From: Anagrus nilaparvatae
Taxonomy: Eukaryota > Arthropoda > Insecta > Hymenoptera > Mymaridae
Direction of reading: 5' to 3'
DNA: 64,000 nucleotides
Assembly (NCBI GenBank): GCA_022575985.1
Contig: JAKSXM010000007.1
Location: forward strand, 23,872,501-23,936,500
Below the pieces are notes generated by a model that was given only the letters and a program-made list of their open reading frames with translations, did not search any database and was not told the DNA's origin. Both the position numbers and the translations under genes were made by a program. Positions 1 to 64,000 of this stretch are shown here, piece after piece (within the stretch, counting starts at the first letter, position 1; the number at the start of each line of letters is the position of its first letter).

Positions 1-3000
1 TCTAATTCAGTAGCTCCGATAAGTTCAATAATAAGAGGTAGAAATACTGATTCTGAGCAGAAAGAAGAATATTTATTAAGCATAGGAAGAATTTTTCATA
101 AAATTTCTTTATGTGGAAATTGTATAAGTGTCACCAGATACAGACCACGGTAATGATATTAACTTGAATTTAAATTTATGAAAATTAAATATCATTTAAA
201 AATAAAAAAAAATATTTACAGCCATCCATATCCTCCATTCAATATTCATTATCGTTATCGATTTCAAGCACCACATCATGATACTTATGAAATATCATGG
301 GTTTCTTTTACATCCGAAAAACTTGAGAACTTCAATTGGAATTATCTTGATCACTATATTTGTACAAGAGGAGACACTGATTTTGCTTTAGTAGAGGTAA
401 TTCGGAAACTTCTTTTACTTTTACAACCAAGATTAAAAATTTATATTTTTAGGCATTAAAATATTGGAGATTTAGAGTTTTCTTGTTACCTCTACATCAT
501 CCAGCTACTCGTAAAATTATGGATGGCTCGCCACATTGTGATATTTATACATCGTTTTCTCCTCAAGAAGAAATTACTTTTATAGATAACTTTTTACGAT
601 TCATTGAAATTTGGGTAAACAAAATTCGAAGGCCAACATCTAACAAAAATTGGGTATGATTTTAAATTTTCAATTTATTTATTTTTTATTAAAGCAATTT
701 TTTTTTTTTACTAACTTGCAACTTATTTTTTTTATCATAATTTTAACTTGAGAGTTTTTTTTGTACAAAATTCAGGTCTTCGTTGATTAATGTAGTAATA
801 GGCTGATAAATCAAAATAAGGATTAATTTTTATATTTTTTTTTAAGATTAAAAAGTGGGTGATATTTATGTAAATGATGAAAAAAATTAAGTCCTCAATT
901 TTATTTATAGAGAATATATATCACAGAACTTTCTTATAATTAGATATTTTATACATATTTAAATAACTGGAAGCAATTAATTTTAATATTGAAATTAATT
1001 GGTTTGTTTCAAATTAAACTCAAAATTTTTGCATGTATCGTTAACTATTTAAAGCCCAAATTAATAAATTTTAACCCGTAAAAAAAATTATCTTCAAATT
1101 CGCATAAATTTTTCATTTTAAAGTATTTTATTTAATTAAATAATATGGGATCATCATAAATTAGCTTTTAAGTTGTAGCTTTCAAAGACTTGGTCGAAGA
1201 AAAAATATTGAATTTTTAGCTTTTAATTATAAAAAAAAGTAGATATTGGTGTGTCAGCATGATGTGTTTCAGAGTCCCACTACCCTTGGTGGAATCCCCC
1301 CAAGAGATCCTGCTTCCCATTTGACTAGACGCAGACACAGCACAAGTTTGGTTTCCCAGACTAACCAGGTACAGCTTTCTTCCAAAATCTCACTTAGGAT
1401 ATATTTTCTTAAATATACGAAAATAAATATATATTATATAATATATATATTAAGATTGAATTTTATAAAATCAATACCATATAACCATGGGTTGTTTTGA
1501 TTAATTATTTGCTTTTGTGTATTGTCTATAAGAGTTTTTAAGGTTGATTTTAGTATCACCTAAAAAACTGAATTTTTTAAATATCAAATAACAAGTTCAT
1601 GCCTTATACTCATTTCAATTAAATCAATTTTTATCTTAAATAGTTTGTGTTGCATATTTTCTAATAAATTTACAGAATAGCCTTGTGGGTAATTCTCCTT
1701 TTCGAGAACGTCTTGGAAGTAATCGTCTACCAGAAAAACCTCGTCCAAGGTTTGATATTATTGTTCTGAAAAAAAAGTAATCAGGCTTGTTTAAATTTAT
1801 TTTGCTTTTGGCTGGTGTTTCAATTAAACAGGATATGCTTTTATCTAATTAAAAATCATTTTTATAATTTTTTCTCTTACAGCATCTTTATTTTAGCTCT
1901 TTTGTATATTTTGTATATTAATTTGCTGAATGATGGTAGCAGTGCATTAGAAACAAATTTTAATCTAATTTATAAATCTTAAAAATCAAAATTTGCTTAT
2001 GATTTCAGTCTTTTTAATTTCTTTAAATTTACTTATACTTATTAATTATCATACTTTTTATATAAAATTGTGTGTATGAGAGAGTGACGGGGTTGTTTGT
2101 ACAGGAAAAGCAAGTAGTGAATATAACACCTGCTGTTGCTCGCACGTCCCTCGACACTCCTCGACACACTTCACAAAGGTTTGTTTTTATCACAACACTT
2201 TTCTATACTTACTAAGTTAAAAATTTTTTAAAGTTAGTTTTAAATAATGCATTATTTTTATTTTTGTTGCATTTTTTATTTTGTATTATAATTGCATGTT
2301 GTTTGTTTTATTAGGAAACTAAAATTATTTAATATTAATTCGTAATATCTTTTTTTCAATAGATCAGGTTCAAAAGTAATTGACAGAGGAAGAATTTCTC
2401 CAGCTAATGAAGTTGTCTTAACAATTGCTGCAGAACAGCAGCAACAACAACAACAAGATCATTTAGATATAAATGATGAAAAGTATGAGCTTGATTCTTT
2501 TCATATTATAAGAAATAAATCTATTTTAGACATAAAAAATTTTTTGATTTTAGTTTTGTAACTGAAGTAATAAAGATTAAATTAAATGCTCCCCTATTCG
2601 AGATTCTAGAAGCTATGAAAAATCCTCAAACTGGTGTCGGGTTCTTGGGACAACTTCCTATACTTCCTAGTCATACTTTTGTTAGTGCAGATGTAGTACA
2701 ATGGTTAAACAATAATATAGAAGGAGGAATTAATCCAGAAAGAGCAAAGTCATTAATGAATGTAAGTTTATTTATTTTTAAAATAAATAAATTACTAAAA
2801 ATAAATTTTTTCAACAGACAATGATCCAAGAAAAATTAATTTGTCATGCTTCGGGAGATTTTTCAAAACCATTTATCATCGGTTTTTATCTGTATCATAT
2901 TGTTCAAGATAAAGACAATTTGAAAAGCGTAGATTATATTCCTCCATTAGGTGATTTAGAAAGTTTTGAAAATGAATTGCTTGAAGTTGAAGTTATTGCT

Positions 3001-4199
3001 CCAAAAGAATGGTGTGAATGTAAATCTCAAGCAAATAATATTTCTGGAAATATATCAAATCCTATCTCTATTCAAAACTGTGATATTAGTGATGAATCTG
3101 ATGTTCCTATTTTTCTTAGAAATGTAATTGATGCAGAAAATGTTAAAAAAGAAGGACCTGGTAATGTTTATATTTTAAAAAAATTTTTAATTTTGATTGT
3201 ATATTAATTTTTTGTAAATTTAATAGTTACATCTTATAAACATGTCCATCTTGATATTGACATAAATAATCGTAGTGATAGAATAGAATGGGGACATTTA
3301 AAGTACCAATCAGTATTTAAATCTGATAATTCTTACGAATTGGTGATACAATGGGTAGCAGCATCCAGTAGTGTAGTTGCAGATCTTGTCAGTACTCACT
3401 TTATTTTTATTTACATCAACGTATTTAATTTTATAATTTAATTTTATTTCTTTATTTTAGGTATTTACATGGCAACGTAAAGCTCAGACATGTGGTATTC
3501 AAATGATTCCAATACCAAGTGATTTGGTTGCTTTACCTTTTGTGACTAAAAGTGATCCTCTTCGAGGACCTATTTTTATACCATTAAATACAGAGTGTGT
3601 TATGGCTGAGAAAAATTTTTTATTTAATGGTATATATTAATTTAAATTTAAATTATCAATGACATTTTTCAAAAATTTATAAATTTTTATTAGATTTTCA
3701 AGAAGATTCTTATGCTCAACGTTTGCTATATTTTCAAGAGTCTATTTTACAAAGATTTGGTTTCATTCCATGTTTTGGGGATAATGAAAATGCCCATCAA
3801 TACGTTCACCTAACTGGTAATATTTTTATCTTAATACCATCAAAAATAAACTTAAAATCGAAACAGTCTGCCGATATTAATCGCTTTAATGGAGAAAAAA
3901 AATTTATCAATTATATTGAACAACAAAGTCCACACGAAGCGTATATTACTAGACATGTAAGCGGTAAAAGTAACGATGATTACAGTAATATTGACAAAAA
4001 AATAGGATTTTTATGGTCATGGAATCACATGTTAAGTAAAAAATGGAAATTTTCTACTACGAGTGCGGGCGATGAATTATTTCAAAAAAAAATAATACAA
4101 GATTTCCGGCATTTTTGTTCTAATGGGGATAATCGTTTGAAAAAATACTGGGAATCTTGTTGGGAATTAAAAGAAAAATTTTGTACTAACACTAAATGA
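1..4199 (+). CDS. Iml1: Iml1/DEPDC5, GATOR1 subunit (3' part, 12 exons)
   Basis: This is the C-terminal half, roughly 770 residues, of the GATOR1 subunit that with Nprl2 and Nprl3 acts as GAP for Rag GTPases on the lysosome and restrains TORC1 when amino acids are low. Exons seen: 1-149 (open at the window edge), 222-396, 453-653, 1243-1368, 1676-1749, 2105-2178, 2363-2482, 2554-2761, 2818-3160, 3227-3387, 3461-3629 and 3694-4199, ending in TGA. Exon 2 reads HPYPPFNIHYRYRF and RGDTDFALVE, conserved in the family. The DEP domain is in exons 8-9 (GFLGQLPILPSHTFVSADVV, then CHASGDFSKPFIIGFYLY). The C-terminal domain runs to the end (FGFIPCFGD, FLWSWNHM). Exon 7 has a seven-glutamine run. Phases agree everywhere except between exons 5 and 6, where a one-base discrepancy leaves the frame unexplained. 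The start of exon 4 could be 1258 instead of 1243. The N-terminal half lies outside the window. Confidence 0.93.
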
Positions 4200-4817
4200 T
4201 CCTTGAAAATGTCTCATATTTTTCATGTCTAGTCAAAAATTTGAAACTATTGTAAATATTGTAAATAAGAAAGAGATTCATAATAATTTTTGATATTTAA
4301 TTTTTTATAAAAAATAATTTTTATGCATAAAGTAATTTCACTTTGTTTTATTAACAAAAATTGTTAGTACTACTTTTTTACAATAATTGATTATAATTAT
4401 CAAAGCATTATTAAAAAAAAAAAAAGTTTACAGTAATTTAAATATTGAGTCTTAGACAAAAATGTTAACATATAATTAAATAATAAAAAATGTTATATTT
4501 TATTAATTTTATACCAAAAATTTACATTATATAAATACTGTTATATGCTAAAATTTATAAATAAAAATGTTTATTTACTATGCATTACATAAAGAGTATT
4601 AAAAAATATTCTCTTACAAAAACCTAACGATTAACTTAAAAGTATTTTTTTTATTTAATTATTTTTAATTATTAAATATAAATTAATATCCTAGTTTTGT
4701 TGATGGAGGTGTAGCAAAATATTTTCTATTTTTTTTTAAAAATGGTTTTCTGTCAAATAAAAAATTAAAGTTAGTTCATTTTTTTAAATTAATTAGAATA
4801 ATTTAATTAAGAGTTTA
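4200..4817. other. convergent 3' intergenic region
   Basis: This 618-bp A+T-rich gap separates the stop codons of Iml1 (plus) and RacGAP50C (minus). It holds the 3' UTRs of both genes, with several AATAAA-like hexamers on each strand, none of which can be singled out. No open frame or repeat was seen. Confidence 0.6.
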
Positions 4818-7430
4818 TTACTTTGACGACATTGGAGTATTAAAAAAGCCTCTTGATACTGAACGTTTTAATAATGATTCAGTTGATGGTGTATGTCGTA
4901 ATGTTGAAGCTTTTGGGGTAGCAAAACTATTGAAATCTGGATTGACAAAATTAGCCCAATAATCTGAAGGAATTTTTAATAAACTTTCAACGATCTAAAC
5001 AAAAAAATTTTCAAATTAAAGCATGTAAATTATTTTTTTTAATATCATTATCTTACATACCGAAATTTGATTTTTAATTTCTGTTGCTGCTGATGTACTT
5101 GATGTAATTTGACCACTAAATCCAACTAAAGTTGGACCAAAAACTTTAGCAAGATTACTTATTGGCATTTTACACTCTGGTGTACTTGAAACTCTTTGCA
5201 AATGTAAAATCAAAAATGCTAAAGTATCTCTATTTGGTTGAGGTAATTCAGAAATGGCTTGATACAAAGCAGCATCTGCATCTTGTTTATCGCTTAAGTT
5301 AGTAGCACGAACAAAATCAGGATACAGGCTTGATGTTATTAATGGTTCTCTTAATGATCTAATGAAATCTTTGAGCGTTGAGCAAATAACAGTTATATCC
5401 ACATTTGATAAATTAGGGGCACCTTTTCCCTTTAAGAACTTTTCTTTTAAGCATTGAACTTCAACTTTTCCCCCATTTACTCGATACAGTCCTTGTTCTG
5501 ATAATCCTCGAAGTTCTATTTCATTGATGCAATGAACTACCAATGAAGGTACCATTGGCGAAGTTTCTGGGGTATAATCAGCTATTGTGCCCTAAAATAG
5601 TTTATTTTTTATTTAAAAATTTGACATACTAAATAAGATTCACTACTTTTTTAAAATACAGGTTACCAACTGATCTATTTTTTATTATTACATGTATATT
5701 ACTGACAATTTTTAAAATTTAATGTTTTGCTGAGACAAACTAATTCTTAATTTAAAACAAATATCAAAAAAATCTTACTTTTGCTCCTCGAAGAGTAGGC
5801 GTATTTCCAGTTGGAATGCAAGGAAGAGGTATAAGATCTTTACATTCTGGATGACTTGTTGCTCGGCAATCTTTACATTTCAAAGCCAGTTTGCCAAATC
5901 TTATCCTAAACACAAAAACAGCAATTAAAAGTTGTTTTAATAATATACAAGCTTTTTTTATTATAAAGTAAAAATACCTTTTACCACATGGTGTACACAT
6001 TTCAGGCTTAATTACAGTTTTTCCAGTAAAATTATGACCTCTTACAGGTTTGTTATGGAATGTGTAACCACCGATATTAGGACTAGGTTTAAAAATATTT
6101 TCTGATTCAGAACCTGATGTTAGAATATCAGCTTTTGGAGCAGAGGGCTAAAAAGTAAAGTAAAAAATGTAAAAATTTTTAACTTAGCAAGTTTTTTCGA
6201 ATCAAAAAATATCTTACAGTTGGTGTTTCATTTTGATCAACATGAATACTTTTATTAGACTTGCTATGAACATCACTACTCTTTCTTCTTTTTCTTGAAT
6301 TATGCATAACATTTTGAGTATCCTGGTTTTCATCTGCTGGTACAGCTTCAATGACCGAAGAAGCCGTAATTGCTCCTTCTTTCGGCATAACTAAAGTTGT
6401 AGTAGCAATAATTCGATCAGAATTATTAAGATCAATAGCTTTCTGCAATGCGCTACGACGTTTTTTACTTATCACATATTCTCCGCTTGGCCTGTGCTCT
6501 TTCCATTCACTTTTTTTATGCTTTTGTTGCAAAATAATACTTGTGTCTAAATCATCCTCGGATTTTGAGAAACAACTCATGTCACTCAGTAATGATCCAG
6601 TGGAGTCCAGCTCTGTTATTGTGTTTAATCTTAAAATAAAAATATTTTTTTAAATAAAAAGATACTAAAAATAATATAAAAGATTACTAACTTATCGTGA
6701 AGATGATCTTTTAATAAAGTGCTATTTCGCCCATTTGTGGTTGTATTAAGAAATTGGAGTTTTTCTCTTGTTTCATCATTAAGATTTCGTCCACCATCAT
6801 TGAATAAAAGTTCTCTTACCATAGCAACTTGACGTTCCTATTATAACCATAGGTATAAGTTTTTGAGTTTATTAACTATAATAAATAATAAAAATTTTAC
6901 TTACGCAGTTATAACGCTGTTCCTCAGCAGTTTTCCTCCTTCTTTTTTCTTCATCCAAAAGTCTTCTAGCATGACTGAGCTTTCTTTCAAGGTCGGCTGA
7001 CTCATGGTGTGCTTTTTCTAAGGCTGAGTGTAGCCTCTGACATTCTTGTACTGAAGTAAGCCACTTTTGACGTACTTCCTCTTGATTTATGACAAACTGC
7101 AGAAATTCTAAAATTTATACATTTAAGTGAAACTAAGAAAAATAATTTTTCAGTTTAAGTAATAAGTTTAAGGGTAAATATAAATCATGAACAATTTTAT
7201 TTTTGATTGAGTATGTATAAAAAATAAATATGACAAATTTATGATACATTGAGTTAAACTTGAAGTTTTATTATCTTTTTGTGATGGGATTATAAGTGGT
7301 CTTTTTTTTTTTAATATACAAGCAATATTTTTTTAATATACAAACCTCCCTCACAGGAACCATTCACAAGCACGTTTGTACACCGTATAAGTTCATCGTG
7401 ACTAGCGAGGATTGATAAGGACGACGACAT
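4818..7430 (-). CDS. RacGAP50C: RacGAP50C / MgcRacGAP (tumbleweed), complete, 8 exons
   Basis: This is the Rho-family GAP of the centralspindlin complex, which with the kinesin Pavarotti/MKLP1 bundles the spindle midzone and directs Ect2/Pebble-dependent cytokinesis. Exons in coding order on the minus strand: 7430-7346, 7107-6905, 6837-6692, 6629-6218, 6147-5978, 5905-5779, 5591-5061 and 4994-4818. They sum to 1851 nt in one continuous frame, giving 616 aa, close to the family length. The protein starts [14 protein letters not shown]. Residues 29-96 form a charged coiled coil. A basic, serine-rich linker contains [20 protein letters not shown]. The C1 zinc finger has H320, C333, C336, C349, C352, H357, C360 and C368. 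The RhoGAP domain starts near residue 394 and has an arginine finger in GLYRVNG (R418). The tail after residue 558 is serine/threonine-rich. All phases match, so the model is firm. It converges on Iml1 and is divergent from Swip-1. Confidence 0.95.
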
Positions 7431-8821
7431 CCTGAGCTTTTTTGAAATCTTTTTTTCGTTTAAAGTAAAATTTACAAACACTATTTTTACTCTTTTTCAA
7501 AACTTCACCATCAATATCAAACTTTACAACAATAACTGTCACTGTTTACGCTTTCGAAAAAGTGCGATTTTATGAATTTTGATTTAATCATTATTTTTAT
7601 TAAACAAAGAAAAATTATTTTATAAAATAAAAACAGATTATGCAATATATTTTTTCAATTTTTTAAATGAAAAATCTCAATTTGTAAAAACAGCAAAACA
7701 CGCTATACATTTTTGAATTTAACCAATAGCGGTTACAACTATTTACGGCGGTTGTAGTAAACGGCCATTTTGGCCATATTGGTTTTCAGTCAGACCCAAC
7801 CAAACCATAGTGTGTAAACACGCAAATAGCGGGTTTTTCAAACAAAAGTTAATAACAGTTAATAACAGAATTTTTTCTTGAAAAATTATTAATTAATCAA
7901 GGGCGGATCCAAAGGGGGGTCACTGGGGGCAATTAACCCCCTCAAACGGTGAAAATATTAATAGAGTTATAAATAAATTAATAATAAGCTATAGTTTATA
8001 ATTAATTATTTAATATTGTGTGCTCTTTGGTATTAAGTAAAGTAATAATTTCTTAAAAGCGCATGGAATTAAAAAAAATTTGGTCTATAGAAAGGCCTTT
8101 AGTATATAATAAATTGAATTTTGAACTATAGAAAATAACATTGATTTGTTAGATTTTGATTTATAATCATAAGAGTCTGATAAGAGCTAGTATTCTCTAA
8201 TTTTTATCTTTATACTTTATATCTACTGCCTTGAATTGTAGACAAAATAAAATTTTGGAAAAAAAAAAATATTCAGCCACATAATATAATATAGGCAAAT
8301 AGGAACATTTCTAAATAACGATATAATAATAATAATATCAAGGGGTAGCGCCGTTTCAAATACCCTGTAAACTGCGAGACCAGCGCTGACTGCGACAATC
8401 TTTTCAGTCGACGCGCGCAAGCTGCAGCGTGCAGATGTTTATAATTTTATAGAAAGGATATTTCGGAGTTCGTTTATATATTTAGTTCGTGCAGCATTGT
8501 TTTTTTTTTAAATAAAAATTTTTGAAAATATAATATTAAAAAATAATTTGTTTTGGAAGAAAATAAAATATCAAGAAAGTGTTTTTTATTAATCTTTTTA
8601 TAAAAATAGCAAGTTAATTTAGTAAAAACAAACAAAATCAATATAAAGGAAATAATACTGAGGTGACAACAGGAGGTGTTACAGAGAGTGCCATTAGTCC
8701 TTGACCTTCGTTGAGAGGACAAAATAAAAGCCAAGTTAGATTTATTTTACTAGCTGTAAATAAATTTAAAAAAAATCCCTCGTAATTTAACATTTAAATA
8801 ATTTGAATAAAAACAATTAAA
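7431..8821. promoter_or_regulatory. divergent intergenic/5' UTR region of RacGAP50C and Swip-1
   Basis: This 1.39-kb region lies between two ATGs that point away from each other, so both promoters must be here unless there are distant 5' exons. The RacGAP50C side (7431-7830) has G+C-richer patches around 7535-7570 and 7720-7800. At 7900-7955 there is a G-run/C-run stretch (GGCGGATCCAAAGGGG, then AACCCCCT) that looks like a mobile-element scrap. The Swip-1 5' UTR probably includes 8640-8821. No TATA box stands out from the A+T-rich background. Confidence 0.55.
8335..8445 (+). promoter_or_regulatory. probable core promoter/TSS area of Swip-1
   Basis: This is a short CpG-bearing, G+C-rich island in otherwise A+T-rich DNA. 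It has an arthropod-type initiator TCAGTC at 8404-8409, followed by ACGCGCGCAAGCTGCAGCGT. It lies about 415 bp before the Swip-1 ATG. The assignment is an inference from composition and the initiator match only. Confidence 0.35.
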
Positions 8822-8991
8822 ATGCCGGCTGACGAAGAACTAAGTACTATATTGAGCAGAAGACAAAAAATTAACGAGGACCTTGAAGAAGGCAAGGAAG
8901 TTAAGAAACAGTACAGGTTTGTCAACGTATACACAGAATTCCATGAATTATCTCGAAGAGAAATTAAACAATACGAGCAAACCTTCAACAG
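8822..8991 (+). CDS. Swip-1: Swip-1 coding exon 1
   Basis: Residues 1-56 plus two bases of codon 57. The ATG is preceded by AACAATTAAA, and stop codons lie upstream in frame. The exon ends AACAG before donor GTAAAT. It encodes the N-terminal segment and the helix entering EF-hand 1. Confidence 0.92.
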
Positions 8992-11900
8992 GTAAATATT
9001 ATTTATTTATTTTTCTTCAAATTGTTAATTAAGTAAGGCATGAAAAAAATGTAGGTTAATAATATCTTATGGGGAGAATTATGATAAATGAAGATTCCTT
9101 GTTTTTTTTAATATCAGGGTCGATCAAGGCCGCGGGGCTTTATTATATTTCCGTTTTCTTATAATATTTCAAAAATACATCATAGATCAGCTTTTTTTAT
9201 TATTACAAATAAATAATATTAAGTTCAATGTTAAATTTTATTATATAATTAATTTAATATCCGGTATTTCTCTGGGTATTTAAAAATATAGAGTAGATAC
9301 TCTTGTGATTTATTATAGGACAGATAAAAATTAATTTAATTTTTCTAGTTAATATTTATCAAAGAGCGATAAAAAAATGTTACCTTATTTTTTGGAGATA
9401 ACATTTTGTAAATTTGTAATATAATAAAAAATATTAAAACTTGATTAAAACTCCAAAATTTTTAAGCAGAAATTGTAGTAAAACTTATGACATTACTTAA
9501 AATGCAAACTGCTTGAAAATTTAAATAGAGTAGGTAACTTAGCTGCATAGATTTCGTTTAAAAATTGTGTCTTTGAAAAAAGGTACCTAAATTTGGTACA
9601 TCCAGTTAACTGTAAAGTTCTATTCATGCAAATATCAAATAAGATGAATAAAAATAAGTGTTCCTGTATACTATTAAAATAAAAAAAAATTTACAAAAAT
9701 AAATAAACAATTTTTGTTTTTATTATTAATTTACAAATTAAAAATAAATTATAAATTTATTATTGTTACAATATTTACCTGGTATACAATATATGAATAA
9801 TAGTGAGGAAAAGGAAGTAAAAAAAAATTTCTCTTCAATTGTCGCGACAACCATACTGTGTAATATTAACTTCCTGTTCTTTTTTTGCAAAATATGTTTA
9901 AAAAATGATATTTTTTACATCTTCGTATTTTTTTTAGAGAATGTATACAGACTCAGTTTATAAATAAAATATTGTATAGGTGTAGGCGAGGGTGTAGGTA
10001 TATAAAATTGTATAAATTTATAAAAGAGTATAAAAAGACAAATTATACGGAAATAAATAAAAATTAACGCAGTAAGTATCAAAAAATTAAAAAATTTTTA
10101 TTTTATCAAGATTTAGTATACGTGTAATTGGTTATTTTAGGAATCAGGGCTTTCAAAAAGTTTTTTTTAGGAATTTTTACTTAATTATTAATAATCATTC
10201 ACTATTAAATTGCATTTCTTAGGTTGTAAAACTAAGTATTTTTTCGTATTATGTAATACACGACATAATTATGTACTTCAGTACTGCTTGATAGAGCTCA
10301 GGAATTTTTTAATCGAGTTTGTAATATCTATCAAAATTTAAACTTTTGGAACTCTGTAGGCATCCTAGCAGGCACGGAATTTTTCTTAAACTGATTTTGG
10401 CCCTAATTTATGTACAAAGTTTAAAAAATTTCGATTCAGACTGCTGCAACTCAACAAGAAGCACTTTGGTAAACAAAGTGAGGTGTACGATAATGATATA
10501 AGAGTACTTCGGAGTACTTTTATTATAATATTATGCAAACATCTTTCTTTTCATCTTTCAATGACACTCTTAATAAATTATTAAAATATATTAAATTCAA
10601 GTTTTGAAGGAATATCATATCATAAAAGTAGACAGAATGTATTCTTAATCGTGTGTTCTCGAGGTGTTTCTAATCTAAACTGATAATTTCATTATCTTAT
10701 TTGCCAATCTAAGCAAGTTTCCTTTTAAACTGAAAGCCATTAAAAAATGGAAGTATACTTTGACATATCAATTCTCACTTCTTTTTTTGTCATTTAATTT
10801 TCTTTTTTTTTGTAATTCTAACACTGTAATAATTGTTGCGCTATAAAATTTCATTATATGTGTGAGAAATACTTATTTATTGTTCTTTTAACGCGTGAAT
10901 TTTTTCCTTTTATTTTTGTAATACGCATTACTTATATTGTTATAAATGTAATAAATAGTTTACACGTACTTTTTTAAATAAAAGAAACATTGTTAAATAA
11001 TATTTTTATGTAATTTAAAAATTATTTTGAAATTTTTTATATATATGAGATAGTTTTTAGTTTATTATTCAAAGAAACAGTTGTTTAAATATTGAAATAT
11101 AATTATCTAAGCTTCTGAATAACTATGCTTATCATTTATATCAATCAATTATTATACAGGTATTTTTTTTAATTGATAAATATTAATCAAATAATTATTA
11201 TTAAAACAATAATTTTCATTTTTAAGCGAGTTTTTAAGGTAGTTTACAAAATTAAGTTGGTGAAAAAATAGTACATTTTTAACCAAGGGAGCAAAAAAAA
11301 AAAAGGCCCAGATCGCACGTTAATTAGCATCCGAGGCGAAGCCGAGGATGGTAAACTGCGATCTGGGGTATTTTTTTTTTGTTCCCATGGACAAAACGAA
11401 ATTTTTCTTTCTCAGTGGGGTGAAAACGCGTTTTTTTCGATCTCGTTGCGGGGCGAAAAAAGTGTTTTCGGCCCGCTAGGAAGAAAAGACTTTTTACCTC
11501 CTTTTTACTACCCTCCTCCCTTCCCTTTGTCAGAGAAAATCAAATAAATAGGTGATAAGAAAAATCACATGTATTAGATGGGAACTGTCCTCGAGAAGCC
11601 CATACTTAAAGCATTGGAACGTGATCAGCCCGAAAAGTCTTATTCCGTTGATGACTTAATGATATTCAGATACTGTATCGAATTGCTCTTCAACAATAAG
11701 TCATCTTAATAAATTATCTCAAACTTTACAGAAATGTGAAAAAAAATTGAGACAAAAAACATACAACCAGTTTGCTTGCCAGTTTGTGATTTGATAACCA
11801 ACGAATACGGAACATGTTTAAATTTATATTTTGAATCTTAAAGCCTTTATAATTTTAAGTCCAAGACAAAAATGTTTAGCTCCTAAATCCTTATTATTCT

Positions 11901-12170
11901 ATACCCCTTTATCGAAATTACTCTAAGTCCCTAAATCGAAAATATCGGAAAATATTTTAAGTCCATTTGATCCCTTCCCCAAATGACATGCTTGAAGTAC
12001 CTCCCTGCTTGTAAACATGTCCCATGTTAAAATACGAGAGAAAATAAAAACAAAAATACAAATTGATGGCAAATGTTGGATTTGAACAGACGTTTTAAAC
12101 AGCTGAGTTAAAATTTACTAATAATATCCAAGATGATATCTTTTTGAGTATATGGTTGAGAAGTTTGCAA

Positions 12171-12213
<43 letters not shown>

Positions 12214-15200
12214 CTTTCAATACAGTAAGGTTTTCGATAATAAAATATCTCCACTAAGTTTAATCAATAAAAAAACTTCAAAATTCGCGCTTATTTGGAT
12301 CTGCATTTATATAGTTTTAGTTTATATCTCAGCGGTAACTTCCAGATTCTTTCCCCTAATTCTTAATCAACCTTTTTGCATAAAAATTTACCTTGTCGTA
12401 ACTAACATATCCGTTCTCGTTTTTAATTTGTAAACTTGTTTTGGCAATACCTACCCTCAACCTACCCTTTAAATCTTCTTGAGAAACTTCTTTACACTGA
12501 TGACCAAATCAAATGAATGCCCAAAGACTTGTTAAATATAAAAAAGAATTTTATTTATTTGAATTTACGCATTATTATCTCATAAACAATTAATTTACAT
12601 ATTATAATTAAATTATACGTTATACAATAATAAATTAACGGAAAGTTCATAATTTAATCTAATGCCTAACAATTTAAATACAAAAAAAATAAAATTAATA
12701 ACTTCATAGTAGTAAATTAAAAAAACAATTCTTCAAGTAAAAAAATATGAGCAGAAAAAAAACAACAAAAAAACTATAATTTATTAATTAATTCTCAAAA
12801 TTTTCATGCTTACAAACTATTAAATACATATAAATTTTACTTTTTTGATGATACCAATCTATCACGAAGTGCATAACTACAAAAAAGCATAAATTTAAAT
12901 AAATTGGGTTAAATGTGAAAGCTATGCACGTTATCAGATAAAAAAAATTGATTAAAAAAAAAAATTAATGTGGAAAATTGATATTTTTTATTGATTTTTA
13001 ATATTATAATTGAGAAAGTATGTGTGTAGGATCTTATTATGAATATGTGCTTAAATTTAATAGGATGTAATAATATAACAAGTTTTATGTTATTAGAAAA
13101 TTTGTATTTAATTTCAATGTTAATAATAATTTGCAAGATTAAAAAAAAATTAAAATTAAATTAAATACTTATTAAAAAAATAAACAATAATGATTATGTG
13201 TTATTATATATAAATAATTATTGTTATTATTGCAAAGCTATCTCGAGGACTTTTTATCAAAAGGGAAAGGAATTCCGGAGAGTCATGTGCTAGTAAGAAG
13301 TTAAAACCGTTTATGGTATAAATAGTGTTAAATAAAAGTAAATTGTTTCACGTAGTGTAGTATAGTTTAACAAGCTATTATTGTTATTATTATCATTGAA
13401 AAAAAATTGTTAATTGAATTGAAATTTGCAAAATGTTGGTTTCAGGAATATACTTTATTGAAAATGTATTTTCATTAATTAAATTAAATTATGCAATATC
13501 ACACAAAAATTCATTGACTCTTATTATGTAGGTTAGACAATATGAGTGTACGATGAGAATCGAGCTGGGAATCTGAGAACTTGTTGAAAAATTATCGACA
13601 AATTATTTAGAAAATAGATTTTAAATGCAAAAATAAAAAAGACCCTTTATCCCTTCCCACTCCCATCTCGATTAAAAATTCACCAAGTACTCCTCTCATC
13701 ATGTTCCAAATTAATAGTAGTATTCCTCCTTCATAAAATATACGGTACTCAATACGGTATTAAGCTCGGTATTGAGTAGTATTGAGATTCTTTAAAATCG
13801 CAAAAAATGCAACTATTTTATTTGAAAATCAAAATTTGACATAATCTCAAAAAAATTGTATTTTTAGCCATTATTCATATGACTTGTGTAGATAAATTAA
13901 AAAATAAATTCGAAAATAAAGAAATATTTTTGTAATACAAATTAATCCAAAATAAGATACTAATATTTTCTTTGTATGCAACTCTAAATAATCTCGTAAA
14001 TATCTGAGTAAAAATAAAAAAAAACTACCCCATGCATTGAAATAACCCAAACACTCTAATATAAATTTTAAAAATACTTTTGAATATTTTCAAGATTTGA
14101 TCTCCTTTTATATTTTCAAAAATAATATGCACACGAGTGTACATATCTCTTTATTATTATTATTATAATTATAAATTTAAAAATTTTTTGCATGCATATG
14201 TTTTTACACCAAAATATAAATACACTTTAAAGTATACGAGAAGAGAAAAGTTATAAAACCCAGAGAATATTTCTTAAAATAAATGAAAAATAAAAAATTT
14301 TTCGTCTATAGAATGTTTAACCTGGAATCGTGACAAATGTCCTAAATGATTATAACTGTAAATAACAACGCATTCTTAGATTATAATTTTTATATACTTT
14401 TTATTTTATTTATATTTATGTGTAAAAAAAATTAACATGCAATTATCTGATTATATTATTACAACCTTGCTTGTTGTACTTATTGAAGAAAAATTGAATT
14501 TACCATTTTTAGCTTTCTCTATTCTCGTTTTTTTATTTGGAATGTATTTATTGGTACACATTTTTTTTTTCTTAAGCATTATTTCATGGTTTGTAAGTAA
14601 TCTTTGAATTTATTTACTCTAACAGAATTATTATCCAAGTTATTATCACTTGAATAAAATATAGAAATTTTATTAAGGACAGTGAAAATTATGCTTTCAA
14701 AAATATCATTTGACTCTAAATTTAGAATTTACATTTTACAGATCGGACAAGATTTACCAATAAAAAAAATATTTTTATGATTTTTAAAAATAAAAATTTC
14801 GCTTTGCATATTTAAAATTATATGACTTAACCTTTTTAGTTTTTATAGATATTGAATAATATTTGCAAGTATTTATTACTGAAATCGTTCAATTTTACGC
14901 TTGAAATTATACAAGTGTCAATAAACTAAAAGATATAAATCTTTTTTAAAAAAATTTTTTATTTTTAGCTAATATTACTTGAGCTAAATCTTATATGAAA
15001 ATACATAAAAAAATTTTTTATTTATTTTTTTTAGTTTAAATGGAATAGATTTATCTTTATTTGCAATCTTTTTTGCTTAATTTTAAATAAATATTGTTAT
15101 AGTAATCGAGGGTATTTTACGGGATTTGATGGATTTGATGGATTTGCAAATCCATCAAATCCATTCAAATCCATTCAAATCCATTCAAATCCATTCAAAT

Positions 15201-18200
15201 CCATTCAAATCCATTCAAATCCATTCAAATCCATTCAAATCCACTCAAATCCATAAAAAACTATAAAAAACATTAAAATTCTTTCATACTTCTAAAAATA
15301 CTTTCAAATCTGATTTAAAATCCGTTTTATAGGCGTTTATGTAAAAGTTCTTACACTTGTACTCAATGTTCTTATCAAATAATTTAATTTAAAAAGGCGT
15401 ATGATTACAAGCAGTAATTTCTCTTGTTCTCGCGCTCGATCAATCTTACCCAAACCTCGCATCGCCTCGTTCTCAGTAGCGATCTGGGTCTCACATATAT
15501 AGTATTTTTTCTTACAGATATTTATTTATTTTAACTAATTTTATTTGTCAAAAATAGGAGCAAACGTAGATTTCTCGATATACTTATAGAATTATAACAT
15601 TTTTATTTTGCAAAAACATTTTTAATTAATTAACAATTATTCTACTACAAATTTATTTAATGGAAGTTAGTGCAGGCATTACCGATGCACGATTACAATA
15701 TTATACAATTTTAAATAAAAATGTGAAGCAGTAAAATTTGAAAATTTATAATAATAATAAATGCTTAAGTACACTGAAAAAAAAAATTCAACCTAGCGTC
15801 GAAATCCTCCTGTTCATACGTGAGGTAGGAAGTATACGTCGACGCGTATAGTATTCAACTTCGACGTGGCGTAGGATCCTATTGTATACAGCCGGCGTCG
15901 ACTAATGTTCCGACGTCGCGCTTGAAAAGAATTGATCGACGCCGCCACGATACACGTTTTAACTGCACGTGAGTTTCCATTCTACGAGCGCTCATATTAT
16001 TGATTTGAGTTATTTAAAAATCTATTAATCTTTTTGAATTATTAAACTCGTAGATAATAAATTTTAATAATTATTTAATTTAAATAAAAAAATTAATTTA
16101 GAAAGCTATATATGTATATATGTATATTTAATGATATATATAATTATATAAGATTATTATTTTTATTTATAAATAATATATAGATGCGATATAATTTTAT
16201 TTTATTTATTGAAAATGAAAAAAAACCACGCAGTGTTACATACAATTTTCAACGAGAGTAAATAGATTTGCAAAATAAATGAATGAATGTTCAAAAATTT
16301 GCTTTATTCAGAATTTTTTTTATGATCCTAAAATTGCAATATTGATTTTTCATTTTCAAAAATTGTTAAACAATTAACCCTCCGTGTGTCCACTGTGCTG
16401 TGTCCCGTAGGTCGATATCGTCCCAATCGTTTTACATTTTTTAACTCCTTAAAAAATAATTTTTTGATAAAATTTTTTTAAAAATGTTTTAGACAAACAT
16501 TTCATAATCACGAAAAAAAAGTTTTTTGGCTAAAATGTCCAGTCAGTTTTGCGCAAAAAATTTTGCAACAACCATAAACAGGCATTTTTTAAATTTTCGG
16601 TCGAAAATTCATATCTCCTACCCTAATTGATATTAAGGGGTAATAATCTAGGGTTTTGAGCTTCATATATATGACTTTAAAAAAACCCTACCCAAATTTG
16701 CCTCAGATCCAAAAACCATAATTATTTTGCGATATAAAAATTGGCCCTTTTCCTCGATTATAAAAATTTATAAAAATTGAAGGTTTTGTTGTATAAACAG
16801 CCTCCCAGGATCATTTAATGGCCAAAAAAGTTATTTGTGGGGCTGAAGTATAATAACCTTTATATAAGTACATAAAAAAAATTTAGCCAAAAAAAATTAT
16901 CACTCAAAACCATATAAAGGGTCAATTTAAATAAGAATTTAATCGCTATTCTAATTAAATTCAAATATTTAAACAAAGTCGGGACTTAATAAGTTACACA
17001 AATGTAATGTGTAAAGCATAAAAATTACCAACTAATCAACATTAAAGTGAAGGTTTAATCAAAAGTAGTGTGTAAATTGATATATTCAATACGTTATATA
17101 TTAAATTAGTTAAATAATAAAATTTAATTATTACACCAGGCACGGAAAAAAATGACACGTCAAGCCATACACTAGTGTAACCTAAGGAAGTAGGCTGTAT
17201 TAAAAAACGACACGTCAAGCCTTACACTAGTGTAACCTAGGCGATACCAAAAAAACGACACGTCATGCCTTACACTAGCGTAACCTAAGGAATCCGTCTA
17301 TAATAAAAAAACGACACGTCAAGCCTTACACTAGTGTAACCTAGGCGATACCAAAAAAACGACACGTCATGCCTTACACTAGCGTAACCTAAGGAATCCG
17401 TCTATAATAAAAAAACGACACGTCAAGCCTTACACTAGTGTAACCTAGGCGATACCAAAAAAACGACACGTCATGCCTTACACTAGCGTAACCTAAGGAA
17501 GCCGTCTATAATAAAAAAACGACACGTCAAGCCTTACACTAGCGTAACCTAGGTTATATTAAAAAAACGACATGTCAAGCCTTACACTAGTGTAACCTAA
17601 GGAATCCATCTATAATAAAAAAACGACACGTCAAGCCTTAAACTAGTGTAACCTAGGCGATACCAAAAAAACGACGCGTTAAGCCTTAAACTAGTGTAAC
17701 CTAGGCGATACCAAAAAAACGACGCGTTAAGCCTTACACTAGCGTAACCTAAGGAAGTAGCCTGTTTTAAAAAACGACACGTCAAGCCTTACACTAGCGT
17801 AACCTAAGGGAGTAGGCTGTATAAAAAAACAACACGTCAAGCCTTACACTAGGGTAACCTAAGGAAGTAGGCTGTATTAAAAAACGACACGTCAAGCCTT
17901 ACACTAGCGTAACCTAAGGAAGTAGGCTGTATTAAAAAAACGACACGTTAAGCCTTACACTAGCGTAACCTAAGGAAGTAGGCTGTATTAAAAAACGACA
18001 CGTCAAGCCTTACACTAGCATAACCTAGGTTATCCTATCCTAAAAAAGACATTGCTCATCGCAACGGTTGCTATGTGTAATCGCAATAAAGTCATTCTGA
18101 TTGGTTCTCACAATAATGTAAACAAACATTATATTATACACGCAGTTGAATCTAGTATTAAAAAAACGACATGTCAAGCCTTACACTAGTGTAACCTAAG

Positions 18201-21200
18201 AAAGTAGGCTGCATTAATACGCGACGCAATTTTTTTTTAACAGAAAAAAAAGTGAACAAAGATGAGTTGAGCAGAAAAAAATGAACAAAAAAAGTTGAAA
18301 ATAAAAATTTTTGAACACAAAAAATTGAACAAAATTTTTTGACCAACAAAAAACTTGGTTCAACTTTTTTTCTTCAAAAATTTTTCTGTCCAATTATTTT
18401 TGTTCAAAACTTCCTATGTTCAAATTTTTTTGTTCATTTTTTTCTGTTCAACTCGTCTTTGTTCACTTTTTTTTCTGTTCAAAAATAATGGCGTCCATTA
18501 GCGTAACCTAAGGAAGCGGTCTATAATAAAAAAAACGACATGTCAAGCCTTACACTAGCGTAACCTAAGTAAGTAGGCTGTATTAAAAAAAAGACACGTC
18601 AAACTAGTGTAACCTAGGCGATACCCAAAAACGACAAGTCAAGCCTTACACTAGCTTAACCTAAGAAAGCCGTCTATAATAAAAAAACGACACGTCAAGC
18701 CTTACACTATCGTAACCTAAGGAAGTAGGCTGTATTAAAAAAACGACACGTCAAGCCTTATACTAGTGTAACCTAGGCGATACCAAAAAAATGACACGTC
18801 AAGCCTTACACTAGCGTAACCTAAGGAAGCCATCTATAATAAAAAAACGACACGTCAAGCCTTACACTAGCGTAACCTAAGGAAGCCATCTATAATAAAA
18901 AAACGACACGTCAAGCCTTACACTAGCGTAACCTAAGGAAGCGGTCTATAATAAAAAAACGAGACGTTAAGCCTTACACTAGCGTAACATAAGGAAGTAG
19001 GCTATTTTAAAAAACGGCACAAATTCAAAATGGCGGCCTCAAAATTCGCCCATTTTTGAAAAATTAGCCAAATATGAGTTCAATTTTTGGCGTAACACTA
19101 ATAAGAATATTGATAAAATATCTAGGAGTTTTTGGATATGCTGACTACGAAATTAGTAAAAACTAAATCACAAGCCTTTTATGAACATTGATTATTCACC
19201 ACTTTTACCCTTATTTTCCACCCCTAGATGAAGTTTCATCATTTTTTTGAGTTCATATTTGAAATCAGCAATCTTGAGAACCCCCGATATAGATTTTCCA
19301 GTAAGAATAAAAACTTTTAAAAAGAAAATAAAGAATTTTTATAAATGACTTTTCACCCCTTTTCACCCCAATTTTCGACTCCTCGATAAAATTTTATGTT
19401 TTTTTGAAGTTCATATTTGAAGGCAGCAGCCTCAAAAACCCTAAGATATAATGTTAGACCAAATACTGCTAGTGTAAGGCTTGCGGTGTCGTTTTTTTAA
19501 TCTAGACTATTTCCTTAGGTAACGCTATTGTAAGGCTTGACGTTTCGTTTTATTATTATAACCTAATTCATCAGTTTATGTTAGTGTAATGCTTGACGTG
19601 TCGTTTTGGTTCCTCATAGAGGAACCTTTGTGTTCGGTAAAATTTTGATTTCTTGACATATAAACACGTTTTGAGACCTCAGGAAGCTAAAAAACCGGTT
19701 TTTAAAAAAGTCTGTAACCGGTTATATTTCACAACCAACATTATATTAAGACTTAATTTTTTTTTCAAAATTTTTTTCACTAAAAAAGCTGGAGGTCCAT
19801 TTTTTTTTTAATTTGGATGTAATACCTCATTCATTTCCATGAAAATACATATATTTGAAAATATGCTTTTTACTCGATGTCTTGAATCTTATAATTAATT
19901 TAAAAAAAAATTTTTTTCTTAAAATTTTTGTTACCAAAAAATACAAAAAATACATTTTTTTCTATTTGGACGTAGTACCTAATTGTTTTCTATGAGAGTA
20001 CTAGTTTTAGAAATATAATTCATAGTCAATTTTTGGATTGGATACGTAATTTCATGAAAATTTTTTTCTCCAAATTTTTGCCGCCAAAAAATATAAAAAA
20101 TGCCAATTTTTTTTTTTAGAACGTAGTACTTAATTTGTTTCTACGAAAGTACGAATCTAGAATTATCGTTTTTAAAGGATTTCTCCATCTGATACGTAAT
20201 TTTTCGAAATTTTTTTTTTAATCATTTTTTACATAAAAAAATTAAAAAAACACCATAATTTTTTTTTCTATTTGAACGTAATACTCAATTTATTTCTGTG
20301 AAAGTAATATCTGGAATTATCATTTGTAAAGGATTTCGCCATCTGATACGTAAATTTTCGAAATTTTTAAAATTTTTTGTATAAAAAAATTAATAAAACA
20401 CAATAATTTTTTTTCTTTTAGGACGTAGTAACTAATTTATTTCTATGAAAGTACAAATATCTAGAATTATCGTTTTTAAAGGATTTCTCCATCTGATGCA
20501 TAATTTTTCGAAATTTTTTTTTTTTATTTTTTTGTATAAAAAAATTAAAAAACACAATAATTTTTTTTCTTTTTGGACGTAGTACTTAGTTTATTTCTAT
20601 GAAAGTACTAATATCCAGAATTATCATTTTTAAAAAATTTCTCCATCTTAAAAATAAACCACATTTTTTTTTTAATGATTCAGTAATTAATTTCTTTCTA
20701 TAAAAGTATACGAATATCTAGAATTGTCGTTCGTAAAGGATTCCTCCATCTGATACGCAATTATTCAAAATTTTTTTTTTAACATAAAAAAATTAAAAAT
20801 ACACCATAATTTTTTTTTCTTTTTGGACGTAGTGAAAGTACTAATATCTAGAATTATCGTTTTTACTCGATATCTCCAATCTGATATACTTAATTTTTTA
20901 AAAAATATTTTTTTAAATTTTTCATATAAAAAAATTAGAAAAAAAATTATTTTTTTTTTTTAGGACTTAGTACTTAAGGAGTTAGGAAGGTAAATAGAAA
21001 ATTTGAGTCAATATCCACATTACCGACGTTATTTTTTTTTTATAATTTGCAGTTTAAAATAAAATTGGTCGTAAAAATATTAACAAATGAGTTTATTATG
21101 TAATATAATTGCAAAAAAAATTATTTTAATTTTATAAATTATGAAAAAACATTATTATTTTAGGTTATGGTACTTGCTAAAACTTGGTTTTTACCGAATA

Positions 21201-24200
21201 ATTAATGATTAAATGTGGTAACCTAGATAAAATAAATTGGAAATATAATCTTTGACAATTTATTTATGATATTTAATTAGTTTCATCTGCTTGAGTCATC
21301 ACTATCATACTTTTTGTAAGCTCCAAATATGAATTTCCATAAGAGCAATGTTAAACTGCCTATTTTTAATTTGCAATAAAATGAAAATTAATGTGGTAAC
21401 AAAGGTAAAACCAAGTTCTATTCAACTTTAAAAATGTTTAAATTTAATAATTTTCCAGTTTCATTCAGTTCTGTCATCATTTTTATTTACCCTCCTAACT
21501 CCTTAATTTCTATGTATGAAAGAACGAATATCTAGAATTATCGTTTTATCTAGAATCTAGAATTATGGTTTTTACTAGGTAAAGTAGACCATTATAAACA
21601 TTTTGTTATTGTTAATGAGGAACCATAGTTCCAATTAATTGGTAGCGTTTTTTTATTATAGACCGCTACCTTATGTTATCTTAGTGTAAGGCTTGACGTA
21701 TCGTTTTCTTTAATATAGCCTAGGTTACCCTAGTGTAAGGCTTGACGTGTCGTTTTTTTATTATAGCCTAATTCCTTAGGTTACGCTAGTGTAAGGCTTG
21801 ACGTGTCGTTTTTTTAGTACAGCCTACTTCCTTAGGTTACGATAGTACATGGCTTGACGTGTAGTTTTTTTGGTATCGCCTAGGTTACACAAGTGTAAGG
21901 CTTGACATGTCGTTTCCTAATACAGCCTACTTCCTTTGGTTACCCTAGTGTAAGGCTTGACGTGTCGTTTTTTTTATTATAGCCTACTTCTTGAGGTTAC
22001 GCTAGTGTAAGGCTTGACGTGTCGTTTTTTTATTATAGACCGCTTTCTTAGGTTATGTTAGTGTAAGGCTTGACATGTCGTTTTTTTAATATAGCCTAGG
22101 TTACGCTAGTGTAAGGCTTGACGTGTCGTTTTTTATTATAGCCTACTTCCTTAGGTTACGCTAGTGTAAGGCTTGACGTGTCGTTTTTTTAGTACAGCCT
22201 ACTTCCTTAGGTTACGATAGTATATGGCTTGACGTGTAGTTTTTTTGGTATCGCCTAGGTTACACAAGTGTAAGGCTTGACATGTCGTTTCCTAATACAG
22301 CCTACTTCCTTAGGTTACCCTAGTGTAAGGCTTGACGTGTCGTTTTTTTTATTGTAGCCTACTTCTTGAGGTTACGCTAGTGTAAGGCTTGACGTGTCGT
22401 TTTTTTATTATAGACCGCTTTCTTAGGTTATGTTAGTGTAAGGCTTGACATGTCGTTTTTTTAATATAGCCTAGGTTACGCTAGTGTAAGGCTTGACGTG
22501 TCGTTTTTTATTAATGACCGCTTCCTTAGCTTACGCTAGTGTAAGGCTTGACGTGTCGTTTAATTATTATAGACTACTTTTTTAGGTTACGCTAGTGTAA
22601 GGCTTGATGAGTCGTTTTTTTGGTATCGCGTAGGTTACACTAGTGTAAGGCTTGACGTGTTGTTTTTTTATACAGCCTACTCCCTTAGGTTACGCTAGTG
22701 TAAGGCATGACGTGTCGTTTTCTTATTATAGGCCGCTTCCTTAGGTTATGTTAGTGTAAGACTTGACATGTCGTTTTTTTAATATAGCCTAGGTTACGCT
22801 AGTGTAAGGCTTGATGTGTCGTTATTTATTATAGTCTACTTCCTAAGGTTACGCTAGTGTATGGCTTGAAATGTCATTTTTTTATAATAAACCGGTTTCT
22901 TAGGTTATATTAGTGTAAGGCTTGACGTGTCGTTTTCTTATTATAGGCCACTTCCTTAGGTTATGTTAGTGTAAGGCTTGATGTGTCGTTTTTTTAATAT
23001 AGCCTAATTCCTTAAGTTATGTTAGTGTAAGGCCTGACGTGTCCTTTTTTTATTATTTACCGCTTTATTAGGTTACGCTAGTGTAAGGCTTGACGTATCG
23101 TTTTTTTATTATAGACCGCTTTCTTAGGTTATGTTAGTGTAAGGCTTGACGTGTCATTATTTTATTATAGCCTATTTCCGTAGGTCATGCTAGTGTAAGG
23201 CTTGACGTGTCGTTTTTTATTATAGTCTACTTCCATAGGTTACGCTAGTGTATGGCTTGACATGTCGTTTTTTTATTCTAGCCTACTTCCTTAGGTTACA
23301 CAAGTGTAAGGCTTGACATGTCGTTTTTTTATTATAGACCGCTTTCTTACGTTATATTAGTGTAAGGCTTGACGTGTTGTTTTTTTAATATAGCCTACTT
23401 CCTTAAGTTATGTTAGTGTAAGGCTTGACGTGTCGTTTTTTTATTTTAGCCTACTTCCTTAGGTTACACTAGTGTAAGGCTTGACGTGTCGTTTTTTTAT
23501 ATAGCCTACTTCCTTAGGTTACGCTAGTGTAAGGCATGAGGAAAAAAGAGTCGAAATTCTTGATTTGTGACCCAAAAAACCTATACGGACATATCCGGGA
23601 TGCTTAAAGTGCGAAAATATCAAAAACGCACCTCTTATGGGTAGTTTTGGCTATTTTAAGGGTGAAATATTGAATATTTATGAAAAAGTCGAAATTCTTG
23701 ATTAGCGACCCAAAAAACCTATTCGGGCATATCCTGGATGTTGAAAGTGCGAAAATATTTAAAACATCCCTTATCGGGGTAGTTTTAGCTATTTTATGGG
23801 TGAAATATTGAGTATTTATGAAAAAAGAGTCGAAATTCTTGTTATTTATCAAAAAAACCTATACAGACATATCCTGGATGCTCAAAGTGCGAAAATATTA
23901 AAAACACCCCTGTTGGGGTAGTTTAAGCTATTTTAAGGGTGAAATATTGAATATTTATGAAAAAAGAGTCGAAATTCTTGTTATTTATCCAAAAAACCTA
24001 TACAGACATGTCCTGGATGCTCAAAGTGCGAAAATATTAAAAACACCCCTTTTGGGGGTAGTTTGAGCTATTTTAAGGGTGAAATATTAAATATTTATGA
24101 AAAAGGAGTCGAAATTCTTGATTAGCGACTCAAAAAGCCTATATATTATGGGCATATCCTGGATGCTCAAAGTGCGAAAATAGCAAAAACACCCCCTTTT

Positions 24201-27200
24201 GGGGGGTAGAATTAGCCAATTTAGCGGTTAAATTTGAATTATTTATGAAAAAGAAGTCAAAATTCTTTATTAGCAACCCAAAAAGTCCATATGGTGCAAA
24301 TCTGAGCGCTGAAAGTGCGAATATGTAAAAAAAACCCCTTTCTGGGGGTAGTTTTAGGAAATTTAAGGGTGAAGCCCCAATTTCTTTACGAAAGGACCCC
24401 AATTTTCTTTTTCAGCGACCCAAAAAACCTATAAACCTCCCCCCCAACGGTATGTTGCCTGGAGTAATGATTAAATTTTATTATTTAATTAATTTATACT
24501 ACGGATTAAATAAATAATGATTTAATTTTTATGTTTAAATTCTGATGCTAATTGACACAATAAGGTTTTGAGTGTAAGGTCGGAATAAAATTTGGGAGAC
24601 TAAAATAATGAATTTTTTTGGGAATTTTTTTTTGTTGTAAAAAACACAAAATTTTGCTATGTATTTTTTTTTTTTTAATATAAAAAATAGTTTATGCAGC
24701 AACAAAAAACATAGCAACAAGAGCAACACGTGCAATTGTAATTTTTTATTTACAGTAATTTTATTCACTGACTGCGTAGAACTACAGTATACAACACGTT
24801 GCCGGTAGAAATGAGCGGCGTCGAAGTCGTGCCTTGCAACGCCTCGTCGAAAGAGTCGACGACGTCCAGCCGGAATAGTTTACACGCTGCGTTAAAAACG
24901 CGCCATGTATAGGTGGAAACTGAAAATACGACGCGGCGTAGTTATTGTACGAGCCTCACGTTATGAGCTACTTCAACATTACGTAGATAAGAATTTTTTC
25001 AACTCTGGGTCGAAAAAATTTTCGGCGCTAGGTTGAATTTTTTTTTTGAGTGTATAATCAAATTAAATATTATAAATTAATACATCTGAGAGCTAAATTA
25101 TTAGATTTTTTTAACCATTATGTTTTGAAAATCAAATCCTTGGGATCAAAAATTTGTGCACACATGAAGCAAATTTTATAATCTAATTTTTTTAGGCCTG
25201 TAAAATATTAATTATTTATCGTTGTTTTAGTCTCTAATTGACCTGTATCTACTTAATAAAGTTCTGGTTTATTTAAACAACAGTAATATTTATAAATTTA
25301 ATTCTTTTAATTTTTTATCAATGATAAAGGATTCCTAGGTACGAGAAAAATTAACTAAATAATCAAGGGTCTATCATCAAAAAAAGACACTTTAGAAATA
25401 GTATTTAATAAAAAAAATCACACGTCAGGCCTTATACTAGCGTAGCCTAAGGAAATAGGCTATAATAAGAAACGACACGTCAAGCCTTACAGTAGCGTAA
25501 CCTAAGGAAGTAGGCTATAATAAAATAACGACACGTCAAGCCTTACAGTAGCGTAACCTAAGAAAGTGGGCTATAATAAAATAACGACACGTCAAGCCTT
25601 ACAGTAGCGTAACCTAAGGAAGTAGGCTATAATAAAAAACAACACGTCAAGCCTTACAGTAACGTAACCTAAGGAAGTAGGCTATAATAAAATAACGACA
25701 CGTCAAGCCTTACAGTAGCGTAACCTAAGGAAGAAGGCTATAATAAAATAATGACACGTCAAGCCTTACAGTAGCGTAACCTAAGGAAGTAGGCTATAAT
25801 AAAATAACGACACGTCAAGCCTTACAGTAACGTAACCTAAGGAAGTAGGCTATAATAAAATAATGACACGTCAAGCCTTACAGTAGCGTAACCTAAGAAA
25901 GTAGGCTATAATAAAAAACAACACCTCAAGCCTTACAGTAACGTAACCTAAGGAAGTAGGTTATAATAAAATAACGACACGTCAAGCCTTACAGTAGCGT
26001 AACCTAAGGAAGTAGGCTATAATAAAATAATGACACGTCAAGCCTTACAGTAGCGTAACCTAAGGAAGTAGGCTATAATAAAATAACGACACGTCAAGCC
26101 TTACAGTAGCGTAACCTAAGGAAGTAGGCTATAATAAAATAACGACACGTCAAGCCTTACAATAGCGTAACCTAAGAAAGTAAGCTATAATAAAATAACG
26201 ACACGTCAAGCCTTACAGTAGCGTAACCTAAGGAAGTAGGCTATAATAAAATAATGACACGTCAAGCCTTACAGTAGCGTAACCTAAGGAAGTAGGTTAT
26301 AATAAAATAACGACACGTCAAGCCTTACAGTAGCGTAACCTAAGGAAGTAGGCTATAATAAAAAACGACACGTCAAGCCTTACAGTAACGTAACCTAAGG
26401 AAATAGGCTATAATAAAATAACGACACGTCAAGCCTTACACTAACATAACCTAAAGAAAAAGACTATAATAAAAAACCTACACTAAAATTTAATGGAGAT
26501 GAAGATAATTAAAAAACAAATCCATTGATCCCAAACAATACCCAGGTTCCTGGTTAATTAAGAAAGAAATAAGCAACTCAAAATTTTTAAGGTTAAACAC
26601 GCGTTCTTATGGGAGTTGATATTGTTTTACTTCGTACTCATTCAATAACGAATCTTTTTAGATAAAATTGTACACACGTGTTATTTAACAAAAGTAGAAA
26701 CTTTTCCAAGAAAAAAATACAATAGTTGCCGATCAAATTATAAACACATAATTTTAGTCGTGGGCTCCTTTCAATAAAATGTTTTGTAAATAAAAAATTT
26801 TGTTTATACCACACTCATTATATAAGAAAATGCATTATTATTAATAATAACTTCTAAATATTCGCATATCCATAAAATAATTAATATAATTTAATTAATT
26901 AGTTATACCCCCCTCTGATCACACCCTAAAATCTATGGACCTAAAACCGGGAGCCACCTTAAATATAATTTTCTCTGATAAAAAATAACCTTTGAGTGAA
27001 GTGTAAGTCTGATGAAATAAAAAAATAAATCAATCTTTCAGCTCTAGTTGTAATTTCGGGTTTATTTGAATTATTATCGGTTACTTATATTTTTTGAGTC
27101 ACTAAACACGAATATGATGTTTGTTTTTACTTAAAATGCACCAGTTGCCCACATTAAATATCTTTAGGTAATTGCTACGCATTCATCTTCTATTGTAGGG

Positions 27201-29331
27201 AATAAGAACAATTTAGGTAAAAACAAATGTCGTATTCATGTTCAGTAGAGCGTGTTTTAATTTTTTGTTTTCAAGATTTTTTTGCTCTCCCCACATTTGG
27301 ATATTTTGGTCATAAAACCCCCCATCTTCAAGGATTTTACTCGTACCACCGAGCACTTAAAGTTTCCCATTTAAATAACATGGGAATTTTTACTTTTCAG
27401 TTTTCTAATTTTTTAACATGCTTTAAAATTTTTTTAAACACTAGCTAGCAGATAGAAAATGATGTTTAGACGTATAATATTAAAAAATGATCATTTTTAT
27501 TTATTTTCAAAAATACTTTTGTCCCTTCCTTTTTAAATCAATTTAATAATAAAAATATATAATACAGAAAATATAGTAAATTTAATAACTAGAGTGCAGA
27601 TATAGTTGGGTATTTAAATTTAATATTAAATTTTGAAAAAGAAAATGTCTGAAATTTACTAAAATTTGTTTGTAGGAAACTCTGGAAATTCAGGGAATTT
27701 GGTTTGTAAAATTTGGTTGAAACACTAAAAAAGTACTGGAAAATTTAAGAAAAATGGTCTGGAAAGTCAGGGAATTTTAAAACTTCAGTTCCGTGGCCAC
27801 CCTGACTATACCATTGCATGAGGTTATGTTGGTGTAACTCTTGCGTGTGTGTGCGAAATTTTTGTCTCAATCTAATGCTTTCAAAAATTAAAAAAAAAAA
27901 CCCCTAAATTTTTATTATTTTTGGACGTAATACCAAATACTTTTCAATGAAAGTAATAATTTTATAAAACTCGGTTTTAATAGATTTATTGGGTCTGATA
28001 ATTAATGATTTGAAAAATTTTTTTATTATTTTTAACGTTTTTGTCATAAAAAAAACTCGAAAAAAACCGAGAAAAAAACTGACCTGATACTTAATTATTT
28101 GAAAAGTTTTGTCTCCAAAATTTACGTTGTGTTGGTGTAAGGCTTGACGTGTGTTTTTTATTATAGCCTACTTCCTTAGGTTACGCTACTGTAAGGCTTG
28201 ACGTGTCGTTTCTTATTATAGCCTACTTCCTTAGGTTACGTTACTGTAAGGCTTGACGTATCGTTATATTATTATAGCCTACTTCCTTAGGTCACGCCAC
28301 TGTAAGGCTTGACGTGTCGTTTTTTATTATAGCCTACTTCCTTAGGTTACGCTAGTGTAAGGCTTGACGTGTTGTTTTTTTAATATAGACTATACTTCCT
28401 TAGGTTACGCTACTTTAAGGCTTGACGTGTCGTTTCTTATTATAGCCTACTTCCTTAAGTTACGCTACTGTAAGGCTTGACGTGTCGTTATTTTATTATA
28501 ACCTACTTCCTTAGGTTACGCTACTGTAAGGCTTGACGTGTCTTTTTTTGATGATAGACCCTTGATTATTTAGTTAATTTTTTCGGAGATTTTTTCAGCA
28601 GAAACACCGAGTACCTCGGAATCCTTTATCATTGATAAAAAATTAAAAGAATTATATTTATAAATATTACTGTTGTTTAAATAAACCAGAACTTTATTAA
28701 GTAGATACAGGTCAATTAGAGACTAAAACAACGATAAATAATTAATATTTTACAGGCCTAAAAAAATTAGATTATAAAATTTGCTTCATGTGTGCACAAA
28801 TTTTTGATCCCAAGGATTTGATTTTCAAAACATAATGGTTAAAAAAATCTAATAATTTAGCTCTCAGATGTATTAAGTTATAATATTTAATTTGATTATA
28901 CTTAAGCATTTATTATTATTATAAATTTTCAAATTTTACGGCTTCACATTTTTATTTAAAATTGTATAATATTGTAATCGTGCATCGGTAATGCCTGCAT
29001 TAACTTCCATTAAATAAATAAATAAATAAATACTTATTAATTGGATCAAAAAAGTACCCTAAATAAAATAAGAATCTTAAAACCTGTTTTAAAAAGAAAG
29101 AACCTATTTTTTAATTTTTTTTTTAAATTAATTTACAAATTAGTTTATGACGTGGGTTGTAGAATAATTGTTAATTAATTAAAAATGTTTTTGCAAAATA
29201 AAAATCTTATAATTCTATAAGTATATCGAGAAATCTGCGTTTGCTCCTATTCGAGCTCCTATTTTTGACAAATAAAATTAGTTAAAATAAATAAATAAAT
29301 TATTTAAATAAATAAAATTAATTATTTAATA

Positions 29332-29364
<33 letters not shown>

Positions 29365-32300
29365 CCAAGTCCAAAACTAGCACCGCATACCCTATAAACC
29401 CTAAAAACGGCGCGTCCCCCACTTTTCCGCGCGTCGCTTAAAACTCTGGCCGAACTGCCGCGGAACTGTCTAAAACTTTAACGAACTCGCGCATTACAGT
29501 TTTTATAAAACTGCCACTGAACTGGCGCGGAACTCTTGCGCTGTCCACTGCTATGTACCCCTCGAGGGATTGGTTATTGCCCTCTTAACCCCCCCTACGT
29601 ACCTTAAGTATAATAATTCCATGTTATTGCCCCGACTTTACTCGGGACTGCACGTAAAGGGGTTAAGGCAGATAACAGTACTGTAGAATTTTAAGATCCT
29701 GATTTTTGTAATCAGCAACCCAAAACACATATATAATGTAAGTTTTAAGAGTCATTTAAGGTTTGTATTTAGATTGTCGCGAATAAGTCCTAGCCCTAAC
29801 ATGGGTAGGTTTTATCCCAGTATGAGCAGATAACAAACTTAGGACTTCGACACCCACATAAGCAACCCAAAAAACATATGTTGGTAATTTAAACCGTTTT
29901 GAACGATTATTCAAAGTTTACACTTAGACTATCGCGCAAAAGCCCTAAAAAGGGGGAACTTTTGCCCATTATGAGCATATTACACAGCGATAGGATTTCA
30001 GTATTGCGATTTTCGAAATTAGCGACCCAAAAAACATGTAATACCGTACTTTGAGCGTTTATTCAAATTTTTTTATAATTAGTTTATTATGAAAGTTCTA
30101 AAATAGGCAGCTTTTGCCCATTATGGGCATACAATTCAACCTTAGGATCACGGGACCCTGATTTTCGTAATCAGCAGTCAAAAAGTATACAAGTCAGTAT
30201 TTCGAAAGGTTATTAGAAGGTTATTTAAAGATTTTACTTAGATTTTCGCAAAAAGGCCCTAAAATGGGCAGCTTCTGCCCATTATGGGCATTCCACATAA
30301 CCTGAGGATTTTGTAACTCTAATTTTCGTAATCAGCTACTAAAAAAATATCAACAATGGTATTTTGAACTGTTATTTTATATTCATGCTCAGATTAATTA
30401 TCGCACAAAAGCCCTAGCATGGTCAGTTTTTTGACCATTATGGTCGGACAACACAACTTTGGGGCTTTGCAATGCCCGGACTCATGATCAAAAACATAAA
30501 ACACATACAAAGAATGTAATCTTCATTTATGGAGTGTAAAAAACATATTGCGTTGGACGCTTACTATAATATAATGCGTATTTACAATTTTAAGGTTTTT
30601 CCTTGGATTTGAGTGGATTTGCAAATCCCAAATGCATTCAAATGAATTAAAAACCATTAAAATCCATTCAAATCCATTCAAATCCCATTCAAATCCCATC
30701 AAATCCCATCAAATCCCTTCAAATCCAAGTGGGATTTGCAAATCCACAAATCCTCAAATCCCGTAAAATACCCCCCGATAGTAATAAACGTCAAATATAA
30801 ATGTAAGGTGCTGATATTTAAAATTGATCGAATAAATTTTTATTATCGTTATGTTATGGTTTGTTAGTCGAAAATCAAGCTGTTTCTAGTTTTTTTTTCA
30901 AGAATGTTAATGCTTATTTTTTGACCTATTTTGCATAAAACTCTCGCAGATATTATTATAATAAATGGCCTTATAATTTAAGAAAAAATTTACTCTATCA
31001 TTATATGGTGATTGATTTAATGATTTAATAAAATTGGCATATAATTTGGACCACAAATGCAATTAAATTTTTTTAAATAGGCTAAAATATACAATCAGCA
31101 CAAGTAAACTCCATTCCAAATAAGAACGAATTAACCTTGATTTAGGGGAAATGAGTAATCTCATTGATATATGAGTTTACACTTTATCCTCGAACCTATA
31201 ATGAAATTATCAAATGAGTATGACTAAGTGTTGTTATCAACACGGTAGAGCTGCTTTGGTTGAATATTAAACCAGTTGGTTGAAAATTCGACTAATTTAA
31301 ATCAGGGAATATCCCACCCATTTGGAAACTTGCTTTTTAGAATCAATTTTTTTAATTTTGTGTTACTTCGGATATAAAAAATTATCGTCCTATTTCCGTT
31401 GTATGTGCAATATTTAAATTATTTGATCATATTCTGTACTTATATGTATTATATGAAAAGTTTTCTCATTTAACACATTCGCTGCGGCATGGGCGAAATG
31501 CGCCCATGATCCCATGTATTTTAAATGGAGTCACGTGACCTGCCGCAGCGAATGTGTTAATTTCACATCACCAACATGTATTTATGAAGGGCATGTCCAT
31601 TTCCACTAGTTTCTTTGGTTTTTCTAATGATACTGTAAATGTTATTGATAAAGGTGGTCAAATGGGTGTGATATACCTTTATATTTCTAAAGCCTTAGAT
31701 ATGGTAAGTCATCATGTAGTTCTTGAAAAGATTTATAATATTGAGATTAAAGATAGCGCTCCTGAATGGATTAAATCTTATTTTTCAAATCGTTAACAAT
31801 CTTTGAAATTCAAGGGTACTATCTCTGATTGGTAGGCTGATTGGTTTCATGTAACTTCTTGTGTTCCCCAAAGGTCACACTGGTCTTTTCCTGTTTTTAC
31901 TTTTCATAAATCACCTACATCATCATATTCAATTTTCTAAACTCTAACTTTTTGCTAATGACTCTAGGCTCCATTGCCCGATTTACTCAACCATTAACTC
32001 TACCCTTTTACAAATTGATATTCTAAACTTTTTCTTGATCAAATGCAAATGAATTATGCGTTAATATTTCAAAATCTCAGCTTTTTTAAAAATTCAATTA
32101 CGTTTAAGTTAAATTACCAGTTAAGTGGATTTACCACTTAGTAAAGTATCTAAAGTTCAAGATCTTGGGATTATAGTTGATGAAAATTGATCTTTTAGCA
32201 ATCACTTAAATCATCTGAGGAAATCGAAAAAGTCATAAATTCACTAGAAGTAAAAAAAGCAAAAGGTAATGATAATATCAGTGCTGCAATCCTAAAAACC

Positions 32301-35300
32301 ATAAGTAACTACGAAACGAAACCAATTTCCTATATTTTATATTTAATTGTAGAAACGGAGGTATTTCCTGACAGCCTTAAAATTGCAATAATTACACCAA
32401 TATTCAAATCAGGTGATAGTCACCTATGTAAAAACTATAGACATATAGACCTTTTATCAAACCTGACAATAATATTTGAAAAACTAGTAAAGATTAGGAT
32501 AGTTAGTTACCTAGAAAAATACAACATTTTAGCAAAAAGACAATACGGATTTAGAGAAGGCTGCAACACAAGTATGGCCATTGATTACTTAACTGAAAAT
32601 ATATACGAAACTCTAGATACCTCCACCCATATGGCGGTAATATTCCTTGATCTACAAAAAGCATTCGATATGGTTGAACATAACATAATATATAGTAAGT
32701 TAGAAAATATTGGTATACGTGGAAAGACAAAAAATATAATTAAAAGTTACTTGGGAAATCGGAAGCAAGTTGTGAAAATAGATGACTGTTACAGTAGTGA
32801 ATGTAATGTCGAGATAGGAGTACCACAGGGGCCAGTCCTAGGTCCAATACTATTTCTTATATATATAAATGAATTGTTATATCTATTTGAAAATGATATC
32901 ATATCGTTTGCAGATGATACAACAGTGGTATGTAGAGGAAAGAATTGGATAGAGGTTGAATGGGACGAAAATCACAAAATGAGGAAAATATATGATTGGG
33001 TTAAACGAACAAATTAATACTAAATATAGAAAAGACAGAATGTACCACTTTTTCCATTTATAAATTCACCTAACGCAAAGAGTTTAATATTAAAATTGAA
33101 ATGAAAACGATTAAAAGCAGATTAAAAGGGTTACTGAAGGCAAGTTTCTGGGCATCATAATAGATTCGAATCTAAGATGGGAAACTCAAATAAAAAAACA
33201 GTAAAAAATATAGCTTTTTATACCTATATTATAAGGAAACTGTGTAGAGTACTAAATTACAAACAAACATTACAAATATACTATGCACTAATTCAATACA
33301 CTGTTATGTATGGCATGGTGGCCAACAAAATAGACCTTCTAAATTTAGTACTACAAAAATTCAAAAAATCACATATAAAAAACACAAACATTTACCAGAA
33401 TTCGAAGAAGAGTACAAAAAATTGCTATCAGTAAAAAATTTATATTATATTACAATCATTAAAAGTAAAATTCAATATTTGATAGAGAAGTACAAGCTAA
33501 AGCAAAATAGAACTAAAAAAAATAACCCCTATAGGTAAAAAATGGAAAATGGGACAAAAAAGTAGCCTTTACAATGCAATATCAATATTCAATAGGTTGC
33601 CTATTGATATAAAAAACAAAATAAAAGTAAATAATAGTAAAAAAATAAGTAATATCCAAAACATTAAATTATGGTTAAGCAAAAATAATTATAGAATATA
33701 TGTATATGTAACAAACATGTGTAAACTTATGTACAGCTAGTTAAATAAATAAATAAATATAATATTAACTTCAAGTAGAATGATTTGTCTTATTAAACGC
33801 TCTACGTATGACTTAAGGTCACCGAGGTCTCTTTCCATTTTTTTTAAAACATCGGCTTTAACCCATATGTCCTATTTGGTTCTATTATTTGTAGACCCCA
33901 TACTCAACAAGTCCGTAACCAGCTTGAAAGTATTACAAATAAGTTATTAAAGTTTTCATCATTCAATATATGGGAGAATGGATTTGATTATCACAATTAT
34001 AATTCTATTTCTAATAAACTTAATATATTTACTATTGACACTTTTCTGGATATCAATGATATTTTAGTTGTTCATTGTTGTCTTTATATGATAATAAACC
34101 TAAATTCCAAATTACAAAAATAAAATATAATTTAAGATTTGCTCGGAAGGTTAAGCTAATTATACCATACCCAATTTTGCCTTTTATTCACCCTATTATA
34201 GGCTTTGTACGATTTGAAATTCTGACAGGAATTTACATAAACTATTGTCTGAAGTTGATGCATTAGTATTTAAACAGATAATTAGAAGCCAATATTTAAA
34301 ATGTTATGAATGAGTAGTTTACTATTTGAGTAATTAATATTTTTATATTATTGCTTTATCATTCATAATTTTACTTTGCTTAACCTTACTTTACTTTAAT
34401 TTAATTAAATATAATAAATTACATTTATTATAGTAAATATTATAATGTTTTAATTACATGTTCAAATGTTATATAATTTGTTATATTTTTAATATTTTTA
34501 TTATTTTATAGTTGACCTTAACCTTAATATGGTTTGATTTTTCTTACAAATTCAATAAATTTTAAATTAACATTTGTATTGGAATATATTTAAGGGTAAT
34601 AATAACCGTTGGATATAAATAAATAAATAAAAAGATGTAATATTCAACCAAAAGCGTCCAAAAGCTAAAATACAAAATAAAAATGATGTAAATAATAGAG
34701 GGTAAAAAAATGATCTGTGCGTCGATTCAAAGAGAATTAATTTTATTATATATTACAATTAGTGATTTTAATCCACTACTGAATTTGGCTCTAAAGCTGC
34801 TCTGAAGCTGAGAAATGCCTAACTAAAAAGATTACCCTACATAGAATAACAATAAAATAACGTCTTTACTTAAATTTACAACTATATACCTATGAAATCA
34901 TATTCATGTTTTTTTTTATCAATGTATATTTACTTTTTTTTTGTAAATAAAAAAAAATGTACTCTGCTAACTGGAGCATAAATTTAAAATTACTCTTTAT
35001 AAAATTAATTTTTCAAAAAGTTATTGATCACACACTCCATTATAGGTAGTTTAAATTAAAAATTATTGTTTTAAATTAAATTAAGTAATCTTTTTAATTA
35101 GTCATTCCTCAGTTTCAGAGCCAAATGAAGTAATACATAAAAAACCACTAATTTTAATTATATTATAAAATGAATTCATAGGTAAAAGGTGAATCAAACC
35201 ACGTATATATACTTCATATTTTTAAATTAAAAAAAAGAAAATGAAAACATTAAGATAAATTAACAATGAATGCATAAAATTTTTACATTAAATGGTAAAT

Positions 35301-38300
35301 AATCTTTTAAATAATTTACTAATAAAAATTTATTACCAACATAAAATATATTCTTTGAATGTTCATTAATTTTAAGATTTCTTTGTATATAAAAATATAA
35401 TTCTTTGAAAATAAAAGTTTTATATTTTTAAAAACGTAATAAATGTAACTGTAATAATGATAATTAAAAAAATAATTATTAAACATGATTAAAAAAGCAA
35501 ACCTGTTTAGTATTTTCACTAAGTCATGTCAGATTAAGTTCATTAATACAAGGTTACCAACATTTTTATAACTAAATTATTATAAATTTTTTAACAAGTG
35601 GATTAGACTCTCGATTACACTAAAAGTATATTACTTTCAAATTATTGTTATAAATTGTAAGCAAGAAAAGGCTTTATGTAATTTAAATGGAGTACTTTTT
35701 TTTCGTTTATTACCGGTAAAATCGTTTTAAAAATATTTTTTTTGGCTACTTGAGGTTGGGTATCATTTTTTATATATTTAAATAGTACTTTCCATCAATT
35801 AGTAGCTTGTTAATACATTCTGCAAACTTTGTAAAAAATTAGAAAGCTGAAAAGTCAAAATTCCTATGTTATTTAAATGGGAAAATTGAGGTGCTTACAA
35901 GCACGTGTTTTTGCAACGCAAAAGCAAAATCCTTGGAACTGGGAATTTTTTATGACCAAAACTTCACAAAAAAACCCGGGGAGCAAAGTTTTTCCACAAA
36001 GTCCAAAAATAGGTCCACTTTAATACACAAAATACGTGAAGAATAAGGCTTTTTTGGGAATGTATAAAAACGGATAGAAGCCAATATCATCCACCAAAAT
36101 TTCAGAGATTATTTATTAATGTTTGAAGAATATTCTCTGAAATTTTTGGCCATTTTGGTTATGATAGAAAAAAGTTATAGTAATTTGAAAACGCAAAAAA
36201 ATCAAAATTTCCGAAAAACGACCAAACTAAAATACGCATAACTCCGGATAAAATAAGCCGTTCGCATTCGAAAGGTCTTGAGTAGTACAAAATTTTGCGA
36301 CTAACCGGAAGTAGTTATATAAACATTTCCAGATTTGGCACCAATTTGAAATTCCGGTTTTTTTTCGTTTCAGTCATCTAACATTTTTTATCGCCAAATA
36401 AAATCTACGTGATAAAAGTGTCTATAATTTTTTTTTGGAAATTCTGAAGCTTATACCAAAAAAATGCGACCAACCGGAAGTAATTTGACTGAAAAATAAG
36501 GGAATGGCGAAATTCTGAAAATAGGCTAAAATAGGTCATTTTTTTGACCTTTTGGAGGTCATAACTAGGCCCCATATTGTTCTAGAGGGCTAAAAATTTG
36601 GATAGGTGAGTTTTTTATAACCCCAAACATAATCTAAAAATTTGAGCCCAATCGGTGACATGCGTGCGCCCACTTTTGTATGAAAAGTAATGGATACACC
36701 CACAAATATAATGTAACCGTTTGATATTGTCTCTGAGTCTTATATTATTAAAATACTTTTTATGACAGATTCTGTAAACAAACTAAGTGTTGAAGTACAG
36801 AAACTGTATAATTATTGAATAAATTCAATCTCATTTTAATTTTGAAAAAAATGAGAGTCGTGTCAGGCATCAGACGTCAAGCGTAAAACAGAGTAAAACA
36901 AAACTTGTGTAAAGTATGTGAAGTGTTTTTTATATATTTTATTCCCTGATGATGAAATTAATAAGTTTCGAAACGCGTCGAATTTGACGTTATTAACGAA
37001 GTTACTGATGGATATAAAAAGTTAAAATTATATTATAACGGTAATAAAGAGCATTGATGGCTCAGTCGGTAGCGCGCTCGCTCTTCAACCTATAGGTTGG
37101 GGGTTCGCGTACAGCTTCGGACAAAAAATAATCGTAGTTTTTTTTCTGCAAAGATAAAATTCTAAAATTATTTCCATCAGTGCTTTAGGAGTGAGGCATC
37201 CGCATAATGTTAAATTAAGGTGTAAAACCCGGCATTATGTATATAACGCAGTCCGAAAAGCTTCCGGGGCACTTAAAGAGGCGCGGAGTTTGGGAGAGGT
37301 AGCGTACCTCCTGAACCATAGGTACATCGCTAATAAAAAACATTCACACAAACAGATAAAATTAAACAGACAAAAAAAACAATTAAAAAATCTATCTTAA
37401 ATAAGCAAATTCTTAATATCTCTCACGAATAACTAACTATATTATAACTGTAGTAAGTAACTTGGACACCTTAACAAAATGTTTTTTAAAAATAATTGAC
37501 CACTAGGTATAGATTAAAATAATTTATTTAGAATCCATAATATCCAAAATCGATAGTTAAATTCAGTTATTTCATAACATCATGACCATGAGGATACCTA
37601 ACTGAAATAAAAAATACGCTAAAAAATTTAAAATCAAGAAAGAAACTATAACCACTACTCGTGGCTAGAAAACATTTTCTTTTATTTTATTATCTGTTGC
37701 ATTTAAAAGAATTTTAATATTTTTAAAAGTTATATTCACAAAAGAAACAACATTCTTCTGGGCTTTAAAACCAATAATGTTGAAAAATAAAGATTACGCT
37801 TTCACTAAAATTGAAGTATATCATTATAATTGAGTTGCATATTACAATATACATATAAATTACTTTTTTAAACCATTTTTACATATACAGAAAGAATTCC
37901 AAGTAACTTTTCAAAATAGTGTATTACTTTTTATATAGATATAAATGCAAATACTATTTAAAAAATTTCTACTAAATGCTGAAAACTTTTTGTAACTAAA
38001 TAAAAATAAATATTATTATTGATAAAATTTTAATTATGTTAAATTAAAATATTTATTATTTTATATTTTTATTAGGATTTTAAACTTAATGCCATTTCCT
38101 TTTCTTGAAAAAAAATTTAAATAATTTCAAAAATTTAACCTTTTCGTAGAAAATTTAGAGCTTCTTCTGACTACACGTGTTACCCAATAATTCATTTGGA
38201 TGATAAGCAGTATTTCTTGTTATTTGTAGCTAAAAAACATACACCTACAAAAGATTGAATTTCGGAATCTGTTTTGGAACCACAATTACAGAGTAAATAT

Positions 38301-41300
38301 GTTTCAAAAACAAATAAAGGATCGACGAATTATTGATTTTTGATATTAAAAGTGAAAAATTGAAGGGCAATTCGATAATTTTTCAAGATAAAATCATAAC
38401 TATATTAATTTGTAAATGTGTTTCTTGAATACATTATTTTGGCCAATGTAATGGAGTTAAGGGGTCAGAGCATCAGTAAATAAAATAAACCATATGTAAT
38501 AAAAAATTCGAGTTAATAATGTCAATTTCGAATTTGCACTATTGCGATTTCGCAAATCATTTATACAATGATTACCACGAAGTTATTACCAAATGAAAAA
38601 CAAGTAACTTCAGCTAATCAGAATAGAAAAAGCTAAGATACAATCTAAACAAATGGTGATAAAAAGTTAAGTATCGATCGGTATCGATAAATTCCTCACA
38701 ATTTTCAGGAGCTAATAAATCATTGACCTAAATATTTTATTAAAGAAGTAAAATTTATTTATTAGCAATAAAGAACTCTTCGATTTAAAAATATTAACTT
38801 AAAAAAAAAAAACTATCGTTCTACAATATTTGAAGTTTTACTGTAATTCTCAGTAGTTATAAAATAGAATTTTATATTATAAAAGTAAGAGAATAAACGG
38901 TAAAATTAATTATAAATAGATCGCCAAATCTATAAAAAATATTTATAATTTCAATAAAATTGTATAGGAAGTTAAAACGTGGAGTAAGCAGTGGTTCAAA
39001 AACAGTCCAAAACATCATGCATTTAAGGAATTATTTGGGAATTATACCTGGCTAATTTATAATTGTTAAATAAAAATACGAAAATTTAAATAAAATCGAT
39101 ATTAAAATTATCTTTGTTATTGCTAACAAAAAAAATTATACAACATTTAATTTAAAGTATGTTAAATGTTTTTTAAAGATTTAAATGCAAATTGCAGTGT
39201 GCAATTTTAAATATAACAACAACAACTATTTTAAATATTTTCAATTACACACGATTCTAAGTAGTACAAAATAATTATAAAAATGCAATTTTTTTTTCTT
39301 TGACTTCAAAACAAAAGTCATAAAAAACGAGAAAAAAAATGCAATTTAAAAAAAAAAAGTCCATTGATAAAAAAAAGCAAGAAATGTGGAGACAATAGAG
39401 TGTTACAAAGATTAAAAAAATGCAAAGAATAATCGTGTGATATTATACTTGGCCCTTTTTATATATAAAAGTTGCTATTTTTAGAGTACCCTCTTTGCTT
39501 TTCTGCAAGAATTCTTAGAGATGAGATGCATTTTCTCTCTCTGAAAAATTTTCAAACTTTTATATAAATTTATACTTCATGCATCATACAGGTATTCGTA
39601 AAAGTAGAACGTTTTTTTATTTTTAAATCTTTCTCTTTCACTCATTCTAAATTATTTATAAAATATTTTTCTTTTAGCATAATTGATGATATTCTGTAAT
39701 ATTATTTAACGAAATTTCCTTAAAAAAAAAAAATTTAGTTAAAATTGTCAATGTGGCTTGAAATGATAATAAATAAAATATAAACGCACTTTTGTAAAAA
39801 AAATAAAATTATTTATTAATCTTATCAAGTGACATTAAGAATAATTATTACACCTACATTTTAACTTCCTACGTTTTACATATTGTTATTGTGGTACATT
39901 TTTCATTTGCTTATAATTGAAAAAATATAGCACAATCAATTTATATACGTTTTTTTACTAATAAATTAAAAAGAGAAAAAATAGATAATAAATAAGTTTA
40001 ATTTAATTGTCAAATTTATAGCTAAATAAATTTAAATCTCATTATGTGGATAGAATAGAAAGTATTTCAAGTTATGACTTTTAATGTAATTACAATATCA
40101 ATTTTATATAAAAAAATAATTGTATAGAAACAAGTTTTTATTATAATGCAATATAAATTATTTTTTATTAAATTGTTTATTATTATTAGAGAGTAGACAA
40201 GAGTAACTTACTTTATCTGATGTAAATCGATGTAAATTTAATTTATCATTAATAACTATTATAAATTTGTAGTATAGCACTTTATACAAGAGAAAGAGCA
40301 ATTGCCTATATCGCTAGTATATTGGACATGGAAGAAAATAGATGGCCAAAAATCTGTATAAGAGAATAGACCAGGGCATTGAAAAATGGAGAACCTTCTA
40401 CGTGAGGAACTGAAAGGGAGAAGTACAGCAGTTGCTTAACGAAGGGCTGAAAGGAGAAGTCTTCAGAGGGAAAATGCGCGAAGCTCTTGATATTCTAAAA
40501 GAGTAGGATATACAAAGGGATTTAGCAGGGTGGATATATCAAGATTCAAAATACTGGGAAGGCTACACGGATTATAAAAGTAGTTAACTGGAGGGAACAG
40601 TGGGCTAGAATTAGATGTGGGAACTTAAGCAAAGAGGGAAGAAAAGGATTTACTGATAAAAGCTGTAGAGTATGTAAAGTAGAAGAAGAATCATTTAAAC
40701 ATGTTTGGGTCTACGAAGAAATCAGAGGAAAAATTAAAAATTAAGGATAATATTGTGAAGGAATCGGATGAATGGAAAAAATAAAACAGTAGACAGAGTA
40801 GGGACTGGCGGGAAGCTATAAAGAGGCTTTAATAAATAAATATATTAATAAATAATTATAAAATAGTAATGAAAAAAATAGTAGTAAAAAAAAATATGAA
40901 ACTTAATTTAACGGAATGTTTTGAACAAAATAAGGGAATCAGAATTTGCATTTTTGTTAGATGCTATCCTATTCTCTTTTAAAAAATACAAAAATGAAAC
41001 AATTTTCGATAATAGTACCCACGTAAAAGGATTAAGCTTAATTTTGGTTAAGCTTAATGAATTAAGCTTACTGGAGTAAGCTTACTGAAGTAAGCTTACG
41101 GACTAACCTAAAAAGGCTTAATTTTTAAAATTAAGCTTACTGACTAACCTAAAAAGACTTAATTTTTAAAATTAAGCTTTTTTAGGTTAGTCCGTAAGTT
41201 TACTTCAGTAAGCTTAATCCAGTAAGCTTACTCCAGTAAGCTTAATTCATTTTAAGCTTAATTTTGGTTAAGCTTAATCCTTTTACGTGGGTAACATACT

Positions 41301-44300
41301 CACTTTCGTAACGTAATTTTTTTGGCCGTGGGTTCTAGAAAAAGTTATGGTTCTACAAAGTTGGCCAATTTTTCAAAAAAAAAAAAAATAAAGTAAATAA
41401 AACTAAAAGTATGGAACCTCAAAATAACCTAGATTTTTGTTAGGCTAAAACATATTAACTTTATATTGGACATTTTTCGGTATCTGAATTTTAGGGGTGA
41501 TTTAAGTTCTGTTGTTTAACCACGCTTTTATTTTAAACTAATTTTAAGATTCGTTTAAGATGATACAAAAAATATGATTTTAGAAGCATTTTCTATGACC
41601 CCTTTAAAATCCAGATACCGAAAAATGTCCTATATAAACATAATGTATGTTTTGGCCTTGGGCTATTTCAAGGCTTTAAATAAAATTTTTTTTTTTTTTT
41701 TGCAAAAATTGACCAACTTTGTGGACCTACAACTTTTTCCAGACCCTGTGGCCAAAAAAAACTAGGATACGAAGGTAAGTATGTTTTTGCCTTGGTTATA
41801 CTTGGACTAAAATTGAACTTAAAAAAATTCATACTTGCACGCCTAATTTATCGTAGCCATCCCCAAAGCTGTAATTTTTGTTTGATGTGATTGTTAAACC
41901 TTCATTAAAAATATTAAGTAGTTTTATGAAAAATTAAAATTAAAAGTTTTTGCGTAACAAAATTTTTTAGATTTAATTTAATTTTGGCGATATTATTAAC
42001 TGACGATTAAATGTACATGTTAGAGAAAAAAAAATATATAACTTTTTGTATAAAGATGTAGGATGTATGATAATATTACAAAGTCATGCCTTAACTGTAA
42101 TTGCAGATGTAATCTTTGTAAATGCAAAAATGCAAAATTAAAATAGCAAGCTTACTTTGCTTAGATAGTTATGATTTGAATGTAAGAAAAAAAGCAAAAT
42201 GGACAAACCATAATTATTAAGAAAAATACATCAAACAATATAAATATCAAAATGGTTCTAGTGTTAAAAGTGGTTAAAAGTAAATAAAAAACAACATAGT
42301 AAATAATATTGCAAGAAATATAAAATTTAAATTATTTTAAATTTATTTTTGACAGTGTGAAACTTGTGAAAGTGTCTAAAAGATTATTTATCGTTATTCA
42401 AATGATAAATACGTAAAAATCTGGAACTCCAGGGATTTAATTTATATGATAATTATGTTATCATTAACTTTAATATATTTCCATGAAATAATTTAATACA
42501 GAAGAAATAATTACATACCTTACCATATTCTCATAATCACAGTGAAATCATTTGAAACTTTTTGTTTTCAGTACATTTTTGAGACAATGAAAATTTCTTA
42601 CTTCTCCTTAAAACATCACGTGATAGCTGTAACTGAGGCTTGAATCAACCCTGCTTTTACTGATAAAATGGCTCAAATCCCAGGTTACGTAATGATAGGC
42701 AAGGACGAAGCTCAGATGTTATCGCCTTATAGATTCGCAATAACTTAAAATATAGAATTATCAAAATGAGTCAAGGCGCGAGTCAAATAAAACTTCCTGA
42801 ATCTCTAATTTGTAAAATATCATTTGATACTTCCATTATAATGGTTTAATTAACCTATAGGACTTCCGATTCGCCTTTTCCTAGAGGCATGGATGTACTA
42901 ACCAAAGCTGCTGCAAATTACAGCAATAAACTAATTCTTGGAGATTTCAATGCAAATATGTGCTATTTCAATCACAAATCTAATCTAATTTACGACTTTA
43001 TTTTTAAAAATAAGCTTTATGTGTATCTCATGGAGACACTCACATAGGCCCATCAAACGAATTATGCATGGTTGATGAAAACGATCTTATACTTTCTTTC
43101 AATAAAATCCTTATCATAAGTAGCCACTATCTCATTCAGATAAATTTAAACATATTTGTACCCAAACACCCTTTAACTAAAATCACGTATAGAAATATCG
43201 ACAATATAAATCAATACGAGATTACCTCAAAACTACTTATATTTGATTGGTATTTTGCATTTAAAATTTGGGATTCAAAACACATGTGAAATACCAATGC
43301 ATTAGATATAACAAATTTACTAGACTCTTTAGCACCCTTTAAAGAGTTCATCATCGACAAAAAGTCATCTCACTGGATAACTCCTGAATTAAAACGCGAA
43401 ACTGTCAAATTCGACCAACTCTATATAAACGTTATAAACACAAGAAAAATTGTCCTAATTTGGCTGCCTATAGGGACTTCAAAGAAAAGCTACTTGAGGA
43501 TATATCTGCAGCCAAAGTAAATTTTTACTCAGATAAGCTTTCTACTAAAAATCCACCAGCGTCCATTTGGAAAGACCTTGAGAATCTTGGCCTAATCAAC
43601 TCTCCCTCAAATAGTAAAAACTTTTTATCAGCTGTTGATTTATCTCTACCCAAAATGCCTCAACTTCTGTCAACTTAATTTACTCTCCTCAAAGCACTTC
43701 ACCCAGGCCGTCCTTTGAATTCAAAAACATAATTAGTAATGATCATGATTGGGCTTTAAAGCAATTGACTACGAAATCCGTTGGTCTTGATATTATTAAT
43801 CTCAAAGTTCTCAAACTATTTCCGGCTTTCTCCAAAGCTTTCTTATCTCTATTCAATAAGTCCATAATTTTAATTAAAATCCCTTCAGTTTGGAAACATA
43901 GCTATATTCTTTTAGTAGAAAAGACCTTAAACCCTACTTCATTCGCAGATTATAGACGCATCTCTCTCTTTTGTATCATCTCGAAATTTTGGAAAAAATA
44001 CTCCATAAACAGATAGTTATTACATCACTCATCACAATATTCTTGATTCCTTTCAGTTCGCCTTTCAGAAACATCATAGCACTAACTTCCTGTTCACAAA
44101 TTTAACTGACGATATTTAAGCCTAGTTAAGTTAAATATGAAAAAATTTAAAACTTCAAATAAATACAATTTTCCTCGCAATTTTTCATAATTAGGAAATA
44201 CGTTTATTTTTTAGTAATTTTCAAAAATTAATCTTATACATTCAAATAACACACAACACTTTAAATAATTATTGTATTGTATTTGTTTATCATCTAATTA

Positions 44301-47300
44301 TAGCCTAATGCCGGCCTATTTATGTTTAACAACTACAACTGCAGCCACGCCACTGCATGATTTAATTTATTTCTTAAAGAAACTGCTATATATGCAAATA
44401 TATATCAAATTCCTTTTTGAAACTATTTTTTTATCTGTTGAAAATTACCAGGTATGGGAATGCACTTTTTGCAATTGTTGGAGAGCTGTAAGATTAGTGA
44501 GGGTGAGATAGTTTTGTGTTTTGCCTAGAATTATTGTATACTAATCAGTGTTAAGCACTTGGATTCAACAGATGTTCCTTTTAAAATCTGAATACATTTG
44601 TAGTCTACACGGAATCTTATGTCAAAAGCCTTGATAAGTCAAAATTGCTTAAGTGACAGGTGCTTGAATTCTGCTCACTTATAAAAATAATTTAGATACT
44701 CATACGTATATTTTCATTTTGATTTTGGATATTTTCTATTCTAAGAACAATAAAGAAAGTTTTCCTTTGTATAAATATCTTTATGTTATGAGTATTAAAA
44801 TATAAACATATATTTTTGTGATAAGAAAACAATAAAACAAGATATAAATAAAGATATGAAAATCATCAATAAAATAAAAAAATACATAAATAATTTCTTT
44901 AAGTAATTGATAAATTATCAATCACATATTTCTTGTTTATTTTAAAAGCTTACCTAATTTCTAATCTTTATATTTATAATTAATAAAATAATCATTTAAA
45001 TTAAGTATAAATCATCAAAAATTTTAATAAATCGATAAAAAATAATAAATAATGAATGAGTAAAATACAAAACATGATATTTTAATCTTATTACTGAATC
45101 ATACTTGATGTACCTTTGATCTTTTATTTCTTTATTTAATGAAGAAAGATACTATTTATAGTAGTCCAGAAGCCGTATATGTTAAATGTATTTTTTCTAA
45201 AGTTTGTGCAAGGAAACTTATATTAATATATGGTAGATGAGTTTTCTGATACGCTGAATTGAAACTTTTTTGTGCCGGTCCCGAATAATAAGACCTAATA
45301 CCGAAAAATCGTATTTTTTGGTCATATTGGAACTTTTTTTTGACATATTTCACAAGAAACATTTCTAAGTATACAGTCAACCTCGGCTATAACGAGTTTC
45401 AAGGGACTGGACGTTTTTGCTCGTTATAACCGAAGTTCGTTACAACCGAAGTTGAATAAAACGTGAAATAATCAAAACTACATACGATTTTTTTAATTTA
45501 TACAACTATTTATTTATTAATTAATTAAAAAAATCATTTATATATGCCTGTATATTTTTTTTCTATCATCAAAATGAATTTTTTCAACAATTTGTTTCAT
45601 CCCACGTATAAAGATTAAGCTTAATTTTGGGTAAGCTTACTGAAGTAAGCTTACTCAAAATTAAGCCGCCTTTTTAGGTTAGTCCATAAATAACCAAAAT
45701 TAAGCTTAATCTTTTTACGTGAGATTTAACAGTATGATTTAAAAAAACCATCATCAATGTTATTTATTTCATAAAAGCTCCTAAGTGTTTGCAAAGCATC
45801 CAATGCAGCGTTTGTAGATACGGTTGGTACTTCAGTTGCATTTACTTCTTCTTCATCATCATCAGACACCTGTTCTAAATATTCTTTTTGTAAATATTTA
45901 AATTGTACAGGATTAAGAGTGGTAGAAATGTTATTAGTATACATAATATAAAAATAAAGTAAACGTAATTCAAAAGATAAATAATATGTTAATAGTACAT
46001 TTTTAACCAAGGGAGCAAAAAAAAATAATGGCCCAGATCGCACGTTAATCTGCGATCTGTTAATTAAACTGCGATCTGGGGTATTTTTTTTTTGTTCCCA
46101 TGGACAAAACGAAATTTTTCTTTCTCAGTGGGGTGAAAACGCGTTTTTTTCGATCTCGTTTCGGGGCGAAAAAAGTGTTTTCGGCCCGATAGGAAGAAAA
46201 ATAAAGTTTTTATTTTTTTGATCGTTATAACCGATGTCTTTGACCATTTTTCGATGATTTTTTGTTCGTTATGGCCGAGGTCTCGTTATAACCGAGGTCG
46301 TAATAGCCGTGGTTGACTGTATTTTCAAAATAATACGTTGCATATTAGTAAAATAACCCAAAATCGACAAATAATGCAGTTTTTCGGAATTAGGGCTTAT
46401 GATTCAAGGTTCGGACCTAAAATTTTGAAAACAACGTATCAAACTATTCTAAAACTTACTTATCACATATAAATAGGCTTGTACCTCGGCTTGCACAAAC
46501 TTTAAAAAAGGTCATACATCTAACATATACAGCTTCTGGACTATTATTACTAAAACTTAATTTGTTTATATTTTCAACTTAAAGTTTAATGACATTTTAA
46601 TTTGATAAAAAAAGAAATCTTTATTTGTCAAGTGCATTATTCAATAATGTGGGTACATAAAAAAAAAAATGTCTAATTTAATTTATATCGTTCTTTATTC
46701 AAGCACATTATAAATTATTCAATTTACCATTAAAAAAAAAACCTTTTTCTTTTGACAACAGTTGTTAAAATTTTTTGTTTAAAAAATAATATTTTGTACA
46801 TGCAATCTTTTATACAATTAAAATGCATATTTATGAATGCATACAGTAGCATATAAAAAGAAAACAGTTATAATAATTTACAAGTGCATAATTCGCTGTA
46901 TGACAAATAACTAATCTTAATAAACATTAAACATTTCATTAAAACATCCATTTCCATTATCAGATTCTTTAAAAGGTAAAAAACCGTTAAAATATCCTCT
47001 GACTCATTTATATATAATTAAGGCATGTTTCTATTTTATTTATATTTCTATTCAATGTGAAATTAATCATTGTCTAAAAAAACTCTTTGGTAATGTAATT
47101 TAACTAAATTTATTGAGATACGTTGAAATATTGATATTATACACTTGGTTTGTTTTATATATGTTTACATTTTTCATGCTGCTCTGTGATCTCCAGCCCG
47201 TGAAATTTATTTTTTTTGTATTACTTACATATTGTATCTTTTATATGATTAATTTTTTAATGTCTAAGCAATCAATTATGATTGTTTTCAATCAAATTTT

Positions 47301-50300
47301 TAATGATTTTTATGTAACTTAAGAGAAAATTAAATTAGTTTTTTAATTTAATTTTATAGATTAGTTTTTTTTTTTTATAATTAATTTGTAGTGCTATAAA
47401 TTTTAATTTTACGCAAATAAATAAAAATGTTTTACTTTTACTATATGACTATGAGAGATAGTTTTTTTTTATTTATGCACTAACGAAAACTTTCAATTAA
47501 ATGATTTGAATCAATTTAATTGAAATTAATTAGAAAATTTTTTACAAAGCATTTAATTTATATACAAATACTCACATTTAGTATTTATGCAGTTCCAGTA
47601 ATTAAACTTATAAATCATAATGTTTTTGATTAGTCTTGGTATTTGAAGTTTGAAATAATTTGCGTAAAATATACGCTTTGTGAATATATTTTCTTTTAGA
47701 TTTTCTTTTCAAATTTGATTGGATGATTCAAAAATATCATTTTTAATCAGTAATCGTATATTTTTGTGTTTTGCGAAATTTGATATGCCTGAAGATCAAG
47801 ATATTTATGAAAAATAATCCCTTGAAAATAATGGGATTATCGGCTTAAGTGTAAGCGGAATTCGTAAAGATTGTGTGGATAAAAATTTGTGCAGAATTTG
47901 TAAAGATTTTAGAGATAATTTTAGGGGATTAGCGGAACTCGAATACCAATAAATTTTCTAAGCTTCCTATACATAATCTCAAAATTAACTAAATAACGCG
48001 TTTTTTGAATCTAACTTAAAATTTGCTTACTTGATAGGTCATTTTTTGCACACCCCTAATTTTTCGACCTGTCTCGAACCTGTCTTAAATTTAATAGAAA
48101 AATTGAAGAATTATCAAAAAAAACTAACATAATAGCAAAAATAAATGTGAATCTCCAATTATTTTAATACTTGCATGTATATACCAATTGATATGAGTAA
48201 AAATTTTTTAAATATTTTTCTTTCCTTCTTCCTTTAAAGACCAATGACCTTGCCTTTATTGAAGGTATAATTCCATCGTCATATCAGATTATGTATTAAA
48301 TGATTCATAATATTAAAAAAAATCTTACCTGTGAAAAAAAAAATAAAAATCCTTTCTCTTTAAATTTTTTTCATTTTTCTAACTTACGTAAATAAATCAT
48401 AAAATTTGATCTATCAGATTGATTTCTCATGAAGAAAATATAATTCGACAAGACAAAAATAGATTATAAATATCAGAATATCATGATTTTATAAAAACTT
48501 TTTCCATTATTAATTTTCATTTTTTTTTTACGTAACCACGTCTTTACACACTTCATCTCTATGGGAATTATTTTTCTTTATTTACATTATTTTTTTAAAA
48601 ATATACCATAAAGCATAAAATATATGTAAATAGAGCTGCTTCTGTATACAGCGAAAGCAAAAGTTTCTTATTTCAGTGCATAATAAAATGAAAAGTGCAA
48701 GGAAATGCAATATTTTTTTATTTATTCATAATAATTTTTTAAAACCTTTATTTGCATGTATCAAGTCTATGTATAGGTATTAAATTAAATTTCAAAAAAA
48801 AAAATTTCTTTTTTTTGCATAAAAAAGATATTACTATGACAAATATGCATTAGATATTTGCAACAACAATCTTATAACCACAATAATGATATTTCTAACA
48901 ACAATGAAAGTAATAATATTGATTTTTTAGGACAATGTATATAGAAATAATTACAGCAATTCTAGTACTAAAGGTCTTTGTCCTACAGAGATAATAAAAG
49001 TTGAATAACCATTTAAATAAATTAATAAATTATTTATATACCTGCACTCTACTGTTATTGAATTTTCTTCTATTCGTTTCATCATTTATTTAGACTTGCT
49101 TTTATACGTCTATATTTATAATTTATTAGGTAATATAATGCAAGTAGTATGCTGAGAGACAGGTACTTACATATATATATCATTATTATTATTATTATTT
49201 TCATTATTTTTTTATTGCGAAAATGTAAAGTTAATTTTGTTGGATTAAAAAATACTCACTTTTTTTTCCAAGATATTGTAATTATTGCATTTACGTTCAC
49301 TTTTTACGTTTTATTGTATCTTTTACGATTTTAGAAGGAATGTACCGGATACAATCGATGATTCCATTAAAATTGAATAGTTACTTTTAATACTTACTGT
49401 CGAATATGTGCTTTCAGGTGAGTGAAACCTGAGCACTGTAAAAATGGGCTTATTATGGATTGGGGCTTACCGCAAATTCTTGATGTTGAGCCGATTTACA
49501 GAAAACGAACTTTTTCTGAGTTAGCTCATAATATGCACCAACAAATAGATTCGTTAAACTCCAAAGATTATGTAAGAAAACTGCATCGTTCATATCATTA
49601 TTACAGTTTTTTAGTCAATTTCAACCCATAAGAGATTTAATCCTCACAGCCCTTGCCTTCAAAAAACATATATTAAGGATTGATATCTAAAAACAGGCGT
49701 TTTTGGCCTAAATTTCTTAAAGGCCTTATCTTATCAAGCAAATCACGCCTTATTGGTAAAAAAGCTTATTTATCCAAAATGTATTATTTATTATTTTTTA
49801 CTCAAAATTTACATCTTGAGAAGTTTTAGGTTTACTAAATTCAAAAATCAATCTGAAAATCAAAATAAAAAATATATAGCATTTCATCAAAGAGATAAAA
49901 ACCTGGCTAAAAATCTTTCTAAAATAGGGGTTGTGAAGTATAAAAATTTTAATTCAATGGAAATGTTAAATTTTTAAAAACTTTTTATTATTAAGATTTT
50001 TATGTATAAATTTAAATTTTCAACTGCTCATATTAATTTAAGCTTGATGAATAAGTAACCTAAGCAAAATTCAAGAAAAGAAACTGAGACAGAAATTAAA
50101 GAACAATAAGTCACAAAAAGTGGTTTTGAAAGATAAATATTTATTTTAAAATACTATGTATAATAAACTCAATTTTTTACAGCGTACAAAAAAGTATCAC
50201 ACTGCAAAAAAAAATAAGTTATAAAAAAATGATAAAAAAAAATAAGCAAAATGATTAATTTTCATTGACCTCGTTATTTAGATACTAATAAAATTAAATT

Positions 50301-53300
50301 ATATTTTTTGCTAGATAGTTTTAATTTATTTTTAAACTAAATGCACCTTGAAATATAATAAAAATAATCGTTTTTTTATTTTTTTAGATTCGATAATGGC
50401 CATGATGGTTTTTTGGATCTTGAAGAATTAAAACGAATGATGGAAGTACTTGGTGCTCCTCAAACTCACCTTGGATTAAAAGCAATGATTCAGGAAGTTG
50501 ATGAAGATCAAGACAATCGCATTTCCTTTCGAGAGGTTAGTCACCTTTTTTTCTAAATAACAAAGTTAATAAAACCCTATAATAATAATGGAAAAGATTT
50601 GAAATAACGGAATTCTATAGAATGTCGATTAAAAAATAATAGGAGAAAAATTGAGAAAAATCCGAGGAAAAATCTATAATTGAACTTTTACATGTCTATT
50701 CAATTTAATTATTCGAGCGTAATCAAGTTTATTCAATCTATTATTATGTTTTTAAATAAATATTTATGAGTCAATTTTTACAAGAATTTTTTTATCATTT
50801 AATGTAGATGAATTTTTTTAATAATGACTTGGTATTAGAGTGCGTATAAAATAATTACAAAGAAATAACAATAAAAAACTGATTATATGACGTTGATTAT
50901 TTTTTTTTTCTTTGTAAAAAATATTATTATCTGACTCGACAAAAAATATTTATCTGACGTTGTAAAAGTAAGTTAGTTCATTTTTTTTAAACTGTATTTG
51001 AAACAAAAACTCTGTAATACTATCTTGCTTTTTTATTATTATTAATTAAATGATATGCATGATTAAATGCAACTTGGAATTTTCATTTATGTAATAAAAA
51101 GATTATACATTTACAGATTGTATTTCATGAAACCTGAAATTTGTAATACTGATTTTTGGGGTTTTATAAAAAAGCTAAAATTAAATTTTTTTCATTTATT
51201 AATTTTTATACGCTCTATATATGTATGAAATATTCTATACCACCTAACCCGAGGCTGTTTTCAGATCTGATACAGAATTTTAATTCCTAAAAATGCTACA
51301 CTGTAAAAAGTAACTTTCTTAGATTTACAAAAAAAATAGAATTTTTTCGAAAAATTAGTGAATTTTCAAAAATTTTTGAAAATATTCGATAAAAATCGTA
51401 AATTTACTAAATTTCGTATAAATTCGAGAATTCTCGACTTTTTTTAGTGATTTTAGGAAAAAAGTTGTAAATTCTTTTTTGTAAATTTTCGAAAAAAAAT
51501 TGTAAATTATCAATTTTTCTTGCGAATTCACAAAAAAAATCGAGATTACTCGAATTTTTTGTTAATATACTAAATTTAGTAAATTTTCGATTTTTTTAGA
51601 ATATTTACAAATTTTTTCGAAAATATTCTAATTTTTTTGTTAACATAAGAAAGTTACTTTTAACAGTGTACTTTAATACGTTTTTGATCAAGTTTTTGGT
51701 CCCTCGCTTCAATTTTGGATTTTGTTTGAAGCTTTTGAAGGATTGTTGATAGTATATTAAGTATCAAGGGCGTACAAGTTTTGGCACTAGCGTGAGTACT
51801 AGCACGAGTGCTCGGCGAAGCCGGGCATAAGTGATATGTGTTCACGCTAGTGTCTAAAGTATTTCGCCCATGGTGCTTACAATATTTTTTGCCTACCTAA
51901 GTGTAGAACGAGTGCAGAAAATTCTTTACGCACGAGTTTTACGCCCGGGAGGGCAAAAAAGCTTTTTATGGTTTAAGGGCATAATCCGCATAATAATATA
52001 TTAAGTATAAAGGGCGTAAAATTTTTAGTGTTTAAAAAAAAATTTATTTTACCCCCCAAAAGCAGAAAATACGGGAGCAATCAAGCTTCCTCGGGGTTCT
52101 GTACAAATAATTTTGATATATGTAAGGGATTTGGTCGGGATAAAAATAAACCAAATGCAAAAAGTTTCAAGTGATTTCATTGTGGTGGTGGAAAAATTCT
52201 AGATATCTTAAAAATATGTAATTATATTTCTTCTACTATAAATCGAAAATATTCTAATCTCATTCTAATATATTACAAGTCTCTAAATCAGAATTATTCG
52301 AAGTGCCTAAATCGTAATTATCCTAAACCCCAAACCCGAATTACTCTAAATCTGTCTAAATCCCTAAACCAGGATTAGGGAGCATTCAGTCCAGACAAAA
52401 ATTTTAACTTTCACCTTCAATATTTACTATAATTAATTAACATGTTAAAATCGGACGAGTGAGAATAAATATCGAAAGTAGGGGCTGAAAATTTTTTTTC
52501 GTCTGAATATCCCTAATTCCAAGTCCCGTTTGACCCCCCTTCCCCTCTTGAATTTCGGATTCCCAGTTTACCCATGAGTTTACCTCCCCTATAAGTAAAC
52601 ATATTCCATGTTAATATCAACTAAAAATAGAGAATTAGACTCGGACCCCGAATAAAATGGAATAAAAATAGGTGACAATTTTTCTCGCAATTTTTATTAT
52701 TTATACTTTCAGAAATAAAATATTTGAAACTGAATTGGGGCCCAGTTTGTACGAAATACCTCATATGAGCGCGACAGTTTAAAAAGGGCGTATAGATTTT
52801 ACGAATGAGAAGTAGAAGAGAACGAAACAGGCTCCGTTCAGGTACGGATTAATATCTACTGTCTCAACAGGTTCTTTTATGTATTGGGCCCCAGCTAGGG
52901 GGCACTTAATATACCAGTATTTATGCACGCACCTCTCTGTTTTTCGTTGATTCCTCTATGCCTACCGTCCTTACTTTCTTTACTTAAAAAATCTATACGC
53001 CCTTATTAAACTGTCGCGTTCATATAAGATAATCATAAAACAAAATAAACAATTAAAATAGAAAATAAAGCCAATAAATACAAAAAATAAATAAAAAAAA
53101 GATTTTGTAACACTTTATTCTTATCACTATAATCACATGAAAATGATTAGTTTATCTAAGTCATAAAATAATTACACAAGAACTAAAAAATATAAGAATC
53201 TAATTAGATAAATTATATTTCGTAATTATTTTTAATTGATTTTAATAGATACTGTAAAAATAATTGCTCTAAAAATAGTAATTTTTTTAAATTAAATTAT

Positions 53301-56300
53301 TTGCTATAGATTAACTCTACATATCATAAATACCCCATTAATTAGCGATACCTGCTGATCAGTGTGGTTTTGTAAGTAAAATATCACTTCTGTGGTTATC
53401 AACTTTTATATGGTTTTACCAAGGTTTTGTTAATAAAACGATTGAGACACTGGCTTGTTTTGTGGCTTTTGAATACAAATACGATGTATTTTAAATTTTC
53501 AAGGTTTTTAATTAGATATAATTATATAGTTACTATATTAAAAAAAAATTTATATCAGAAATTTTTGACCATGAAATTTTCGGGATAATTTATTTTTTAT
53601 TTGTACTGAAACATTTAATTTTGGCCAATATTTTATTTAATATTTTCAATTAAAACCCTAAAAGTTATGAAATGCCTTTTAAGCAAGTGATTCCAGCGAA
53701 AGTGACACATCAAATCGCATTAAAAAATCACTTTTGTTGAAAAACTTTTAATTTTTTCAATTTTTGAGAATCAGATAATTTTAAATAATATGTATAAACC
53801 TATAATGATTTCAAAAAATTAACTAAAAATTTTGGGTCAATAACTGGGTATTTTATATAAAATTTGCACTTAGATGATTTTTTCATTAAAAAAATGCGTT
53901 TGTTTTACGAGGCGGAAAAAATCCACACATAAATAGAATAATAATTTATTCAGTAATTTATCACACTTTTGAAAACTTATAAATAAAAAAAATTGATTGT
54001 ATATATACTTGGGGCACGACTCGGGTTCAATGACTCAAAACTCAGCGATAGGTCTTCAAAAAAGCTTCGCAGATTATAGATGAGCTTTATTAAAATAAGA
54101 AGCTCTTTGAAATACTATACACTTTATATTTATGGTCATGTAGGCTAATTCATAAAAGGTATTAAAAGCTTTTCTTGTAACTAACCAAGATTTATTTTTT
54201 TTTTATTTTAAAAATTTTCAATTCTTAAAATCATTGTAATCTTAATACTCGTCTTAATTTGCACCATCATCTTTTTTTTTCAATTCAAACAAAAAAAATA
54301 TATACTTTCTCATACCAAACGTAACAACTAATTAAAAATTCTTATAAAAGGTGACAAAATACAAAAATAAAAAAAAAGAATAATTAATTGATTAATTAAA
54401 TGAATTGTTTTATGGTTTCCTTTAGCGCAATGAATCACATTAAATTTAGTTTCCGTTACCGGTAAAATACGATTTTGAAAAATATCTATATAGAAAATGT
54501 TTAGTTACATAAATGAATTATCACACGATATAGAAAATAGGAAACCTTATTGTTATTTAATCAATTTCCAATAAAAAAACATTTTTTTAATTTTTTATTT
54601 TCTATTTTCTATACTATACATAATAACAATTACGCAAAATACGAGGCAAAATAAAATTATTTATTTGAAATATTCATGAACTGTAACGATTTAATAAAAA
54701 CAAAGAATATTGATAAATTTGTTTGTTTTTTTCTCATTTTTTTTTCTTTTATCAAAATAAGGAGATTTTTTCATTACATGATGAGTATAAAAATTTTTGT
54801 AAATTAATTATGTCATCAAAAAGCGAATAATTAAAAATTTCAATTTATAGAATTTTAAACACACCATGCATTATATGATTCAGCAAACACAAAAATTACA
54901 AATTATGATATTAATAATTCAGACGTATCATGTGACGTTATATTATGACTCATTTATTAATATGAAATTGATATTATGTGTATATTAATGAAAGAAATTT
55001 AATCGTAAACTAAGTATAGTACTTTTTATTTATAACAAAAAAACGTATCTTATAAAAATATATATGGCTTTGTTGCATTTTTTTTTTTTGAAATTAGAAT
55101 TTTTAAATTTAATTTATAGATAATTTGATCAAATACATAAATATCCTGATATATATGCGCGTCTAAATTGCTTTAGTTGAGTTTTTAACCAAAATACGCT
55201 AGGGTAATTTCGAGGATAATCTGAACCCTGGGTCGACCCTGGGTAAGAAAAATAAATTATAAATATTTGAAATAGCCTAAAATATTTTTAATTACTATGA
55301 ATATAAATATAATACAAGCTCAAAATTCTAAGAATTATTAAAAATTAAAAAATTAGTTAAATATTCAATCTCGATTCAAACCAAGAAATCCTCAAAGAAA
55401 TCTTAATTAGTCTATCTCTAATAACAAGAAAAGTGTCAACTGTTTGACGGATTTGATTCTAAGTTTCAAGAAAAGTTGTGGTTGTTAAAAAAGATCCCCC
55501 ACACCCTTAGTTTACCTGCATTGGCCTCCTGGGTCTACAAAATTAGAGCCCCTAGCAGGGTTTTATGCTATACAAGGTATGGTTTTTTAGGCTTTTTATC
55601 TTGTTACCTTGTAAGCAGATTGTAAGTCAACTAAATACCTAGGTGGTCTCATTTATTTCGTGTAAATGGCCAATTTTTAAATTGCTGCCGAAATTGCAAT
55701 TTTTTACTAAAATGGTTTTTATAGGTATCAAAAATTTGCCAATATTTTTTGCCCAATATGATTCATTCCTTATGAACAATTTTATACAGTATACAAGACT
55801 TTGCATCAGGCTTTGCATCCTATTCATAAGAAAAATTGTAAAAAATTATCTTCAGGTTAGAGTGCTCTAAAATTCCTATTTCTCTGTAAAATTTTTTACT
55901 ATTAATAATTGCTAATTTTTTTTAATTTCATGCTGATATTAACAATGAAAATAAAAATAAACAATCAGCAAAAGATCTCCTACGAAGAAATTTTTACACT
56001 TTTCTTGAAAAAATGCCATATACACGTTCTTATTAATACTTTTATCAATGAATGAATCAATAAATATGGGTTCTAAAACAAACAAAGCAAAAATAACATT
56101 TAAAATAAAAATTAAACATATTTATTTTAATTATTTATAAATATTTTATTTAAAAAATCTTAAAAATAATAATTAACTGTCTACTATACCGTTATATTAG
56201 AATAATTTATATAACATGTAGATACGACGAAAAAAAAATAACTGAAAATAAAAATTAAGTTATGCCACTTATAATAATATACTGAGTCACTTATATGCGT

Positions 56301-57241
56301 GTCACGCAAACTTGATATTTACCTGATATTTATGTATTTAGTTTAACTTGCATAAAAAAGTAGCAAATTTCAGTTTATAACTATATAAATTAAGTTATAT
56401 GGAGTAAATGAATTTTTTGGACTAATTATAAAATAATTGTTAAATTATATTTATTTATGATGTTCTGCTACTTTAAATTAATTAAAATCCTTTATTTTTC
56501 AGTTCCTACTGATTTACAGAAAAGCAAGAGCAGGTGAACTTAAAGTTGATTCTGGTTTAGGACAACTTGCAAGATTAACCGAAGTTGATGTAGATGAAGT
56601 AGGTGTAACTGGTGCCAGAAATTTCTTTGAAGCTAAGGTATCATATACATATTAACAAAATTATAAAATATGGATAGTTCCAATAAATTTATGAGTGAAA
56701 ATTATGGTACTTAACATTATTATCTCTAAACAATAAAAACCTATTCACAAAATTATATTAAATAGCTTATGTATGGAATATTCAGCTTGAAATTTCAGCG
56801 ACCCATAAAACATATAATGGAGCAGATATCAAATTTATTAACTATTTCAGGACCATCGTTACGTTTTGACTGGAGTATTACATAAATTTGGGATTTAATG
56901 GGATTTGTTGGGAGTCGCAGCTTATAGAGCATTAAGAAATGTTTTTTGCTCCGATTCGAATTCGTTCCAATGAAACAAAATTTTTTGTCATCTACCTTTG
57001 CGGGCCCTGTGTTTTTAATCCAGTAATCATATTTGGAACTATCCATACTTAAATTTTGAAACTTAAAAAATTTAACTACAAAAATTTTCTTTTTTCTTTA
57101 CAGATTGAGCAATTAAGAAAATCTAGTAAATTTGAAGATGAAATTCGTATGGAACAGGAACAAAGAAAACGCGAAGAACAAGAAAAAGCAGCTCGACGCC
57201 AACAATTTTTACAAAGAGCTGCTATTTTTGGCAAAAATTAA
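8822..57241 (+). CDS. Swip-1: Swip-1 / EFHD2 (swiprosin), EF-hand actin regulator, 4 exons
   Basis: This is a calcium-binding protein that bundles or cross-links actin; the insect and vertebrate EFHD1/2 family acts in lamellipodia and immune cells. Exons: 8822-8991, 50388-50535, 56503-56637 and 57104-57241. They give 591 nt, 196 aa, with all phases matching. The N-terminus is MPADEELSTILSRRQK, followed by a YTEFHELSRREIK segment typical of the family. EF-hand 1 has its loop at residues 59-70 (DNGHDGFLDLEE; position 3 is G instead of the usual D/N). EF-hand 2 has its loop at 95-106 (DEDQDNRISFRE). Then come the conserved FLLIYRKARAGEL and GARNFFEAK, and a charged C-terminal coiled coil (about 154-185). 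It is slightly shorter than vertebrate EFHD2 and lacks a long disordered N-terminal extension. Intron 1 is 41,396 bp and full of satellite and transposons; introns 2 and 3 are 5,967 and 466 bp. An upstream alternative first exon cannot be excluded. Confidence 0.93.
8992..11268. other. Swip-1 intron 1, first part: no feature seen
   Basis: A+T-rich intronic sequence without a convincing open frame, inverted repeat or tandem repeat. The short frame at 9763-9963 is low-complexity and treated as chance. Confidence 0.5.
11269..11488 (+). repeat. dispersed hairpin-bearing repeat, copy A
   Basis: About 220 bp, nearly the same sequence as 45992-46200 and in the same orientation. It begins GTACATTTTTAACCAAGGGA and ends CGGCCCGCTAGGAAGAAAA. 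Inside is a stem: CCAAGGGAGC plus an A-run plus CCCAGATCGCA pairs with TGCGATCTGGGG plus a T-run plus GTTCCCATGG (about 11285-11390). The 3' half (AAAACGCGTTTTTTTCGATC onward) is CpG-rich for this DNA. No coding potential; probably a non-autonomous mobile element. Confidence 0.7.
11578..11709 (+). CDS. unrecognised 43-codon frame with coding-like composition
   Basis: An ATG-to-TAA frame of 43 residues, starting MGTVLEKPILKALERD and continuing YSVDDLMIFRYCIELLF. Its amino-acid content (balanced, amphipathic, few poly-K/N/I runs) and its base composition differ from the intronic junk around it. TATTAG just before the ATG could be a splice acceptor. I do not recognise a family. It may be a fragment of a mobile-element or captured host gene, or chance. 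Confidence 0.25.
   Translation: MGTVLEKPILKALERDQPEKSYSVDDLMIFRYCIELLFNNKSS
11710..15098. other. intronic stretch, only simple features seen
   Basis: A+T-rich intron sequence. It contains an ATT microsatellite (12172-12211) and a small hairpin at about 13740-13785, where TACTCAATAC faces GGTATTGAGTA. The frames at 12152-12433 and 12909-13136 are microsatellite- or low-complexity-derived and are not called as genes. Confidence 0.5.
12172..12211 (+). repeat. (ATT)n microsatellite
   Basis: About 13 uninterrupted ATT units. Confidence 0.95.
15125..15257 (+). repeat. left terminal minisatellite (CCATTCAAAT)n
   Basis: About nine tandem 10-bp units, preceded by a perfect 32-bp palindrome whose centre is GGATTTGCAAATCC. 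It lies just inside the left terminus of the outer element and mirrors the array at 30600-30755. Confidence 0.9.
15507..15771 (+). repeat. outer element, left arm (first part)
   Basis: Inverted counterpart of about 28900-29300. For example AGGAGCAAACGTAGATTTCT here faces AGAAATCTGCGTTTGCTCCT there, and CAGGCATTACCGATGCACGA faces TCGTGCATCGGTAATGCCTG. The right copy has about 120 extra bases (about 29025-29155). The arm is cut at TTAAGTA by the inner element. Confidence 0.85.
15980..17144. other. inner element, left subterminal spacer
   Basis: A+T-rich sequence between the CpG-rich subterminal region and the first satellite array. No open frame or internal repeat could be supported. CCCTCCGTGTGTCCACTGTG at about 16378 is a locally G+C-richer patch of unknown origin. 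Confidence 0.5.
17145..18045 (+). repeat. satellite array, forward, CTAG subtype (about 17 units)
   Basis: Tandem units alternating around 45 and 53 bp. The core is CGACACGTCAAGCCTTACAC followed by TAGYGTAACCTA, with a poly-A spacer. Two unit classes differ in the tail (GGAAGTAGGCTGTATT or GGAATCCGTCTATAAT versus GGCGATACC) and partly alternate as a higher-order pair. Units with TTACACTAGTGTAA contain a perfect 14-bp palindrome. Confidence 0.93.
18046..18221 (+). repeat. satellite interruption plus one isolated unit
   Basis: About 115 bp of unrelated sequence (CATTGCTCATCGCAACGGTT onward) breaks the array and is followed by one satellite unit (about 18160-18215). The origin of the interruption is unknown. 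Confidence 0.6.
18222..18500. repeat. hairpin of TGAACARAAAA-type repeats inside the satellite
   Basis: Left arm AACAGAAAAAAAAGTGAACA then AAGATGAGTTGAGCAG. The complement of the right arm reads AACAGAAAAAAAAGTGAACA then AAGACGAGTTGAACAG. The arms are almost identical and in turn consist of degenerate short units of GAACA plus A-runs. It is probably a small fold-back insertion into the satellite. Confidence 0.8.
18500..19020 (+). repeat. satellite array, forward, CTAG subtype (about 10 units)
   Basis: Continuation of the same array after the hairpin, with unit tails of both classes and more divergence (for example CTATCGTAA and CTAGCTTAA variants). Confidence 0.92.
19021..19789. other. inner element, centre, left part
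   Basis: Mostly unique sequence (CGGCACAAATTCAAAATGGC onward) with two near-copies of a TTTCACCCC/AGTTTCATCATTTTTTTGAG motif about 175 bp apart (19230, 19395). Three degenerate satellite units already in reverse orientation lie at about 19455-19612, so the switch of strand occurs in this stretch. Confidence 0.6.
19790..20973 (+). repeat. tandem repeat of about 150 bp (about 8 units)
   Basis: The anchor GGACGTAGTA or a variant recurs at 19814, 19968, 20119, 20273, 20421, 20575, 20825 and 20963 (one degenerate unit near 20680). Each is followed by TTATTTCTATGAAAGTACTA, ATCTAGAATTATCGTTTTTA, ATTTCTCCATCTGATACGTA and long A/T-runs. One related unit also occurs in the centre of the outer element at 27923. 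Confidence 0.85.
20978..21502. mobile_element. TTAA-flanked MITE, 525 bp
   Basis: Terminal inverted repeats GGAGTTAGGAAGGTAAATA and TATTTACCCTCCTAACTCC (two small differences) are flanked by TTAA on both sides (20974-20977, 21503-21506), a piggyBac-like signature. It interrupts a unit of the 150-bp tandem repeat, which resumes with TTTCTATGTATGAAAG. No open frame. Confidence 0.85.
21620..23545 (-). repeat. satellite array, reverse, CTAG subtype (about 35 units)
   Basis: Same family as 17145-19020 on the opposite strand: TTACGCTAGTGTAAGGCTTG, ACGTGTCGTTTTTTTATTAT, AGCCTACTTCCTTAGG. A block of several units is duplicated as a higher-order repeat: about 21755-22130 and about 22140-22500 share the same unit order and private variants such as TAGTATATGG/TAGTACATGG and GACATGTCGTTTCC. 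Confidence 0.93.
23546..24430 (+). repeat. tandem repeat of about 140 bp (about 7 units)
   Basis: GTCGAAATTCTTG recurs at 23550, 23688, 23829, 23968 and 24108, with degenerate copies near 24255 and 24398. Each unit carries GCGACCCAAAAAACCTAT, GTGCGAAAATAT, AAAACACCCC and GGGTGAAATATTGAATATTT. A related motif, GCGACCCAAAAAACATGT, recurs in the outer right arm (30022). Confidence 0.87.
24431..25052. other. inner element, right subterminal region
   Basis: After A+T-rich spacer there is a CpG-rich stretch (24780-25000: GCGTCGAAGTCGTGCC, TCGACGACGTCCAGCC, ACGACGCGGCGTAG) matching in character, but not in sequence, the CpG-rich stretch at 15795-15960 near the left end. Both ends are unusually rich in GTCGAC/GACGTCG words for this DNA. 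Confidence 0.6.
25055..25400 (+). repeat. outer element, left arm (second part)
   Basis: Inverted counterpart of about 28560-28890. TTGTGCACACATGAAGCAAA faces TTTGCTTCATGTGTGCACAA, and CCTGTATCTACTTAATAAAG faces CTTTATTAAGTAGATACAGG. Identity is high, with small indels near GGATTCCTAGGTACGAG / CTCGGAATCC. Confidence 0.88.
25405..26470 (+). repeat. satellite array, forward, GTAG subtype (about 20 units)
   Basis: A regular 53-54-bp unit, CGACACGTCAAGCCTTACAG then TAGCGTAACCTAAGGAAGTA then GGCTATAATAAAATAA. It is far more homogeneous than the inner arrays and carries G where they have C in TTACA[G/C]TAG. It ends in a diverged unit at about 26440-26470. Confidence 0.94.
26471..28129. other. outer element, centre
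   Basis: The loop between the two satellite arms. It contains a mostly unique A+T-rich stretch, a segment around 27640-27805 (GGAAACTCTGGAAATTCAGG to GTGGCCACCCTGACTA) resembling widespread insect repeat sequence, and one diverged 150-bp unit (27923). The frame at 27227-27448 shows no family features and is not called. Confidence 0.55.
28130..28555 (-). repeat. satellite array, reverse, GTAG subtype (about 8 units)
   Basis: Units read TTACGCTACTGTAAGGCTTG on the plus strand, so the subtype base matches the array at 25405-26470. One unit near 28350 is of the CTAG subtype. It is less than half the length of its partner array. Confidence 0.93.
28556..29300 (-). repeat. outer element, right arm
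   Basis: An inverted copy of 25055-25390 followed by 15507-15771, uninterrupted at the site where the left arm carries the 9.28-kb inner element. About 120 bp at 29025-29155 has no counterpart in the left arm. GCTCCTATTCGAGCTCCTAT near 29245 is a short internal duplication absent from the left. Confidence 0.87.
29333..29660. repeat. (AAT)n microsatellite then a G+C-rich degenerate repeat
   Basis: About 11 AAT units (29333-29364). They are followed by a CpG-rich block (29365-29560) with degenerate internal copies of GAACTGCCGCGGAACT, such as GAACTGGCGCGGAACT. It occurs only in the right half of the outer element. Composition is sharply unlike the surroundings; no frame. Confidence 0.7.
29680..30500 (+). 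repeat. diverged tandem repeat of about 155 bp (5-6 units)
   Basis: Recurring order of motifs: GATTTTCGTAATCAGC, AACCCAAAACACATAT, TTTAGATTNTCGC, AAGCCCTA, GGGCAGCTTTTGCCCATTAT, GGGCAT. Units start near 29700, 29850, 30010, 30165 and 30320. It is related to the 140-bp tandem repeat at 23.5-24.4 kb through the ACCCAAAAAAC motif. Confidence 0.75.
30600..30777 (-). repeat. right terminal minisatellite and terminus of outer element
   Basis: Short CCATTCAAAT-type units bounded by GGATTTGCAAATCC palindromes on both sides (about 30610 and 30732), then TCAAATCCCGTAAAATACCC at the very end. Mirror of 15107-15257. Confidence 0.85.
30786..31289. other. intronic stretch, nothing recognised
   Basis: A+T-rich sequence between the outer fold-back element and the first retrotransposon. 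The 5' end of that retrotransposon may reach into it but cannot be placed. Confidence 0.4.
31474..31556. mobile_element. 83-bp TTAA-flanked mini-element inside the RT frame
   Basis: Ends CACATTCGCTGCGGCA and TGCCGCAGCGAATGTG are perfect 16-bp inverted repeats. TTAA flanks both sides (31470-31473, 31557-31560). Taking out the element and one TTAA puts YEKFSHL directly in frame with ISHHQHVFMKG, which shows it inserted into a pre-existing RT gene. The signature suggests mobilisation by a piggyBac-like transposase. Confidence 0.88.
32209..33760 (+). pseudogene. non-LTR retrotransposon 2 (jockey/CR1-like), 5'-truncated, nested
   Basis: A continuous RT frame from about 32209 to 33017: KKAKGNDNIS, FPDSLKIAIITPIFKSGD, KNYRHIDLLSN, RQYGFREGCNTSMAIDYL, VIFLDLQKAFDMVEHN, GVPQGPVLGPILFLIYIN and the catalytic FADDT. 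After a TAA and a frameshift come further C-terminal pieces at 33177-33434 (TYIIRKLCRVLNYKQTLQIY) and 33549-33740 (SSLYNAISIFNRLP). It ends in TAAATAAATAAATAAATA, the usual 3' tail of such elements. The endonuclease domain is missing. It sits inside retrotransposon 1. Confidence 0.82.
34641..35859. other. intronic stretch, nothing recognised
   Basis: Very A+T-rich; no supported frame or repeat. The frame at 35319-35519 is low-complexity. Confidence 0.5.
35860..36990. repeat. probable dispersed repeat of unknown class
   Basis: A stretch with more even base use than its surroundings and two CCGGAAGTA words in the same context (ACTAACCGGAAGTAGTTAT, 36302; CCAACCGGAAGTAATTTGAC, 36472). At 36944-36981 there is CCTGATGATGAAATTA then GTTTCGAAACGCGTCGAA, resembling the region near the 3' end of Penelope-like elements as I remember them. 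No frame survives; the call is tentative. Confidence 0.3.
37051..37345 (+). mobile_element. tRNA-derived SINE
   Basis: The head has an A box (TGGCTCAGTCGG, about 37057-37068) and a B box (GGGTTCGCG, about 37101-37109) at tRNA spacing, followed by CTTCGGACAAAAAATAATCG and an unrelated body with G+C-richer stretches (CGGGGCACTTAAAGAGGCGC). The acceptor stem does not close well, so this is a SINE head and not a working tRNA gene. The frame at 37191-37400 is part of its body. Confidence 0.65.
37346..40269. other. intronic stretch, nothing recognised
   Basis: Nearly 3 kb of A+T-rich sequence with no open frame above chance and no inverted or tandem repeat that I could support. Confidence 0.45.
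40270..40850 (+). pseudogene. non-LTR retrotransposon fragment 3 (C-terminal region)
   Basis: Broken frames give EENRWPKICIRE and, further on, NWREQWARIRCGNLSKEGRK then CRVCKVEEESFKHVWVYEEI. This is the CxxC...H...-type C-terminal segment of insect non-LTR elements (C-x-V-C-x5-7-E-x3-H). It ends with TAATAAATAAATATATTAAT, an A+T-rich tail. Several stops and frameshifts; no RT core is present. Confidence 0.6.
41016..41293. mobile_element. 278-bp palindromic MITE rich in AAGCTTA
   Basis: Starts TACCCACGTAAAAGG and ends with its exact complement CCTTTTACGTGGGTA. Almost the whole element is self-complementary, with many AAGCTTA/TAAGCTT words and a GGACTAACCTAAAAAGGC motif on each side. No frame. 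A shorter relative lies at 45601-45723. The target duplication is unclear because TAC/GTA may belong to the repeat itself. Confidence 0.85.
41295..41783. mobile_element. 489-bp imperfect fold-back element
   Basis: Left arm CATACTCACTTTCGTAACGT and TTTTTTTGGCC(G) then AAAAAGTT and CAAAGTTGGCCAATTTTT. The complement of the right arm reads CATACTTACCTTCGTATCCT, TTTTTTTGGCC, AAAAAGTT, CAAAGTTGGTCAATTTTT. Further in, CATTTTTCGGTATCTG faces CCAGATACCGAAAAATG. The arms span nearly the full length. It lies one base after the palindromic MITE. The frame at 41574-41765 is its right arm. Confidence 0.82.
41784..42604. other. intronic stretch, nothing recognised
   Basis: A+T-rich, no supported feature. 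Confidence 0.45.
42605..44118 (+). pseudogene. non-LTR retrotransposon 4, endonuclease and N-terminal RT fragment
   Basis: Broken frames read IAVTEA, then PGYVMIGKDEAQMLSPYRFA, then TYRTSDSPFPRGMDVLTKAA and LILGDFNANMCYFNHKSNLI (the GDFNA motif of the apurinic-type endonuclease), then HWITPELKRETVKFDQLY, then RT N-terminal pieces KSVGLDIINLKVLKLFPAFS, PSVWKHSYILLVEK and SFADYRRISLFCIISKFWKK. It stops near 44118 before the catalytic YADD-type motif, so the 3' half is missing. The frames at 43068-43289, 43460-43678 and 43765-44016 are its parts. Confidence 0.75.
44119..45158. other. intronic stretch, nothing recognised
   Basis: A+T-rich, no supported feature; the frame at 44272-44511 has no recognisable family. 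Confidence 0.45.
45601..45723. mobile_element. short AAGCTTA palindromic MITE inside Tigger
   Basis: CCCACGTATAAAGATTAAGC at the left faces GCTTAATCTTTTTACGTGAG at the right, with GTAAGCTTACTGAAGTAAGC in between. It is clearly related to 41016-41293 but less than half as long. Confidence 0.75.
45992..46200 (+). repeat. dispersed hairpin-bearing repeat, copy B
   Basis: Matches 11269-11488 nearly base for base outside the loop. The loop differs: it lacks the CATCCGAGGCGAAGCC stretch of copy A and instead repeats CTGCGATCTG. Inserted into the Tigger remnant, so it is younger than Tigger here. Confidence 0.8.
46551..49424. other. intronic stretch, nothing recognised
   Basis: A+T-rich. ATAT/ATT microsatellite at about 49170-49200. 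No frame with family features. Confidence 0.45.
49425..49631 (+). pseudogene. possible Penelope-like/GIY-YIG element fragment
   Basis: The frame reads DWGLPQILDVEPIYRKRTFS then ELAHNMHQQIDSLNSKDYVR. The order D-W, ILD-E-x-Y-x-KR-x-x-SE and SLN-x-D matches the C-terminal pattern I remember from GIY-YIG-bearing retroelements of insects (ILDxExxYxKRxxSEMxHI...LNxxxD). It is isolated, with no RT nearby, so the call is tentative. Confidence 0.4.
49632..50387. other. end of Swip-1 intron 1
   Basis: A+T-rich sequence up to the exon 2 acceptor. A frame at 49753-49977 is lysine/asparagine-rich and not called. Confidence 0.45.
50388..50535 (+). CDS. Swip-1: Swip-1 coding exon 2 (both EF-hand loops)
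   Basis: It opens after a TTTTTTTAG acceptor, completes codon 57, and encodes the EF-hand 1 loop, the linker MMEVLGAPQTHLGLKAMI and the EF-hand 2 loop, ending RISFRE before donor GTTAGT. Too short for a 60-residue ORF cut-off; found by matching the family and the phase of exon 1. Confidence 0.93.
50536..51298. other. Swip-1 intron 2, first part, nothing recognised
   Basis: A+T-rich, no feature supported. Confidence 0.45.
51299..51668. mobile_element. 370-bp CACTG-ended hairpin MITE with TA duplication
   Basis: Left end CACTGTAAAAAGTAACTTTC; the complement of the right end reads CACTGTTAAAAGTAACTTTC. TA lies on both sides (51297-51298, 51669-51670). The interior is low-complexity (AATTTTCGAAAAA-type) and partly self-complementary. 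The terminal CACTG and TA target are the same as those of the inner giant fold-back element. Confidence 0.88.
51750..52040. repeat. short direct-repeat region with a G+C-richer core
   Basis: ATATTAAGTATCAAGGGCGT (51750) and ATATTAAGTATAAAGGGCGT (51997) are a direct pair about 247 bp apart. They bracket a G+C-richer stretch with GCTCGGCGAAGCCGGGC (small stem) and GTACTAGCACGAGTGCTC. Possibly a mobile element with a long duplication, or two copies of a repeat. Confidence 0.45.
52763..53025. mobile_element. MITE with inverted ends of about 38 bp
   Basis: ATATGAGCGCGACAGTTTAA then AAGGGCGTATAGATTTT at the left. The complement of the right end reads ATATGAACGCGACAGTTTAA then TAAGGGCGTATAGATTTTT. 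There are few differences over about 38 bp. No frame. The boundary base is uncertain. Confidence 0.82.
53026..56502. other. Swip-1 intron 2, rest, nothing recognised
   Basis: A+T-rich intron. Overlapping frames on both strands at 55639-55870 have no family features and are treated as chance. Confidence 0.45.
56503..56637 (+). CDS. Swip-1: Swip-1 coding exon 3
   Basis: It opens after TTATTTTTCAG and encodes 45 residues starting FLLIYRKARAGEL and ending ARNFFEAK before donor GTATCA. It is phase 0 at both ends. This is the family-specific segment after EF-hand 2. Confidence 0.93.
56671..57045. mobile_element. 375-bp TA-flanked TIR element in Swip-1 intron 3
   Basis: Perfect 13-bp inverted ends TGGATAGTTCCAA and TTGGAACTATCCA are flanked by TA (56669-56670, 57046-57047). 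It makes up most of the 466-bp intron. The minus strand has an 83-codon frame (57046-56795) whose ATG is created at the junction of the terminus and target T, reading MDSSKYDYWIKNTGPAKVDD. I do not recognise the peptide. The stretch AGCGACCCATAAAACATATA near 56797 resembles a motif of the intron 1 tandem repeats. Confidence 0.8.
57104..57241 (+). CDS. Swip-1: Swip-1 coding exon 4 (coiled coil and stop)
   Basis: It opens after TTTCTTTACAG and encodes 45 residues, IEQLRKSSKFEDEIRMEQEQ onward. It is a highly charged helix ending AAIFGKN and TAA. This matches the C-terminal coiled coil of EFHD proteins. Confidence 0.93.
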   Translation: MEQLRKSSKFEDEIRMEQEQRKREEQEKAARRQQFLQRAAIFGKN

Positions 57242-58445
57242 ATGCATATTTATAATTTTTAAAAAATCTCTTTAATTATTCTCAAATTAGTCAGGGATAA
57301 TAATAACATGTTACTTGTTTGCTTCTTTGTTATACTTAAATAATTTTAATGTAAAAAAAAAAATCAAAAAATTTTTTCAACTATTTGTAAATAATATAAG
57401 TAATTATTATAATATTCATCTTTGAAAAAAAAAAAATAATTTAATTGTATTTACAAAAAAATTGATTACCATTATTATTATATTATTATATATTTGAATC
57501 TTTTTGTAAAAAAATAATTGTACAGATATTTTTTGAAAAATTTTACAATGAAAAAAAAAAAATTATATTACATATTAGGTATACTTTATAATATTTTTAC
57601 AAAAAAATAATCCCTGTTTTTAAAAAATGAAAGAGAGAGTTTAAAACTCATTGCAAAAAAAAGCCAGGCCATTTATACAGCCTGGAAAAATTCATATTTA
57701 CAAATGAATATTGTTGTTGCTCGTGTTTTTTCTTCTTTTTTTTTTAGAATACTTTAATTATTAGGTATAAATATTATTGATTAATATTAATATTAAGTAA
57801 AAAAATATATAAGCTAAAAGCATGATAAAATATGTTGCGTCCAAAAATTTTATATGATTAATTTTCTTTAACATTTTTTCTATATTAATTATTTTTTGTA
57901 AAAAATTACTATTTTTATGATTTCTATCTTTTTCGATTAATGATTTATAATGATTTTTGATTTATAAAATATTAAAAAAAATAAACTTGCATTTCATTGT
58001 AACATTTAAAATATTATTGGTTATGTAATTATTAAATAAAAATTGCATTTTAAAACAATAAGAAACAAAGCATCGACTGACGCACAGACTGATTAGCCTT
58101 TTCTATTGGTCTTTTATGCTTCAATGCCAACATATTTTCTTTTTTTTTTTCGAATTTTTTTTTTTTGTTTTTGAATTTATATTTATTATAAATATTTACT
58201 ATGCAATTAACATTTTATAGTATTAAAATAGTAAATAGATATTTTTCCTGAGCGTTTACAAAAATTATAAATATTGTGAATGTATAATTATTATTGTGTG
58301 TATTTAAAAAATACGTAAATTTTTAAATTAAAAATCATCGTTGTTCAAGCTTATTGTTTGTAATTATTATAAAATAAGCTATAAAATTTTGCTCTGTGAA
58401 AAAAAAAATATATTATTATAATTGTGATAAATAAAATATAAATTA
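57242..58445 (+). other. Swip-1 3' UTR (probable)
   Basis: A+T-rich sequence after the stop. There are several AATAAA hexamers, the last good one at about 58431-58440 (GATAAATAAAATATAAATT). The extent is inferred from these hexamers and the change to repeat-like sequence afterwards. Confidence 0.45.
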
Positions 58446-59556
58446 AAAAATGATTTAATGGAATTTTTATTCATAAAAATCCTTCAACTTCATATTTCCA
58501 TAGACTACTTCTCATAACAATATTCTACCTCTAATAAAAAATGCTCAAAAAATCTAAGATTGCTTTTTTGGTCAAGTGAGCAATTTTAGGTAAAAACAGA
58601 TTTTGTGTTTTTGTTTTATGACCCATGAAACATACCCTATAGGGGTTCCATTTTTTGCCTAAAATTGTAATTTTTGATGAAAATAAGTTTTAAAGTTTTA
58701 AGGTCTCAAAAATTTTGTACTAATGCCAAGTATCCAAAAATTGTTTACTCATCGATTTTGCTTTAGACGTTTCCAAGATATTACTCGACAAAGATAGTAA
58801 TAAAATACGATTTTTTTTTTAAACCGTTAATTGAAACTCTTACTTTAAATTATCATACAGAGCTAAACAAAGAATCAAAAAGGAAAGAATAAAGAATTTT
58901 TCAAATCTAAGAACTCTTAAAAAATTTTTGTGACCTATTAGACTCATTTTCATCAAAAATTACAATTTTAGCAGCAATTTGAAAATTGGTCATTTTGAGC
59001 CAAAAATGCTTTATTAACTATGCGATGAGAGAATCGGTAATGAAAAATTGCGGTTTACGCACTTATTATACGAAAAAAATTATACCAAGCGGAAATATTT
59101 TGGTTGAAATGCAATATGTCAGCGTTATTTGGAAATTTGACTAAAAACCCTATTTTATAATATTGTTGTAGAATTGAGTCCTGCGTTACTACCTAGGCCC
59201 CGAAGACGCATTGGAATAAACGGAGAGTATTTTGGATATTTTTTCAACATATTTAAGTCATCCATAACTATAGATTGTAATTTACGACCCAAATGTTCTG
59301 AATGTATACGATTTTCGCTATTTAATCTATAAATTTTTTGTAAAAAAGGGGAGTTTTGTGTGTTTTAAGGGTGTTTAAGCCATTTTCGGACACTGGGATC
59401 GGATTTTCGACACCGTTCTCAAATGAGCTCAGAACTGGTATGGGATCATTTTGTAACCTAAACCTAAAAGAAGGCCATTACCCTAATACCCTACTTTTAT
59501 ATTCAAAAAATTTTTCGCAAAAAAACTTAGAAAAAATTTTGGAAAAGTAAACAACT
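58446..59556. repeat. intergenic repeat-like sequence with an imperfect hairpin
   Basis: TTGCCTAAAATTGTAATTTT then TGATGAAAATAAG (58656) faces CATTTTCATCAAAAATTACA then ATTTTAGCAGCAA (58947), giving a stem of about 35 bp around a 260-bp loop. Copies of the motif ACGACCCAAATGTTC/ATGACCCATGAAACATAC link it loosely to the intron repeats. No gene; the frame at 59356-59550 is unrecognised. Confidence 0.55.
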
Positions 59557-59690
59557 TGAAACGTTTCTGAAACGTTTTTTTAAGGTACACATAGAAACAT
59601 TTCTGATATGTTTTGGAAGTGTTTCAGAAACGTTTCTGTTTACAATTTTCAGTTTATGTGGAAACGTTTCAGAAACGTTTCGTGCTGTCT
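59557..59690. repeat. GAAACGTTTC palindromic minisatellite
   Basis: Degenerate repeats of GAAACGTTTCTGAAACGTTT at spacings of roughly 10 and 40 bp (59559, 59593, 59618, 59663). The decamer GAAACGTTTC is its own complement, so the cluster is rich in small palindromes. Confidence 0.7.
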
Positions 59691-60147
59691 GTGTTCTTCA
59701 AAAACAGTTCAAATAAATTTTACTTTGAAATTATGCGGCGATACTGAACCATATAATGGGAACTTATAATGTTGGTAACTCTGCTATTCAGAATTTTCTA
59801 AAAATTTTCGTAAGATAGTACCGAACTTTCTAGAATTTTCCAATATAAGTAATAATAAATAATAGAGTAATAATAAATTTTTAAATATAAAAAAATATCG
59901 TTATTAACAACTATGAATCCAAAAAACACGTCATTTTTTAAAAATTTAGTGCAGTGAAAAAAAATATTGCGCGAGTCTCTTCAGTGGGGGCAACGTTCGC
60001 ATTTGTCTCTAATGATCATTACAGTTGAAAAGGTGCTCTTTGCTTTGCATGACAAGAAACTTTTGCTAACCTAAAAACAGTAACAGTAATCAAAAAAAAA
60101 GATATAAAAATTAAATAAAAAGTTTATTTACTGGTTATTTAAAAGAT
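59691..60147 (+). promoter_or_regulatory. Rpn6 upstream region
   Basis: Contains a G+C-richer stretch at 59968-60015 (GCGCGAGTCTCTTCAGTGGG then GGCAACGTTCGC) with a TCAGT initiator about 155 bp before the ATG, a plausible transcription start. No TATA box stands out. Confidence 0.4.
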
Positions 60148-61744
60148 ATGGCTGGTGCCATGCTTTTCGAGCGAGCCCAGGCAGTGTCTATGACAAATAG
60201 AAGCGAAGGTATAAATCTTTTAAACGAAATAGTTTCCGATCCAAATATTGGAGTCGGTGGAGATGATGAAGAAAGCATACGCGTTAAAGAACAAGGAATT
60301 CTTCAATTGGGTGAATTGTACAAGAAAGAAGGTAAAGCCAAAGAATTGGCTGACTTAATTAAAGCAACAAGGCCTTTTTTGAGTCTAATTAGCAAAGCTA
60401 AGGCTGCAAAGCTTGTTAGATCTCTTGTTGATTTCTTTTTGGACCTTGAAGCTGGTATTGGAATAGAAGTAAGATTTTATTTAATAAATATTCATATCTT
60501 TTCATTTTATACATTTTCATTAATTTCATTACCTATTCATATTTCAATAAATAATTCTTATTTATCTATGTTAGGCAAAGAATGCTTGTTTCCACATTTT
60601 AATTTTGAAAAATTCCAAATGAATTACAATGAAATAAAGTATATATTTATAAATGATTATTTAGGTACAATTATGCAAAGAATGTATAGAATGGGCAAAA
60701 GAAGAACGTCGTACATTTCTACGGCAAAGTTTAGAGGCAAGGCTAATTGCGCTTTACTTCGATACTGGAATGTATGCAGAAGCCCTTCAATTAGGATCTG
60801 CATTATTAAAAGAATTAAAAAAATTAGATGATAAACAATTATTGGTTGAGGTGCAATTATTAGAAAGTAAAACTTATCATGCGCTTGGAAATTTAGCTAA
60901 AGCAAGAGCTGCATTAACCAGTGCAAGAACAACAGCAAATGCTATTTATTGTCCGCCAAAAATGCAAGCCGCTCTTGAATTGCAATCTGGTATACTACAT
61001 GCCGCTGATGAACGAGACTTCAAGACTGCTTATTCCTATTTTTATGAAGCTTTTGAAGGGTAATTAAAATAATTAAGTTTTAATATTTTTAACTTGATTT
61101 AATTTCACCCAATTTATTTTAGCTATGACAGCGTTGACAGTCCTAAAGGTCTCACTGCCCTAAAATATATGTTACTGTCAAAAATTATGCTTCGTACACC
61201 GGAAGATGTTCAAACCATTATGTCTGGAAAACTTGCAGTTAAATATGCTGGAAGAGATTTAGACGCAATGAAAGCTGTTGCCGAAGCAAGTCATCGCCGT
61301 TCTCTTGCTGATTTTGAAGCTGCCGTAAAAAAATATCATCAAGAATTAAAAGAAGATGTTATCGTTCGTGCTCATCTTGACTCTTTATATGACACAATGT
61401 TGGAACAAAATCTTTGCAGGATTGTTGAACCATACTCAAGAGTGCAGGTAAATATGATTTTTAAGTTGAAAGTATCTACTTTAAAAAAGGATAATAATTC
61501 ATATGAATTGTAGGTGGGTCATATAGCTTCCTGTATATCACTGAGTATTCCCCAAGTGGAAAAAAAATTATCTCAAATGATATTGGATAAGAAACTGAAA
61601 GGAGTTCTGGATCAAGGAGAAGGAGTTTTAATTGTTTTTGAAGATACTCCAAGAGATAAAACCTATGAAATTGCATTGGAAACTGTACACAGCATGGGAA
61701 AGGTTGTAGACACACTTTATCAGAAGGCCAAGAAGCTTACCTAG
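60148..61744 (+). CDS. Rpn6: Rpn6 / PSMD11, 26S proteasome lid subunit, complete, 4 exons
   Basis: This PCI-domain subunit of the 19S regulatory particle lid clamps the lid to the 20S core and the ATPase ring. Exons: 60148-60468, 60665-61059, 61123-61447 and 61514-61744. They give 1272 nt in one frame, 423 aa, against about 422 in vertebrates. The N-terminal TPR-like solenoid (residues 1 to about 240) includes [40 protein letters not shown] and [20 protein letters not shown]. The C-terminal PCI domain includes [35 protein letters not shown] and [20 protein letters not shown], ending in [13 protein letters not shown]. The second exon starts after TTATTTAG, inside what otherwise reads through as one long open frame across intron 1 in another phase. 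All phases agree. The gene is transcribed in the same direction as Swip-1, 2.9 kb after its stop. Confidence 0.96.
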
Positions 61745-62460
61745 CCTTATTTTGTTTAATAATTTATGAAAATTAATAACAAATTATTATAATTAATTCC
61801 ATTAACATTATATCCATTAAAAAAAACAAAAAAAAAAACAAAAAAAAAACAAAAAAAAACAAAAAAAAGGCTAATAATGTCTTTTTTGTAACATTATTTT
61901 TTGTAAATTGTAATACTTTTGCCATTTAAAATCAGTTAATTATTTAATATACTGTACTTAAAATGGAAAAGTTAAAATAACACAACTAAAACTAGCTATT
62001 GAATCAAAGAGAGAAAATATGCAGTTAAAAAAAAAATTTATTGTAAAAATAATTTTGTTTTTTTAAAATATTATATATTTTTTGCTTTTTTGAGATTTGA
62101 TAAATAATTTAAATAAAATGAATCATTAAAAAAAAGAGACGATTTTCATGAAATTTTTTTACAAAGGTATATCCAATTTTTTGATTTTAATCATATTTGT
62201 ATAGCCAAATATCTTATTAATTTCTTTTTTAATTAAGTAAATAAACTGAAATCAGCAAATATACTCATACATAAAAAATTAACAGTCTTTTTAACAATTA
62301 TTTTTATATCATTGAATGAATTATAGTTTAATTAAATAAATGAATTTTAACCAAATAAATACTTAGTAATTTATTAATTCACTTCAATTTGATGTATATA
62401 TTATACCTAAAATTAATTAGTACTCCAAAATAAATACTGATTTCTTTATTCAATTTATCC
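61745..62460 (+). other. Rpn6 3' UTR and A-rich run
   Basis: Follows the TAG. At 61817-61868 there is a striking run of five AAAAAAAAAC-type units. AATAAA-like hexamers follow; the poly(A) site cannot be fixed. Confidence 0.45.
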
Positions 62461-64000
62461 CTAATATTTAAATGTTTAAAACAATTGAATTGGCTCACTA
62501 TAGTGGTTTTTTGTTTTCAAAATTATCAATTCTGAGTAAATCAAGATGAAAACAAAATTATAAAAAGTAATGATTATACAAATTATAAATTAACTTGTCT
62601 TTGAAAAAGACAATAAAGCTCATATTTTTTTTTATAAAAAAATATATATTTATGTTGATATCATTTGTTGACTGTCTAATTTCCGAGCTCACTGAAGTTA
62701 TTCGTGTAACTATTCTGAGACACCGTGTAAATGTAATAATTCACAAGATTTTTTGTCTCTTTCTTTCTTATATTAAATTTTGCAATATTGTTTCCTTGAT
62801 AAGTTTTTTAAGTTTTTCATTCTTTTCTCATACATATAGTTTGCTCATTCGCTGATTCAGGTTTTCTAAACTTTTTATATTCAGTCAAGTGTTTTAATTG
62901 TTGTCGCTCTATTGTATATATAATCTTTGATTATTCCTATATTATTTTATAAAAATGAACTTAATGAAAAGAGGTCATAACTTTACTTTATTGCAACAAA
63001 TTATTTTATACATTTTATAGAAAATGAAAAATTATTAAAAAAACCAACAATTTTACGCGCGTGTGCAAGTCCTTGAAAGAAGAGATAAATTTTAGTCTTC
63101 GTACTTGTGATTTTTCGGCTGCTGACGACAGAAACGTCTATTGCATTGGTGTTTTGGAGTTTTATTTTTGTGTAAAACCATAATATAATCTTTGAGGAGG
63201 TCTTTAAAACAACCAAAAGTAAAAATGTGGAGAGAAAAAAGTTTATATGTGCATATTGCAAAATAAACATTAGTGACGCTTAAATACGAAGGGATATTTC
63301 AAGCGAAAATAAGAAAAAGTAAGTGAAATATTTTAAATTAGGGTTTTACGTGAAACTTGATCATACACGTAAAAAAACTTGTCATTTTCATAATTTTTGA
63401 TTATAAGAATACACATGCGTGCATGTAACTTTATTTAATTTCTTTTTTTTATCATAATTTCGATTTTCATTGAAGGGTTCGATGCACCTTAACCTAATTT
63501 CCTGTTTATATTTTATGGATAAGGTAGTAGAGGGGGGGGGGCGTATTCAAAGGGCTCTCAAAAGTGTCTCAAGGCATTCAAGGCTCTTTTTTTTTAAATA
63601 AGTCTTGATTTTGGAAAATTTTAATAAATCATGGTCTTGAAAATATGAGCTGAGACAATATGCTTTATCAAATACATTAACTATTCAAGAACTTTATTCG
63701 ATAAGAAACGTGTCTTCTCTCTCTTTGTTTTTGCATTATCGCTGTTTATTATTTTTCTATCTGTATCGTTTTTAACGTCATGGGACAGTTGTATTATTAT
63801 AATGTCTTATAATAAAGTAATATATATATATTAATAATACAAATGTTTACAAAAGAGTGCATGAGTCATTAACAACAGCTTTGAGCAGGCTCTACAATAC
63901 TACAATGCATTACTATATATAGATGTATAGTTGTGAAGTTGATATACAATAAAAGAAATTTAATTGATTTTTTCCAGCATTACCTATATAATTATTTAAT
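62461..64000. other. intergenic, no supported gene
   Basis: A+T-rich. A G-run of ten (about 63531-63541) and a TATATATATATTAATAAT patch (about 63821-63838) are the only simple features. The minus frame 63001-63270 and plus frame 62595-62855 have low-complexity compositions and no family features. The G+C-richer patch at 63050-63150 could be the promoter of a gene beyond the window, but nothing supports it. Confidence 0.4.

What the first reader, a model, noticed from the sequence alone, without database searches (positions are those of the whole stretch)
15107..30777. A 15.7-kb giant fold-back transposon with satellite-built arms and an 8-bp target duplication
Seen: inverted termini sharing GGTATTTTACGGGATTTGA, immediate flanking direct repeats ATAGTAAT, mirrored terminal minisatellites, mirrored unique arms, and facing arrays of one satellite family. 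Known: Drosophila FB and Galileo elements also have long inverted repeats made of tandem subunits and 7-9-bp duplications. Inferred: this is a non-autonomous element that moves or amplifies a satellite, a possible route by which a heterochromatin-type satellite reaches a euchromatic intron. I know of no described family with these termini.
Basis: partly seen in the sequence, partly recalled or inferred. Interest (0 to 1): 0.88.

Follow-up and report, generated by a model that had tools for sequence, protein, structure and literature searches.

The report
Satellite-carrying foldback transposon, nested in layers
This stretch is one of 35 paired-end copies of a mobile DNA element in its genome, each copy read in full carrying facing blocks of the same 56-base satellite; here it is split by a second kind of mobile element with that satellite too, so the satellite has likely spread through the genome by riding on several different elements.

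Summary
The ends at 15107 and 30777 and the 8-bp duplication define a real transposon family, F1: 35 inverted end pairs in the genome, 34 with an exact flush 8-bp duplication. The 24 copies read in full all carry facing arrays of one 56-bp satellite; no DNA-transposase frame was seen in them. The window copy is nested: a 6.39-kb F1 element is split by a 9,281-bp element of a second family, F2 (15772-25052; 17 pairs, 2-bp duplications in 17 of 17), which carries the same satellite in the same facing order and itself holds a 525-bp TTAA-flanked insert. The satellite also sits in two more foldback families with other arms (F3, F4). F1, F2 and F4 share a homologous spacer inside the arrays; the one F3 copy read does not. 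So a satellite-bearing core sits under ends whose duplication lengths point to different transposases. Closest known are Tetris (Drosophila virilis) and Galileo, where one central region occurs under different ends within one superfamily. The insert lies in an intron of about 41 kb of an EFHD2/Swip-1 homologue. The autonomous partner and superfamily of F1 are unknown.

The parts
15099..15106 (.). left 8-bp target site duplication ATAGTAAT of F1
15107..15153 (+). F1 left end (CGAGGGTATTTTACGGGATTTGATGGATTTG...), about 47-bp terminal inverted repeat
   Evidence: terminal IR length (positions 4-47 in L017)
15147..15254 (+). left terminal 10-bp minisatellite CAAATCCATT
15519..15771 (+). outer part of F1 left arm, before the nested insert
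   Evidence: element positions 413-665
15772..25052 (.). nested second transposon (family F2), 9,281 bp, TA duplication, ends CACTGA10TTCAACCTAGCG / CACTCA10TTCAACCTAGCG
17146..18027 (-). 56-bp satellite array of F2, '<' orientation
18627..18997 (-). 56-bp satellite array of F2, '<' orientation
19468..19607 (+). short 56-bp satellite array of F2, '>' orientation
19907..20648 (+). about 150-bp repeats of F2, homologous to the spacer of F1 and F4
20978..21502 (.). third-level insert of 525 bp with inverted ends GGAGTTAGGARGGTAAATA, TTAA on both sides; absent in L029 and L030
21646..23539 (+). 56-bp satellite array of F2, '>' orientation
25053..25342 (+). rest of F1 left arm, after the nested insert
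25420..26477 (-). F1 satellite array, '<' orientation
26462..28114 (+). F1 centre; 27809-28027 is the spacer shared with F2 and F4
28136..28557 (+). F1 satellite array, '>' orientation
28566..29297 (-). F1 right arm (inverse of left arm)
30629..30727 (-). right terminal 10-bp minisatellite
30731..30777 (-). F1 right end (reads CGGGGGGTATTTTACGGGATTTGAGGATTTG inwards)
30778..30785 (.). right 8-bp target site duplication ATAGTAAT

Best explanation
The interval is one copy of a transposon family (F1: inverted ends, 8-bp target duplications), predicted to be non-autonomous and moved by a transposase supplied elsewhere, split by a later insertion of a second transposon (F2, 2-bp duplications) that carries the same 56-bp satellite. 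Shown: 35 F1 end pairs, 34 with exact 8-bp duplications; 17 F2 pairs, all with 2-bp duplications; facing satellite arrays in the 24 F1 and 4 F2 copies read in full; and the nesting order F1, then F2, then a TTAA insert. Inferred: F1 copies are cut and pasted by a transposase that binds the conserved end and perhaps the terminal GGATTTGA repeats. Unit number in the inverted arrays likely changes by unequal exchange or replication slippage. Exchange between satellite cores, or old nesting, would have put the same core under different ends, so that the satellite spreads into gene-rich DNA on more than one carrier.
For: Ends: 37 + and 35 - exact matches against 0 control. With up to 3 mismatches there are 80 matches against 1 control: 74 family ends, which make 35 inverted pairs and 4 singles, plus 6 distant matches. 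Duplications: 8 bp exact and flush in 34 of 35 pairs (20 of 21, 10 of 10, 4 of 4); the exception, L014, has an altered right end. Nesting: the uninterrupted sequence is present in 9 other copies. F2: 35 matches making 17 pairs and 1 single, 0 control; 2-bp duplications in 17 of 17 and 3-bp in 0 of 17. No stop-to-stop frame over 138 aa in 20 F1 copies or the window copy. Of the three other large copies, the two with the same non-LTR insert and the one with an LTR insert show long frames; the two frames tested are non-LTR endonuclease/reverse transcriptase and Pao-type. Satellite: all '<' units precede all '>' units in 21 of 21 copies, and length follows unit number with r = 0.96 in 15 A-type copies. 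A spacer inside the arrays, taken from F4, matches 23 of 24 F1 copies and 4 of 4 F2 copies at E of 2.5e-13 or better; four reversed targets give nothing at E <= 0.01. The F1 end is repeated inwards as a GGATTTG-type minisatellite in the 21 copies printed.
Against: No autonomous partner was found: 0 of 150 scored hAT and 0 of 150 scored MULE hits lie inside the 35 F1 intervals. One hAT fragment lies 466 bp outside the C312 copy. Both lists were capped (412 and 341 first-look candidates), and 11 F1 pairs were not read inside, so an autonomous copy could be missed. F1 copies are mostly about 97-98% alike outside the arrays, so current activity is not shown. Arms within one copy are hardly more alike than between copies (98.8% against 98.6%, 16 copies). 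The one F3 locus read lacks the shared spacer, and F1 copy L009 lacks it too. 28 of 38 sampled satellite loci are in none of F1-F4, so transposon spread is not shown for all satellite.
Confidence: 0.82

Rival explanations
1. A single 15.7-kb foldback transposon whose whole interior, satellites included, moves as one unit.
For: Flush 8-bp duplication and matching ends; other large F1 copies exist: 10.6, 13.6, 13.8 and 15.7 kb.
Against: 15772-25052 has its own ends and TA duplication, and 9 other copies hold the uninterrupted site. F2 has its own pairs elsewhere. Three of the other large copies are big because of retrotransposon inserts; the 10.6-kb copy was not read inside.
Confidence: 0.04
2. 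The satellite core is itself an old transposon that inserted separately into ancestors of F1, F2 and F4; the shared spacer and constant polarity are relics of that element.
For: Same polarity at 9 of 9 sampled loci with both strands and in 21 of 21 F1 copies; the shared spacer lies inside the arrays and unrelated arms lie outside.
Against: No shared ends or duplication at the outer array borders of the families (by eye); in F1 the arms outside the arrays are inverted too, so the inverted structure does not stop at the core.
Confidence: 0.3
3. Satellite arrays entered each transposon family independently, for example from extrachromosomal satellite circles, and only the satellite is shared.
For: Monomers cluster by family: for about 256 of 280 sampled F1 monomers the nearest monomer in another copy is F1; the one F3 copy read shares no spacer.
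Against: Non-satellite spacer homology between F1, F2 and F4; constant '<' then '>' polarity.
Confidence: 0.15
4. Assembly artefact: repeats joined wrongly to give inverted pairs.
For: Satellite and inverted repeats are hard to assemble; no reads could be inspected.
Against: 34 of 35 F1 pairs and 17 of 17 F2 pairs have matching duplications at both ends in different flanks.
Confidence: 0.02

Closest known systems
Tetris of Drosophila virilis (Dias et al. 2014, PMC4079207; abstract, section 10 and part 1 of 2 of section 16 read)
   Same: Non-autonomous, no conserved frames, inverted repeats containing tandem arrays of variable unit number (TIR-220), 8-10-bp duplications, modular rearranged copies, satellite-like arrays outside the element.
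   Different: Unit here is 56 bp, not about 220 bp. The terminal inverted repeat here is short and the arms are subterminal. 35 pairs were found here against 3 structurally complete copies reported there. The same satellite is in several families with different ends. Sequence homology was not tested.
Galileo of Drosophila, P superfamily (PMC3573991; abstract, section 8 and passages read)
   Same: Long internally repetitive inverted repeats; one central region found with ends of three subfamilies.
   Different: 7-bp duplications; the exchange is within one element family. Here one core sits under ends giving 8-bp and 2-bp duplications. No transposase seen here.
Tm1 and the Mutator/Foldback group (PMC3169594; abstract read)
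   Same: Composite inverted repeats of variable length; many members without a transposase.
   Different: 9-bp duplications; a transposase-encoding member is known there, none found here.
Helentron-carried satellite repeats of oysters (PMC7492417, search listing; review PMC12628747, passages)
   Same: Dispersed satellite arrays carried inside non-autonomous elements; the review says the same type of array occurs in different Helitron elements.
   Different: Those are Helitron-type carriers; here the carriers have inverted ends and target duplications of fixed length, and the arrays face each other.

Membership tests
Terminal-inverted-repeat (cut-and-paste) transposons, in general | inverted ends plus fixed-length target duplication at many sites | tested here: met
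   F1 34 of 35 pairs with 8 bp; F2 17 of 17 with 2 bp
Foldback class (FB, Galileo, Tetris) | long inverted repeats containing tandem subunits | tested here: met
   arms of about 750 bp and satellite arrays inverted in A-type F1 copies
Foldback class (FB, Galileo, Tetris) | the long inverted repeat runs from the very terminus (recalled) | tested here: not met
   only about 47 bp are inverted at the terminus; unequal end domains of about 370 bp and 1.5 kb follow
Mutator (MULE) superfamily | 9-10-bp duplication (recalled; 9 bp for Tm1 in PMC3169594) | tested here: not met
   8 bp in 34 of 35 pairs
Mutator (MULE) superfamily | MULE transposase between the ends | tested here: inconclusive
   0 of 150 scored PF10551 hits lie in the 35 intervals; 341 first-look candidates, 150 scored
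hAT superfamily | 8-bp duplication (recalled) | tested here: met
   34 of 35 pairs
hAT superfamily | duplication of the form nTnnnnAn and ends starting CAG/TAG (recalled) | tested here: inconclusive
   T at position 2 in 8 of 21, A at position 7 in 10 of 21; ends start CGAG or CGGGG, which does not fit
hAT superfamily | hAT transposase between the ends | tested here: inconclusive
   0 of 150 scored PF05699 hits inside, one fragment 466 bp outside a copy; 412 candidates, 150 scored
P superfamily (Galileo) | 7-bp (Galileo, PMC3573991) or 8-bp (P, recalled) duplication | tested here: inconclusive
   8 bp found; the P transposase search did not complete
CACTA/EnSpm, for the nested family F2 | ends CACTA/CACTG and 2-3-bp duplication (recalled) | tested here: met
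   ends CACTG/CACTC, 2 bp in 17 of 17
CACTA/EnSpm, for the nested family F2 | CACTA transposase in the family | not tested
   4 F2 copies read have no frame of 120 aa or more; no CACTA transposase search was run
Tetris | sequence homology of ends or of TIR-220 | not tested
   no Tetris sequence was compared

The most novel reading that the evidence does not exclude
A satellite-bearing foldback core behaves as a passenger cassette that has been taken up by at least two unrelated transposition systems, one making 8-bp and one making 2-bp target duplications, and by at least one or two more foldback families. It is a satellite that spreads by changing carriers.
Probability: 0.4. Interest if true: 0.78.

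Novelty: new variant of a known kind. Interest (0 to 1): 0.62.

Why it matters
How satellites get into gene-rich DNA and why they are so widely scattered is an open question. Here the carriers can be named by their ends, dated by divergence and counted, and the same satellite core is found under ends that imply different transposases. That makes it testable whether a satellite moves between transposons, and whether array length inside a transposon seeds larger satellite blocks. The window also puts three layers of insertion into one intron of an EFHD2/Swip-1 homologue.

Tried and rejected
Relatives of the F1 end as pointers to an autonomous element: CGATGGTATTTTTCGGGATTTAA (4 exact copies) was followed. 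In the one copy whose neighbourhood was printed (L077) no F1-like repeat follows the end (by eye), and the reversed control gave 3 + 2 matches, so it was dropped; the other three were not examined further. Homology between the ends and the satellite monomer: none above shuffles. Homogenisation of the two arms within a copy: not supported. Target duplication of F3: unresolved; 6 of 9 pairs have AAT before and ATT after the end, and one pair (L088) shares a longer stretch. EF-hand patterns found nothing; recalled EFHD2 peptide words found the exon. Papers holding the satellite or end strings: 0 for six strings. Paper searches for foldback plus satellite terms returned 14, 1, 3, 4 and 1 papers; in the listings and passages I saw, none describes this family. 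The host species was not identified. My first window-against-itself comparison was cut at 400 matches; the repeat without that cut found one real match outside the element.
Full report
Observation. The 19-bp end GGTATTTTACGGGATTTGA occurs once on each strand of the window, and ATAGTAAT abuts both ends. Terminal 10-bp minisatellites and several 56-bp satellite arrays are present, as are inverted unique arms. Against the rest of the window the element has one 64-bp match (27352-27415 with 35832-35895, 91%) and simple AT-rich or TAA repeats.

The family. In the 488.7-Mb assembly that holds the window, the 19-bp end has 37 + and 35 - exact matches, with 0 for the reversed control. With the 23-bp end and up to 3 mismatches there are 80 matches (1 control): 74 are family ends, making 35 inverted pairs (5,248 to 15,708 bp) and 4 singles, and 6 are distant. 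I read 24 of the 35 pairs in full: the window, 20 and 3 large ones. I read only the ends of the other 11. The left ends start CGAGGG (CAAGGG in L026) and the right ends CGGGGGG, except in L014, whose right end is altered. The 8-bp duplication is exact and flush in 34 of 35: 20 of 21, 10 of 10 and 4 of 4. In L014 a 7-bp match is found shifted by 3 bases. The duplicated 8-mers differ from copy to copy and show no strong consensus in the 21 tabulated.

Anatomy. A-type copies (15 of the 21 tabulated) read: left end domain of about 370 bp with the minisatellite, arm of about 750 bp, satellite array '<', centre of about 1.65 kb, satellite array '>', inverted arm, right end domain of about 1.5 kb; some lack part of the centre (L009, L026). 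In 21 of 21 copies all '<' units lie before all '>' units. Unit numbers run from 5 to 48 on the left and 4 to 39 on the right, and in the 15 A-type copies the length follows the unit number (r = 0.96, 51 bp per unit, intercept 5.2 kb). Four copies (L012, L014, L015, L023) keep the ends, satellite and a related centre (87-90%) but have no match to the A-type arms; in the two checked, L015 and L012, other inverted arms are present. L010 and L022 are further rearranged. One copy (C62:23.36 Mb) has the centre inverted. Modules therefore change places, as in Tetris and Galileo.

The window copy is nested. Against L017 the window copy breaks at element position 665 and resumes at 9946. The insert, 15772-25052 (9,281 bp), has ends CACTGAAAAAAAAAATTCAACCTAGCG and CACTCAAAAAAAAAATTCAACCTAGCG and a TA duplication; nine other copies hold the uninterrupted AATGCTTAAGTATAATCAAATTA in the left arm. 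Without it the host element is 6,388 bp, within the usual size. The end pattern of the insert has 35 matches in the genome and 0 control, making 17 inverted pairs and 1 single. Duplications are exactly 2 bp in 17 of 17 pairs (TA in 9, TG in 3, CA in 2, AA, CT and CG once each) and 3 bp in none (the window, L029-L031 and the two tandem copies on C317 read by eye from the printed flanks). Inside the insert, a 525-bp stretch with inverted ends and TTAA on both sides (20978-21502) is missing from L029 and L030. The nesting order is F1, then F2, then the TTAA insert.

The satellite is not private to F1. F2 carries it in facing arrays in 4 of 4 copies read (the window insert, L029, L030, L031). Two more loci, L032 and L033, have facing arrays inside inverted arms. 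L032 has no match to F1 or F2 outside the satellite; L033 matches only the spacer described below and one piece of about 100 bp found in the centre of L015. L032 belongs to a third family, F3, with 25 end matches making 10 inverted pairs and 5 singles. L119 is a second copy of the L033 family, F4 (96%). The 56-bp consensus differs at one position between F1 (first 400 of 641 monomers) and the others, yet monomers group by family: for about 256 of 280 sampled F1 monomers the nearest other-copy neighbour is F1. The satellite pattern has 5,770 + and 6,392 - matches at up to 3 mismatches, 0 control. Of the 575 exact places the first 100 are listed: 53 lie in F1-F4 and 47 do not, and 28 of the 38 loci they form are in none of the four families. 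The 9 loci with both strands all read '-' then '+'.

A shared core. A spacer of about 240 bp next to the inner edge of the arrays in L119 (F4) matches L033 (89%), 23 of 24 F1 copies (E 3e-25 to 5e-60; only a weak 44-bp match in L009) and 4 of 4 F2 copies (E 2.4e-13 to 7e-20). It does not match L032 (F3). Four reversed targets gave nothing at E <= 0.01; window sequence outside the element gave 0.001 at best. F1, F2 and F4 thus share non-satellite sequence in the core but not arms or ends.

Mechanism, with status. Shown: insertion with fixed-length duplications, nesting, array length difference and modular difference between copies. Inferred: movement by a transposase in trans, since no stop-to-stop frame over 138 aa exists in 20 F1 copies or the window copy. 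The three other large copies show long frames; the two frames tested match non-LTR endonuclease and reverse transcriptase (E 1.3e-29 for the latter) and a Pao-type retrotransposon (E 6e-48), not a DNA transposase. Inferred: change of ends by exchange between cores or by old nesting. By eye, the flanks of L011 and L026 match the 150-bp and 139-bp repeats of F2, so F1 likely also inserts into F2-like sequence. An autonomous F1 is not excluded: 11 pairs were not read inside, and 0 of 150 hAT and 0 of 150 MULE hits fall in the 35 intervals, but each search scored only the best 150 of 412 and 341 candidates.

Genomic place. Two exons of an EFHD2/Swip-1 homologue, at about 8807-8992 and 50400-50545, both on +, match EFHD2 structures when joined (E 3.5e-27).

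Known or new. Tetris (PMC4079207) is the closest in kind: non-autonomous, inverted repeats with tandem units, 8-10-bp duplications, satellite outside the element. Galileo (PMC3573991) shows one central region under ends of three subfamilies, in one family with 7-bp duplications. A review (PMC12628747, passages) says the same array type occurs in different Helitron elements. What I did not find in the held library is one satellite core under ends with different duplication lengths. I therefore rate it a new variant of a known kind.

Noticed in passing
window 20978-21502: 525-bp insert with inverted ends and TTAA on both sides, absent at the same place in L029 and L030
   Followed up: yes
window 8807-8992 and 50400-50545: exons of an EFHD2/Swip-1 homologue flank the insert, giving an intron of about 41 kb
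   Followed up: yes
window 35832-35895: 64 bp, 91% like the F1 centre at 27352-27415, outside the element
   Followed up: no
window 32199-33017 and 43014-44016: frames that look like non-LTR retrotransposon remnants in the same intron (by eye)
   Followed up: no
window 5016-5591 (-) and 60115-61513 (+): frames that look like a RhoGAP gene and proteasome subunit Rpn6/PSMD11 (by eye, untested)
   Followed up: no
L082-L083 and L086-L087: two F1 copies of 13.6 and 13.8 kb carry a non-LTR element of about 6.85 kb in the (TAA)n of the right arm, 98.8% alike; either two insertions into the same repeat or one composite that moved
   Followed up: partly
L068-L070 (C317:5408382-5425748): two F2 copies lie 8 bp apart, head to tail, each with its own 2-bp duplication
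   Followed up: partly
L086-L087: F1 copy with the centre inverted, which fits recombination between its inverted arms
   Followed up: no
L066-L067: an F2 copy inserted inside a unit of the 56-bp satellite (flanks, by eye)
   Followed up: no
G000:C312:34498: a hAT dimerisation-domain fragment lies 466 bp outside an F1 copy
   Followed up: no
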